Shown here: one piece after another, positions 1 through 64,000 of the stretch | How positions within the stretch are numbered: the first letter of the stretch is position 1 | How the letters are laid out: each line of letters starts with the position of its first letter | NCBI GenBank assembly: GCA_951799425.1 | Contig: OX637405.1 | Span: 18,015,089 to 18,079,088, forward strand | Reading direction: 5' to 3' | Length of the DNA: 64,000 nt | Source of the DNA: Ilex aquifolium | Taxonomy: Eukaryota; Streptophyta; Magnoliopsida; Aquifoliales; Aquifoliaceae | Made by a program: the position numbers and the translations under genes | The notes under the pieces: generated by a model | What the model was told of the DNA's origin: nothing | The model's database searches: none | What the model saw: only the letters and a program-made list of their open reading frames with translations

Positions 1-1759
1 CCTTTGACACCTATCACAAGTTAAACAAAAGGCATGGACATCTTTGAAAAGTGTGGGCCAGTAAAATCCACACTGCAATATTTTTGCAGCTATTTTTCTT
101 GATGAAAAGTGGCCACCGCATGCTTCAGAATGACAAAAATGTTATTACCTGTCTACTTTCATGAGCAGGGATGTAACATCTTATGATTTGATCTTTACAG
201 TACTTGAATACGTAAGGATCCTCCCAAAAGAAGTTACGAACCTCCCTCAGAAATTTCTTTTTGTCCAACATGGTAAAGGATGGAGGGAGTGTACTAGTAG
301 CAAGAAAGTTAGCAATGTCTGCATACCATGGTGTCCTATCAATCATGAACAGTTGTTCATCGGGGAATTTCTCATTAATTGGCAGTCCATCCTCATGAGA
401 TTCATAGGTTAGTCTGGACAGATGATCTGCCACCACATTCTCGACACCTTTCTTGTCCTTGATGACAAGATCAAACTCTTGGAGCAAAAGTATCCATCTC
501 AAGAGTCTTGGTTTGGCGTCCTTCTTTGTGAGCAAAAATTTTAGGGCTGCATGGTCAGTGAATACAGTAACAGAAGAACCAACAAGATAAGAACGAAATT
601 TTTCCAGTGCAAAAACTACAGCAAGCAATTCTTTCTCAGTTGTCGAATAATTCATTTGAGCATCATTCAAAGTTTTGCTTGCATAGTAAATCACATGGGG
701 TTTCTTATCTTTTCTTTGTCCCAATACAGCACCTACAGCAAAATCACTTGCATCACACATTAGTTCAAAGGGAAGATTCCAGTCAGGGGGTTGCATTATT
801 GGTGCATAAATTAACATGTCTTTTAGCTTGTCAAAGGCTTTTTGGCATGCTTCATTCCAATCAAAGATTACATCCTGACTTAGGAGGTGACACATGGGTT
901 TTGCTATGGTACTGAAATCTTTTATGAATCTCCTGTAGAAACCTGCATGTCCTAGGAATGATCGAACATCCTTTACAGTCTTAGGGGCAGACAAATTTCC
1001 AATCAGATCTATTTTTGCCTTGTCAACTTTCATACCTTCAGACGACACAATGTGACCAAGGACAATGCCCTGTGTTACCATAAAATGACATTTTTCCCAA
1101 TTGAGCACTAGGTTGGCTTCCTTACATCTGATCAGTACTTTCTCCAGATTGGTTAAACACAAATCGAAGGAATCACCATAGACAGAGAAGTCATCCATGA
1201 ATACTTCCAAAATTTTTTCAACCATATCACTGAACAAGCCTAGCATACATCTTTGGAATGTTGCAGGAGCGTTACAAAGTCCAAATGGCATCCTTTTGAA
1301 TGCAAAGGTGCCAAAGGGGCATGTGAATGTTGTTTTCTCCTGATCATCTAGGGCTATCTCAATTTGTTTATACCCTGAATACCCATCTAAAAAACAGTAA
1401 AATGCATGGCCTGCATATTTGAGGTCAGATGGGAGAGGTTTCAATTCAGGCTTTGGTGGGCTAACACTTGATGAGACTGGCTTTGTGCCAATTGGTGAAA
1501 TTTCTTCGAATTTGGGTGCCCATGTCTCAACAGTATGAGTAGGGCCACTTGGTGGATTTGGGTCATCATCTGTTGTTTCTGATGAGATGAGTTCTAACAG
1601 AGATGATTCAGTAGGATCCTCACAGAATGTATCATCCAGATGTTCCTGTATCAAAGATTCTGTGGAGTTTACTTCCCTTTCTTCCTTTTCTTCTTCTGGA
1701 TGTTTAGCAATATTGAAAATGTTCAGTTCGAGAGTCATATTCCCAAAAGTTAATTTCAT
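1..1759 (-). pseudogene. Athila-like pol: RT, RNase H and integrase zinc-finger start (broken)
   Basis: Reads from 1759 downwards. After a ~110-residue acidic linker comes the palm of reverse transcriptase ([20 protein letters not shown], catalytic FMDDFSVYG), then RNase H with its acidic residues in [25 protein letters not shown] and VVADHLSRL. The linker ends at KYA and jumps straight to [13 protein letters not shown] near 1411; relatives have about 150 residues of RT fingers there, so an in-frame deletion removes the N-terminal RT. The frame ends at 125 because of what looks like one extra base in a T run near 134-138. Beyond it, 1-146 still encodes the integrase H2C2 zinc-binding region (ACGGHFSSRK, then CLTCDRCQ). 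Confidence 0.88.
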
Positions 1760-1900
1760 GACTCCATTCCTGCAATTGATTAAGGCATTGGAAGTTTCTA
1801 GGAATGGCCGACCAAGAATGACGGGAATTTGGTTCTCCGAATTTATTGCTGGTTGAGTATCCAGAACAATGAAGTCAACAGGGAAGACAAAACTATCTAC

Positions 1901-3325
1901 TTAGACAAGCACATCTTCAACAATCTCTCTGGGGGTTTTGACAGATCTGTCGGCCAACTGGAGTGTGACACAAGTGGGTTTAAGTTCACCCAAACCTAAC
2001 TGCTGATAGACAGAGTAAGGTAGCAAATTAACGCTGGCTCCAAGGTCTAACAAAGCTTGTTCAATCCTGAAGTTCCCAATGATACATGAGACAGTCGGAC
2101 ACCCTGGGTCTTTGTATTTTAGAAGGGTTTTATGTTGAAGAAGAGCACTAGCTTGTTCCGTTAGGAAAGCTGTCTTTTGGACATTCTGGCTTCTCTTGAC
2201 TGTGCACAAGTCTTTTAGAAACTTGGCATAAGACGGAACTTGTTTGATTGCATCCAGAAGTGGGATGTTGATATTTACTTGCTTAAAAAGCTCATAAATT
2301 TCAGGCTGATTTTTCACTTTCTGTTTGGTTTTGAGTCGATGAGGAAACGGAGCCGGAATGGGATACGAAGGTTCCCTTTTCTCAGAAGGTTCTGGCTCTT
2401 GTTCAATCACAGGCTCAGGGTCTTTCTCAAGTTCAGTCTCAATTGGTTCAGGTTCAGATGATGGATTGGCTGGGCTTGACTCAGGTCTTGGCTTGGGAAT
2501 GAGTATGTCTCTGATTGTCTTGTCAATCACCTTGCCACTTCTTAGTGTCGTGACAACTTGGGCTTGGTCTTGGGTGTTTCCTGTTGTTGAAGGGTTCCTT
2601 ACATGGAATTGGCCTTGTGGTTGCTTTGGTTGGGCAGGAAACTTGCCCTTTTCGTGTATGACCATGGATTGAGTCAACTTTTGGATGTGGCTTTTAAGAT
2701 CCTCAAAAGATTGAGTGGTCTGGGTTTTGAAATCAGTGAAAGCCTGTGTGGAATTATTGTTATAATTCATTTGGTTTTGCATGAACTGATTCAGTGTGTC
2801 CTCAAGGTTCCTCTTTTGTGGTGGTTGATATGGTTGATATGCAGGAGGTCCTTGGGATGGTGGGTATAGCCCTTGTTGTTGGTTCATGGGTATTAGTTGT
2901 GTGTTCTTCCAACTGAAGTTAGGGTGGTTTCGCCACCCTGGATTGTATGTTTCAGAATATGGGTTGGAGTAGGGCTTGTTGAAGTTGGAAACTGCACGTG
3001 TTTGTTCCAACAAGACTTCTTTGAATGTTGGGATGGTGGGACACTCCCCAGTAGGGTGTCCTGTTAGCGCACAGATTCCACACACTTGCTCGGTGGAAGG
3101 GCTAACATCAACTTGATGGACTTTCTTCATCTCTAAAGCTTCAAGCTTTCTAGACAATGTGGACATTTTTGCTCTCAAGTCATCATCCTCTCTCAAGACA
3201 TATTTTCCTCCTTGGGAAGTAGATGGTCTGGCTTCTATAGTGGTAGGGGAGGCTGAGTCCCACATCTGAGAACTGTCAGATATGGTGTCGAAAAAATTGA
3301 ATGCCTCCTCCGGACTTTTTCCCAT
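1901..3325 (-). pseudogene. Athila-like gag C-terminus, zinc knuckle and protease
   Basis: 474 codons, in frame with both the upstream gag and the downstream pol. One CCHC zinc knuckle (CGICALTGHPTGEC, residues ~82-95) binds the genomic RNA. A Pro/Gln-rich linker and an acidic Glu/Pro-rich stretch follow. The C-terminus carries the aspartic protease core LLDLGASVNLLP, the D-L-G-A form usual in Athila. A TAA at 1901-1903 truncates the protease just after its core; the same frame continues open to 1759. Protease and pol would come from one polyprotein if this stop were absent, so it is a decay mutation rather than a gene boundary. Confidence 0.85.
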
Positions 3326-3334
3326 GAATTCTCC

Positions 3335-4036
3335 TTAGGCCATCATTTCGACAAACTGACGTAGTCTAGAGGGTAAGGAGTTATAGAAAAATCCTACCAA
3401 AGTCCAATTTTCAAAAGCATGATGTGGGCAGGATTGGAGCAGATCTTTGAATCTCTCCCAACTTTGATAAAAAGTTTCTCCTTCTTCAACCGCAAAATTC
3501 ATGATTTGCCTTTTTAGTGCATTTGTGCGGTCTAGAGGAAAAAACTTTCTAAAAAATTCATTTTGTAATGCTTGCCAGTTGGGTATTGAAAAAGCTTTTA
3601 AAGAATTTAACAATTGTTTGGCTCTATCCCTCAAGGAGAAAGAAAACAGTTTCATCTTGGCCAATTCAGAATTGTCTTGAAATGTTCCACACACTTCCTC
3701 AAAATCTTTTATATGAAGATATGAATTTTCTGCATCCAATCCATGAAACACGGGTAATAACTGCACTGTCCCCGGCTTTACAGTAAAGAGGGGAGCATTT
3801 TCAGGAAAAATAAAACAAGAGGGGACACTGTTTCTTGTGGGATTTAAGTAATCCTGCAAAGTTCGGATGTTAGGGACCTCCTCCTCTCTCATAGGGACTT
3901 CACCATTTCTTTCATTATTTGCCATACTACCCTCACAAGAGTCTGCTACTGATCTAGGTGAATTTGGTTCAGGCTGATTCACGGACTCACACGATTCTGC
4001 CGACAAATTTTGGAAGCGAGGAGTGCCCTCAGTCAT
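3335..4036 (-). pseudogene. Athila-like gag N-terminal (capsid) part
   Basis: Begins at an ATG (4034-4036) about 95 bases downstream of the PBS, the expected gag position. It contains the retrotransposon gag core (ENSYLHIKDFEEVC, LFSFSLRDRAKQLL, FFRKFFPLDRT, ESWERFKDLLQSCPHH-like). It ends at a TAA at 3335-3337, but the frame resumes directly as GEFMGKSPEEAF in the next reading segment, showing that one nonsense codon split a single gag. Gag forms the virus-like particle that packages the element RNA in the cytoplasm. Confidence 0.85.
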
Positions 4037-4131
4037 AAAGAAAATAAAACAAAGTTATTTACAGTAAATCAAAGACTATACACAACGTTGAAGGTCTTTT
4101 TACCTTTCACCTTAAAACACCTTTTAAAGGT

Positions 4132-4149
4132 TCCTCGGCAACGGCACCA
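4132..4149 (-). other. Primer binding site (tRNA-Asp type) of element A
   Basis: The plus strand reads TCCTCGGCAACGGCACCA, the tRNA-Asp 3' end (TCCCCGGCAACGGCGCCA) with two mismatches. It lies six bases inside the LTR end (TGTTCTTG at 4156 on the plus strand), the spacing seen in Athila elements. Confidence 0.85.
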
Positions 4150-5452
4150 AAAACTTGTTCTTGATCCGAAATGTGTACACCCAAGTGCAGGCAATCAAGC
4201 TGTAGTAATAATCCGGTTTGAGTCCGGAGTCGAATCCACAGGGAACTTTTATTGATATTTCTGAGATAAGCAGTGGTAGAGACCTATTGATTGTAACCCT
4301 TGAGATTTGCTGTGAGATATGAGTTTTCCTGGACAAAATATAAGATTCTTTCCAAGAGGATTTTCTTAACAAAACAGGAGATAAGTGCTAACTAAAAAGA
4401 GTCACTCTTTAGTGCAAGGATCTGGACATGTAGTTAGTTATCCGGTTTGTCATAATTGTGCTTGATAACTCAATTAACTCCCGTGTCAACAGCAAGTTAA
4501 TCGAAAGATAAAGATGGATTGTGAGAATTAAGAACATGATTTCGATGTCTTTCTAGAAGTTTACAAGAATTGCCTGTGCCGAGACTTAACCCGTCTACAA
4601 ACAAGCAAGTGTTTCTACAAGACATCCGATCATGATATTAATATTCCATTCTTTAAATGAAGTACAATAAGGGGGAGGATTGAAGGGTAGTCATGAGGAT
4701 CTAGCTGAGGTACTTGCCTTGAACTGATGAGTCTTTCTATGCAAGAGTCATCCGTGTCATAGAAAGAGCCCACAGTTATACAAAGTACCTTAGCTTTGCT
4801 AGATGCAATCAATCATCCAATAACAAGAAGAAATAAACGTTAAGCATAAAAACAATGCACAAATGTGATTCCCGGATAACTTATACATGCCTTTCTCCTC
4901 TTACTAAAGAGTGAATGAGAAACTACTCACTCTTCATGGCTTGGGTAAAGCTAGAAAAGTGAGTGATGCTCATCCCTCCAAGCAGAGAACTTAAAAGATA
5001 AAGTAACAACAAACACGGAGCCAATCTTTAACAAAGAATGGGTGAATCACGTTCCACCTTTCACGGCTTTGGTAAAGCTCTAGAAAAGTGGAAGAGTTTC
5101 ACTCTTCTAAGAAAGAAAGAAGCTCAAGCAATGGAAGTGAAATGCATGAACAATAAAAGTAGAAGAAAGCTAGTCACATTTGGAGGGTGGCTTCCTCAAC
5201 CAAGAATTCGAGGGTTGCTTCCTCAACCAAAAGATGAACTATCTCTCTTCTATGCATGTAAAATGAAAGCATAAGCATTAGCATAAGCATAAAACTAATT
5301 TATAACAAGGAAGAGATGTTGGACTAAAGCCAAACTAATCTCTAAGATAAAGACTTCATACAAGGAAAATAAGCTAAATCTACAATGTGAGTGGGAGTTT
5401 AAGCCTCCATCAACTTTTCTACTTGGCTCCTTTAGCTCTCCAACAAGGGGAG

Positions 5453-5460
5453 TATTTATA
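5453..5460 (-). promoter_or_regulatory. TATA box of the element A LTR
   Basis: TATAAATA on the minus strand, followed by ACTCCCC. It is about 90 bases downstream of the nearest palindrome of the U3 array and is the expected element promoter. Confidence 0.6.
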
Positions 5461-5552
5461 GGCAAGAGGAGGAGACAAGAGGAGGTGAAGGAATAGTGTT
5501 TGCTGCCCAATTCCAAGTGAAAAGTCAACCACTCTGCTGCCAGTCTGTGGAG

Positions 5553-5920
5553 AACGTTCGAACGTGAGTTGGCGTTCGAACGTTGTTTCTATTTTTGCAC
5601 TAAGGGCGTTCGAACGTTAACTGCCGTTCGAACGTTTCTTCTATTTTTGCACTAAGGGCGTTCGAATGCCAGATGTGTTCTGACCCTTTCACTCGACTGG
5701 TCTGTTGGTCTTCTGTGAAGTTCAGTTCCAACTCTATGCAGTAGTCTGGTCTTCAATCAACTCAAGTGCACGTTCGAACGTGAGTTGGCGTTCGAACGTG
5801 ACACTCAAGTGCTTCAGAGCTTCAGTCTTCTTTCCTAACTGCAACACGCCTTCTCTTAGCAGTTGAGTCTGCTACAGTGTAATGTGGACGTTCGAACGTG
5901 AGTTGGCGTTCGAACGTTCT
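5553..5920. repeat. Array of paired ACGTTCGAACGT palindromes in U3
   Basis: Four pairs (starting near 5553, 5606, 5770 and 5888) and one degenerate single copy near 5657. Within each pair the two CGTTCGAACG cores start exactly 18 bases apart. Three pairs have spacer TGAGTTGG and one has TTAACTGC, so the distance is kept while sequence varies. The array is 90-460 bases upstream of the TATA box. Confidence 0.8.
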
Positions 5921-6101
5921 GGCTGTGCTCCAAGCTTCTCCAATTTTGGGCTCTAATGTGCTGGTGTTGCATCCAAGTGTGGTACTTGTTGTTCTTGGGT
6001 CCTTGTTCAGTTTAGGGCCTGAAATGACATCACTTAAACTCCATCAAAGTACAATTAGTCTTAAAACGGCATAGTAATATGCTAATTTTAAGTGCTAATC
6101 A

Positions 6102-6615
6102 CTGTCAATCATGGTGACACGGCTTTTCCAGCACACATTCCCGAGTGAGCCCATCCCCGGAGGACCTCCGCCACAGCCTGCTGGACCCTCGACCACTGCT
6201 CCTATACCTTCTACGACTGTGGAGGTGGGAGATGATGACGAAGATAAGGGGACGGAGTCTGAGTCTGAGACTGAGGAGGAGGATGCTTTCGATGAGGACT
6301 TCTGTATTTTATTTTGAATTTTGGTTGTACATAGCTAGGGTTTCTTGTGTTGGCCAGTAGAAACATCTTTAGGTTTTGGCCGTTTTGTTTTGGAACTCGA
6401 ACCCAATGTAAAGAATTTTTGAAAATGATCAATAAAATACCACAGTTGTTTTGTTTAATCATTGCCCAAATCTATTTATTTAATTGCAATATGATTTATG
6501 CATTTTAAGTGTTTGGATGTTTACTTGTATGTATGTTTGGATTTTGTTTTAATTTATAGCTAGTGGTTTAAAGTAAATGTTTGCTAGGGACTAGCAAAGC
6601 TCAAGTTGGGGGGTG
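6102..6615 (+). pseudogene. Tail of a plus-strand Athila-like element B: acidic ORF end and PPT
   Basis: Only the last ~510 bases of the internal region remain, because element A was inserted at 6101/6102. An open frame at 6111-6317 encodes a Pro/Thr-rich then very acidic tail (EVGDDDEDKGTESESETEEED), as at the C-terminus of the extra 3' ORF of Athila elements; this is a resemblance only. It is followed by 3' UTR and a polypurine tract (core TTGGGGGG) ending at 6615. An 8-bp stem hairpin TTTGCTAG-GGA-CTAGCAAA (6580-6598) sits directly before the PPT. Confidence 0.65.
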
Positions 6616-8319
6616 TGATTAGCACAAAAATATTACATATATTATATGCTAATATGCCGTTTTATACTTGCTTTTGTCATGAAATTGGGGAGAAATGCGT
6701 TTAATCTTCTCTTTGATGGAGTTTTGTGTAAATACAGGTAAAAAGATGTAAATGGTTCGAGTTAGGCCCCCATTGAAGTGTTTGAAGTCAATGAAGATGA
6801 GGGGATGACTTAAAAGAAGGTTTGGAGGGTGAAGAAATCAAGAAAAATACAGTTTTGATGAAAACCTTCCGGAATGTTTGGCTAAAAACCTTCCGGAAGG
6901 TTTTGCCTTGGTCTGCCTATTCACTGCCAAAACCTTCCGGAAGGTTTTGTCTACTAGAATGAACCTTCCAAAAGGTTTTGCTTACTGGTTTTCCATTTTA
7001 ACTGTTCCGGCACAAACTTTTCGGAAGGTTTTGCCCAGATTGCCCAGACAGCCTGCAACTAAAGCTCTGCCATTTGGGGGTCCCACCTACACTTATCCCA
7101 CTTGTCCCCTGACATTCCTTACACATCTACAGGCCTCCCAACACCCATTCTTGGACTTTGAAGGCTTGGGCATTTATGAGGAGGAGAGAGATGAGGAAGA
7201 GTTAGGAGATAAAGGCTAGGCTTGTCCTAGCCTGCCCAATGCCATCAAGTCAGCCCCCTTTTGATTGGAAGGCCTGTCACACACATATGAATCTCTCCAT
7301 GGACGAAAATGTATCATTCATTATGATTATTCAGTTTGTATTGCATTGTAGAGAGAGGAGCTCTAGGTAAAAGACATAGTTAGAGAGAGAAAGCTTAGTT
7401 TTTTTACATTTCTTCCACCCATTTCACTTGTAATCTTTCTCAAGACTCTTGTAAGCTTCATTTAATGTCTTTAATGTCATTTATTACAAGTAATTTTCAA
7501 GTTTAGTTCTACATTTTGGATTTCACCATTGTTGCAGGAAATTTTCTTCATTTCAAGTTTTAAAATGGGTATTGAATGTTTTTATTGCTAGTTTAAGTTT
7601 CCTTGCATTAAACTAAGTTCCAATCTTCATTTCTTTACAATGTCTCTTTATTACATTTATGTTCTTGCTTTAATTATGAGTAGCTAAACTTTAAGTTGGC
7701 TAATCCAAGGGAGAACTCTTCTTGGGTATGCCATTTCAACTCATTTTCATTCCTCCTCATAGTGTACGTTGATTCGGTTTGACAGGATTGAGTGTGGACA
7801 TGGTTGTGAGTCTTTGATATCCCGTAGACTTGTCACGGGGTATGCTTGGATCCTCACCTCCACCCTAGTCCCTCGCTTCCCACGAATCAATCGAACATCT
7901 AGACACCATTGGGGGAAGGTCTCAAGTTGAGTTGACATTCCCATTGGAATGACCCCTTCGGATTAGCTGACACTTGTTCCTATTTCAATTTCATCAAAAC
8001 ACAATCACAAACCAAACTCAAACATCAAAAGATTTTTACACTTTTCTTTTTGTTCACCAAAATCACCTTCAACACGATTCACCTCCTTCCCTGAGGAGAC
8101 GACCTTGGAATACGATTTCCAAGTAAAACACGACACTCGAAAGTCTCTCTGCGCTTGGGAAGCACTTTTGTTCACACGCACACACACATTTCATTCCACA
8201 CATCCGTTTTCCCATTTCTTGCATTGACCCCGAGTGAGAGTGACACACACCCACACACATAAGTCATATACACATTGAGGGTTCATGTACGGAGATTAGG
8301 AATACAACGGAAAACATCA
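6616..8319 (+). repeat. 3' LTR of plus-strand Athila-like element B (1704 bp)
   Basis: Starts TGATTAGCACAAAAATATT directly after the PPT and ends ...ACGGAAAACATCA at 8319, where chromovirus LTR sequence begins. Its second half aligns by eye with the LTRs at 19062-20958, 23456-25289 and 28618-30480 (shared blocks such as GACGACCTTGGAATA and CCTCCTCATAG/CCTCCC-type segments), so all belong to one broad family. No PBS follows, consistent with a 3' LTR. U3 carries AACCTTCCGGAAGGTT palindromes. Confidence 0.8.
6862..7042. repeat. Array of AACCTTCCGGAAGGTT palindromes in U3 of LTR B
   Basis: At least three good and three degenerate copies of a 16-base palindrome centred on CCGG, near 6862, 6888, 6930, 6962 and 7017. 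It occupies the same slot (about 250-430 bases from the LTR start) as the unrelated ACGTTCGAACGT array in LTR A. Spacing is irregular. Confidence 0.75.
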
Positions 8320-9461
8320 AGCAACTCCCATAACACATGTCATGTCATGCGTATGCATCTGGGTATTCCAAGCCCCCATCATTGATGTTAGACATCCAAC
8401 GACCATTTTATTAAAAAAAAAACCTTGTGTCTTTCTTGGGTTAGGTGTTTATGGACTTCCACCAATGGTCATCTAATCGACATGGCATCAATGGACTTTC
8501 ACCAATGTTTCCGCTTACACCGACAAAATTTATGGACTCAATACCAATGGGAATGCATATCCAAAATTACCAGATGTCACACCCAAGAGAGAATCTAACA
8601 CTTCTTGTTAATCCTAACACGTTTATCAATGCAAATCCGTGTGACTCAGTCAAACCTAGACCCAACTTTCATGAGCCCGCGTATCAACCCACCAAATATG
8701 GTGTTTGATTAAAAATATGCACACACCCACACTTATGTCAAATGTCCACGAATGCGATGCTACCCGTGCAATTGAAAATGTAATGTACAATTACATTTCA
8801 TATCATTATGCAATTGAATTGTATAATTGCATTTTATATTACATGTTCATCATACCATAAGGCATATAATGAACATATCCATTTTCCACAAACATTCCCA
8901 AAATCCTCAAATGTCAATTGCATCACAAAGCATATAATAGCATTTCATATCCAAATAACATACTTGGATTCCTAAGCATTTTATCAAACACTTAGTAGGC
9001 AAAAATATGTAAACACATAGAATGCCCAAACAACACATTCCTCATGAAATTCAAACCAATCAATTTCATCAAACCCAAATCATGCAAGAATTGGTTTAAA
9101 CATACTCTCATACCCATTTTCCATATTCAAGCTACACTAGGTGTGTGCTAAACAAGAGAATTAATCTCTAATCACCCTACCCATTTCATATACAACCCTA
9201 GGTTGAAAATAAACCTAGTTAGGAGGGAACACTACCTCTTGTAGCATATGTCCGTGTAGTAGAAGCCTCAAAGACTCCAAATCAAGCCTTCCAAAATTTA
9301 TCCCAAAATTCTCGTCTTTGAGATTTTGAAGAAAACCACGATCGTTGGCATGGTTGCGTAGTTCTCGTTGTGTAAAGCGACTTTAACTTTTGGCCTGAAG
9401 CGATCCGATGGTTGGATCTTGGCCGATAAAGGGAAGAAGGTGAAGAGAGCTTTGAGTTTTT

Positions 9462-9544
<83 letters not shown>

Positions 9545-9988
9545 GGAAATGGCTAAAGAAATGGGGGAAGAAATCTAATTTTTTTTGCCCTTTTTATACT
9601 CCTCAAACACTTGACCCTCGTTACGTCACACGTCTCACTTCGTTTGGTCCAATTTTTTTTTATCCCAAATGATTAAATCTCATCCCATATTGAGTTTAGT
9701 GTATTTTTATTCAACTAATTTAAAATTATTTCTTGGGTTTCGCGAATAAATTTTGATCACATTTACTTTAGTCGTGTGACGCCCGATCACGTCGTAAATG
9801 CAAAAAATATGACTGTCTTGGAATTTGACGAAAATTGACTAAGTAGCTAGATTTTGCGAAACGAATCCAAAAGTTAGGTTCATTTCGTCATCTGAGTTCT
9901 AAAAAAATTTGAATTTTTAACCCGTACCGTAACGACTAATTACAATTTTTTCATTTTTAATAAAATTTTAATTTTCCCACATTTTACA
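8320..9988 (-). repeat. Chromovirus LTR fragment (i)
   Basis: Matches the middle and U3 half of the LTR at 31099-33657 in the same orientation (for example CTCCCATAACACATG, TTATGGACT, CCTAGGTTG, TCGTCTTTGAGAT). It ends with ...ATTTTACA at 9988, the rc of the LTR start TGTAAAA. The other end is cut at 8320 by LTR B. It holds no gene. A compound microsatellite lies just downstream of its promoter region. Confidence 0.75.
9463..9544. repeat. Compound microsatellite (CT)n(AT)n(T)n
   Basis: About 35 bases of CT, 30 of AT and 17 of T in uninterrupted succession. Sister LTRs have only a short pyrimidine-rich tract (CTTTCTCTCTC) at this place, so the microsatellite expanded from an LTR-encoded tract. 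Confidence 0.9.
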
Positions 9989-10200
9989 CCGGTGGGGCTC
10001 GGTTTTGCATTGCATACATGAGTTCCATCTCATGGCATGATATGAAATTGTAGCATTCATTTATGAAAAGTTTGTGTTTGAATGAATGCTTGATTTGATG
10101 ACTTGTATGTGACATTTCATATGCATTTGGGTTGGAGAGTAGCATCCTTAGAATATATCAATGCCCTCACTTGGGCCCATGTCAACGCCCCCGTTCCTAC
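9989..10200 (+). repeat. Chromovirus LTR fragment in opposite orientation
   Basis: GGGGCTCGGTTTTGCATTGC and CATTTCATATGCATTTGGGT match the plus-strand reading of the LTR middle near 31900-32080 reverse-complemented, including the conserved GGTTGGAGAGTA block. It joins head-to-head with the start of LTR fragment (i) at 9988/9989. The homology fades near 10200. Confidence 0.5.
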
Positions 10201-11258
10201 CACACAACATAATAAATCATATATAAATACCCTTCACATATGCATATTATCTTAATTATGCATAAATAACTACGTATTCATACCCGCGTTAACACATTTC
10301 TAAATTCCCCTCGAAGTGGTGTACCTTTTACCATCCTAAACATTACTCATCACTTACTTTCCTCACTTTAATTCTAGATTTTAAGAAATTAAAGTCATAA
10401 GGAACTTATTTGAGATCCATTAGATACCTTGATAATTTTTTAGAAGAGTTGGACAAAAGCTTAGAAGTCCACAACAAAGTAGCTCAAACCTATGTCTGAA
10501 AATTCGGTTCAAGATGCTCTTCAACTGGTTGAAGTCTATCCAGGATCTCATTCAACCAGTTTAACATGCTCTTCAACTGGTTGAAGTCTATCTAGTATCT
10601 TGCCCAACTAGACCAACACATGCTTCAATAGGTTGAAGCTTAACCATAACTTTGATCAATTGGTTGATCCTTATACCGAGGCTTGGAATTCAATTCAAAC
10701 TTCATCTTCCACCAATCAAACTCAATTCTAACACCACCCAACACCTACCCATATGTCAAAGATACCTTTAGTAGTGGAAAAACATAGTAATTTACAAGAA
10801 TTCCTTAACTTTGTTGCGACTCAATATCCATTGAACTCTTCTGAATTCCACAACCAAAAGCTTGGGGTTCTTCAACTCTTCAATTAACCATCTTCACTCC
10901 ACTCGTTATACACAAGCAAGGATTATGTTGACTTAAAAGAGGAGATCACCTACCAACTTTAGGATTGTTTTCAGGTAGAAGAGATTTCCATGTTTGTTTA
11001 CAAAACCCACAAACCCAATTCCCCTTCTCTCCCCACCGGTTCATGCCAAATACCTCCCTTAAAAAACCACCGAGCTCAAAAGGTTGGAAAAACCTCAACA
11101 AGCCAGGTGTTTTCCTGAGTCATCATCTATTCCTATAATTACACTAGTCATCCCCCTTATTCCTTCTATTCTTATAATTAATACCCAAGTTTTTCGTCGA
11201 TATTAAATTACATCTAATATAATTTCCATCTAAAATTTCAACCCCTAGAAACATTAAT
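10201..11258. other. Unclassified repeat-like block with CTTCAACTGGTTGAAG array
   Basis: No convincing coding region, TSD, PBS or PPT was found. The block contains several near-palindromes CTTCAACTGGTTGAAG and derivatives (10519, 10549, 10573, 10609, 10634), with starts alternating roughly 31 and 22 bases apart. That feature resembles the LTR arrays elsewhere in the window, so it is probably part of an LTR not otherwise represented here. Bounded on the right by a chromovirus LTR start at 11259. Confidence 0.4.
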
Positions 11259-11649
11259 TGTAAAACCTAGGAAAATTTAAATTTTTAGGAAAAAAAGGGC
11301 AAAACAGTAATTAGCTGATGCGGTACGGGTTAAAAAACTAAATTTTTCTAGAACTCAGAAGACAAAATGGACCTCATCATTGGATTCGTCTCATGAAATC
11401 TAGTTACCCATTCAATTTTCGTCTAATTCCGAGATAGTCAGATTTTTTACGTTTTTCGATACGATCGGTCGTCGCATGACTAAAATAAACATGATCGGGT
11501 TTTAATTGTGAAATACAAAAAAATATTTAAATTTAGTTCAAATAAAATATATTGAACTTAAAATGGGACAAGATTTAATTGATTCGGGATAAAATCGGAT
11601 CAGTAAAATGCGAGACATGTAATGAAACGAGAGCTAAGTATCTAAGGGG

Positions 11650-11660
11650 TATAAAAAGGG
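11650..11660 (+). promoter_or_regulatory. TATA box of plus-strand chromovirus LTR
   Basis: TATAAAAAGGG about 390 bases into the LTR. The same motif (TATAAATAGGG or TATAAAAATGGG) is at the equivalent place in the minus-strand copies near 33275, 37400 and 39415. Confidence 0.6.
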
Positions 11661-12339
11661 GAAAATCAGATTTTTCCCCATTTTGGCTTTTGGATTTTCC
11701 AGAAAAGAGAAGGGAAGAGAAGAGAGAGAAATAGGTGTTTTCTTCAAGCTTCTCTCTACGATCTAGGGCCAACCTCTTGTCAAATCACCTCAGGCCAAGA
11801 ACGAAAGTTGTTTACGCAACGAAAGCTACGTCTACATGCCAAAAATCGTGAATTTTGTCGAAGTCTCAAAGATGGGATTTTTGGAAATCAAGTATTTAAG
11901 CTTGATTTGAGTTTCTTAGAGTTTCTACCACTCATATTTCCCTTCAAGAGGTAGGGTTCTTCTCCTAGGTAGGTTTATTTTCAACCTAGGGTTTCATATG
12001 AAATGGGTAGCATGATTTGAGATGAAATCTCTTGTCTAAATGTATTGAGCGTGGCTCACCATTTATGGGAATAACATTTCATGTGTTGGACAAGCGCCGG
12101 TGGACGGTTCTTACATGGGACCATGTTGAGAAGAAGCCGGATTATGGCTTTAAATTGCATTTTATAAACAAAATTTTGTAATTAGTTTTGGACATGTAAT
12201 GTCGTATAAACGATTGCAAAATGAACTCATATGGACTAGATTTGTATAAAATTTGATGCTATGTGAGTTTGGGTAAATGTTGTATGATATTGGGTGAGTT
12301 GAAGTTGAAAAATGATTGAATTGGGAAAAACTGGGTCCT

Positions 12340-12530
12340 GCTACCGGTAGCACGTTGATTAGTTACCGGTAGCACAAGTGCAGTGGGCAGCTACTGGTAG
12401 CTCGTTTCACAGCTACTGGTAGCTTGCAGGTTGTGGGCTCAGCTACCAATAGCTCATTTCATAGCTACCGGTAGCTCACTAGCAGAGGACTCAACTACCG
12501 GTAGCACGTACACGGGTTACCGGTAGCTCC
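12340..12530. repeat. Array D: eight GCTACCGGTAGC palindromes in four pairs
   Basis: The TACCGGTA-type cores start at 12342, 12364, 12392, 12414, 12444, 12466, 12496 and 12518: every pair is exactly 22 bases apart and pairs are 28-30 apart. The 14-base spacers inside pairs differ in sequence. The array lies downstream of the TATA box, in the transcribed part of the LTR. Confidence 0.85.
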
Positions 12531-12858
12531 TCGACAATTTTCAAAAATTCAAAATAACTTTGCCAAATCTTCGGGCCTTGAGCCCATTTGTTCAAAGGAT
12601 GTAAATGGGGTAATATTAAGGAAAAATTGATGTATATTGGACCTTGGAATGGTCAAGTAATTGAAATGTATACAGGTTATGCGTTTAGGAGTGCTCGGTA
12701 CAAGGGAGACTTTGCCCAAACTTTGTGTTGGTTATGATCTCGATGAAGGGGATGTTATGACATGGTGTCGAGTTATGCGGCATTCATGGGTACTTTCGCA
12801 GGTTGATGAGTGATCAACGGGTTGACAAAGGACCCTCGGGTTTAGGGTAGTCGTAGCT

Positions 12859-12870
12859 TGGTATCAGAGC
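12859..12870 (+). other. Primer binding site (tRNA-iMet type)
   Basis: TGGTATCAGAGC, complementary to the 3' end of initiator tRNA-Met, a few bases after the LTR end. Typical of chromoviruses. Confidence 0.85.
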
Positions 12871-13203
12871 CTAGGTTCTCGATTTACCTATGGCTTGCGA
12901 GGCATGGGTCTAGGCCATTGCATCCATTGTGCATTACATGTTATGCGCTCTAAATGCTACATGTTATGTGTTATGTGAATAATATGCATGATTAAATATA
13001 TATGGAAAGGAGATACTAGGGTTAGAGAACATAACATTGGGGGTCGAAAAGAGAAGGAACGAGATGCTTCATGGTATAGATGTCTACTAGTGGGTGGCAG
13101 ACGCTCTACTAGTGAGACAATGAGAGAAATCTCAATGTTTTGACTTTGATCTCTACCTTGGGATTCTAAGTTAGTACTCTATTGCTATTTGACATGTGTG
13201 TAG

Positions 13204-13275
13204 ATGGAAAATAGAAGAAGAGGACACCGGAATGGTCGAGGAGGTGGGCGGAACAACAACCAACCACCATCGATA
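13204..13275 (+). pseudogene. Chromovirus gag, first ~20 codons only
   Basis: ATG followed by MENRRRGHRNGRGGGRNNNQ, matching the gag start at 30749 on the minus strand almost residue for residue. It is cut after about 22 codons by unrelated AT-rich DNA with a T run. Confidence 0.75.
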
Positions 13276-14052
13276 TATTTGTTTTTTTTTTTTTGTCTAC
13301 AAGAGTACATAAACATTTCAAGATAAAATTTGATGAAAATAAATTTCACAAATGCAGTGGAGATTCAAACTCCAAAAGATAGTCACAAAATTAGTATTAA
13401 TATTGGTAATACCTTAACATTTGATCCGACTAATATGCTTTCCTTACTTACTGATTATACACTTTCATACTAACAAATCAAATTTCAACGCATTTATCAA
13501 TTTGTATATACCTAACTCTTATTTGTCTTTCAATTGACCATTTCATATCATTTTCCCCTCACCAATTTCTACTTTGATTAGATATCTATTCTAAATTCAT
13601 TCGAATATCCAACACATGTTTATACACAGAACCATAAGTTTTCAAAAAACATAGGTATCTCTACCTATATATATTTATTTAGAACACTAATTATTCAACT
13701 CTCCATCAAAACATTTCATTTCCATTCTTATTCCAATTATCTCCACTTCTCAAATACATATTTATATTAGAACATCATAAATTCAGTTTCATAAAACTTT
13801 TGTTTAAGAAAAACCCATTCATAGGTTTCTATAATTACATATATTTTCTTATAGTCCGCACATCTGTGATTAATATGATACTCACATTTAATCGTTGCAT
13901 TGATTCTCAATAATCCATCTCACACTTATTATCTAATATAATGCATTCAATCCATAATATATTCTTTGAAAATAAAATTGTAACATATCACCATTGCCTT
14001 TATTTTATTTTTTTTCATTTCTTCATTTCAAACTAGAGTACTTTACATTATC
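13276..14052. other. AT-rich insertion, possibly a decayed SINE plus unclassified DNA
   Basis: Begins with a T run (13270-13282). Read on the minus strand, 13270-13430 ends in poly(A) and contains GAGTTTGAATCTCC, resembling a tRNA B-box, so a degraded tRNA-derived SINE is possible. No A-box or target duplication could be confirmed. The rest is AT-rich with no coding region or recognisable repeat. Confidence 0.3.
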
Positions 14053-14282
14053 TTCCTGATCCGATTTTTATCCCGAATCATTTAAATCTTTTCCTGTGTT
14101 ATGTTCAATATATTTTATGTGAACTAAATTTAAATTATTTTTCGTGTTTCACCATTAAAAGCTGATCACATTTATTTTGGTCACGCGACGCCTGTTTGCA
14201 CCGTAAAACGTAAAAAATTTGACTATCTCGAAATTCAAAAAAAATTGACTGGGTAACTAGATTTCGCAAGACGAATCCAACG

Positions 14283-16135
14283 GTGAGTGTAACGCCCCAA
14301 AACACCCCTTGGACGACATCACTATCTAAAACCATTCACATCATGAGAGCAACTACCAAGATCCATAATTAAAGAAAATTTCATTCACCATAATATCTAC
14401 AACATCATCCCAAAAGAATAAGCCAAACTATGGCCATTACATCCAAAAGAATATGCCCAACTATGACAATTACATTCCAAAAATCAACTATTAATTTGCA
14501 GCGGAATAACACAAATATTAATATGAACAATATTCTCAAAAGGAATCTCCTAGTCTAGAATGTAATAAGAACAATCCTATACAGTTCCCTCCGGATCTAC
14601 ATGCCCATTAGCTTGAGCTTCCCAAGGCACCTGTTCGTCAACTCCAAGCTCTTCCTCTAAACCATAATCTGAAAATATATTATTTGTAGGGGGTGAGCAC
14701 TAAGCTCTGTAGCAACATCCTCCCAAACTCGAACAATGTTTAAAAAACATATAAAACAAGTCGGTTTCATTTCACAAAAATCATATATAACTTTTGAAAG
14801 AAAACAGTGACAGTTTATCCGATCTCAAGTTTAAGCAATATCAATGAAAAACATGAGGAAGTAAAACCAATTTCCAAAACGAACAATTCCAACAAATCAA
14901 TATAAACCATAGCCAACCATTGGCACAATAACCATAGCTCACAATGTATTTCAAACCACAACTTGTATCTGTATACCACAACATACAATTGCCCACACTT
15001 TGTATCTTAGGTATGATGTATGATATCGCATGAATAAACATATCGAGAATATCCTGGCCCACACACACACACACCCAATCCTCTCAAGGATATACAACTT
15101 TAGGAAGGGCATATACCAACACATTGGCAGTGACGAATCCAACCCAGGAATAGTATACTAACCCTCAGCCTCGGTACCCGTGAGCGAATAGTGGTTTGGT
15201 CCTCACAAGGCACCAACCCCACTACGAGTGGTAGGAAAAATTCAAACCCGCACGGAGTAAGAAACGCATCTACCCACTCTACGATACCCTGTCAACGGCC
15301 ACCCATGGTCATCCAAACATCCATAAGAGATACAATCCCCAACAAATTTCTCAAGTTTCCAAGTAAATCAAAAACCCCCAATTCCATAGGTGTTCTTCTA
15401 ACGAAACAATTTCAAGAAAAATATGCAAGAGATCATCAACAATACCATTTTGTTGTTCAATACAAAACACTAAAGTTTTGAAATCGAGGACAAAGGAAAA
15501 ATCAAGAGAAAATTATATTTTTCTTGAAAACTAGGGTTTTAAGTCAAGAAAAGAGATTTAATAGCTATTCCACCATAGCATTGTTCAAAACATGTTAATA
15601 TTTACAAGAATATCAAGAATCAAGGATTTCATAGCATACATATAGGATTTAGAGTAAAAAGAATACATATATATAAGCCCTAGTCTCAATGTAAGAGAAT
15701 AGGAAGAAACTCCTACCTTAATTCAAGAGTTCCAAGCGAAAACCCAAGCTCTAGAGACCTTCTTCCTCCCTTTTCTTTTTTCTTTTCTCTTTCCCTAGGG
15801 TTCTAAGAGGTTTGGGGGTGAGAGTGGTGTGAAAGAATAGAAGAAAATAGGATGAAAATGTGTTTTATACTCAGTCCAATCCCGACTTTTACTGTTTAAA
15901 ATTTCTGATTTTTACCGACAGTACCGGTACGATGTACCGGTACGGTTTGCTCTCGGGTCATCGGGGTGCCGGTACGCTGTACCAGTACGGTTTGTCCAGA
16001 TTTGCCTTTTTCACCTATTTTTCATTTCCAATCCATTCCAAACCTTTCCAAAACCAACCCAAGCTTATATAACATACATTTGTATATCAAACATAGTTGG
16101 TACAAGTTCTATTACATGTAGGGGTTTACAGTGAG
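14283..16135 (-). mobile_element. Solo LTR E (14288-16130) with 5-bp TSD GTGAG
   Basis: 1843 bp from TGTAACGCCCCAAAACACC to ATGTAGGGGTTTACA. It is flanked by GTGAG at 14283-14287 and 16131-16135, and sits in LTR sequence that is uninterrupted in sister copies. A TATAAAAC box on the minus strand near 15862-15869 gives the orientation: U3 is at the right. The array of GTACCGGTAC palindromes (15921-15988) lies 50-130 bases upstream of it. The family is distinct from chromovirus X. A solo LTR is the product of LTR-LTR recombination that removed the internal region. Confidence 0.85.
15921..15988. repeat. Array E: two pairs of GTACCGGTAC palindromes
   Basis: Pairs at 15921/15934 and 15966/15979, each with a 3-nt spacer (GAT, GCT), so the starts are 13 bases apart. 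Both pairs are followed by GGTTTG. Confidence 0.85.
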
Positions 16136-16334
16136 GTCCGTTTCATCATCCGAATTCTAGAAAAATTCAGATTTTCAACCCGTACCGTAACGACTAATTA
16201 CCGTTTTGCCCTTTTTCATAAAAGTTCAAATTTTTCCCGGGTTTTACATTCTCCTCCCCTTAAAAGAAATTTTTTCCCCGAAATTCACACACATGCACAT
16301 ACAACTACATGCATATGCAACAAGTCATATGGTA

Positions 16335-16507
16335 CTACATGACTATAAAAATTGTACCTCCATCTTCGAACAAGAACGGATAACCGGCACGTACAGTGTC
16401 CTCACTCTCCCATGTTACCTCCTCCATACCACGGTGCCGCCACAGCACCTTTACCAACCTCACGGTCTTGCCTCGCAAAACCTCATCTCGGCTATCCATG
16501 ATAGGCA
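16335..16507 (-). pseudogene. Chromovirus X integrase C-terminus: chromodomain
   Basis: The minus-strand frame reads IMDSRDEVLRGKTVRLVKVL-WRHRGMEEVTWE-SEDTVRAGYPFLFEDG, the chromodomain-like tail of Tekay/Del-type integrases, whose aromatic residues can bind modified histone tails and guide integration to heterochromatin. It is separated from the rest of integrase by the hAT-like insertion at 16508. PPT and LTR follow directly. Confidence 0.75.
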
Positions 16508-17526
16508 TAGAGTGGACCAAAGCGAGGGCGAGGGGTGTAGTCTCCATCCCCGTACCTGCTTAAAAAAACATTGTCAATCCCCGGTCCACCCTCGTTAACG
16601 GGTATAGTTTTCGTCCCCGTCCGTTGGTAAATTTGTATTCCCCGCCCCCGCCCTCGCCCCATCCTCGCCTTCACCCCCTGCCCAAGCCCAAACCCAACAT
16701 AATCCAACATTGTAAATAATCCAAAAATAAAAAAAATTGCATGTCACCAACTGAAAATTACAACATAATTATTCTCATCAATAAGGACTAGAATTTGGTA
16801 TAGTGAGCAGACAAGAAGTCTATCTAGCACTTTTCATGCAAAAAGTCTATCCAACAATTTTCAAAAAGTAAAAATCATATTCAAGTAGAATAAACTCAAA
16901 AATTAGAAAAAAACTATATCTAACACTATAATCAGAATTCAACAAAGACGATATTCAAGTAGCATAAAATTAGAAAATTCAAAATATTGCATATCTAAGA
17001 TAGCAAATCAGATGTAGCACATGAAAATTGAAGATCTAACAAAAAAAAAAAAAAAAATCAGAACAAGCAACATCTAAAAACCTCTTATCTAACACACCAT
17101 AGATCCGAAACAAAACCCTCAATAGCTAACATAACACAGACCCTTAGATCTAACAAAACCCATCACAAATCTAACAAAAGGATCACAAATCTAACAAAAG
17201 CCATAAAAAAGAACACAAATGTAATAGATCTTACCTTATTGGACAAAGAAAAAAGTGGGCCACTAAATTTTGAAATTAACTTTATGGGTGGGTGGGAATG
17301 GGATTGGGGTTTATTATCTTATATATATATATCACAGGTTAACGGGGATAGGGAGGGGCGTGAGTAAGTGTCAATCCATCCCCACCTCCATCCCCGTGCG
17401 GGTTTATACGGGTATCCTGGTATACGTTCACGGTCCAATAAGTATGGTCTATCCCCGGTCCAAACGGGGCGGGTTTGGACGAATAACCATTTTTCTCCGA
17501 TTCACTGTCATCCCTATTCATACGCA
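16500..17526. mobile_element. Non-autonomous hAT-like element (16508-17518)
   Basis: 1011 bp interrupting integrase exactly where copy Y (near 33898) is continuous. Flanks GATAGGCA (16500-16507) and CATACGCA (17519-17526) are an 8-bp duplication with two mismatches. The ends TAGAGTGGACCAAAGCGAGG and (rc) TAGGGATGACAGTGAATCGG resemble the G-rich subterminal ends common in plant hAT elements. The GC-rich ends (repeated CCCCG) contrast with an A-rich core. No transposase is present. Confidence 0.6.
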
Positions 17527-19061
17527 CCAATCCCTCCTTAAATGTCTCATCCGCATCTACCTCTAGCTCACCCTAATCCACCACATGCGTAGGATCTAGA
17601 GTGTACTCCCGGAGTATGGAGACATGGAATACTTCGTGAACACTAGATAGATTTGGCGGTAATGCCAACCGGTAAGCGACTGTACCAACCCTCTCAAGTA
17701 CCTCGAAGGGCTTGATATACCTCGGCGACAAATTTTTCCACCTGCCGAACCTGACCATTCCTCTCTTGGACATCACCTTTAAGAATACGTGATCACCAAC
17801 CTCGAACTCCAGAGATCGTCGTCGTCGTCTGTCGGCGTAGCTCTTCTGCCGGCTATGTGCCGTAAGAAGACACTTCCGTATCAAGTCCACCTTCTCCGAG
17901 GTGTCTCTAATCAAATCTGGACCCATAGAGGGTCTCTTTCTAGCCTCCGTCCAACAAACTGGAGAGCAGCAGGACGTCCCATAAAGTACCTTATAGGTTT
18001 TCATCTGTATGTTTGCTTGATAACTGTTGTTGTAGGTGAACTCCACTAAGGGTAAATGTTCCTCCCAGCTACCCTTAAGATCATGGACGCATGCCCGAAG
18101 CATATCCTCGTCCTCTCTGACTGACCGTCCGTCTAGGGATGAAAAGTTGTGCTCATCATCAACTGTGTCCTCATAACCCACTGAAAACTTTCCCAAAAAT
18201 GGGCCGTAAACTTTGGATCCCGATCCAATACTATAGATATGGGTACCCTATGTAACCGGACTATCTCCTGAATATCCAACCTGTAGAATTCCTCCAGTGT
18301 GAAGGTCATTCGCACAGCCAAAAAGTGTGTCGACTTCGTAAGCCGGTCCACGATCACCCACATTGCATCGTACCCCCGTGCCGAACCTGACCATTCCTCT
18401 CTTGGACATCACCTTTAAGAATACGTGATCACCAACCTCGAACTCCAGAGGTCGTCGTCGTCGTCTGTCGGCGTAGCTCTTCTGCCGGCTATGTGCCGTA
18501 AGAAGACACTTCCGTATCAAGTCCACCTTCTCCGAGGTGTCTCTAATCAAATCTGGACCCATAGAGGGTCTCTTTCCAGCCTCCGTCCAACAAACTGGAG
18601 AGCAGCAGGACGTCCCATAAAGTACCTTATAGTTTTTCATCTATATGTTTGCTTGATAACTGTTGTTGTAGGTAAACTCCACTAAGGGTAAATGTTCCTC
18701 CCAGCTACCCTTAAGATCATGGACGCATGCCCGAAGCATATCCTCGTCCTCTCTGACTGACCGTCCGTCTAGGGATGAAAAGTTGTGCTCATCATCAACT
18801 ATGTCCTCATAACCCACTGAAAACTTTCCCAAAAATGGGCCGTAAACTTTGGATCCCGATCCAATACTATAGCTATGGGTACCCTATGTAACCGGACTAT
18901 CTCCTGAATATCCAACCTGTAGAATTCCTCCAGTGTGAAGGTCATTCGCACAGCCAAAAAGTGTGTCGACTTCGTAAGCCGGTCCACGATCACCCACATT
19001 GCATCGTGCCCCCGTGATGTCCGTGGCAATTGGGTCACAAAATCTATGGTGACATGCTCCC
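17519..19061 (-). pseudogene. Chromovirus X integrase core and C-terminal domain, partly duplicated
   Basis: Integrase core segments (MWVIVDRLTKSTHFLAVRMT, IVLDRDPKFTAHFWESFQ, SWEEHLPLVEFTYNNSYQ, VGDHVFLKVMSKRG, VHEVFHVSILREY) run from 19061 down to 17573. A 636-bp stretch occurs twice in tandem, so the order of core and C-terminal parts is repeated. Frameshifts occur where FSSLDGRSVREDEDML replaces the family's QTDGQSE region. The left flank joins the hAT-like element and the right flank solo LTR F. Confidence 0.8.
17744..19015. repeat. 636-bp tandem duplication inside integrase
   Basis: Copies 17744-18379 and 18380-19015 begin GCCGAACCTGACCATTCC and differ at about eight positions seen by eye (for example GAGATCG/GAGGTCG, TACCCC/TGCCCC). 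The length is a multiple of three. The related copy Y near 34130-34760 has only one unit. Confidence 0.9.
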
Positions 19062-20963
19062 TGATTGAGCAAAAACGCTGTTATTCCTAACCCCTAAACA
19101 TTACCATTTGACATGTGTATATGGCTTATGTGTGAAAGGGAGTGTCACTCTCCCTCGGGGTGATGCAAGAGATTAGGCAACAACGGATTGGTGGAAAATG
19201 GAATGAACAAAATGTGAATGAAATGAAATGCGGGTGTGTGAACAAAAGTGCTCCCCAATCGCAAAGAGTCTTTTGTGTTTCGGTGTTTTACTTGGAAAAG
19301 TATTCCAAGGTCGTCTCCTCAGGGAAGGAAAGTTCAAGTTGTGTGAATGTGATTTTGCAAAAGGTAAAGAAAGTGAAAAATCTTTTGTTTGAGTTTTGTG
19401 GTTGTGTTTGTGAATGGAAATGCAAGAAAATAATTGTTGGCTAATCCAAAAAGGTCATTCCAATGGGAATACCAAATCAACTCAAGCCTTCCTTCAATAG
19501 AGCCTAGAAGTACGATTGATTCGTGGGAAGCTCGGGACTAAAATGGAAGTGAGGATTCAAGCATACCCCGTGACAATGCCTACGGTATATCAAGAACTCA
19601 CAACCATGTCCTCACCCCAACCCAGTCAAACCGAGCCATCGTACTCTGAGAGGAGGAATGAAAATGAGTTGAAGTGGCACACCCAAGAGGAATTCTCTCT
19701 TGGATTAACCAACTTAAAAGCTAGTTACTCATGCATAAAAGAAAGACAAGCATAATGTAAATGAAAGACATTGTAGAGAAATGAAGATTTAAAACATGAA
19801 ACTTAACTTGAAGCAATAAATCTAAAGCTATGAAGGAAAATATGCAATACCCATTTTAAAAGATGAAATGAAGAAAACTTGAAGCAACAATGGTGAAATG
19901 AAGAACATGCAAGTAAACTTGGAATAAACTTGAAACAACTAAGATTAAAGTGCAAGGAATGAAGATTACAAGAGGTTTAAAGCTTACAACAATTGAAATG
20001 GAAAGGAAAATGCAAAAACATAAACTTACATTACACTATTCATCATCTTCTACATGGAACTAAAACTAAGCTTAGGTAGCCACCCCTTTACAATGTGTAA
20101 AATGCTGAATATAATGGAGAGTTAGCCTTCAATTTTCGTGCATGGTGGTCCCCCCTAGCTGTGTGCAGGCCTCCCATCAATAGGAGGCTAAGTTGAAGCT
20201 TGGACAGGCTAGGAGAAGGTTAGCCTGCAACTCCCCTGGCAGCCCCCTTCAATCCCCTCTTCATTAATGCCATTGCCTCCAAATGTCTTCAAGTAGGGTG
20301 TAGGAGGCATGGTTGGAGGGATAAAATGTCGGGCTAGGTGTGGGAGAATCAATGGTGGGACCCCCAAGCAAGTGGAGAAGAGTTTGCAGGTGTTCTGGGA
20401 GTGTACCGGTACTGTGTACCGGTACTCTAAACCTTCTGGAGTTCGAAGTACCGGTACGCAGTACCGGAACGGTGTAGTACCGGTACTGTGTACCGGTACT
20501 GTTTTCTGCTCCGGACCACTTTTCGTAGAATCGGCATAACTTTTGATCCAACCGTTGGATTGAGCTGAAATTTTGACACAATACAGAAAACATCCAGATC
20601 TACAACTTTCATGTTTTGAATGTTTTTATATTCGAAGTGGATCATGGTCAAAATGGAGGAAAATCGAGGCTCTTCAAACCAGTGGTGTGGCTGCTGGCGT
20701 CTTTGTTACCAAACACCAATACCTCCTTGATTTCTTCACTTTTAAGCCTCCAAATCTTTATGTAATGTGTCAATGCCCTCACCACACATCCAACATAGTT
20801 GCAAGGTCCTAAAATACATGATTTAAGCTATAAAAACATGCAACATCGAGAATTCAACATTATTCATAAAATCGGCTAACTCTAAGTACTTAGATGCAAA
20901 AGTTGAGTTAAAATGCATGTAATGAGGCCTTGAAATATACAATATTTTGTGCTCATCACTCCC
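19057..20963 (-). mobile_element. Solo LTR F (19062-20958), Athila-like family, TSD CTCCC
   Basis: 1897 bp, minus orientation: the LTR starts TGATGAGCACAAAATATTG at 20958 and ends ...TTTTTGCTCAATCA at 19062. It is flanked by CTCCC at 19057-19061 and 20959-20963, in integrase sequence that is continuous in copy Y (GTTCCCACTTCCACTCAG near 34801). It is the same broad family as LTR B and the inverted-LTR element but clearly diverged. Small open frames inside it are not genes. Confidence 0.9.
20403..20499. repeat. Array F: three pairs of GTACCGGTAC palindromes
   Basis: Copies start at 20403/20416, 20448/20461 and 20477/20490. Each pair has a 3-nt spacer (TGT, GCA, TGT) and 13-base periodicity; one half-site is GTACCGGAAC. 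A 6-nt spacer separates the second and third pairs. Confidence 0.88.
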
Positions 20964-22508
20964 ACTTCCACTCAGCTACATCCAAAGGCTGGAACAACCT
21001 TGCTGGTCTCTAGTGCTCAGCCTTGACCGGCTGGCATGTGAGACATCTACTAACAAAGTCTCCGACGTATTTCTTCATCCCACCCCAATAATACTGGCGA
21101 CAAAGATCGTGGTACATCTTCGTGCCACTTCGATACACAACAAAACAAGAGCAATGGAACTCTCTAAGGATCTCCTCTCTCAGATTTGCAAAGTGGGGAA
21201 CCACAACTCTTCCCCTAAACCAAAGACCACCATTTACGTGAATGGCCCAATCCTCATGACTTGTACTCGGTCTCTGATGGACAATATCTCTGTGACCTGC
21301 CCCTGGGACTCGATCACCCTGCTTAGTAGGAAAAGCATAGCCACCAAACTCTCCAAATTACCCTGAGTCTAACCCCTGTATTGTAGCCCGAACTTCCCCA
21401 AAGTCTCGAGCATCCGCCACTCCCGGGAAGCTATACTAGCCAAGACTCCCCGTGACATCCGGCTGAGTGTATCAACCACCACATTTGTCTTTTCAGGGTG
21501 GTAATACAAAGTGAAGTCATAGTCCTCCAGATACTTCATCCACCTGTGTTGCCTCATGTTGAGGCCTCGCTACGTAAAGATGTACTTTAGACTTTTGTAG
21601 TCTGAAAACACATCAAATTGCTCACCATACAGATAGTGGCGCCAAGTCTTCGATGCAACGACCTCCAACTCCATATCACGAGTGGGGTAATTCTGCTCGT
21701 GATTCTTCAACTATCATGAACCATAAGCCACCACTCTCCCGGACTGCATCAACACACATCCAAGTACGTCTTTTGAGGCATCACAATATACTGTGTACCT
21801 CTATCCCCTCTCCAGAACTATCAAAATCGGAGCTGAAGTAAGTCTCATCTTCAACTCTTGGAATGCCCTCTCACATGAGTCATCCCACTGAAATTGACCT
21901 CTTTCCTGGTCAATCTAGTCATAGGTGCAGCTAGTCGGGAGAAGTCCTCAATGAACCTTCGATAGTATCTTGCCAATCTCAAGAAACTACGTATCTCAAA
22001 GACTGACTTGGGTCTCTCCCAATTCATAACCGCCTTAACCTTCTCCGGGTCAACTGACACACCCGAAGCCAACACCATGAGTCCCAGGAACTTCACTTAT
22101 GTCAGCCAAAATTCACACATTGTTGAACTTGGCGTACAACTGATGGTCCCTCAAGGTCTGGAGAACAACCCTCAAGTGACCCTCATGCTCCTCCTCAGAC
22201 TTGGAGTAGATAAGGATGTCATCAACAAAGACCACAAAAAACTGATCTAAGTAGGGTTGAAATACCCTATGCTTGAGATCCATTAATGCCGCCGGGGCAT
22301 TCATCAATCCAAAAGGCATAACTATGAACTTAAAATGCCCATACCGCGTACTAAACATCGTCTTAGGGATATCTACCTCCCTAATCCTCAACTGATGGTA
22401 TCCCATGTACAGATCTATCTTGGAGTAGACTCGTGCCCTCCTCAGTTGATCAAACAAGTCATCAATCCTTGTCAGTGGGTATCTATTCTTGATAGTAACC
22501 CGATTCAA
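20964..22508 (-). pseudogene. Chromovirus X RT, RNase H and integrase N-terminus
   Basis: From 22508 downwards: reverse transcriptase ([24 protein letters not shown], catalytic FVDDILIYS), RT connection (KFLGLMV...VDPEKVKAVMNW), decayed RNase H ending in YYHPEKTNVVVDTLSRMSRG, and the integrase zinc-binding domain (CRQYYWGGMKKYVGDFVSRC-LTCQ). One expected histidine of the H2C2 motif reads Y (FVVYRSG). Several stops and frameshifts separate these pieces, for example near 22100 and 21365. Confidence 0.85.
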
Positions 22509-22781
22509 CTACCGGTAGTTTATACATAGCTAAAGGGTTTTATCCCTCTTCTTGGAAAACAATATTGGAATGCCTCAGGGTGAGGTACTCGGTCTAATGA
22601 ACCCTTTGTCCAATAATTCTTGCAACTGGACCTTGAGTTCTTACAATTCTGTAGGTGTCATTCTATGCGGAGTCATAGAAATAAAGGATGCACCGGGTTG
22701 TAACTCAATGATGAAGTCTACATCCCGATGTGGACGTAATCCCGATATAAGACTTGCAAGCCAACCCATAACTGCCCTGTG

Positions 22782-23455
22782 CTAACGGAAATCATACATT
22801 ACTTGGAGTAAAATATCGTGATTTTCTCCCTGAAACTTGAAACAAACACCCTCTGGTGTATATGCAGTGACTCTCTTCCGATCATAATTGATGATGACTC
22901 GGTTTGCCGCCAACCAATCCATCCCAAGGATGAGATCAAACTCTGACATGTCCATGACCCTAAGGTTCATGGTGAGTAGAATTCTTGAGATCTCTAGCTC
23001 ACAACCCCGACATATCTGATTAATGCATACCCTAGCTCCTAGGGCAAAACTCACATGCAATGGCTCTTCCAAGATCTCAACCTCTAAGCACAAGTCTTGT
23101 AGGCAGTGGCCCACAATCTTTCCCCGGATGTACAAATTCAAGCCATCATCAAACCTCCTTACTTTGGCAATGTCTGTGGCCACATAATCATTGGCAAAAT
23201 GGGCTAACTCGATGAACTTAACCACGTATTCCATCACTGTTATAGTCCCTTACTTTAAATCCAAGAATTCTCAGTCTTTCGCTTGCTGAACAGTTGACAG
23301 GAAATACTTGCCCATTAAGAGCTCACAGAACTCTCCCTATGTCATTGCCTCTGGGTTCTTCGAGGCCATTGCTCAATCCCACCATAGATAGGCATTTCCC
23401 TTAAGCTAGAATGCAGCTAGCCTTATCTTAGTGGCATCAGATGTGATCTCCATAG
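22782..23455 (-). pseudogene. Chromovirus X gag fused to protease C-terminus by an internal deletion
   Basis: The frame 22782-23237 starts as gag (MMEYVVKFIELAHFANDYVA, RRFDDGLNLYIRGKI) and jumps after HCLQD to protease sequence (LEVEILEEPLHVS, then DLILGMDWLAANRVIINYDR). The zinc knuckle and the DTG/DSG catalytic aspartate segment are therefore missing. Upstream gag (23238-23455) has stops. It is interrupted at 23455 by the inverted-LTR element and continues at 30486. Confidence 0.8.
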
Positions 23456-25289
23456 TGATGAGCACATAATATTGCATATTTGAAGGGCTCATTACATACA
23501 TTTTAACTCAAATTTTGCATTTAAATACTTAGAGTTAGCCGAAATTATGAATAATGTTGATATTTTGATGTTGCAAGTTTTTATTGCTTAAATCATGTAT
23601 TTTAGGACATTGCAACTATGTTGGATGTGTGGTGAAGGAATGGACACAATACATGAAGAATTGGAGGCTTAAAAGTGAAGAAATCAAGAAGGCATTGGTG
23701 CTTGGGAACAAGGGCACCAGCTGCAGCAACAATTGGAAACACTGCCTCGGAATTCCTCCATTTTTACCATGATCTACTCATAATTTGGAAAAGTTCAAAA
23801 CATGAAAGTTGTAGATATGGGTGTCTTCTGTTTGGTGTCAAAATTTCAGCCCAATCCAACGGTTATATCAAGAGTTATTCCGATTCTACCAAAGGTGGTC
23901 CAGTGCAGAAAAACAGTACCGGTACTCGGTACCGGTACTCCGGACCTTCTGGTCGCGAAAACAGCCTGTAACTCAACTTTGAGGCTTGGGGGTCCCACCT
24001 GCACTTCTCCCACGCCTATCCCAACATTTCCTTACACATTTACAGGCCTTCTACACTCAAGTGGAAGACTTTAAAGGCCAATGCATTAAAGGAGGAATGG
24101 GGGGAAGTGGGCTGCCCAGGCTATGATCTCCTAGCCTGTCAAAGCCATCCATTCAGCCCTCTCTTGATGGGAGCTCGTTCACACAGCTAGGGGGGAGCCT
24201 CTTGGACGTTTTGGCAAGTCTCCACACTCAATATATTCAACATTCAACACATAATGTAAAGTTGTTGGCTACCTAAGCTTAGTTTTTGCTCCATTGAGGA
24301 AGAAGATGAATAGTGTAATGTAATTTCGTTTTTGCATTTCTTCCATCCATTTCACTTGTAATCCTTTGTAAGAACTTGGTAAGCTTCATTTAATGTATTT
24401 AATGCTATTCACTGCAAGTTCATTTCAAGTTTAATCTTTCATTTTAGCTTTCACCATTGTTGCTTCCATGTTTTCTTCATTTCTTAGCTTAAAATGGGTA
24501 TTGCATATTTTCCTTCATAGCTTTAGATTTCTTGCTTCAAGTTAAGTTTCATGCTTTAAATCTCCATTTCTCTTCCATGTCCATCTACATTATGCTTGTC
24601 TTGCATTTTTAATATGAGTAGCTAGGATTTAAGTTGGTTAATCCAAGGGAAAATTCCTCTTGGGAATACCATTTTCAACTCTTCTTCATTCCTCCCTTTA
24701 GAGTCAAATGGTTCGGTTTGACGGGGTTGAGAGTGGATGAGTTGGTGAGCCTTTGATATTCCGTAGGCCTAGTCACGGTTTATGCTTAGATACTCACCAA
24801 TCTCGTCCCTAGCTTCCCCCGAATCAATCGTTCATTCATGCTCAATCGGAGGAAGGCTTTGAGTTGATTTGGTATTCCCATTGGAATGAACCCTTTGGAT
24901 TAGCCAACACTTGCTTTCTTGCATTTTCATTTTGAACAAACCAAACACAAAACTCAAATACAAGATTTTACACTTTCTTTTCACTTTTGCAAAATCACTT
25001 TCACAAAACTCCCTTTCCTTCCCTGATGAGACGACCTTGGAATATTTTCCAAGTAAAACACACGACCACAAAAGACTCCTTTCGATCGGGGAGCATTTTT
25101 GTGCACACCGCATCTCATTCCATCTATTTTGTTCATCACATTTCCATTCACATCCATTTTGTTGTTGTTTCCTATCTTCTTGCATCATCCGGAGGGAGAG
25201 TGACACTCCCCCATCACTATAAGCCACATACACACATTGAGGGTGAGGGTGATGTTACGAGGTTAGGAACAACGTTTTCCAATCAATCA
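23456..25289 (+). repeat. Left LTR of the inverted-LTR element (1834 bp)
   Basis: TGATGAGCACATAATATTGC to ...GTTTTCCAATCAATCA, followed by TTT and the PBS. Contains one pair of GTACCGGTAC palindromes at 23916-23938 in the U3 slot. A weak TATA-like element (GCATTAAAGG) lies near 24083. The last ~960 bases are identical by eye to the right LTR; the first ~880 carry about 14 differences and a 29-base length difference in the palindrome array. Confidence 0.9.
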
Positions 25290-25292
25290 TTT

Positions 25293-25310
25293 TGGCGCCG
25301 TTGCCGGGGA
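25293..25310 (+). other. PBS (tRNA-Asp) of the inverted-LTR element
   Basis: TGGCGCCGTTGCCGGGGA, a perfect complement of the plant tRNA-Asp 3' end, three bases (TTT) after the LTR end. Confidence 0.92.
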
Positions 25311-25435
25311 AGGTTAAGCGTCGAGTTCAAATGGTGATTTTGGGACGGCATAAGGTAAGTCTTGTGATTTTCATCACGGGCCAAGGTATGTCGTCTAACT
25401 TGTAAATATTTTTGTTTTAGTTTGTGTTTTGTATT

Positions 25436-26374
25436 ATGTCTTATAATTTTTATGAAAATGTATATAATGCCCCATATTATGAAAATGTGTGTGAAATTTG
25501 TGATGACTATGGGCACATTACTAGTGAGTGCCCAAGAATGGCCTCTTATTTTGAAAAAGTATGCAAGATTTGTGGTGAGTATGGACACATCACTAGTGAG
25601 TGCCCAATAAATGCCCCTTATTTTGAATACGTTTGCGAAATTTGTGGTGAGAATGAACACCTCACTAGTGAATGCCCAATAAATGATCTGGTTCAAGACT
25701 TTGCATGCGAAAACTTTTACCCCAACCATTATGTTTCACCGAGTTATCCGAGTTATGGTTGAGAGAATGAACCTCATGATTTTTCATCCAATCTCACACC
25801 ACCAAATGAATTCTCCCAATATCCAACATACGGGAACTCAACCGAAGAAGAATTGGAAAATATTTTGTGCGATTTTATGCAATACCAAATGGAATTCAAT
25901 GCCCAAATAACCCAACAACTTGATACATTGACTAATGTTATAATTGCTATGGATGAAGAACAACATGTGGAACATAGTCAATGTATTGAGGATGATCATC
26001 CCAATGGAGTACAAATTGATGTTGAATCTCCCACCACTCTTGATTGTGAAAAACTTAATGAGGATATCATCTCACATGAGGCTAACGAGCCCAAGGTCAT
26101 TTTTCCATCTAAGAGTGGTGTTGAGATTCACATTTTTCAATTTGGGGAGGGCATTGAAATGGAGTTGAGTGGAGAAACTTTTAAAGACAAATTGCATACT
26201 CCATTGTTGGTATTGCATAAACTTGCCTACAACTTTGTTTGGTTGAGATTTTTGAAGCATTATCCTTTGTATTGTTGGATAGATTGGAGTGAAAGGGCAT
26301 TTATACAACAAAAAAATTTTAAAATCAAAAAAATCCATGGGCGTAGGGTCATATCCGAATTGAAGCCGGATTGA
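25436..26374 (+). pseudogene. Orphan gag-like protein with three tandem CCHC zinc knuckles
   Basis: ATG at 25436. Three CX2CX4HX4C knuckles (CEICDDYGHITSEC, CKICGEYGHITSEC, CEICGENEHLTSEC; residues ~18, ~44 and ~70), nearly identical and evenly spaced by 26 residues. A TGA at 25760-25762 stops this part, but the same frame continues to 26374 with an acidic segment and ends HGRRVISELKPD. No capsid domain, protease or RT is recognised. Knuckles suggest RNA binding. An upstream ATG at 25331 could be joined through a possible intron (25355-25420). Function unknown. Confidence 0.6.
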
Positions 26375-26540
26375 CATGAGCCCTTGTTGTTTTGTTTCCA
26401 TGTACATAGTAGTTATATCTCTTTTATTGTTATATTTTTATTTTTCATGTCATTGTAGTATAATGGTGAGTATCATTGTAGTTTAGATTTTAACATGAAG
26501 CATGTTTCAGCGGGAGTAGTTTGGCAGACAAAGCAGAACA

Positions 26541-26636
26541 GTACTGGTACTCGGTACCGGTACTAAAAACCTACTGGAATCGCAGTACCGGTACTCGGTA
26601 CCGGTACCAAATGGTACCGGTACCCAGTACCGGTAC
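26541..26636. repeat. Array G-internal: GTACCGGTAC palindromes outside the LTR
   Basis: Copies start at 26541, 26554, 26585, 26598, 26614 and 26627, i.e. three pairs of 13-base periodicity (spacers TCG, TCG, CCA), the second and third pairs joined by a 6-nt spacer. The same module as in this element's LTRs. Confidence 0.88.
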
Positions 26637-26853
26637 TGTTTGCCTGACAGACCCAATCTCTGCAATGCTGCTCCACCTGCTTTGAGGGCATCACCAGCAT
26701 TTCTCCCCCATGTTCTAGTCTAAGTTGGGGGGTGTAAATGAGCTTTGTTTGTTTCATTTTCTCTTTTATGTTTATATATATATATATATAAAAAAAAAAA
26801 GGGGTATCTCATTTCCCATTTTACCTTCATTGTTTTCATTGCATGATTCCTTG

Positions 26854-26890
26854 TGCATTGAGGACAATGCATAGTTTAAGTTGGGGGGTG
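26854..26890 (+). other. Hairpin plus PPT-like motif (internal copy)
   Basis: TGCATTG-AGGA-CAATGCA (7-bp stem) followed nine bases later by a run with TTGGGGGGTG (26881-26890). Same arrangement as the terminal PPT at 28575-28610. Confidence 0.6.
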
Positions 26891-28574
26891 AGGTGCACCA
26901 TTCACATGTTCCACCACTTTGTGTATAGAATAAGTTGGAAATGTGAAAATTTTGAAAAATTTTGGACAATTTTTGTGAAAAATAGTCAATATTGAACTAT
27001 ATTCCTCTATCCTAATTGTTATGGGATTTGTGAATTGCTTGATCTTCATTTTGAACTTTGAATACATGAGCACATTATAGAAGTTTATCCTATGCTTGAG
27101 TATCACATATGTGTTTTCTTTCAAACTCAACCATTGTGCACCTTGAATGTGTAATTTGGACAATTTACGGATTGAGTTCACATTTGAGTGCTTGACATGA
27201 ATAGTGGAGATGAGTAAGTACCCGTGTGAGCTTTAGTGCCAATTCTTGTTGGAAGGAACTTACATTTACTCAAGGAACAATTTTTCAAATTCCAAATTTG
27301 TTCAATAATCTCATTATGTTTGTTTTGGTTAGGTGTATTTGGGTAGTTGATTGACTTTGTCTTGATTGTACAATGCTCTCCCATGCCTATCTAGAAATGA
27401 TCTTAGGCCATCTTTGATGCTTTGAGCCTTAGCCTTTTTCTTGTGAAATTTTATCCCTAGTGCCATGATTGAGCCTTAATTGAATTCGTTTCTATGCCAC
27501 ACATGTAACCAAGCCAATGAAAATGATAAATATCTACCTTACCTTGGTTTTTCCTAGTGCTAAGTTGGGTGATGATAAAAGAAAAGGAATGATGGTGTGA
27601 AAAATCAAAAAAAAAAGGGATGAAGGATGTTGAAACTCAAAAGAGTTCAATGGAAAAAGAATGAAAATCCAAGAAAAGGAGAGAAAGGGAGTGAAAAAGG
27701 AGAAAAAGAATGAGAAAAAGAAAAGGGAAAAATGTAAAGGAAAAGAAAGAAAAGAAACAAAGGGTGTGGTGATGGTGTGAAAATTAAAATCCCATAAAAG
27801 GGAAGTGTTTTTCTAAGATTAAGGTCATTCACCCGGAACAACCCTCTTTGTTATCCTATATCCTTCGTTTCCCTTACCACAACATCACCCCAAGGCCTCA
27901 TTACAACCCATGAAAGTCCTAAAAGATCTAGAGAAGCATGGGGGATGCATACGTTTAAAAGAACAAGAGAAGTTGATTTTGCTATCTAATGCCCTAGCAT
28001 TCCTTTCATGAGATTATGCCAAGGTTGTTTCATTTTTATGCATACTTCATTTTTGGATTATATGTGAGCATACTTTGTTTTGTGCACAAGATTCCATCTC
28101 ACATATACACATGGAGAGCATGCCCGGATAATCATAGTGTTATTCATTTTGAGAGAACACCCTTGGTGAGTTTTTGCATTGAAGCTTAATGTGGATGGCC
28201 AAAGTAAATGTGAACTCCATCGTGTAAATGTTTAAATTACATGTTCATTTCACACGCACACGAGTTTTGAAAGGAAATGTGTATGTGGATACTCTAGAAT
28301 AGCATTTACGGCTATAATATGTCTCATGTGTGATTTGTTCGGGTGTTTGAACCAAGTTGTTTTTAGTATCCCATTGCTAATTAAGATATGAGAATATATT
28401 TTAAATATTGGATACTATGAAAAGAAGTTTGTAGGTACCTTCACTGGAAACCTTCAAGAGACAAAACTCGTCCACTAGGGATCACCTAGGGGTTTAAAGG
28501 CTTGTTGCATGTGCTAAATGTAATATCGGAATTAGTATAGTTTTATTTTTTGTTTTCTTGCTTTTTACATTTTG

Positions 28575-28610
28575 TTTGCTAGGGACTAGCAAAGCTTAAG
28601 TTGGGGGGTG
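28575..28610 (+). other. Hairpin plus polypurine tract of the inverted-LTR element
   Basis: TTTGCTAG-GGA-CTAGCAAA (8-bp perfect stem, 28575-28593), then AAGTTGGGGGGTG ending at 28610. The motif is shared base-for-base with element B (6580-6615) apart from one base. It is the expected plus-strand primer, but is followed by TGAAAAA and an inverted LTR instead of a direct one. Confidence 0.75.
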
Positions 28611-28617
28611 TGAAAAA

Positions 28618-30480
28618 TGATTGATTGGAAAACGTTGTTCCTAACCTCGTAACATCACCCTCACCCTCAATGTGTGTATGTGGCTTATAGTGATGGGGGA
28701 GTGTCACTCTCCCTCCGGATGATGCAAGAAGATAGGAAACAACAACAAAATGGATGTGAATGGAAATGTGATGAACAAAATAGATGGAATGAGATGCGGT
28801 GTGCACAAAAATGCTCCCCGATCGAAAGGAGTCTTTTGTGGTCGTGTGTTTTACTTGGAAAATATTCCAAGGTCGTCTCATCAGGGAAGGAAAGGGAGTT
28901 TTGTGAAAGTGATTTTGCAAAAGTGAAAAGAAAGTGTAAAATCTTGTATTTGAGTTTTGTGTTTGGTTTGTTCAAAATGAAAATGCAAGAAAGCAAGTGT
29001 TGGCTAATCCAAAGGGTTCATTCCAATGGGAATACCAAATCAACTCAAAGCCTTCCTCCGATTGAGCATGAATGAACGATTGATTCGGGGGAAGCTAGGG
29101 ACGAGATTGGTGAGTATCTAAGCATAAACCGTGACTAGGCCTACGGAATATCAAAGGCTCACCAACTCATCCACTCTCAACCCCGTCAAACCGAACCATT
29201 TGACTCTAAAGGGAGGAATGAAGAAGAGTTGAAAATGGTATTCCCAAGAGGAATTTTCCCTTGGATTAACCAACTTAAATCCTAGCTACTCATATTAAAA
29301 ATGCAAGACAAGCATAATGTAGATGGACATGGAAGAGAAATGGAGATTTAAAGCATGAAACTTAACTTGAAGCAAGAAATCTAAAGCTATGAAGGAAAAT
29401 ATGCAATACCCATTTTAAGCTAAGAAATGAAGAAAACATGGAAGCAACAATGGTGAAAGCTAAAATGAAAGATTAAACTTGAAATGAACTTGCAGTGAAT
29501 AGCATTAAATACATTAAATGAAGCTTACCAAGTTCTTACAAAGGATTACAAGTGAAATGGATGGAAGAAATGCAAAAATGAAATTACATTACACTATTCA
29601 TCTTCTTCCTCAATGGAGCAAAAACTAAGCTTAGGTAGCCAACAACTTTACATTATGTGTTGAATGTTGAATATATTGAGTGTGGAGACTTGCCAAAACG
29701 TCCAAGAGGCTCCCCCCTAGCTGTGTGAACGAGCTCCCATCAAGAGAGGGCTGAATGGATGGCTTTGACAGGCTAGGAGATCATAGCCTGGGCAGCCCAC
29801 TTCCCCCCATTCCTCCTTTAATGCATTGGCCTTTAAAGTCTTCCACTTGAGTGTAGGAGGCCTGTAAATGTGTAAGGAAATGTTGGGATAGGCGTGGGAG
29901 AAGTGTAGGTGGGACCCCCAAGCCTCAAAGTTGAGTTACAGGCTGTTTTCGCGACCAGAAGGTCCGGAGTACCGGTACTAGGTACCGGTACCATTTGGTA
30001 CCGGTACCAAGTACCGGTACTGTTTTTCTGCACTGGACCACCTTCGGTAGAATCGGAAGAACTCTTGATCTAACAGTTGGATTGGGCTGAAATTTTGACA
30101 CCAAACAGAAGACACCCATATCTACAACTTTCATGTTTTGAACTTTGCCAAATTATGAGTAGATCATGGTCAAAATGGAGGAATTCCGAGGCAGTGCTTC
30201 CAATTGTTGCTGCAGCTGGTGCCCTTGTTCCCAAGCACCAATGCCTTCTTGATTTCTTCACTTTTAAGCCTCCAATTCTTCATGTATTGTGTCCATGCCT
30301 TCACCACACATCCAACATAGTTGCAATGTCCTAAAATACATGATTTAAGCAATAAAAACTTGCAACACCAAAATATCAACATTATTCATAATTTCGGCTA
30401 ACTCTAAGTACTTAAATGCAAAAGTTGAGTTAAAATGTATGTAATGAGCCCTTCAAATATGCAATATTATGTGCTCATCA
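28618..30480 (-). repeat. Right LTR of the inverted-LTR element, reversed (1863 bp)
   Basis: Reads TGATTGATTGGAAAACG at 28618 (complement of the U5 end) to ...TATTATGTGCTCATCA at 30480 (complement of the U3 start). Between the PPT and the LTR there is TG plus five A. The array at 29969-30020 has four GTACCGGTAC copies (two 13-base pairs joined by a 6-nt spacer) where the left LTR has two; this explains the extra 29 bases. Confidence 0.9.
29969..30020. repeat. Array G-right: four GTACCGGTAC palindromes
   Basis: Starts at 29969, 29982, 29998 and 30011: 13, 16 and 13 bases apart, spacers TAG, CATTTG and CAA. Confidence 0.88.
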
Positions 30481-30485
30481 CATAG

Positions 30486-30749
30486 CCTCTAAGATCTTAT
30501 CAACTTGTTGGAACCAATGGTCGGCCACCATTGGATCCGCCCCTTCCATAAAAGTCGGTGGCTTGTGTGCCTTAAACTTTTGGAGGTTAGTTGAGCCTCC
30601 TTGACCCATATTGGCACTGGCTTGCAACAGGTGGCAGCTATCGTGCCCATAGCCTCCATGAAGGCTTGTTGGTCTAAGGCCGATTGTGGTTGGTTGTTAT
30701 TTCGCCCACCTCCTCGACCGTTCCGGTGTCCTCTTCCTCTATTTTCCAT
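30486..30749 (-). pseudogene. Chromovirus X gag N-terminus
   Basis: Starts at ATG 30749 with MENRGRGHRNGRGGGRNNNQ and reads DQQAFMEAMGTIAAT before decaying by frameshift. It lies ~330 bases downstream of the PBS and continues on the other side of the inverted-LTR element at 23455. The 5' leader (30750-31083) has no gene. Confidence 0.8.
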
Positions 30750-31083
30750 CTACACACATGTCAAATAGCAATAGAGCACTAACTTAGTATCCCAAGGTAG
30801 GGATCAAAGTCGTAACATTGAGATTTCTCTCCTTGTCTCACTAGTAGAGCATGTGCCACCCACTAGTAGACATCTATACCGTGAACCATCCCTTTCCTTT
30901 TCTTTCCGACCCTCAAGGTTATGTTCTCTAACCCTAGTATCTATTTTTTCATATACATTTAATCATGTTGATTTTTCACATAACACATAACATGTAGCAT
31001 TTAGAGCACATGACATGTAATGCACAATGGATGCAATGGCCTAGACCCATGCTCTACAAGCCCTAGGTAAATCGAGGACCTAG

Positions 31084-31095
31084 GCTCTGATACCA
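31084..31095 (-). other. PBS (tRNA-iMet) of chromovirus X
   Basis: The plus strand GCTCTGATACCA is the complement of TGGTATCAGAGC. Three bases separate it from the LTR end. Confidence 0.88.
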
Positions 31096-31098
31096 AGG

Positions 31099-33657
31099 TG
31101 TGACGCCCCTAAAACCGGAGGTCCTTTGTCAACCCGTTCATCATCCATCAACCCGTGGAAGTACCCATAAATTCCGCATAACCCGGCACCACGACAATAA
31201 CATCCCCTTCACCGGGATCATGAACAACACAGCGTTTGGGCAGAGTCTCCCTTGTACCGGGCACTCCCAAACGTATAACCTGTGTACATTTCTATCACAT
31301 GACTATTCCAAGGTCCAATATACATCAATTTACCCTTGATTTTACTCCATTTACATCCTTGAAACAAAAGGACTCAAGGCCCGAAAGCTTGACAAGATCA
31401 TTTTAATTTTTTGAAATTACAGGGGACCTACCGGTAGAAAAACAACGTTCTACTGGTAGAAAAACTCACTAGAATACTTCTACTGGTAGATGATCAACGT
31501 TCTACCAGTAGAAGAGCCCATTGGAATTATTCTACTGGTAGAAGATCAACGTTCTACCGGTAGAAGAGCTCACTAGGAAACTTCTACCGGTAGGTGATCA
31601 ACGTTCTACTGGTAGATCATCCCAGTTTTCCCCCGATTCAATTATTTTTCAACTCCAACTCTTCCAATCTCATACAACAACAACCCAAACTCATATAAAA
31701 TACAATTTTATACAAGACATAGTCCATACAATCCTTCACACAATATTACATGTCCAAAAATTAAATTACATATTTGTTTTGCAAAAACGTAATTTAAAGC
31801 CACATCTCGGTGTTTCTTCATTAATGAGAGCCCAAGTGAGAGCCATCCACCGGCGCTTGTCCAGCACCTGGAATGTTGTCCCCATAAAGGGTGAGTCATG
31901 CTCAATAGGGTATCTCCTAAAGAGGTTACTCCCCAACCTGGATGCATATGAAATGCTCACATGTAATTCGACAATCAACAAAACAATCCATTTAAGAATA
32001 TGCAATTCATAATGGAATTCTCTATGCCATGCTATGTTATCAGATGAAACTCACACATGCAATGCAAACCGAGCCTTCACCAGCTCCCATAACACATGCA
32101 ATGTCATGTGTATGAATCCGGACATTCTAAGCCCCCGCCATTGATGTTGCACATCCAATGACAATTAAAACTCATGGGTCTCTTTTGGGGTGGGTATTTA
32201 TGGACTTCCACCAACGGGCACCCAACCGACACGGCATTTATGGACTTCCACCAACGGCTCCATATACGCCGACACACTTTATGGACTCTATACCAACATA
32301 GTGCGTATCCAAATCACCGGGTCTTGCACCCGTAGGATAGTCTAGCCCTTCTTTATAACCCTAATCCTATTTTCAATACAACTCGTGCGACTCAGTCGAA
32401 CCTTGGTCCAACTTTCTCAAGCCCACGCATCATCTACCAAGAGTAGTGTTTGCTTAAAACCATGTACACACCCACACCCATGTCACATGCCCACGAATGT
32501 GATGCTTCCCGTGCATATGCAAATGTAATGTACAATTGCATTTTCCAATATCAAGTTCAATATGTCATGAGCACATTATGAACAAGGTTTAATATCCATC
32601 AAAATTTTCCATGGTCAATTACATCGTAAGCATATAACCACCATCAACAACCTCACCAAAGCATGTTATAACATTGTTAATGTAATTAACACACTTTATC
32701 AACATAAGCATTTCATCAAACACCTTCAATGCATAATTATAAACACATAGCATCTCTTTCACCATATATCTCAAAAAAATCACAAACAAGTAATTTCAAC
32801 AACCCAATTCATGCTAGAATTGATTTTAACCATTTTTATACCCATTTTTCACATTTCAACTACCATAGGTATGTGCCATACATGAGATTACATCTCTAAT
32901 CTACCCATTTCATATTTCAACCCTAGGTTGGAAATAAAACTAATTAGGAAAGGAACCCTACCTCTTGAAGCGTAATACACATAGTAGAAAGCTCTCAAGA
33001 ACCCAAATCAAACCTTGAACCTTAATTTCCAAAAAATCCCGTCTTTTGGACTTCGGAGAAATCTGTGCCTTTTGGTACGTAGACGTAGCCCTCATCGCGA
33101 AGATCAAATTTAGTTCTTGGCCCGAGTCGATTCAACGAATAGTTGGCCCTATATTGTAGAGAGAAGCTTGAAGAAACCCTTACTTTCTCTCTCTTCTTCC
33201 CTCTCTCTCTTTTTCTGAAAATCTGATAGGTAATGGGGAGAAAATCTAATTTTTCTCCCTATTTATACCCCATAGATGTTTGGCCCTTGTTGCACCACAC
33301 GTCCGCCTTTCCCGGGTCTGATTTCGTCTCGAATTAATTAAATTTCATCCCAATCCAAACTCAATATATTTTTATTTGAACTTACTTTAAATTATTTTTC
33401 AATTTTTACAATTAATTCCTGATCGCATTTATTTTGGTCACGCAACACCCGATTGCCTTGTAAAACGTAAAAAAATTTACTGTCTCATAATTCAACAAAA
33501 ATTGACTGGGTAACTAGATTTCGCGAGAAGAATCCAATGGTGAGGTCCATTTCGTCATTCGAGTTCTAGAAAATTTTGGGTTTTCAACCTGTACCATAGC
33601 GGCTAACTACTGTTTTGCCCTTTTTCATAAAAAAATTAAATTTTCTCGGGTTTTACA
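31099..33657 (-). repeat. Full-length chromovirus LTR (2559 bp), shared by elements X and Y
   Basis: On the minus strand it starts TGTAAAACCCGAGAAAATTT at 33657 and ends ...GGGGCGTCACA at 31099. The PBS of X follows on one side (31084-31095) and a PPT on the other (33658-33674), so the same LTR serves as 5' LTR of X and 3' LTR of Y. TATAAATAGGG lies near 33275. The palindrome array is at 31427-31616. No genes inside. Confidence 0.85.
31427..31616. repeat. Array H: eight TCTACCGGTAGA palindromes in four pairs
   Basis: The cores (TACCGGTA or TACTGGTA/TACCAGTA) start at 31429, 31451, 31481, 31503, 31533, 31555, 31585 and 31607: strict alternation of 22 and 30 bases. It is equivalent to array D of the plus-strand LTR, but the outermost base pair is T:A instead of G:C throughout. 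Confidence 0.9.
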
Positions 33658-33674
33658 TTCTCCCCCCTTAAAAG
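33658..33674 (-). other. Polypurine tract of chromovirus Y
   Basis: Minus strand CTTTTAAGGGGGGAGAA directly before the LTR start. The corresponding PPT of X is at 16249-16266. Confidence 0.8.
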
Positions 33675-35645
33675 ATATTTTGTCCTCGAAATTTACACAC
33701 ACATAATCACATGCACATGCAACAATTCATACAACACTTATGACCACAAGAATGTACCTTCATCTTGGAATAAGAATGGATAATTGGTACGTATAGTATC
33801 CTCATGCTTCTATGTCGCCTCCTTTGCACTTCGGTCCTGCCACAACACCTTCACCAGCCTCTCGGTTTTGCTACGCAAAACCTGCTCTCGGTTATCCATG
33901 ATACGCATCGGTCCCTCCTCGAAGGTCCCATATGCATCAATAACCAGCTAATCGCAATACACCACATGCGTCGAATCTGGAGTGTACTTACGGAGCATGG
34001 AGACATGGTACACCGCGTGAACACCAGACAAATTTGGCAGTAATACCAACTAGTAAGCAACTGTACCAACCCTCTCGAGTACCTCAAAGGGGCCGATATA
34101 CCTGGGCGACAGCTTTCCCCACTTCCCGAACCTGACCACTCCTCTCTTGGGCATCACCTTCAAGAAGACGTGATCTCCAACCTAAAACTATAGAGGTCGT
34201 CGCCACCTATTGGAGTAGCTCTTCTGCTGGCTCTGGGCCATGAAAAGATGTTTTTGTATCAAGTCCACTTTCTCCGAGGTGTCTTTAACCAAATCTGGAC
34301 ACGTAGAGGGTCTCTCTCCAACCTCCGTCCAATAAATCGGAGAACGACACAACATCCCATAAAGCGCCTCATAGGGTGTCATCTGTATGTTCGCCTGATA
34401 ATTATTGTTGTAGGCGAACTTCACTAAGGGTAAGTGTTCTTCCCAACTACCCCTGAAATCAACGACGCATGCCCGTAGCATGTCTTCTAAAGTCTGGATA
34501 GTCCATTCTGACTGACCATCTGTCTGGGGATGAAAAACTATGCTCATAATCAACTGTGTCCCCATGGCCCACTAAAAACTATCCCAAAAATAGGCCGTGA
34601 ACCTGGGATCCCGATCCGACACTATAGATACATGCACCCCCATGTAACCGAACTATCTCTCGTATTTATAGCCTGCAATGTGAAGGTCATCTGCACCGCC
34701 AAAAAGTGTGCCGACTTCGTATGCCGATTTACTATCACCCACATCGCGTCATGCCCCTGCGATGTCCATGGCAAGTGGGTCACAAAATCTATCGTGACGT
34801 GTTCCCACTTCCACTCAGCCACCTCCAACGGCTGGAGCAACCCTACTAGTCTCTAGTGCTCAGTCTTGACCTGTTGACATATGAGACATCGATTAAAAAA
34901 ATCTCCAATATGCCTCTTCATCCCACTCCAATAATACTGGCGACGAAAATTATGGTACATCTTCGTGCCACCTGGATGTATAGCAAAACGGGAGCAATTA
35001 AAATCCCTAAGGATCCCCTCTCTCAGATCTGCAGACTAGGGAACCATAACCCTTCCCCTGAATCGAAGACTACCATCCTCGTGAATGACCCAACTCTCGT
35101 CACCTGTACCTGACTGTACCCGATTCTTGATGGACAATATCTTTGTGTTCTGTCTATGAGACTCAATCACTCTGCTCAGTAGGGAAGGCGTAGCCACCAA
35201 ACACCCCACAGTGCCATGAGCTTGACCCCTATAGTACAACTCGAACTATCCGACAGTCTTTAGCATCTTTCACTCTCGAGAAGCCACACTGGCCAAGACT
35301 CCCCGTGACTTATGGATGAGTGCATCAGCCACCACATGTGCCTTACCGGGATGGTAATGTAAAATGAAGTCATAATCCTCCAGGTATTGCATTCATTTGC
35401 GTTGCCTCATATTGAGATCCTGCTGAGTGAAGATGTACTTCAGACTTTTATGGTCCGAAAATACCTCAAACTGCTCTCCATTTAGATAGTGGTGCCATGC
35501 CTTTAAGACAAAGACAATGGTTGCCAATTCCATATCGTGCGTGGGGTAGTTCTACTCATGGTTCTTTAACTACCGAGAACCATAAGCTACCACCCTCCCG
35601 GACTGCATCAAAACACACCCAAGTCCGTTCTTGAAGGAATCACAA
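33675..35645 (-). pseudogene. Chromovirus Y integrase with chromodomain and RNase H remnant
   Basis: From 35645 downwards: RNase H end (YHPGKAHVV-like, 35280-35400), integrase zinc-binding region near 34860-35000, core (HPQTDGQSEWTIQTLEDMLR, SWEEHLPLVKFAYNNNYQ, TPYEALYGMLCRSPIYW) at 34188-34565, C-terminal domain and a decayed chromodomain at 33780-34087. Many stops. It gives the uninterrupted reference for the insertions in X. RT and protease are absent, deleted at the junction with gag near 35650. Confidence 0.78.
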
Positions 35646-35649
35646 TACA

Positions 35650-36391
35650 CTATGTACCTATGTTCCCTCCTGAAGTTTCTCCCTCCTTGGGAGGATTGAC
35701 CATGGCCTTGGCTTTGATAGCCGCGGCCTTGTCCCTAATACCCTTGTGGGGTAGAAGTCTTTTGCTTCTTCCCCGAACTAGAAGAAGAGAATTGTCCCTC
35801 CTTCTTGTCATTAGCACCCACCTCCCGGATGCCCTTGCGCCTTCCACCTCTCTCCCAATGGTCATAGCTGTCTCGACCATTGAGTCCAAATCTTGTATGT
35901 AGTGGCTCACAATCTTTTCCCGGATCGACAATTTCAAACCATCCTCAAACCTCCTCACTTTGGCCAAGTTTGTGGCCACATAATCATGGGCAAAACGGGC
36001 TAAATCGGTGAACTTAGCGATGTATTCCATCATTGTCATGGTCTCTTGCTTCAAATCGAAGAATTCCTGGGCTTTCGCTTGTCGAACAGCCGATGGGAAG
36101 TACTTGCCCATGAAGAGCTCATGAAACTCTCCCCATGTCATTGCCTCTATGTTCTTTGAGGCCTTTGCCCAATCCTACTATAGATGGGTCTCTCCTTCAA
36201 GCTAGAACGTAGCTAGCCTTATCTTAGTGGCATTGGATGTGATCTACATAGCCTCTAAGATCTTATCAACTTGCTGGAACTAATGGTTAGCCACCATCGG
36301 ATCCGCCCCTCCAATAAAAGTCGGTGGCTTGTGTGCCTTAAAATTTTGGAGGTTACTCGAGCCTCAGCCCACATTGGCACTGGCTTGCAAA
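35650..36391 (-). pseudogene. Chromovirus Y gag
   Basis: The frame 35650-36141 has the gag core (MTWGEFHELFMGKYFPSAVR, AKAQEFFDLKQETMTMMEYI, ARFAHDYVATNLAKVRRFED) and a basic linker. Upstream sequence to 36391 is gag with stops, matching 30486-30640. The left end is fused directly to RNase H sequence, the right end to the middle of an LTR, so PR-RT and the PBS-proximal part are both deleted. Confidence 0.8.
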
Positions 36392-37765
36392 ACGGACCAA
36401 CGGCTCTGCATAAGCTGACACACTTTATGGACTCTATACCAATGGAGTGCGTATCTAAATCACTAGGTCTTGCATCTGAGAGACAGTCAAGCCCTTCTTG
36501 CTAACCATGACCCTATTTTCAATGCAACCTGTGCGAATCAGTTGAACCTTGGTCCAACATTCCCAAGCCCATGCATCATCGACCAAGAGTGGTGTTTGAT
36601 CAAAATCATGCACACACCCACACCCATGTCACATGTCCACGAATGTGATGTTTCCCGTGCATATGCAAATGTAATGTATAATTGTATTTTTCAATATCAA
36701 GTTCAATGTGTCATAAGCACATTATGAACAAGGTTCAATATCCATCAACATTTTTCATGGTCAATTATATCTTAAGCATATAACCACTATCAGAAACCTC
36801 ACCATAGCATGTTATAATATTATCAATGCAATTAACACACTTTATCAACATAGGCATTTCATCAAACACTTTTAATGCATAATTATAAACACATAGCATG
36901 CCTCTTTCACCACATATATCAAGAAATCACAAATAAGTAATTTCAACAACCCAATTCATGCTAGAATTGATTTTAAGAATTCTTATACCCATTTTTCACA
37001 TTTCAACTACCATAGGTATGTGTCATACATGAGATTACTTCTCTAACACCCTACCCATTTCATATTTCAGCCCTAGGTTGGAAATAAACCTAATTAGGAA
37101 AAGAACCCTACCCCTTGAAGAGTAATACACGTAGTAGAAAGCTCTCAAGAACCCAAATTAAGCCTTGAACCTTGATTTCCAAAAATTCTGTCTTTTCGAC
37201 TTCAGCAAAATCCGTGACTTTTGGTACATAGACGTAGCCCTCGTCGAGTTGATCGACTTTAGTTCTTGCCCCGAGTCGATTCGATGAACGGTTGTCCCTA
37301 CATCGTTCAACAAAGCTTGAAGAAACCCTTACTTTCTCTCTCTTCTTCCAAAAATCTGATGAGTAATGGGGAGAAAATTTGATTTTTCTCCCTTATTTAT
37401 ACCCCTTAGATACTTGGCCCTCTTTGCGCCACACATCTGTCTTTCCCGGGTCCGAATTCGTCTCGATCCAAGCTCAATATTTTTTTTTTCAACTTACTTT
37501 AAATTGTTTTTCACTTTTCACAATTAATTCCCGATCGCGTTTATTTTGGTCACGCGACACCCGATCGTCTCGTAAAATGCAAAAAATCTGACTGTCTCGG
37601 AATTCAACAAAAATTGACTGGATAACTAGATTTCGCGAAATGAGTCCAATAGTGAGGTCCGTTTTTGTCATCGAAGTTCTATAAAATTTTTGGTTTTCAA
37701 CCCGTAGCGGCTAATTACCGTTTTGCCATTTTTCATAAAAATTTCAAAATTTTCCAGATTTTACA
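36392..37765 (-). repeat. Truncated chromovirus LTR (ii)
   Basis: Matches 32250-33657 of the full LTR (GACACACTTTATGGACTCTATACCA; AGTCGATTC; LTR start ...GATTTTACA at 37765). The U5 half, the array and the PBS are missing; the breakpoint joins gag of Y. No gene. Confidence 0.75.
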
Positions 37766-39809
37766 AACTCAGCCAATCTCTCATATAACATTTACCCAAA
37801 CTCACATAACATCTAATTTTACACAAAATATAGTCCATATGAGTTCATTATACAATCATTCACACAACATTACAAGTCCAAAATCAATTACACAATAGAT
37901 TTACAAAAATGCAACTTAAAGGCACATTCCGACTTCTTCCCAACACGGACCCATGTGAGAGCCATCCACCAGCGTTTGTCCTGCCCCTGAATTGTTATTC
38001 CCATAAAGGGTGAGCCACGCTCAATAGAGTATCTCCTAAAGAGGCTACCTCCCAACCCAGATGCATACGAAATGTTCACATGCAATTCAAAAATCAAACA
38101 AGTATTCATCTAAGAACATACAACTTCAAGAAATGAATGTCACAATGCTATGTCATACTATGAGGTGAGACTCACACATGCAACGCAACCCGAGCCCTCT
38201 ACTGGCTCCCATAACACATGCAATGTCATTCGTGTAAATCGAAGCCCTCGTCATTGATGTTACGCATCCTATGATAATTTATCAAATAAACTATGTGTCT
38301 TTCTTGGGTAGGTGACTTCCGGGACTTGCACCAACGGTCCACCACACCAACACGGATTTTGGTATTTCACCGCCGGTTCCGCATACACTAATACACTTTT
38401 TTGGACTTTCACCGTCGAAAATGTATAAACCAGTAGTCGGGTTTTGCACCGGAGGGAGAATCTAGCCCTTCTTACTATACTCGACACAAGTTTTTCATGC
38501 AACCCATGAGACTAGGTCGGGCCTTGGTCCAACTCTCCCGAGCCCACTTATCATCCACCAAGAATGGTGTTTGATCAAAACTATGCACACATTCACACTC
38601 ATGTCACATGCCCACGAATATGATGCTTCATGTGCATATGCAAATGTAATGAACCATTGCATTTCATATCATTATGCAACCAAGTTTTTAATTAAAATTA
38701 CAACATCATATTCAACATGTCATTAGCACAACACGAACATTTCCATATCCTCAATATAACTTATATCATAAATCATAATATTACATTCCAACATCATCAC
38801 AAAGAAAGTTATATCAATTTCATTCAAATAACATGCTTATTCCATTGAAGGCATTTTATCAAACATCCAAAAGGCACCAAATCATCTAAACACATAATTA
38901 TGCCCAATTTATCACATTCTCGTGAAATCACACAATGAGCAATTCTCAATAAACTCAATTCATGCAAAATTTGTTTTATTCATTCTAATATCATTTCTTA
39001 TACTCTAGTTACACTTGAAATACATTTAGAGAAGAGATTTCATCTCAAATCATGCTATCCATTTCATACGAAATCCTAGGTTGAAAATAAACCTAGCTAG
39101 AAGAAGAACCCTACCTCTTGAAGCGTAATACGAGTGGTAGAAACTCCCAAGAACCCAATTTAAGCTTCAAACATTGATTTCCAAAATTCCGTCTTTGAGA
39201 CTTTGGCGAAATCTCTCATTTTTGGTACGTAGATGTAGTTCTCGTCGCGTAGAACAACTTTTGTTCTTGGCCTGAGACGATTCGACGAAAGGTTTGCTCT
39301 AGATCGTAGAGAGAAGCTTGAAGAAAACTCATCTTTCTCTCTCTTCTCTTCCCTTCTTTTTTCCAGAAAACCCAGCAGCTAAAATGGGAGAAAATTTTGA
39401 TTTTTTCCCATTTTTATACCCCTTGAATACTTGGCCCTCGTTGCGCCACACATCCTTCTTTTCCTGATCCAATTTTTATCCTGAATCATTTAAATCTCAT
39501 CCCGTGTTATATTCAATATATTTTATGTGAACTAAATTTAAATTATTTTTCATGTTTTGCCATTAAAACCCTATCGCATTTATTTTGGTCACGCGACACC
39601 CGTTCGCACCATAAAACGAGAAAAATCTAACTGTCTCGGAATTCAACAAAAATTGACTGGGTAACTAGATTTCGCTAGACAAATCCAATGGTGAGGTCCG
39701 TTTCATCAGCTAAGTTCTAAAAAAAAATTAGATTTTCAACTCGTACCGTTGCAGCTAATTACTATTTTACCTTTTTTCATAAAAGTTCAAATTTTTTCTA
39801 GGTTTTACA
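37766..39809 (-). repeat. Truncated chromovirus LTR (iii)
   Basis: Runs from just beyond the palindrome array position (AACTCAGCCAATCTC, like 31655) to the LTR start at 39809 (rc TGTAAAACCTAGAAAAAA). It lacks the U5 end and array and abuts the start of LTR (ii). Its start lies inside the gag of Athila-like remnant 3, showing it was inserted there. A TATA-like box is near 39412. Confidence 0.75.
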
Positions 39810-41610
39810 ATAGCACTAGCCTGTTTTGTCAAAAATGCTCTTTTATGTACATTGATCCTTATCTTAACTGTGCAGAGGTCTTTCAAAAACTTGGTATAAG
39901 ATAGAATTTGCTTGATTGCATCCAATAGGGGGATGTTAATCTTTACTTATTTAAACAACTCAAAGATTTCAGCATGATTGTTCAATGGTTGATGTTTCAT
40001 GACTCTTTGAGGAAAAGGTAAAGGAACAAGACTTGATTTTTCTTTTTCATATGGCAACTTTGTTTCCTTTTCAATCAAAGGTTTAGGGTCAATTGGTTCA
40101 TTTTTAGGGATTGACTTCGCTATGGCCTCTAGGGTTTTGGCTTTAATGGTCTTGTCAATCGCCTTTCCACTTTTCAGTGTGGTAATTACTTGCACTTGAC
40201 TTGGAGAAGGTTCGGAAGACACGACATGAGCTTGGTTTTGACACTGTGGAGGTTTAGATTGAGATGAGAATTTTCTCTTCTTTGTTGTACTCAGAGACTT
40301 GGTCAATTTAGCTAGATAACTCTTTATACCCTCAATATTTTGTGAAGTTTGAGATTTGAAGTCATTGAATGTTTGGGTGGACTGAGTATTAAAACTCATT
40401 TGACTTTGAATGAACTGATTCATGGTGTCCTCTAAACTTCTCTTGTGTGTGGGTTGATAAGGCTGATATGGATGCTGAGTTTGGGGTTATGGTGAAGGTG
40501 GACCTGGTGGCTAACTCACAGGCTGTTTGTTTTTCCAACTAAAATTCGAGTGATTCCACCATGGATTATAGGTTTCATAATAGGGATTGGAATAAGGCTT
40601 GTTAAAGTTTGAAATGGCATTGGTTTATTCCATCAAAACTTCTTTAAAGGCCGGAATGGTGGGACACTCCCTCGTGGGATGTCTTGCCAAAGCACAAATT
40701 CCACACAACTAATCAGTGGGCGATACAACAGAAACTTCCTTGACTTTTTTCATCTCTAGAGCATCGAGCTTTCGAGACAAAGTACCCATTTTGGCCCTTA
40801 GGTCATCATCCTCTTTTAACACGTATTTTCGTCTTTTGGATGAAGATGGCTTGGTGTCAACAATATTTGGCGAGGTTGAGTCCCACATTTGGGAACTCTC
40901 TAAAATGGTATCAAAAAACTCAAATGTCTCATCGAGATTCTTACCCATGATTTCTCCCTAGGCCATCATTTCAATAAATTGACGCATTGTACATGGGAGG
41001 GCATCATAAAAGAAACCAACTAAGGTCCAACTGTCAAATACATGATGTGGGCAAGCTTGGAGAAGATCCTTAAATCTCTCCTAACATTGATAAAAAATTT
41101 CTCCTTCTTTCACAGAAGAATTCATGATTTGACGTCTCAATGCATTAGTGCGATGCATAGGAAAAAACTTCTTGAAAAATTCAGTTTTTTAAACTTCCCA
41201 ACTTGGAATAGATTGAGCTTTCAAAGAATTTAGCCATTTTTTAGCTTTATCCTTCAAAGAGAAAGGAAAAAGTTTCAACCGGGCCATTTCAGAATTTTCC
41301 TGTAATGCACCACATACTTTCTCAAATTCTTTCATATGCAAATAAGGGTTTTCAGAATCAAGACCATGAAACTGTGGTAAAAGCTATATTGTCCCTACTT
41401 TAATGTTAAAATTTGGAGCATTTGTGGGAAAAACAAAACATGAAGGGACACTAGTGCGAGTGGGATACAAATATTCTATTAAAGGTCTGACATTATGAAT
41501 TATCTCTTACTCCCTTTGATTATTATTATCCATACTTAACTCAAAAGAGTCTGATGATGCTAGTGATGATGATAATGATGATGATGAATGATTAGATTGA
41601 TTTACAGATC
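39810..41610 (-). pseudogene. Athila-like element 3 gag (decayed)
   Basis: Reads from ~41610 downwards: capsid region 40960-41500 with stops, MGKNLDETFEFFDTILESSQ at 40948, a damaged zinc knuckle near 40690, then NQFIQSQMSFNTQSTQTFND and KHQPLNNHAEIFELFK to 39947. The order and motifs match element A gag (MGKSPEEAFNFFDTISDSSQ), at lower similarity. It is cut at 39809 by chromovirus LTR (iii); protease and pol are missing from the window. Confidence 0.8.
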
Positions 41611-41715
41611 CTACTGATGACTTAACAAAAATAAAAAATAAAAATAAAACAAACAGTATATACACATATAATACAGGCTAGACAACTTCTTTGTTCGTTT
41701 TGGAACCACCCTAAC

Positions 41716-41733
41716 TCCTCGACAACGGCGCTA
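41716..41733 (-). other. PBS of Athila-like element 3 (degenerate tRNA-Asp)
   Basis: The plus strand TCCTCGACAACGGCGCTA has three mismatches to the tRNA-Asp 3' end, seven bases from the LTR end at 41741. Confidence 0.7.
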
Positions 41734-41740
41734 AAAAGCT

Positions 41741-43244
41741 TGATTGACCTGATTTAAATCATACACCCAAGTATAAATGGTTAAATTGTAATATTTCTTG
41801 GTTAAGTCCGAGATCGAACCCACAGGGAGCTAACTGTTGGTATTCAAAGCAGAAAAATGTAAGATTGGTGTGCAATGGAATAGCTTGAGGTGTGAGCTTA
41901 GAATTATCAAATAAATACTTAACTAAACTTTGAATAGCAATAAATAAAAGATACTCTTCAGTTCGGGGATCCAACATGCATTATAATATTTGTTTATGAA
42001 AATGTCACCTTATAACAATTAACTCCCATTTAATTGGAAAGTTAACCAGTATGTTTGATGTATAACTGAACCACATCATAACAATTGATTAGGTTAGCCA
42101 GAAGGTCTATGTACCATGCAACAACCAGATAACCCTAGTAAACCTGAAGGTGAACCATTCAAAAGGTTTACTCTGGCTATTTGATCGGTAGGTTGATGAT
42201 TTAATGAAGATGGAGTTCCGGTTTATACATTGAATTAAAAGCATTGGCTATGGCGAGATTTAACCCGTCTATAACCAATCTCCCGACTGTTACATCAAAG
42301 TCAACTGCATGCATCATTGAATCTTGTATAAAGTACGTAATAACTTATAGATAGAATGGTATATAACAATAAACTTCGCTCGGTGTTCATAACCATAAGC
42401 ATATTATAATAATAATCATCCATCAATTAAGAGAGGTATAAACATTAATGCATAAATAAAACATCGGCATTTTCATAACTTCAATAATATTACACATGCA
42501 TTCACCCTTCACCGAAGAGTATAAACGGACTACTCACACTTCATTGCTATAGAAGAGCAAGAAGAATGAGATGATTCCATTACAACAGAATATAAAATAC
42601 AACAAGTCATTCCCCAAGGAATAGTTGAAACACTGTCACTCTTATTACCAGCTAAGGCATAAAAGTGAGAAAGGCATAAAAGTGAGAGAGGTTCAACCCT
42701 CCAAGTAGAAAGGATAAACAGAAATGTAGAAGTGATAAAATTCTTGATGGAAAGTGATTAGGGCAGGGCTTCACTCTTTCTGGTTATAAAACTCTCGCTG
42801 AAGTCTCTTTCTTTCTCTCTCCATCCTTCATTTCTCTCCTTCTCTGAACTGGACTGCACTCCCTGAAACTGAACTGAATAGGGCTATTTATAGGCACCAG
42901 AAAGGGGGATAGAGGTGGTAGACACCCAAGCTGGCCAATCAGGTGAGTTTTTTGCTTTTTTGGACCAATAGGAGAAGAGGGAGGAGAAAGGCGGTTGGAG
43001 TACTGTCCGAACGCCAGCACCACTGTCTAGATGGTGAGGATTCTTTGGTTTTTTGTTTTGCTTGCTAGCCTTCCTTTGTTAACTCTTTGACTTGTGAATT
43101 ACACTTGCCTCCATTGTTTTTTTCAGCCTTTGCACTTTTAGCCTTTCGAATTTCCTTAATTATCCCCAAACCCTACAAAATAAATAAATCAGACATTAAC
43201 CCTAATACGACATAAATCAATCACTTTAACCTAATTTACGTACA
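41741..43244 (-). repeat. 5' LTR of Athila-like element 3 (~1.5 kb)
   Basis: The end next to the PBS is TGATTGACCTG (plus strand). A TATAAATAGCCC box is at 42881-42892 (minus). The LTR start is inferred at 43244 (rc TGTACGTAAATTAGG), from the 28-base offset before TATGTCG that matches TATGCCG in LTR A. No palindrome array is visible. The U3 boundary is uncertain. Confidence 0.6.
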
Positions 43245-43286
43245 CCTTTATGCCTAACTTTTAATTCATTACCGAACTATTCTGGG

Positions 43287-44960
43287 TTAACCAACCACAC
43301 AGTTATTAGTATAATGGCTCCATAGATTGTGCCATTTACAGTACATCTTGCTCTTCAACTCCACGGCTGATGGGATCTTATAACCAAACAACAACTTGAT
43401 AATGTCGTCCACTAACAAATGGTCAAAGATTTGATTAGCTTTTGATATGTCAAACTCATATTTTTGGTTCTTACCTTCGTTGGCTCCTTTATCAGCACTT
43501 GGCATAGCCTATGCCTAATTCTCCAAGGGCTTGGTTAAGGCTTTGCACATATGTGGCTGTTTGGCCACGATTTCTGCCATGTTCAACTCCAACTCCTAGT
43601 CTAGTTTGACCATGAATATTTTTGTGTTGGGATACCTATAGTATGTACCTTTAGACGTGTTCCTTTGGTCTAACTCCTCTCATAGGATTTGCTTGTATCG
43701 CGTAGCCCGCGTTGCGAATTCAAATAGGGTGTCATTGAACTCCATTCGCTTGAACTTCTTCTAGAGCTTAAAACTTAGACCATTTTTCACAATGCGCACA
43801 TACTCCATCTCGGGCAGTGCCAACCTACATCAGTTCCCGACATTCTTGAACCATGCGATGTATTGCTCTGCCATTTCCCCGGCTATCTAATACAACTTGG
43901 CCAAGTTGGCTATAGCTACCTCTAGCTCAGTATGGTAAAACTGAGCGTGGAACTATCCTCAAGTTACTGCCAGTTTAGCACATAATTGGGCAGCAAATCG
44001 ATATACCATCTAAAGGTCATTCCCGTCAGGGAATTGTCAAACAATCGTAACTTTAGAAATTCATTGGCCCCTACTTCTCTGCATTGCACAGTGAAACGAC
44101 CAATGTGCTCCACGGTCAACTGACCGCCTTCTCCAAAAAAAGTAACAAACAGTAGGAACTTGTATCCCCGAGGATACTCGTATTCCTTACCCACCCAATT
44201 AGGATATGTTTTTTCAATATGTCGGCCTAGTTGCTCGCCTTATACTAGGGCCGATGTGCTCTTGGATTAAATTCATCCATTTGGTATCTGTTCATGAGCA
44301 CCTAGGGCACTACCAGAAGAATGATTGTCGGTTACCTCTTTTGCCCCTCGAACTCAAGATTGGGGGTCACCTCCTCCTGAAAAATAGGGTTGTTATTTCG
44401 TCTATGGCCATTTTTGGCCTACTGCACCCTTTGTGGAGGCACATACAGGGGAAGCACTGGATGTGGTACTTCTACGGGCGTTGGACAGTTTAAACTTCAA
44501 ACTATTAATTAGCCGCTTCAATGCCTGCATGGTGCAACTAGATTCTTCTTCTCTAATCAAATCCCCTAGACCATTGATATACCCAGAGACGTCCTAAGAG
44601 ACTTCATGTGACAAAGCATTAATTGAGGCCTCCAGCTCTAATTTGGCCTCTTGATTCTCTTGCCCTCCATGGGGAGGAAACTCTTCTTGTAGGTTGGGGA
44701 TGCCAAACCTGCTTTCTTAAACAACCTTGTGCAATGGAGGCACTTCTGACAAGCCAATTTTGGCCTTCCCACGGGTGTTCACCATATGACTATTTGGTGT
44801 CCCACTAGGAGTGTCAAAACATATGTTTGGCGCATTTTTGGATTGCAGGCGTGCCAAAGTACGATTGGACTTAAGATCCAAACACTTACGATCTTACCTA
44901 TTCGAACTGGTATGAGGTTCTAAAAATCGTGACTGTTCAGGCGATTGTAGTGAGACGTAA
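43287..44960 (-). pseudogene. Decayed Ty3/gypsy gag
   Basis: Frame 43964-44194 reads TVEHIGRFTVQCREVGANEF and LKLRLFDNSLTGMTFRWY, and 43287-43505 reads YEFDISKANQIFDHLL and YCKWHNLWSHYTNNC, both characteristic of one plant gypsy gag type. Stops and frameshifts occur throughout. The lineage differs from the other elements in the window. No pol is present. Confidence 0.7.
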
Positions 44961-45678
44961 GGTTACCTCTGAGTTATTTTCTATGCCTTAGGATTCAAGG
45001 ACTTTAAATAATTTTCCAACTACTAGCATAATGGACTGAAACGTAAAAAACACCATTGGAATGCAAAGTAGCAAGTAGACTAGATTTAGAAGATGAAACA
45101 AGTACCGTACTTAGCATTAAAATGAAAGCAATAAAAGATCACCAAAGTGATGGGTTATAGGAAAAATAAAGTTACTCCGGAGCAAGAATAAGTGAATACA
45201 AGGTAACCTGACTCTGTGTAGAGTTTGTTGTGTTTGATCGTAAGCTTGACCTCTGTTATTTATATGAATGATCTTTAATCATCGAAGCCATCTTTTCGGG
45301 CCATGACTGTAATCATATCATTTTTCCTTGAGATGCATAGATGTGCGTTAAACCGTCTCCAACTGGTAGTTCATGATGTCATGTTTTCTCGTTTTTTGAT
45401 ATTTTTCGAGTCCGACTTTCCTAACTGCTCTGTCAATCGTAGACACTCACAAACTCTTTCATGACCGTTAGATCTCTTCCACATATCATCTTTTGATCTT
45501 ACTATTTTTAGGTGTAAACTGCTAGTGAACTAGTTCCCGATGTCAACATTTATATTTACCAATAATAATACGTGTAAGGAACATGTATTTTAGTTTTGGG
45601 GGTTCAAATCCTGTGTATAGAAATTGACACCAACTAGATGAACTATCTTTATACCTCTTAGTTTAAAATTTAAAATGT
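44961..45678. other. Possible LTR or leader of the decayed gypsy element, then intergenic DNA
   Basis: No coding region. A TATAAATA-like box on the minus strand near 45257 and the position upstream of gag suggest an LTR, but no ends, PBS or TSD could be fixed. A B-box-like GGTTCAAATCC at 45591-45601 has no A-box partner. The last bases ATACT (45679-45683) are the left target duplication of the Tat element. Confidence 0.3.
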
Positions 45679-45683
45679 ATACT

Positions 45684-46365
45684 TGATGGTGTAAATCTAT
45701 GCGTATGAGCTACGGAACAGGATTATTCTGTATGAACGATCTGTGTGGTGCTAAGTATAGTATTTGAGCTACAAGGCTCGAATTTAGTAATGCTAATTGA
45801 CGTTTTCGGAGAAGGAAGAAATAAGCAATAACACAAACGGGGTTATAGTGGTTCACCGGCCTGAGCTCGGCTAGTCCACTCTGCAATGGAGTCTCTAGCT
45901 CCTTTCTTTCTTATTGACCGAGTTGAATGTATTACAATTTTTGTATATCCCCCTTGGGGTTCTTCGTGGCTCCCCTTTTATAGCCTCATGCTTACCTCTA
46001 ATCCGAGATCCCTTCCTACAATGAAGGGATCTTCCCCTATCTTCCTCTCCAATTTCAGAGTTACCTAAACTCCCTATGGCTGGCTTCAAACGGTCTGTAC
46101 CCCGTGATCTTTGCCTTCTATCGTGGGATCCCCCTTAATGCTTGGAGAGGATTGAGGTGGGTTGAGAGTTTCGTGCCTTAGTTCTTGCTTCTTAGTTATT
46201 CTGTCGGTATCCGCTATTGTCTAGCTGCCTTCTTTTCTTCTTTGTTGTGATTTCATCTGTAGGGAGCTCTGGCTTTAGTCCTCTGAGCTACGAACCTTTC
46301 GCCTGACCTCCTGGGCTGAGCTCTATGTCTGAGTTCATACTTAGGATTTATTCTAGTCATCATCA
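45684..46365 (-). repeat. 3' LTR of the Tat-like element (682 bp)
   Basis: TGATGGTGTAAATCTATGCG to ...CTAGTCATCATCA. TATAAAAGGGGA on the minus strand at 45971-45982. Repeated GAGCTC-type and GAGCTACAAGGCTC motifs. It would also lie upstream of the antisense gene and could supply an outward promoter. Confidence 0.93.
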
Positions 46366-46386
46366 GTTGCCCCCCAGCCCTTGGCT
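46366..46386 (-). other. Polypurine tract of the Tat-like element
   Basis: Minus strand GGGCTGGGGGGCAAC directly before the 3' LTR start. Confidence 0.8.
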
Positions 46387-47025
46387 CAAGCGAGCTTGGG
46401 CAGGGGCTGAGCTGTTTTAAACCGAGCTAAAAATCTGCTCGTGACTGGCCTTAGCTTGTATAAGGGCATTGCCTTTTTGACGGTTTTTTGACAATCATGG
46501 TCTCCTCGATTCCCGCGCATGTTCTAGCCCACGTCCTCTCAAGCCATAAATGTCCAAACGGTCATCAAAACCCTCATTCTCACTCTGTTCATCTTCTTCA
46601 TTGCTCTTCGTCTTCATTCTTGTGATTTCAGGCCATTAGTTTGAAATTTCCTGATTTCTCGTTTGAAATTGAATTCCCAGTTCTCGTCTTGAAGACTCGC
46701 AGTGCCTCTTCCCTTCGATATTGCTCCAGGCTTCTGTTCGCCGCTATTCCTGAGTTTAGGTACGTCATTTGCCCCTTTCACTTCCTCCTTTGCTCTGGAT
46801 CCCTCGAATTCGAGGTGGTCGCTACATTTTTGGGCTTTTCGGTTCTTTTACTTTTGGAATCGTGATCATTGCCTAACCCCACTTCCCCACTTCGTGGATT
46901 GGAGTTCTATAGTTCATATCCTTGCCATTGGGAGTTACTGTGTCGACCCCAGGGTCATTAGAGAGTGCCTGACCAGTGCCCCTTCCCTTTATCGCTCTTT
47001 TAATCTTCATTTTTCTCTTCCTACC

Positions 47026-49632
47026 ATGTCAGCCTCTTCTGGAGCCACTCGCTCCTCTGTTTCACTCTTAGGAGATAGGTCAGCCGAGGAAGAGACCGAA
47101 TTAGGGGAAGTAGGTGACGAGATAGACAATTTCCCTGGGGTTGATGTCACTGATTCCGAGGTCAACACCGAGGAGCTCCCCTCAACATCTTCCCCCCTGC
47201 CCCCTAAGACAAACAAAGGCAAGGGCAAGGTCAGTGGAGTTGGGATTTCTGATGTCTCAACGTACTTAGGAGCTGCCTATAAGCTAGCTGAGCAAGTGGA
47301 CCTTAGCAAGCTCAATCCTTTTTTGTTAAACGTTTTGCGTACTCGCTATAGGTTCCCTACTGGCGTTGAGCTCTTGAGCCCAGATAATTTTACCCCCTTC
47401 GTTGCCCAGGTTAACAAGAGGGTCTGTTTTTTTGAGGCCGCCTTCGATAATGGCCTTCGTTTTCCTATACATCCCTTTTTCAAGACCATTTTGCAGTACT
47501 TCAACGTGTGCCCCTCTCAACTTTCTCCTAATTTATGGGGTGTCTTAGTGGGTCTTCTGGTTATTTTCAAAGATTTAGACCTCGGGGTCCCTACCCTTCC
47601 TCTATTCCTAGAGTTCTTCAATGTTAAACCGACCTCTCAGGAAGGCTTCTTGTATGCCTCTAAGCGTGCCAATGTTAGGCAGCTTATTTCTAACATTCCG
47701 ACCTCCCACAAACATTGGAAGGAACATTTCTTTTTTGTCGGGGGCACCGGCTGGGAATACAACCCTGCTGACAGGTCGGACACTCTTGGTATTCCCAAGG
47801 CCTGGACTCGTCCGGACAACTTGGGTGAGTCCTTAATTGGGTTAGTTGCGTGCTTCGTTTCGAGGGCCATGAGCTCCTAACTCTGCTCTGCCTTTGTGTT
47901 TTCTAGGTACTCGCCACAAGCTCAGCACTGAGGAACAAGAGGCGAGGGAGATATTGGCAAAGTGCACCCCCAGGAGGTATTCCGAGCTTATTCTGCCTTG
48001 GGTTTTGGTGGACAGAGGGTTCAGCCTTCCTGAGGTAGAGATTGAGGCTCCGCTTCCAATTTCTGTTGTCAGACCTGAAGGAGCTGCTGGTAACCCCCCT
48101 TTCCTAAGGGTTTCTTTATCTTACTTTTTATTTCTTTTTGTCTAACTGTTTTAGCTCAGATTATCCAGGATCTTCCACTATGAAGCTTAACCCCGAGGAA
48201 ATCCAGGCCAAGTTGAACAAGTTGTCAAAAAGTGGGAGAGGCAGCAAGAGGAAGGCTCAGGTCGGTTTCTGGGAGTAGCTCTGCTCCTCAAACCAAAGTT
48301 CAGAAAGTGGGGGAACCAACTTCTTCCTCAGCTGTCAAAGATCTGGTTCCTCCACCTAGCTCGTCTGAGATTGTGAAGACCCCTCCTTCTCCAAAAACCC
48401 AGCCTATCTCAGCGGGAGGTCAGACTTCTCCTTCCTCGTCAGAGATTGAGAAGGCTTTGGAAGTGATCCCGCGTGTCCGACCTGGTAGTTTCAGATATAG
48501 CTCTTCAGGGAAGGTCATTGAGACAACTCTGGTGGGTTCTGAGAGCAAGAAGGGGACGCTACCCGACGTGAAGGAAGATGAAGATTCCTTTTTTAGAAAC
48601 ATGGAGCTCGCCGCATGGGCTGTTTCCTCTATTCTTCTTGAGTCTGACGTCCAGAGGGCTGCCACTATGGAGCTTGAAGAGTCCATCGCATCAGCTCTTC
48701 AGGGAGCAGCTACTGTAAGTCTTGATATTCTTAGGCATCTGTTTAACCTTATGTCATAGCTGTTTACTGCTTACTTTTTTTTTTTCTTTTCTGTGCCTCT
48801 TTAGATGGCCATCCATGTAAAGGGCCTGCTGAGGAGAGTTCGGTCTTCCGAGTCTTCTGTTAAAGTTCTGAAGGCGTACGAGCTCAAGGTTGCGGAGCAG
48901 TCTTTTGAGAATGAGGATCTCAAAAACCAAGTGAAGGACCTAACTGAACAGCTGGAGAAGCAATCCTCTGATCTCAAGGGCTTCAAAGCAGCCAAGCTCA
49001 AGGCTGAGGAGGGAGAAAAGAAGGCTCGTGACGAGCTAAGGATTGTGGGGGAGGAGCTGAAGCATAAAACTGAGCTCTGGGCTAAGGCTAATCAGGATGC
49101 TTTTGACGCCCGCAACTCTCTTGAGTTCACAAAGAGAGAATATGACACCATTTGCGAGGCGAATGGGATTCTTCATAAGGAGCTCAAGGAGAAGAGTGAT
49201 TTAATTGCCGAGCTGACTGATGAAGCCACCACCCAATGGGCCTCTGGGTGGCTTGCTTTTCAGCGTAAAGCTTCGAAGATCTTTCCCGATCTGGATTTTA
49301 ATTTACCTATCCCAACAGAGGGGGAATTGGAAACCGACTCTGATGGTGAGGAAGACAACTCAGCTCTTCTCCCTGAAGCCTCAGTCCAAGATGTACCTGC
49401 TCCTCCAATGATTGCTCGTGCTGCGTCCTTCTCTGTTGATCTGGTGTCCGAAGCCCTTGAGCAAGGATCATTACTAGACAGGGCGGAGGCTCCTGGGATC
49501 AACATTCCTGAGAATTTTACTCCTCCAGCTTCTGGGTCCTTGCCTTCTGAGCTGTCGGGCTCTACTTCTCCTGCTGAGGCTGCATCCGCCGAGCTGCAAG
49601 ATCTTCTGTCCACTCCCCCTCCAGAAACTTAG
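47026..49632 (+). CDS. Antisense extra gene of the Tat-like element (transposase_28-like N-terminus, coiled-coil C-terminus)
   Basis: Opposite strand to the element. Proposed exons 47026-47824, 47907-48089, 48160-48714 and 48805-49632, with GT-AG introns of 82, 70 and 90 nt that preserve frame; poly(A) signal AATAAA at 49663-49668. The N-terminus has an acidic start (VGDEIDNFPGVD) and a globular domain (FFEAAFDNGLRFPIHPFFKT, then LLVIFKDLDLG) resembling the 'putative gypsy type transposon' domain (PF04195). The C-terminal exon is a long coiled coil (KAYELKVAEQSFENEDLKNQ) plus an acidic Pro/Ser tail. One apparent frameshift lies in exon 3 near 48250-48270 (KRKAQ frame to SGSSSAPQ frame). An upstream 5' UTR intron with donor near 46760 is possible; the frame is also open from 46702. 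Role in the element unknown. Confidence 0.7.
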
Positions 49633-49662
49633 GATTTTTCAGTTGTAATCTCTCTTCTTTGT

Positions 49663-49668
49663 AATAAA
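49663..49668 (+). terminator. Poly(A) signal of the antisense gene
   Basis: AATAAA 30 bases after the TAG of the last exon, followed by a T-rich stretch. Confidence 0.6.
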
Positions 49669-49990
49669 ATTTTTTTGAGATGCAACTTTGCCTTGGGCTA
49701 GGACTTGTTTTACTTTGCAATCTTCATCTGTTTTTCCTTTGCTGGCTTAGCACATATATACCTTCGAATTTCGATTTCGAACTGTACTTTTACTTGTTTT
49801 GCTTTATATGCGTTCTGCTTTATATACTCCCCTTCCCCCTTAGCTTTGAGGGGTGCTGTGCACTTCTTGAAGCAAAATTACTAGGTTTGAAGAGTATATG
49901 AGACTTGGTGTTATGCTCAATGGCTTCCCCTGAGCTGTTGAGCTCGGTAGTTTGTATCTCAGGGATCCCTTCTCTTTTCTTCTTTATTTT

Positions 49991-50746
49991 GAGCCACACA
50001 GCTTGATATTGTGAACTGGCGAGTTCCTTCTGAGCTACATGGCTCGTTTTCGTGAACTTAATAGTTCTTACTGAGCTTCATGGCTCAAGTTTGTGAACTT
50101 AAAAGTTCTTACTGAGCTTCATGGCTCATTCTTGTGGACTTAAAAGTTCTCACTAAGCTTCATGGTTCGTTTTTGTGAACTTGATAGTTCTTACTGAGCT
50201 TCATGGCTCAAGTTTGTGAACTTAAAAGTTCTTACTGAGCTTCATGGCTCATTCTTGTGGACTTAAAAGTTCTCACTGAGCTTCATGGCTCGTTTTTGTG
50301 AACTTGATAGTTCTTACTGAGCTTCAGGGCTCGTTGTTGTGAACTTGAAAGTTCTTACTGAGCTTCAGGGTTCGTTTTTGTGAACTAGAAAGTTCTTACT
50401 GAGCTTCAGGGCTCGTTTTTGTGAACTTGAAGGTTCTTACTGAGCTTCAGGGCTCGTTTTTGTGAACTTGACAGTTCTTACTGAGCTACTTGGCTCTTTT
50501 TTGTGAACTTGAAGGTTCTTACTGAGCTTCAGGGCTCGTTTTTGTGAACTTGAAGGTTCTTACTGAGCTTCAGGGCTCGTTTTTGTGAACTTGACAGTTC
50601 TTACTGAGCTACTTGACTCTTTTTTGTGAACTTGAAAGTTCTTACTGAGCTTCAGGGCTCGTTTTTGTGAACTTGAAGGTTCTTACTGAGCTTCAGGGCT
50701 CGTTTTTGTGAACTTGACAGTTCTTACTGAGCTACTTGGCTCTTTT
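49991..50746. repeat. 41-bp minisatellite, 18 full copies
   Basis: Every unit starts GAGCTTCAGGGCTC (or GAGCTACTTGGCTC) and continues with GTGAACTTGAAGGTTC and TTACT. Two higher-order blocks of three units (123 bp) are visible: 50073-50318 and 50401-50746. Each unit has two interrupted palindromes (GAGC-N6-GCTC and GAAC-N6-GTTC) whose starts are 22 bases apart. It lies between pol and the antisense gene, in the element's 3' region, a known source of satellites in Tat/Ogre elements. Confidence 0.95.
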
Positions 50747-50811
50747 AATAGACCCTTGGTGAAACAAATTTCATTGTTTTATTGATAAAAATTCTCTTAC
50801 AAAAAGAGGAC

Positions 50812-52809
50812 TTACTGAAAAAATCTTTTGAGATGCTCTGCGTTCCAAGAATGAGGTAATATCTTTCCCTCCTCTGTTTGTAATTCGTAGTTTCCGGATC
50901 TGATCACCCTCGAGACGATATAAGGACCCTCCCAATTTGGTCCCAGCTTCCCATGAGTGGGATCCTTCCTGGCCGGCAAGAGCTTCCTGAGGACCAGATC
51001 TCCCACTTTGAAACTTCGGTGTTTGACTTTCCTGTCATAGTACCTTGCAGCCTTCCTCTGGTAAGCCTTAATGCGACGCAGAGCTGTTTCTCTTTTTTCT
51101 TCCAAGAGGTCCAAGTTTAACATAAGAGACTCATCATTGTGCTGAGACTCTGCAAATTCGGCCCTAGGGGATGGGATTCCAATTTCTACCGGTGCTACTG
51201 CCTCTGTTCCAAAAGCTAGGGCGAATGGAGTCTCCTGAGTCGCTGACCTTGCTGTCGTTCTATAGGCCCATAGTACTTCAGGGATATGCTCCACCCATTT
51301 TCCTTTTAAGGCTTCAAGCTTGGTCTTCAGAGCTGCTTTGATGGTTCTGATGGTGACTTCTGCCTGTCCGTTGGATTGTGGATGGGCTGGGGCCGAAAAG
51401 TAATTCTTTATTCCCAGATCAGCACAGAACTTCTTGAATTTGGGATTATCGAACTGTTTTCCATTGTCGGAAACGATTGCCTTGGGAATTCCAAACCTGC
51501 AAATTATTGATTTCCACGCAAAGTTTTGAACCTTTTGTTCCGTTATTGAGGCCAGGGGCTCCACTTCAGCCCATTTGGTGAAGTAATCCACCCCAACAAT
51601 AGCGAACTTACACTGTCCCATGCCGGTAGGCAGAGGTCCTAGGATGTCCAAACCCCACTGCTGGAAAGGCCAAGGGCTTACTACTGCAGTTAAGAGCTCT
51701 GACGGGCAATGAGGGATATTGGCATGCATTTGGCAAATGGTGCATTTTCTGACCAAGTCGACCACATCTTTGAGTATGGTAGGCCAATAGTAGCCTTGCC
51801 TTAATACTTTCCCTGCTAGAGCTTGAGCTCCAATATTGTTGCCGCAAATTCCCTCATGAACATCTCTAAGTATGTAATTGGCGTCTTCATCTCCCACGCA
51901 TTTAAGAATTGAAGCTGAAAAACCTAGTTTGTATAGGTCTCCCTGCAAAACAGAAAACCTGGCTGACCTGGTCCTTAGTTTCGCTGCTTCTTTGGGATCT
52001 GTTGGCAGAGTCCCATTCTGTAGGTACCCCATGATGGGGTCCATCCAGCTTGGTTGACCCTCCACGAGCAGTATTTCCCCATCTTTGACGCATACGGATG
52101 GCTCCGTTAGGTGTTCCACTGGAATCAGCCTGTCTAAGCTTTCCTGCGAAGCCGTTGCCAATCTAGCTAAGGCGTCAGCTCGGGAGTTTTCGGCTCTGGG
52201 GATATGTCTGACTTTAACCCGCACAAATTTTCTCATTAATTCTTGCACCTTCCTGAGGTAGAGGACCATTTTCTCCCCTCTTGCCTCGTAAGACTCTTCT
52301 ATTTGCTTTACTATGAGTTGTGAGTCACTGCAGATCTCCAATTGCTCCGCCTCCATTGAGTGAGCGAGATTGAGCTCGGCGATGACAACCTCATACTCAG
52401 CCTCATTATTTAAAGCCTTAAATCCAAACCTGAGTGCATACTCGACATCTATCCCATCCGGAGAGGTTAGAATCAAGTCTGCGCCACTTCCTTGAGCGTT
52501 GGCGGCTCCATCTACCGAAAGCTTCCATGTAAGGAGGTCTGTCACTAACTGTGTGGCTTCCGGGGGTGCTGTCGTTGTGAATTCTGCGATGAAATCTGCT
52601 AGAATTTGCCCCTTGATTGCAGTCCTCGGCTTGTACCCGATATCAAACTCACTGAGCTCTATAGCCCACTTAACCAGCCTTCCAGAGGACTCTGGCTTGT
52701 GCAACACTTGTTTCATCGGCTGATCTGTCGGTACCTCAATAGTATGAGCCTGAAAGTAGGGCCTAAGTCTTCTGGCAGCGGTGACTAAGGCTAAGACGAG
52801 TTTTTCCAT
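50812..52809 (-). CDS. Tat-like pol C-terminal part: RNase H end, second RNase H, integrase
   Basis: 665 codons. It begins with the end of the usual RNase H (LVKWAIELSEFDIGYKPRTA, then ILADFIAEF). Next is a second, archaeal-type RNase H (LSVDGAANAQGSGADLI, LNNEAEYEVVIAELNLA, ICSDSQLIVKQI, ENSRADALARLA). Integrase has the zinc-binding region (GQGYYWPT-like, CTICQMHA), catalytic residues in WGLDILGPL, VSDNGKQFD and NGQAEVTIRTIK, and a GPY-like C-terminus (GPNWEGPYIVSRVI). No chromodomain. The second RNase H is the hallmark of Tat. This segment is intact, but is cut from RT by a TGA at 52945-52947 in the same frame. Confidence 0.92.
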   Translation of the reverse strand: MEKLVLALVTAARRLRPYFQAHTIEVPTDQPMKQVLHKPESSGRLVKWAIELSEFDIGYKPRTAIKGQILADFIAEFTTTAPPEATQLVTDLLTWKLSVDGAANAQGSGADLILTSPDGIDVEYALRFGFKALNNEAEYEVVIAELNLAHSMEAEQLEICSDSQLIVKQIEESYEARGEKMVLYLRKVQELMRKFVRVKVRHIPRAENSRADALARLATASQESLDRLIPVEHLTEPSVCVKDGEILLVEGQPSWMDPIMGYLQNGTLPTDPKEAAKLRTRSARFSVLQGDLYKLGFSASILKCVGDEDANYILRDVHEGICGNNIGAQALAGKVLRQGYYWPTILKDVVDLVRKCTICQMHANIPHCPSELLTAVVSPWPFQQWGLDILGPLPTGMGQCKFAIVGVDYFTKWAEVEPLASITEQKVQNFAWKSIICRFGIPKAIVSDNGKQFDNPKFKKFCADLGIKNYFSAPAHPQSNGQAEVTIRTIKAALKTKLEALKGKWVEHIPEVLWAYRTTARSATQETPFALAFGTEAVAPVEIGIPSPRAEFAESQHNDESLMLNLDLLEEKRETALRRIKAYQRKAARYYDRKVKHRSFKVGDLVLRKLLPARKDPTHGKLGPNWEGPYIVSRVIRSGNYELQTEEGKILPHSWNAEHLKRFFQ

Positions 52810-52944
52810 TTTGGGGTATCTTTCCTCTGCCCCCCTCAGAGCTCTGCTGCAGTAATATACTGGCTGCTGAGCTCTGTCTTGCTCCCTTACTAGCGCTGCA
52901 CTGGTTGAAAAGTTCGAGACAGCCAGATAAAGTGTGAGTACCTC

Positions 52945-54618
52945 TCATTCTAAGGGACTCACCAGCACAGGAGGTGAGCTCAGATAGGTCTTTAGTGTCT
53001 GGAATGCCTCTTCGCACCGGGTGTCCCACTGGAACGCCTTCTTCAAGACTTGGAAGAAAGGCTGGCACTTGTCACTTGATCTGGATACAAAGCGGCTCAA
53101 GGCTGCTATTCTTCCTGTCAGACGTTGGATTTCCCTTGTGTTGGATGGTGGTTGCATGTCCAATACTGTCTTTATCTTCTCGGGGTTAGCTTCAATTCCT
53201 CTACTATTGACTATAAAGCCTAGGAATTTTCCTGCAGATACTCCAAAAGCACACTTGGCGGGGTTGAGCTTCATCTTGTATTCCCTAAGGATTCGGAATG
53301 ATTCTGCTAAATGTCCGATGTGTAATTCTGCTTTCAACGACTTTACCAACATGTCGTCGATGTAAACTTCCATGGAGGTTCCAACCTGCTTTTGGAACAT
53401 TCTGTTTACCAGGCGCTGATAGGTGGCCCCATCATTCTTCAACCCAAAGGGCATGACTTGGTAGCAGTACGTCCCTTGTTCAGTCACGAAGGAAGTTTTC
53501 TCCTGATCAGCTGGGTCCATCATGATCTGGTTGTAACCCGAGAAAGCATCCATGAAGCTGAGGAGCTCGTGCCCAGCGGTGGCATCCACTATTAGGTCAA
53601 TCCGAGGTAGAGGAAAGCTATCCTTTGGGCAAGCTCGATTGAGATCCGTGAAGTCGATGCAGAGCCGCCATTTCCCATTAGTCTTCTTTACTAGAACCAC
53701 ATTTGCCAGCCACGTGGGGTAGTCCACCTCCCTAATGGCCTTGGCGTGGAGGAGTTTGCTGACCTCTTCGTTAATCGCCTTCTGGCGTTCTGGAGCAAAG
53801 CACCTCCTTTTCTGCTTAACAGGCTTACAGGTAGGATTCACACTCAGCTTGTGTGTGATGATTGTAGGGTCAATCCCCCTCATGTCTTCTTGGCGCCAAG
53901 CGAATACTCCTATGTTCTCCTTCAAGAACTGAATGAGAAGATCCTTAATACCTCGACTCAGTTTGGATCCGACGTAAACGAGGTGTTCTGGATCTTCATC
54001 AAGCTGAACAGGTTCCAGCTCTTCCGATGGCATGGGTCTTGCATCTAGCTCATCTCTCATATCCAGCTCGTCCAGCTGAACACTTTCAACTTCTTTCTGC
54101 TTTGTAGAAGTCATATAGCATTCTCTTGCTACTTGCTGATCTCCACGGACCACTCCTACCCCATTCTCAGTGGGAAACTTCACAACCATGTGATAAGCCG
54201 AGGGGATAGCTTTCATCGCGTCTAGAGACGGCCTGCCTAGCAGCATGTTATATGCGGATGGTGCATCAACCACCAGGAACTTAACGGTGGTGGTGGTCTG
54301 GCAAGGTGGGTCCCTCATTGTTAATACCAGCTGTATCGAACCAAGGGGTAACACCCTCTCTCCTGAGAATCCTAACAAGTGTGCACTCACTGGTTCGATT
54401 TTTTCCCTGCCTATGCCCATCTTGTCAAATGCCAGGGCAAAAATGATATTTGCCGAGCTCCCGTTGTCAATCAGAACTCTATGAACAGTTCTGTTGGCCA
54501 CCACAGCCCTTACTACCAATGGGTCGTCATGGGGATGTTGGTATCCTTCCAAGTCTGCGTCTGAAAATGTGATGGCTGTGCTTAGACGAGGTGCCTTAGA
54601 TACTGCTTGTACCTCCAA
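52945..54618 (-). CDS. Tat-like protease and reverse transcriptase
   Basis: 557 codons. Aspartic protease core VLIDNGSSANIIF (residues ~48-60); RT with WLANVVLVKKTNGKWRLCID, FPLPRIDLIVDA, FSGYNQIMM, MPFGLKNDGATYQR and catalytic YIDDMLVKS; the RNase H domain starts before the stop. The frame is continuous with gag upstream (only TAG at 54721-54723 between) and with RNase H/integrase downstream (TGA at 52945). The TGA replaces a codon in a normally open region and is taken as decay. Confidence 0.92.
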   Translation of the reverse strand: MEVQAVSKAPRLSTAITFSDADLEGYQHPHDDPLVVRAVVANRTVHRVLIDNGSSANIIFALAFDKMGIGREKIEPVSAHLLGFSGERVLPLGSIQLVLTMRDPPCQTTTTVKFLVVDAPSAYNMLLGRPSLDAMKAIPSAYHMVVKFPTENGVGVVRGDQQVARECYMTSTKQKEVESVQLDELDMRDELDARPMPSEELEPVQLDEDPEHLVYVGSKLSRGIKDLLIQFLKENIGVFAWRQEDMRGIDPTIITHKLSVNPTCKPVKQKRRCFAPERQKAINEEVSKLLHAKAIREVDYPTWLANVVLVKKTNGKWRLCIDFTDLNRACPKDSFPLPRIDLIVDATAGHELLSFMDAFSGYNQIMMDPADQEKTSFVTEQGTYCYQVMPFGLKNDGATYQRLVNRMFQKQVGTSMEVYIDDMLVKSLKAELHIGHLAESFRILREYKMKLNPAKCAFGVSAGKFLGFIVNSRGIEANPEKIKTVLDMQPPSNTREIQRLTGRIAALSRFVSRSSDKCQPFFQVLKKAFQWDTRCEEAFQTLKTYLSSPPVLVSPLE

Positions 54619-54720
54619 GGCTTCTCCAGCTCTGACTCTGCGCAGGTGAGCCTTTCTAGCTGAGCTGGACTCACCACCTCCTGCGAATCCACCAGATATT
54701 ACTCTGATTTCCCCTAGGGG

Positions 54721-56277
54721 CTATTGGTGTTGTGCGGGAGCTTGCTGCTGAGGTGGGGGTTGAGCTCGGTTTCGATCTTCCTGAGCTACGTAGCGTCGTA
54801 GATGCCCTCGTTGGATCAGGAACTCTATCTCCCTTTTCAACTGGATACAGTCGTCTGTTTGATGCCCATGATCTCCGTGAAATTCACAAAACTTAGTGGG
54901 ATCTCTTTTTGTCGGGTCTGCCTTCATCCGGGGTGGCCACTTTAGAAACTTCTCATTCTGCACCTCGTACAAGATTTGGGACACCGTTGCAGTTAAAGGC
55001 GTGAGCTGTCGAGGTGGATATCTTGGCTGTAGTTCTGGCTGCGGTGGGCCTAATCGATCTCTGACGTTACCTCTCCTTTTTGGGGAGCGCTCTCTGTCTC
55101 TTCTTGGAGACCTATCACGTCCCCTTTCTCTTCTGGGACTTCGATCCCTTTTCTTTTCCTCTTTCCCTTTATCTTTCTGTACGGATGAGCTCCCCACCTT
55201 CGAGAGGAGGGCTTCCTCACCGTTTATGTACTTCTCGGCTTTGGCCAATACCTCGGCCATGGTTGCTTGAGGGTTTTTGGATACGGAGAACATCAAGTCC
55301 TTGGATTGCACTCCCAATCCAGCTATGAAGGCTGTTATGACAAACTTCTCGTCTGGGATATCTACCTTTAGTGACTCTGAGTTGAACCTCTGGACATAAG
55401 ACCTCAGGTTCTCTTGAGGTCCCTGTTTCACATTCAGCAGGTGGTAGCTCGGCTTTCTGTATATCCGAGCTCCTATAAAGTGAGATACAAAAGCTATGGA
55501 GAGCTCTTTAAAGGATGAGATCGAGGCGGGTGGAAGCCTGTGAAACCAGGCTAGGGCAGAGCCTTTCAATGTGATGGCAAAAGCTCTGCAGCGTACAGGG
55601 TCCTGGTATCCATGCAGCTCCATCTGGTTCTTGTATGTGTTGAGGTGATCTACGGGGTCTTTTGTTCCGTCGAAGACCTCTCTTAGTGGCATCCTGAACT
55701 TCGGAGGGAGAGGGAAGTGTAACACTCCAGTGGTGAACGGGGACTCGGTCTGTTGTACTAGAGCGTCCATTGTAACTGGAGCCTTGCTCTTTACTGCCTC
55801 CTTCATGTGGCTGAGCTCTTGCTGGATGTCTTTGAAGCGTTGCTCCCAGTGCTGCTCTCTCCTGTCTTGCGGGTAAGGGAAAAAATCATCCCTCTCACCC
55901 CCATCGTTCTGACTTTGCACTTCCTCGTTGTGGCCATTCCTAGGGGGTAGGTAAGGAGCATGCGCCCTGGTCTGGCTGCTTTCTCCTCCTTCGTTGACCT
56001 CTCTAAGGGGGTCCTAGTGTCGTTGTTCCCTATGAGGGAGATTATTCTGGCCTTCTTGGGCCTGTCGTGCCTCTTGGGGGCGCTGTATGAGCTTTGATAG
56101 CTCTGCATTTTCCCTTAGCAAGCGTTGGTTGACGAGGCGAAGGGCCTCCATCTCGTTATTAATGGGGGAATTAGCCTCTTGGACGTTCCCGGGTTGTCTG
56201 CCGTTGGTGGCTTCCTACTGATCTTGCATTCGTGGTAGGTTTGTTTGACTTCTGCTCATATTTCGAGTTGTTACCAT
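54721..56277 (-). pseudogene. Tat-like gag with in-frame TAG codons
   Basis: The likely start is ATG 56277 (MVTTRNMSRSQTNLPRMQDQ), 44 bases from the PBS. TAG codons at 56215-56217 and 56014-56016 interrupt an otherwise continuous frame. The open part 54721-55920 has the gag core (FRMPLREVFDGTKDPVDHLN, GSALAWFHRLPPASISSF, YVQRFNSESLKV), an Arg-rich segment (RERGRDRSPRRDRERSPKRR) and a variant knuckle CEFHGDHGHQTDDC (CX2HX4HX4C), usual for this lineage. It ends at TAG 54721. Confidence 0.88.
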
Positions 56278-56320
56278 CAGTCACTGAGAGATCAGCTTAT
56301 TTGTTATAGGAACAGTCGTT

Positions 56321-56336
56321 CCCACAGACGGCGCCA
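56321..56336 (-). other. PBS of the Tat-like element
   Basis: Minus strand TGGCGCCGTCTGTGGG, three bases from the LTR end. This PBS is widespread in plant Ty3 elements; the tRNA was not assigned here. Confidence 0.85.
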
Positions 56337-56339
56337 AAC

Positions 56340-57021
56340 TGATGGTGTAAATCTACGCGTATGAGCTACGGAACAGGATTATTCTGTATGAACGATATGT
56401 GTGGTGCTAAGTATAGTATCTAAGCTACAAGGCTCGAATCTAGTAATGCTAATTGACGTTTTCGGAGAAGGAAGAAATGAGCAATAACACAAACGGGGTT
56501 ATAGTGGTTCACCGGCCTGAGCTCGGCTAGTCCACTATGCAATGGAGTCTCTAGCTCCTTTCTTTCTTATTGACCGAGTTGAATGTATTACAATTTTTGT
56601 ATATCCCCCTTGGGGTTCTTCGTGGCTCCCCTTTTATAGCCTCATGCTTACCTCTAATCCGAGATCCCTTCCTACAATGAAGGGATCTTCCCCTATCTTC
56701 CTCTCCAATTTCGGAGTTACCTAAACTCCCTATGGCTGGCTTCAAACGGTCTGTACCCCGAGATCTTTGCCTTCTATCGTGGGATCCCCCTTAATGCTTG
56801 GAGAGGATTGAGGTGGGTTGAGAGTTTCGTGCCTTGGTTCTTGCTTCTTAGTTATTCTGTCGGTATCCGCTATTGTCTAGCTGCCTTCTTTTCTTCTTTG
56901 TTGTGATTTCATCTGTAGGGAGCTCTGGCTTTAGTCCTCTGAGCTACGAACCTTTCGCCTGACCTCCTGGGCTGAGCTCTATGTCTGAGTTCATACTTAG
57001 GATTTATTCTAGTCATCATCA
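56340..57021 (-). repeat. 5' LTR of the Tat-like element (682 bp)
   Basis: TGATGGTGTAAATCTACGCG to ...CTAGTCATCATCA. Same length as the 3' LTR. TATAAAAGGGG on the minus strand near 56627-56638. Followed by the TSD copy ATACT. Confidence 0.93.
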
Positions 57022-57026
57022 ATACT

Positions 57027-58065
57027 ATATTGGACAAAAAATATTAATTTAATAATAACAAAATTGCCGACAAATTTTTTTTTTTGAACCAAATCAATAG
57101 CATTTACGTTACATACCTCCTAGACATCTATTAAAATAGTACTCAACAATCTTTTTTATTACGAAATTCTTATATGATTGAATAAATTGTAAATTTTTTA
57201 GCAATTTTTTTCTCGATATACACAATTAAAAAATCTATTAGAAAATCATTTACCATCTTGTTTCGAAGCCTAATTTAGACAATATTCGTGACAAAAAAAA
57301 AAAGTCCATCTCTCATCAATCTATCAAAAAAATGGATAGACTTTTCTCATTTACTAATGAACTATTTTAATAAAAAAAAAGTCAAGATGGATAATAACCT
57401 AGTGGTATTTTATTAGTAGGAGAATAATTTTAAGGAGGTAGTGTGGTCGGTGAGTGGAAGATTAGAAGCATTTGAGGTAGAAATTGCCTTGGGATGGACA
57501 ATGTACTAGATAATGGAGCTCTTTCTTCAGCAACCACAGATATATCCCATGTTTGGTTAAAGTACGGGAGGGGCAATGGCCCCCCTGGCCCTTTATAGTT
57601 CCGTCGTTGAATAGATGTACAGGTTCTAACTCATCATGCAACATCCTTTCAAGCGAAAATGATTTTTATTCACATCCTCTCTCACATATAAGTACTTATC
57701 TAAGTGGAAAAAAAAAATCCTATAAAGTTGCAGGGTTCTCATAGTGATAAATGAACACAAATGTAACATCATTAAATTTACAAAAATCTAAATTTAATAA
57801 TAGAAGGGTGGTTGTATGATGGAACCATATCATTTTGTATCATTTCAACATTGCTTCGAAATCAATCACCATCTATAAATAGAAAAGGAAAGACCACCTG
57901 ACTGGATCATTTGAGAATTGAGATGGACATAACACAGTTGAATTAATAGTGCAAAAGAAGATTTCAGACACACAGAAATTAGCAGATATATAAGAAAATC
58001 TACTCATTTGTAGAAGCAGCTGGAGCTGGACATGACAACATGCAAGTAGTAAGGCATTGTTCCTC
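57027..58065. other. AT-rich intergenic DNA, includes 3' flank of the host gene
   Basis: No gene, TE end or RNA gene recognised. The part next to 58065 probably contains the 3' UTR of the phytochrome kinase substrate-like gene. Homopolymer runs (T at 57076-57085, A at 57293-57303) and scattered ATG frames without similarity. Confidence 0.5.
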
Positions 58066-59823
58066 TCATGTCGCAAAAGCAAGAGACAAGCGAGCAGAGT
58101 GAGACCTTGTAACAGTTGTCTTGTTAGGCTTAGGTGGCCTACTACTCACATGACCGTATGTGGAAATTAATGGGAAAGGTGGTGGAGCCTCTGCCTCTCC
58201 TTCCGCCACACATTTCACCGGGTGAGGTCCCACGCTCACCGCCTTCTCATGTCGACAGCTCAACAATAACCCGTTCCCTTTTCTCTTCCCACTTTCACCG
58301 CCACCGCCTCTGCCACCACCACCTCCGCCGTGAGTGTAAACCATGCCTCCACCCTTCTCCAAACAGTGTCTACTAATCCGTACATCTTCGATTTCAGAAG
58401 CAGTTACGGAGAAGTTGGTAATGCTTGCTCGGTCGAACCCCTCGGCCGTTGTGACGCTCCAATCAATGCTAGCCTCGCTCGGTTCATAGCATTCTGTGGT
58501 CGCAATGGATGGGGTCATGGGCTCATCCAAACTCTGGCGACCGTACAAGGTGCCGATCCCATTGCTTGCTGCTAATCTTCTTGCATTAAAAGTTGGAGCT
58601 TCATCTAGCGAATCTCGCCGGCGATACATCGGGATTGGGTGCGACGTTGTCTGAGTAGAGAAGCTCTCTATCTCGAATAAGTCCGAGCTTGCATCGCTGG
58701 CAACATCATCATCTGTGGCCGTGACACGCGATATCGGGCTGCCGGGAAATGAGAAGCCCCGATGGTCTCTGTCACCATTGGTATTGGTTATACGCTTCTG
58801 AACTTCAATAGATTTCCTCGGCATCAACTCGTCTAATGGCTGGAAAACCTCCAAAGATTCACGAGGCGGGTCGTCCAAGGAGCTGGTGGGTTGTGGCGGT
58901 AAGCCCTTGAGTACTAACTTAACAGGTGATGATGCGTTCAAAATGGGGAAGGAGAAGCCCCCATTACCGTCGTTAAATGACCTTCCTGACCCCACTATCC
59001 GCTGGTGGCAAGGAGTGTTTGATGAGAAGTGATTATCAGATGAGAATCTCTGAGAATTGATGCTCACTTTCTCATGTCTTTGCACTAAGTCGTTTGTGAC
59101 TGTGTTTTTCTTGGACTGAATTGATGCCTTTTCTTCCATCTTTTTGGGGCTCTGACTTTGCCCATACAAAGTGGCTTTAGAATTGTTACTGTGGAAATCC
59201 ACTGGTGTTCTGGGTTCTGAGGGTGATTCGTCAACTTGCACTGATTTCTTGCCAGAACAAGGACATTTTCGACAGAAAAACCATTTTCTAGCTTTAGATT
59301 CTTTCTTTTTCTCATGATAAGAAGAAGAAATATTTCTCAAGGACACTGCAATTGAGCCTGGAGGATTTGATAGCAGACCAGTCTGGCTATTCCAACTGGC
59401 TTCTGATGAAGCAGTAGGAGTGGCATGGAAAGAGCGAACTCTATAATTCCTGTTGTATCCATCTACGGAGGAAACTGAAGAGAGTCGGGGAACTTTGGAG
59501 AGATCACATCTCTCATATTCAAGATTCCCACCATTAATTGCTGGAGGGAGATTCGGATTCCCGCATTCTTTCGTATCATTGTTTTCGTTGAAGTACTTTT
59601 GGGCTTCGAAAATGCTCAATTCAGGGTCGTCGACAGTGCACCCAACATCTTCTTGGGAGGCTGGTTTGAGTTCTTCAGGTCTCAGATAGGAAGAGAAAGA
59701 AGCATCACTTAGGCTGCTCTTTTGTGCAAAGGATCTGTAATGAAGGGGAGTTTCCATTACGGTAAAGATGGGTTGCTGAGTGGAGTTGTACTGAAAGGCT
59801 TTTATTGCAGTAGGCGTATCCAT
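58066..59823 (-). CDS. PKS1-like: PHYTOCHROME KINASE SUBSTRATE (PKS)-like protein
   Basis: 585 codons, single exon, ATG at 59823; the frame extends upstream only through a TTG, so this first ATG was chosen. Conserved PKS-type blocks: ELSIFEAQKYFNE (~68-80), SEASWNSQTGLLSN (~140-153), a Lys-rich then Cys-rich patch KARKWFFCRKCPCSGKKSV (~177-195), SFPGSPISRV, and a C-terminal EASIDWSVTTAEGFDRAS. It also has a Gly-rich run (HGGGGGGRGGGGE). PKS proteins are plasma-membrane-associated, bind phytochromes and phototropins and act in phototropism and leaf positioning; the Cys patch may be acylated. Longer than Arabidopsis members (about 400-450 residues). The only intact host gene in the window; which PKS paralogue it is cannot be decided here. 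Confidence 0.85.
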   Translation of the reverse strand: MDTPTAIKAFQYNSTQQPIFTVMETPLHYRSFAQKSSLSDASFSSYLRPEELKPASQEDVGCTVDDPELSIFEAQKYFNENNDTKECGNPNLPPAINGGNLEYERCDLSKVPRLSSVSSVDGYNRNYRVRSFHATPTASSEASWNSQTGLLSNPPGSIAVSLRNISSSYHEKKKESKARKWFFCRKCPCSGKKSVQVDESPSEPRTPVDFHSNNSKATLYGQSQSPKKMEEKASIQSKKNTVTNDLVQRHEKVSINSQRFSSDNHFSSNTPCHQRIVGSGRSFNDGNGGFSFPILNASSPVKLVLKGLPPQPTSSLDDPPRESLEVFQPLDELMPRKSIEVQKRITNTNGDRDHRGFSFPGSPISRVTATDDDVASDASSDLFEIESFSTQTTSHPIPMYRRRDSLDEAPTFNARRLAASNGIGTLYGRQSLDEPMTPSIATTECYEPSEASIDWSVTTAEGFDRASITNFSVTASEIEDVRISRHCLEKGGGMVYTHGGGGGGRGGGGESGKRKGNGLLLSCRHEKAVSVGPHPVKCVAEGEAEAPPPFPLISTYGHVSSRPPKPNKTTVTRSHSARLSLAFAT

Positions 59824-59910
59824 TATATCTTCGAGAAATGAAACAGAAAAACAGAAAATGGAACTAAATATTGGCAACTGAACTGCTTCTGAAATTCCTG
59901 ACTACTTGGT

Positions 59911-59920
59911 TTATTATAGA
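59911..59920 (-). promoter_or_regulatory. Possible TATA box of the PKS-like gene
   Basis: Minus strand TCTATAATAA about 90 bases upstream of the ATG. Weak match, placed by position only. Confidence 0.35.
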
Positions 59921-60671
59921 GTTCCTGAGTTGGTCATGAAATTTCCAGACTTCAATCATCGAGGAGTAAAAAGCGTAAAATTAATTCTCCCAATAATAAC
60001 TAAGGAAATCTGAAACAGATTTTCGGAATATTGCTTCATTTATGGACAGGTAACATCACGCCATATTTCAGATTTTCGGAAAGGTATATTAAAAAGGCAA
60101 AAAGCCAAAAAGGCCAGAAAAATGTCTTTTTTTTTTTTTTTTTTTAACTACGGTACCCATCACATCTCTAACTTTAACTATTTGAATGTGTATTTTTTAT
60201 ATTTTTTAATGGTCATTTTATAAAAAAAAAATTATTATTTTTGTGAGTGATTTATCACTTTTGTGAGTATTTTTATCAATATTATAGGTATTTTTACTAT
60301 ATTTGTAATAACTATTTTTACTATTTTTTTTGGATAAAAAAAATTACTATTTTTATAGGTAATTTAATACATTTATGAGTGTTTTTATCACATTTATGAA
60401 AGTTTTCATCACTGTTATGATAATTATTTTTAATATTTTTTTAGTTACTACAAGAATGGTAAAAAAAAATTATAAATATAATAAAATAATCACAAATATA
60501 ATAAATAAAAATATTATACGAAAAAAAAATTTCGATAACATAGTCAACTCTTGATTTAAAATCTGTGAACGGAAAGAAAACCGTGAAGACTAATGGTTAA
60601 AGTTTTGCAGATTTTCAATGTGATTAAAGCGTCAATTACTAAATGTAAGATCAAAACGTGATATAAATGTA
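59921..60671. other. AT-rich upstream/intergenic region
   Basis: The gene-proximal part should hold the PKS-like promoter. 60120-60540 is very AT-rich with loosely repeated TTTTGTGAGTATTTTTATCA units. No coding region. Confidence 0.4.
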
Positions 60672-61026
60672 GAGAAATACTATTGGGACATCAAAAAATA
60701 ATTTAATTTATGACTTGATAATGTGTCGAATGATAAAATTTTAATGAAAAAGTTTATCCATCACAATAATTTTATTGAATCATATCACTGTTATATCATT
60801 ATATTAATAAATTATGCCAAATTTTCAAATTTAAATGTTTAGTAGACAAGTGAACGCGGGATCTAAAATTCTAACATAATTTGTTGGGGTGTGTTTTTCA
60901 AGTAATAGAGTTCTACTGAATAAGTTTAAGAAGTACAGTCACAACAACACTATTAGATTACATCACTGTCACGTCGTTAAGTTAATAAATTAAGTCAATT
61001 TTTTAGATTGTAATAATATTTCTCCC
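60672..61026. mobile_element. Possible MITE with ~50-bp inverted ends
   Basis: AGAGAAATACTATTGGGACA at the left and the complement of GAGAAATATTATTACAATCT at the right align over roughly 50 bases (shared AAAAAAT.A.TTAATTTAT). About 350 bp, no coding capacity. No clear target duplication, so the class is open. Confidence 0.4.
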
Positions 61027-61160
61027 CATAAAATTTAATAACCACTAATCTATGTAATATATTATCATCTCTATGCAAAGAACAAAAAATTATTTTATTT
61101 ATTTTTTAATATTTTATTGAACGATTACATTATGAAACACTCGTGATGTGATGTAATACA

Positions 61161-61919
61161 TTGTATTTTGGAAAATTACCAATAAATATTACTTTTTCCT
61201 AAATATATTCATTAAGTCAATTATTTTTGTTTTATATCAATAAAGTAATATTTTTAATATTTTATTTTAATTAAGTCCTAATTTCAATTTTATCCTTCCC
61301 CTTTAACTATCGAAATTCTTTAATTCTTTTATATTCTTAGAATCAATTAATATAATATTACAGATTCTACATCAATATTAATTTAAGTTAATTCTTCCCA
61401 AAAAAATATTCTATTAATTTATATTGAATTTAAAATGATTAAGTTAGAGATTTATTTTAGTTGTTGTGTTTGAATGGATAGCGACTTTAAAATGGAATTA
61501 ATCAACAAATATTATTTATGTAATTTTTTTTAACCTTTCTTATTTTATTAAATAATTGATAAATATTGTCTCGAGTTTTAATATTAAGTACACTAGTGAG
61601 ATAAGAAAATAAGAAAATGTGGGTTTTTTTTGGGTCCTAACATAAAATTTATGTTATCTGAATTTTTTTTTATTGGGTTTCGATGGTAATTTTGTAAGGA
61701 AGGAATTTTTGTCATCTTAATTGGTTTTAAGAATACAAAAAAATGAAATAATTTGGATAACTAAAAGGTAAGGATAAAATTAAAATATAATGGAACTTAG
61801 GACTTAATTAAAATAAAATATCGAAAATAGGACTTCATTGATATAAAATAAAAATAATAAGATATAATAGATTTTTATGAAAAAAAGTAATAATTATTAA
61901 TAATTTTTTCTTGTATTTT
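61161..61919. mobile_element. Mutator-like MITE (61170-61910) with 9-bp TSD TTGTATTTT
   Basis: TTGTATTTT at 61161-61169 and 61911-61919. Between them 741 bp with ~150-base inverted ends (left GGAAAATTACCAATAAATATT, right complement GAAAAAATTATTAATAATTATT, both leading into TTTTATTTTAATTAAGTCCTAA). A 9-bp TSD and long inverted ends fit a non-autonomous Mutator-like element. No transposase. Confidence 0.65.
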
Positions 61920-62188
61920 TAGTCGGTTGTGTGAGGGTTGATGGTTTTTTTTTTTTTTTGAAAGGGTTGATGGTTAATAATATGCAAACCATCAAATTAT
62001 TTTTATATGAAATGGGAAATGCATGGGTGGCTGAGAATCGTCACTCATGTTTGGGACATACACCGATACCAACGTCGCTTTCATTGGATATGATTTTTTT
62101 CTCAATTGATTTGTGACATTAAGTATTGCTGTTCTCGGGATTTTAAGAAGCGACCTTATAAAATCAAAGTTGATGTAAATATTATATT

Positions 62189-62786
62189 TGATGGTGTTCT
62201 TAACACGGTTGAACAGTGATGTGAATATAAAATGTACTGAACCGTTAGATGCAGTTCAATTTGAGCTACAAGGCTCTAGAGAATAGGGTTTGGAGATAGG
62301 TGGGTGATTACATAGAGTGTTTATAGTGGTTCACCTGCTCGGGAGCTCGGCCAATCCACTCTCAAGGGAGTCTCTTGCTCCTGAATATATTGATTACTGG
62401 AAAGTTTACAGAAAGTCTTTTAGATGAGGCTACAATGGCTCGTCCTTATTTTCGAGGGCTTTGCCCCCTATTTATAGTTATCCCTAGGTTTAGCTTGATC
62501 CGAGGTGAGATACTCGTCCCTCCCTCGTAACGGACCTTTATTGCGCAACGCCTGTAGTGGATGTTGGGATGGTTACGAGACTTGCGCCTACTAAGTAACT
62601 GTTGCTACAAAGGGAGTACTTGGTGGGATCTAGCTATCCTTTGCACAACCTTCCTTGAGATGTGGTCACAGGTAGTTGAGGTCTGAGGTCGAAGTCTGGA
62701 AATAATATAAATGAGCTGAGCTCCTGACCTGAATGACATGACCTGAGTTACCGAGCTCAATCTTAGGTATTTTTGTGGTACCATCT
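62189..62786 (-). repeat. 3' LTR of the second Tat-like element (~598 bp)
   Basis: TGATGGTGTTCTTAACACGG to ...TGTGGTACCATCT, then GTTGCCCCTTAATTCC (complement of a PPT). Shares GAGCTACAAGGCTC, TATAGTGGTTCACC and GAGCTCGGC with the other LTR. TATAAATAGGGGG on the minus strand near 62465-62475. Confidence 0.75.
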
Positions 62787-63479
62787 GTTGCCCCTTAATT
62801 CCTGGTCAGGTAGAGTTGTATTAGTTGGGACTAAGCTCTGCCTTTGGGTGAGTGAGATTGCTTTCGATAGACCTCGAGATGCGCATGATTGGACATGTTT
62901 TGATGGTTATGGCGAACGTGCAATCATTCTTTTCTCGTTTCTCGTGCACGTTCCTTACCTTAAGGCTCCATGTGTCCATCCGTATGCTTAGCCTTCATTA
63001 GACAATTGTATCTCTCATTATTTGAACCCTCTTCGTCTTCTTTCTTTCCTAATTCTTCTCCCTTTCCTTCCTCTCTTGCTTTCGTCTTCCCCAATTCGTT
63101 GAAGATCTAGGGTTTCTCTGAAAATTCTCAATTTCACTCCGAAGGTTCTGCGTGACTGGCTAATCCGTTCAAAATTTTCCTTGGTTCCGAGTTTGTCAAT
63201 CGTTCCTAGGTAGGTACGCCCCTTGCTCTGTTCCTTCTTCTTCTCTTTCGTTTTGGATTCCTCGAATTCGAGGTGGTTGTTTAATTTCTAGACTTTTGGC
63301 TTTTGTTACTTTAGGAATCGAGGTCTTACACTGTCCTTTCTTCCTCTCTTCTTGGATCCCTACTCTACTGCTAGAGTCTTTCATTTCGGTCACTGGTGTC
63401 TTGACCCTTGGGCTCTTAGGGATTGCTTCACTCGCGTTCCACCTCTTTACAGCTCTTTCAATCTTCCTTTCTCTTGCTT
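62787..63479 (+). other. 5' UTR region of the second antisense gene
   Basis: Aligns with 46366-47025. It includes a possible intron donor (CCTAGGTAGGTACGCC near 63207) at the same place as CTGAGTTTAGGTACGTC in the first element, followed by the shared TCCTCGAATTCGAGGTGGT. No separate gene is recognised. Confidence 0.45.
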
Positions 63480-64000
63480 ATGTTTGTTTTTTTCGAAGCC
63501 ACTGCTTCGTCTGTCTCTCTTTCCATTGGCGATAGGTCTCTTGAAATAGAGGAGGATGACCTGGGGGATGTAGGCGATGAAATAGACAACTTCCCTGGGG
63601 TTGATGCCGAAGAGAGGGCAGAGGTGCCTTTGTCTTTACCAGGGTCTTCTTCTTGTTCTAGGCGATCTCGAAAAGAAAAAGCTAAAAAAGGTAGAGCTGA
63701 GCCCTCAGGTAGCGTTGAGGGCTCTGAACCTGCCCCTCGCGCTTCAGACATAATAGGTCATAGTGAGGTTACACCTCCTTTTATGAGTGTCCTATCTGCG
63801 AGGTTTGGCTTTCCCAAGAGCATGCGCTATTGGATCCCTTTTGTAGACATTAGGTATGATTATGAGGTCCTTGAGAAGACCTATTTCTTCATAATCTCAC
63901 TAGAAAATGGTATTAGCTTCCCCATACACCCTTTCATCAAATCTGTCCTTCAACACTTCTATGTCTGCCCTGCTCAGATCTCCCCCAACTTCTGGGGTGT
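63480..64000 (+). CDS. Antisense extra gene of the second Tat-like element (N-terminal part, open to the edge)
   Basis: ATG 63480, no stop in 173 codons to the window end. It shares with the first copy the N-terminal phrase VGDEIDNFPGVD and the domain segment with NGISFPIHPFIKSVLQHFYV and CPAQISPNFWGV (first copy: NGLRFPIHPFFKTILQYFNV, CPSQLSPNLWGV). The linker between them is Ser/Lys-rich and unconserved. Same predicted role as the copy at 47026; unknown. Confidence 0.75.
   Translation, partial: MFVFFEATASSVSLSIGDRSLEIEEDDLGDVGDEIDNFPGVDAEERAEVPLSLPGSSSCSRRSRKEKAKKGRAEPSGSVEGSEPAPRASDIIGHSEVTPPFMSVLSARFGFPKSMRYWIPFVDIRYDYEVLEKTYFFIISLENGISFPIHPFIKSVLQHFYVCPAQISPNFWG

Follow-up and report, generated by a model that had tools for sequence, protein, structure and literature searches.

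Structure-based annotation of LTR retrotransposons searches for pairs of LTRs in direct orientation, so that wherever direct pairs are required, copies with inverted LTRs would be missed or called as solo LTRs plus fragments. Our comparison with known systems was confined to the open-access literature. In the available excerpts of these sources, the template-switch complex elements of the Triticeae combine two core regions with three LTRs (Sabot and Schulman 2007, PMC1950507), circles with inverted LTRs are described as products of autointegration (PMC4751563; PMC2644782), and DIRS-1 retrotransposons carry inverted LTRs (PMC5633606). Here we describe an integrated element in the Ilex aquifolium genome assembly whose right LTR is reversed, together with a second element of the same design. 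The window, the whole stretch of DNA that was analysed, comprises 64,000 nucleotides of contig OX637405.1.

The element and its insertion site

A non-autonomous LTR element of 7,025 bp, referred to here as the C15 element and known from assembled sequence alone, occupies positions 23456-30480 of the window. Its left LTR is forward and its right LTR reversed, as the sequence-only reading had it: positions 23455-25293 and 28614-30481 form an inverted match of 97.6% identity, and a separate comparison gave two ungapped pairs. The features of the locus are as follows.

23451 to 23455, no strand: left TSD, CATAG
23456 to 25289, forward strand: left LTR (TGATGAGC...ATCAATCA, 1834 bp), U3 end outward; its start is common to 65 of 66 siblings
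25290 to 25293, forward strand: TTTT linking the LTR end to the PBS; the same four T's in six siblings classed as 5' LTRs
25293 to 25310, forward strand: primer-binding site (PBS), TGGCGCCGTTGCCGGGGA; exact match, chance expectation 0.01 at <=3 mismatches
25469 to 25684, forward strand: three 72-bp repeats coding for a C-x2-C-x4-H-x4-C-like motif, read by eye
25853 to 26374, forward strand: the sole internal ORF to reach 150 aa; no Pfam match above cut-off
28598 to 28608, forward strand: 3' polypurine tract (PPT), AAGTTGGGGGG; the same motif precedes nine siblings classed as 3' LTRs
28609 to 28613, forward strand: TG (the two nucleotides normally between PPT and U3) plus TG(A) (the first two to three nucleotides of a normal U3)
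28613 to 28617, forward strand: AAAA(A), the reverse complement of the PBS-adjacent TTTT, an untrimmed U5 end; one A could equally belong to the preceding part
28618 to 30480, reverse strand: right LTR, inverted, 1863 bp, U3 end outward
30481 to 30485, no strand: right TSD, CATAG
36237 to 36251, no strand: empty site in a related host element, CTACATAGCCTC

The right LTR is 29 bp longer than the left. Host flanks at 23091-23455 and 30469-30627 match 35887-36251 and 36237-36390, respectively, and the related host copy, which reads CTACATAGCCTCTAAGATC at the insertion site, is uninterrupted there. The host is therefore continuous without the element, and CATAG lies on both sides, both as claimed earlier. 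Five-bp TSDs are the norm for this LTR family, with solo LTRs flanked by 5-bp TSDs accounting for 27 of the 39 siblings in one sampled set and four direct-LTR sibling pairs with a shared TSD present in the same genome. Both arms of the C15 element start with TGATGAGC, as do 65 of the 66 sibling LTRs read (L023, the exception, has TGATGATC), so that both outer ends are U3 termini, as had also been proposed, and each ends at the normal base.

Like integrase-type LTR retrotransposons, the C15 element has a 5-bp TSD (CATAG twice, with an empty paralogous site), a PBS after the 5' LTR and a PPT before the 3' LTR; the LTRs themselves are inverted rather than direct. No pol genes of its own were found in 25290-28617 among ORFs of at least 150 aa, the single such ORF lacking a Pfam match above cut-off. 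The translation of 25431-25750, which spans the three 72-bp repeats, contains two stops. To our knowledge, DIRS elements have no TSDs, and a DIRS-like identity was rejected given the 5-bp TSD and the one ORF tested, in which Pfam detected no recombinase. A DNA transposon or foldback element with long TIRs, whose relatives would carry inverted termini and lack a PBS and PPT, was likewise rejected, each resolved sibling being either a solo LTR or an LTR with an adjacent PBS or PPT.

The inner junction and a second inverted-LTR element

The inner junction of the C15 element consists of the PPT ending in GGGGGG, TG-TG(A), AAAA(A) and the reverse complement of U5, in that order. Nine siblings classed as 3' LTRs have GGGGGG-TG followed by TGATGAGC, and six classed as 5' LTRs have ATCA followed by TTTTGGCGCC, a classing made with these same border motifs. 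Within 28609-28617, these motifs identify TG-TG(A) as an extension beyond the PPT and AAAA(A) as an untrimmed U5 end. The sequence-only reading, in which the PPT was followed by the inverted LTR, thus stands as to the joining of PPT and reversed U5, but the junction also holds TG plus TG(A) and four to five A's. Integrated 3' LTRs adjoin host sequence and have no TTTT. The AAAA would thus be missing had such a genomic LTR been flipped, and a simple in-situ flip fails to explain the junction.

A genome-wide search for the junction pattern, along the lines suggested earlier, revealed a second whole inverted-LTR element at C10:31350714-31357613, which belongs to another LTR subfamily. It has the TSD GCATG, inverted arms that are 98% identical, and the inner junction GGGGGG-TG-T-AAAAA-TGATTG. 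The C10 and C15 LTRs share 88.5-90% identity, a divergence that argues for separate events. Over the final 1.5 kb of their internal regions, the two elements agree at 98.75%, so that some link between them is possible. The junctions lie at PPT+3..5 and U5+4..5 in both elements. Positions a few nucleotides past the PPT and four to five past U5 are the natural ends of reverse-transcription products.

A first junction-pattern scan returned six distinct sites (seven rows), including the C15 element itself and C10; a match on C7 proved to be an antisense LTR that has a reversed PPT of its own farther along, and for which a TSD was looked for and not found, and a match on C8 continues into later internal sequence immediately after the motif. 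A second scan returned five sites, comprising the C15 element, C10, two unrelated matches on C13, and one on C3. The C3 junction is similar, but the right arm aligns with the left LTR in a single 508-nt match of 73.6% identity, and the U3 end on the left could not be located. Viral contigs scanned for the junction pattern gave no match.

The other two matches of the first scan, on C5 and C19, are not inverted-LTR elements but antisense solo LTRs beside PPT-like motifs, with TSDs of their own (ATGAT and GTGCA, respectively), and they illustrate how the right LTR of the C15 element might represent a separate antisense solo-LTR insertion. The right LTR, however, lacks the TSD of its own that such an insertion should have (AAAAA before, CATAG after), as does that of C10 (AAAAA before, GCATG after), and the element would be left without a 3' LTR; we regard a separate insertion as having almost no chance of being correct. 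An assembly artefact is also highly improbable. Long inverted repeats are difficult to assemble, and the structure rests on the assembly, but the series PPT-TG-TG-AAAAA-reversed U5 unites sequences that are non-adjacent in the normal copies read, so that flipped assembly pieces would not yield such a junction. Moreover, the flanks show a TSD and continuous host sequence, and the same design recurs at C10.

The junctions also bear on autointegration, in which a cDNA would attack its own PPT/U3 border and so form an inversion circle where two U3 ends meet, later reopened and inserted by integrase. Beyond the precedent of the circles mentioned above, palindromic LTR-LTR junctions are cleaved by foamy virus integrase, according to the available part of that report (PMC1180852), and TGTGA after the C15 PPT could be a 5-bp duplication. 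Strand transfer should, however, use the trimmed U5 end (...ATCA), whereas both junctions retain AAAA(A), and the remnant on the PPT side measures 3 nt (TGT) in C10 and 4-5 nt in C15. Neither locus shows a trimmed U5 joined with a 5-bp duplication, and we consider autointegration very unlikely.

Differences between the arms

The C15 arms differ at 14-15 sites, all within the first 873 bp and none in the last 961 bp. The 14 substitutions are all confined to LTR positions 57-873 (P ~2e-5 under uniformity). LTR halves were compared among relatives by distances, and the U3/R border was placed solely by a TATA-like stretch, by eye. In five other pairs in direct orientation, the same two-part split gives 11:8, 9:10, 22:5, 21:8 and 6:6 (pooled 69:37), a skew that the C15 element exceeds (Fisher P = 0.005) and C10, at 23:7, does not (P = 0.27). 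The skew was rejected as proof of a reverse-transcription origin, and we read it as gene conversion that later affected the inner arms, combined with a faster-changing first half.

A 29-bp stretch is absent from all 39 left-arm and present in all 27 right-arm sampled relatives, a split that arises because each set was chosen for its resemblance to one arm. The same indel distinguishes the two members of the normal pair L039/L064, which shares the TSD CCTAC, and those of the putative pair L062/L032. Among 66 siblings, six of the 14 substitutions outside the repeat tract are near-private to the left arm, four to the right, and four segregate, which fits mutation after insertion. A two-template origin was rejected on these grounds, and we ascribe the uneven spread of the arm differences to gene conversion after insertion.

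The near identity of the arms, complete over the inner 961 bp, is compatible with a rearrangement after insertion. Here, an element with direct LTRs would have inserted, and a replication or repair polymerase at the right PPT/U3 border would have switched inversely to the left LTR, copied it and returned to the right flank via ATCA microhomology. At the outer border, ATCA(C) is common to the reversed start of the left LTR and the end of a normal right LTR, and the left LTR-PBS border could supply the AAAA. The inner junction, however, lacks microhomology, and the switch would have to fall no more than 5 nt from the PPT and from the LTR end in C15 and C10 alike; we know of no factor that favours such positions in genomic DNA. 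We therefore consider this rearrangement unlikely.

A proposed origin and comparison with known systems

The TSD, the empty site, the U3 termini, the untrimmed U5 end and the second insertion all favour the earlier proposal of a one-unit insertion, and most probably an aberrant cDNA with two U3 ends, its right LTR attached backwards, was inserted by integrase. We infer that the join was made at the cDNA level, during or after reverse transcription of the non-autonomous element. The growing plus strand would overrun the PPT by 3-5 nt, by strand displacement into U3, and would then be joined to the blunt U5 end of an LTR duplex before integrase trimming, either because synthesis switched to the 3' end of plus-strand LTR DNA as template or through end joining. 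The donor duplex could be the right end of the cDNA itself or a sister cDNA in the same particle. After removal of the displaced minus-strand LTR, the linear cDNA would have two U3 termini, both made from the PPT, which integrase acting in trans would trim and insert through an ordinary 5-bp staggered cut. Several points count against this U3-U3 cDNA: the C10 junction has one A beyond LTR+TTTT; the 14-15 versus 0 skew is not predicted without later gene conversion; the high internal identity of C10 and C15 may reflect some link between them; and, because the termini form a TGAT...ATCA inverted repeat, 4-5 bp of microhomology would also be available at the outer right border to a replication process that copied the left LTR.

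These insertions suggest that the copying machinery can make cDNA with two left-type ends, and that LTR-retrotransposon integrase can accept such a U3-U3 pair. Both are natural, heritable examples in which a PPT mis-join is recorded base by base. We tentatively propose that reverse transcription of LTR retrotransposons repeatedly yields inverted-LTR insertions that have stayed hidden: plus strands that overrun the PPT by a few nucleotides jump onto untrimmed U5, and the resulting U3-U3 cDNAs integrate with normal TSDs. The C3 junction hints that such a jump may even combine LTRs from two families packaged together. Transcripts of the inverted 1.8-kb arms could fold into hairpins and so contribute to small-RNA silencing of the LTR family. 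Any plant genome can be searched for further members of the class by its signature of a PPT, a reversed U5 within a few bases and a TSD outside.

We take the closest relatives to be LARD/TR-GAG-like non-autonomous integrase-type LTR retrotransposons, which share with the C15 element a PBS, a PPT, LTRs of the form TG...CA and a 5-bp TSD, but not the inverted right LTR with U3 at both outer ends. As far as the available excerpts go, the Triticeae complex elements resemble it in that a single integration is indicated by the TSD and outer LTR similarity and abnormal template switching in reverse transcription is invoked, but they have three LTRs and two core regions, and an inverted LTR is not described in that excerpt (PMC1950507). 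The inversion circles of Ty1 and retroviruses, as presented in the excerpt available, also have two inversely oriented LTRs but are circular, whereas the C15 element lies inserted as a unit and retains an untrimmed U5 end at its inner junction (PMC4751563). DIRS-1 retrotransposons share its inverted LTRs but, according to the part of the source at hand, use a tyrosine recombinase and circular intermediates (PMC5633606), whereas the C15 element has a 5-bp TSD and belongs to a PBS/PPT family with direct-LTR siblings.

Inverted LTRs at a single target site

The window element is a non-autonomous LTR retrotransposon of 7,025 bp whose right LTR is reversed. Re-reading of its arms and flanks found both the inverted LTRs and the perfect 5-bp target-site duplication (TSD) described in the sequence-only reading, and self-comparison of the window returned the arms as an inverted match (23455-25293 / 28614-30481), also seen as two ungapped pairs.

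Features of the window element
23451-23455 and 30481-30485, TSD copies CATAG flanking the element
23456-25289, plus strand, left LTR
25290-28617, internal region (3,328 bp)
28618-30480, minus strand, right LTR

A 5-bp match occurs by chance alone about once in 1,000, and the TSD is secure because a paralogous empty site exists: the pre-insertion sequence ...GATCTACATAGCCTCTAAGATC... is present in a related host copy elsewhere in the window. Together with host matches on either side of the element in the self-comparison, this empty site bears out the earlier claim that the host is continuous once the element is removed. The host element also contains a solo LTR of a related subfamily (19062-20958, minus strand, TSD GGGAG) and a 638-bp tandem duplication (17743-19016, 98.7%).

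Elsewhere in the window, direct repeats at 45684-46365 and 56340-57021 (98.5% identity) enclose minus-strand ORFs that have reverse-transcriptase-like and integrase matches, along with long plus-strand ORFs; the whole (45684-57021) may be a young LTR element containing a stretch of antisense coding sequence. The stretch 50009-50746 is a tandem array whose period, judged from self-match spacing, is about 41 bp. For the protein at 58066-59877 (minus strand), the top listed match, at 94% identity, is phytochrome kinase substrate 1 of Ilex paraguariensis, followed by one at 60%, and the genome is accordingly taken to be that of an Ilex (holly).

The inner junction and the normal layout

Sibling LTRs were read across the genome assembly (800,232,872 bases, 103 contigs), in which the window corresponds to C15:18015089-18079088. 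In the first set, 40 of 5,832 candidates were scored; the top row was the window itself, and the remaining 39 comprised 27 solo LTRs with a 5-bp TSD, five 3' LTRs, three 5' LTRs and four others. The second set reduced 81 rows to 30 loci and, after exclusion of the window and two loci that were too short (L055, L080), 27 were classed: 14 with a 5-bp TSD, one with a 4-bp TSD, four 3' LTRs, three 5' LTRs and five others, including two (L057, L075) with the appearance of 5' LTRs with an altered border. The 3' LTRs (n = 9) have GGGGGGTG directly upstream and start with TGATGAGC, and in the 5' LTRs (n = 6) the LTR end is followed by TTTTGGCGCC, the classing itself having relied on these same border motifs. 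They indicate a normal layout of LTR-TTTT-GGCGCC...PPT-GGGGGG-TG-LTR, where PPT is the 3' polypurine tract. A reversed PPT beyond the U5 end, the sign of an inverted right arm, was found in 0 of 66 siblings, by a check that is blind to left arms (which look normal) and in which, of the six 5' LTRs, those other than L076 and L081 were traced to their far ends. By eye, sibling L037 (C11:4471200-4473150) has same-family antisense LTR sequence on both flanks, which may reflect nesting of one LTR inside another.

At the inner junction of the window element, the sequence is GGGGGG-TG-TG(A)-AAAA(A)-TGATTGATTGG. Relative to the normal layout, the 2-nt spacer and 2-3 U3 nucleotides remain on the PPT side, and 4 nt from the interval between the LTR and the primer-binding site remain attached to the inverted LTR. 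Since integrated siblings run from the LTR end ATCA directly into host sequence, the U5 end at this junction is untrimmed; in retroviral biology, an untrimmed U5 is expected at the right end of linear cDNA before integrase trimming. A flip of a genomic 3' LTR was rejected, because such an LTR would be without the AAAA bases present here. The internal region also holds three exact copies of AGTTGGGGGGTG (26723, 26879 and 28599); two of these precede the working PPT.

A second insertion and a related junction

The genome-wide check proposed earlier, a PPT followed within 25 nt by the reverse complement of the U5 end, returned seven rows at six sites, including the window, and revealed a second whole inverted-LTR element with a TSD on contig C10.

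C10:31350714-31357613, C10 element (from match coordinates)
C10:31352541-31352566, its junction match

Its left LTR (1,833 bp) and reversed right LTR (1,834 bp) are 98% identical, GCATG lies on either side, and the inner junction reads GGGGGG-TG-T-AAAAA-TGATTGATGG. Compared with the window element, identity is 88.5-90% in the LTRs and, in the internal region, 94.9% over most of the length, rising to 98.75% in its final 1.5 kb. The differing LTR subfamily, TSD, locus and junction suggest two separate events, though with some doubt, given how alike the two elements are in that final stretch. The remaining sites proved ordinary. C5 and C19 carry antisense solo LTRs with their own TSDs, C7 has an antisense LTR accompanied by a reversed PPT of its own, and at C8 the motif runs into later internal sequence.

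A second pattern (GGGGGGTG, 0-12 nt, AAAATGATT) matched five sites, namely the window, C10, two unrelated sites on C13, and C3:20799903.

C3:20799898-20801767, C3 junction locus (L083, L088, L090)

The sequence at this junction is GGGGGG-TG-C-AAAA-TGATTGTC. Next to it lies an antisense LTR ending in GTGCTAATCA, of a more distant subfamily that differs from the left LTR upstream; left LTR and right side share a single match of 508 nt at 73.6%. The U3 end of the left LTR was looked for at the locus and not found. It may be a join of two families or a later rearrangement, and was left out of the case count.

Arm differences and formation of the junction

The window arms differ at 14 sites outside a short repeat tract (15 in another count), all at LTR positions 57-873 with none in the last 961 bp, and by a 29-bp indel. 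Five direct-orientation pairs (a shared TSD was seen in four; the fifth was paired by position) have first-part to last-part differences of 11:8, 9:10, 22:5, 21:8 and 6:6, so the first LTR half changes faster in general and the window element is extreme; the C10 arms give 23:7. Near-private to one arm are 10 of 14 window differences. This is most simply explained by mutations that followed the insertion, together with recent gene conversion in the inner arm parts. The arms are withdrawn as proof of two RNA templates. GGTACCGGTACC-type repeats lie at LTR positions of about 455-500 (window 23910-23955 and 29965-30030) and internally at 26541-26646; presence of a 29-bp unit varies even within the LTR pair of a normal copy (L039/L064).

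We propose that the plus strand, having just passed the PPT, became linked to an LTR duplex at its blunt end, of which event a PPT-side offset of 3-5 nt and an untrimmed U5 end are the expected outcome. Reverse transcriptase may have switched to a plus-strand LTR DNA at its 3' end and copied it in reverse; ligation of the ends is only somewhat less likely. Either route would place U3 at both ends of the cDNA. Autointegration is disfavoured by the A's retained at the junctions, and replication-based copying of the left LTR would require an identical pair of odd breakpoints twice. On the proposed join, the U3 termini and 5-bp TSDs of both the window and C10 cases imply that a U3-U3 pair served as the substrate of integrase. 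Avian integrase has U3-U3 activity in vitro; a search of the open-access literature gave no match for U3-U3 pairs.

Within the open-access text covered, we found no description, with sequence, of a class of inverted-LTR insertions. Among related phenomena, the portions of the sources consulted describe single-integration complex elements that arose by template switching and share LTRs, without an inverted LTR (PMC1950507), inverted 2-LTR circles arising by autointegration (PMC4751563), inverted circles of HIV (PMC2644782), palindromic LTR junctions cut by foamy virus integrase (PMC1180852), DIRS-1 (PMC5633606) and aberrant HIV integrations with rearranged host DNA (PMC5041404). An inverted LTR pair is stated, without sequence detail in the part consulted, for locust Gypsy-25 (PMC8786324), which could bear on the novelty of inverted-LTR insertions.
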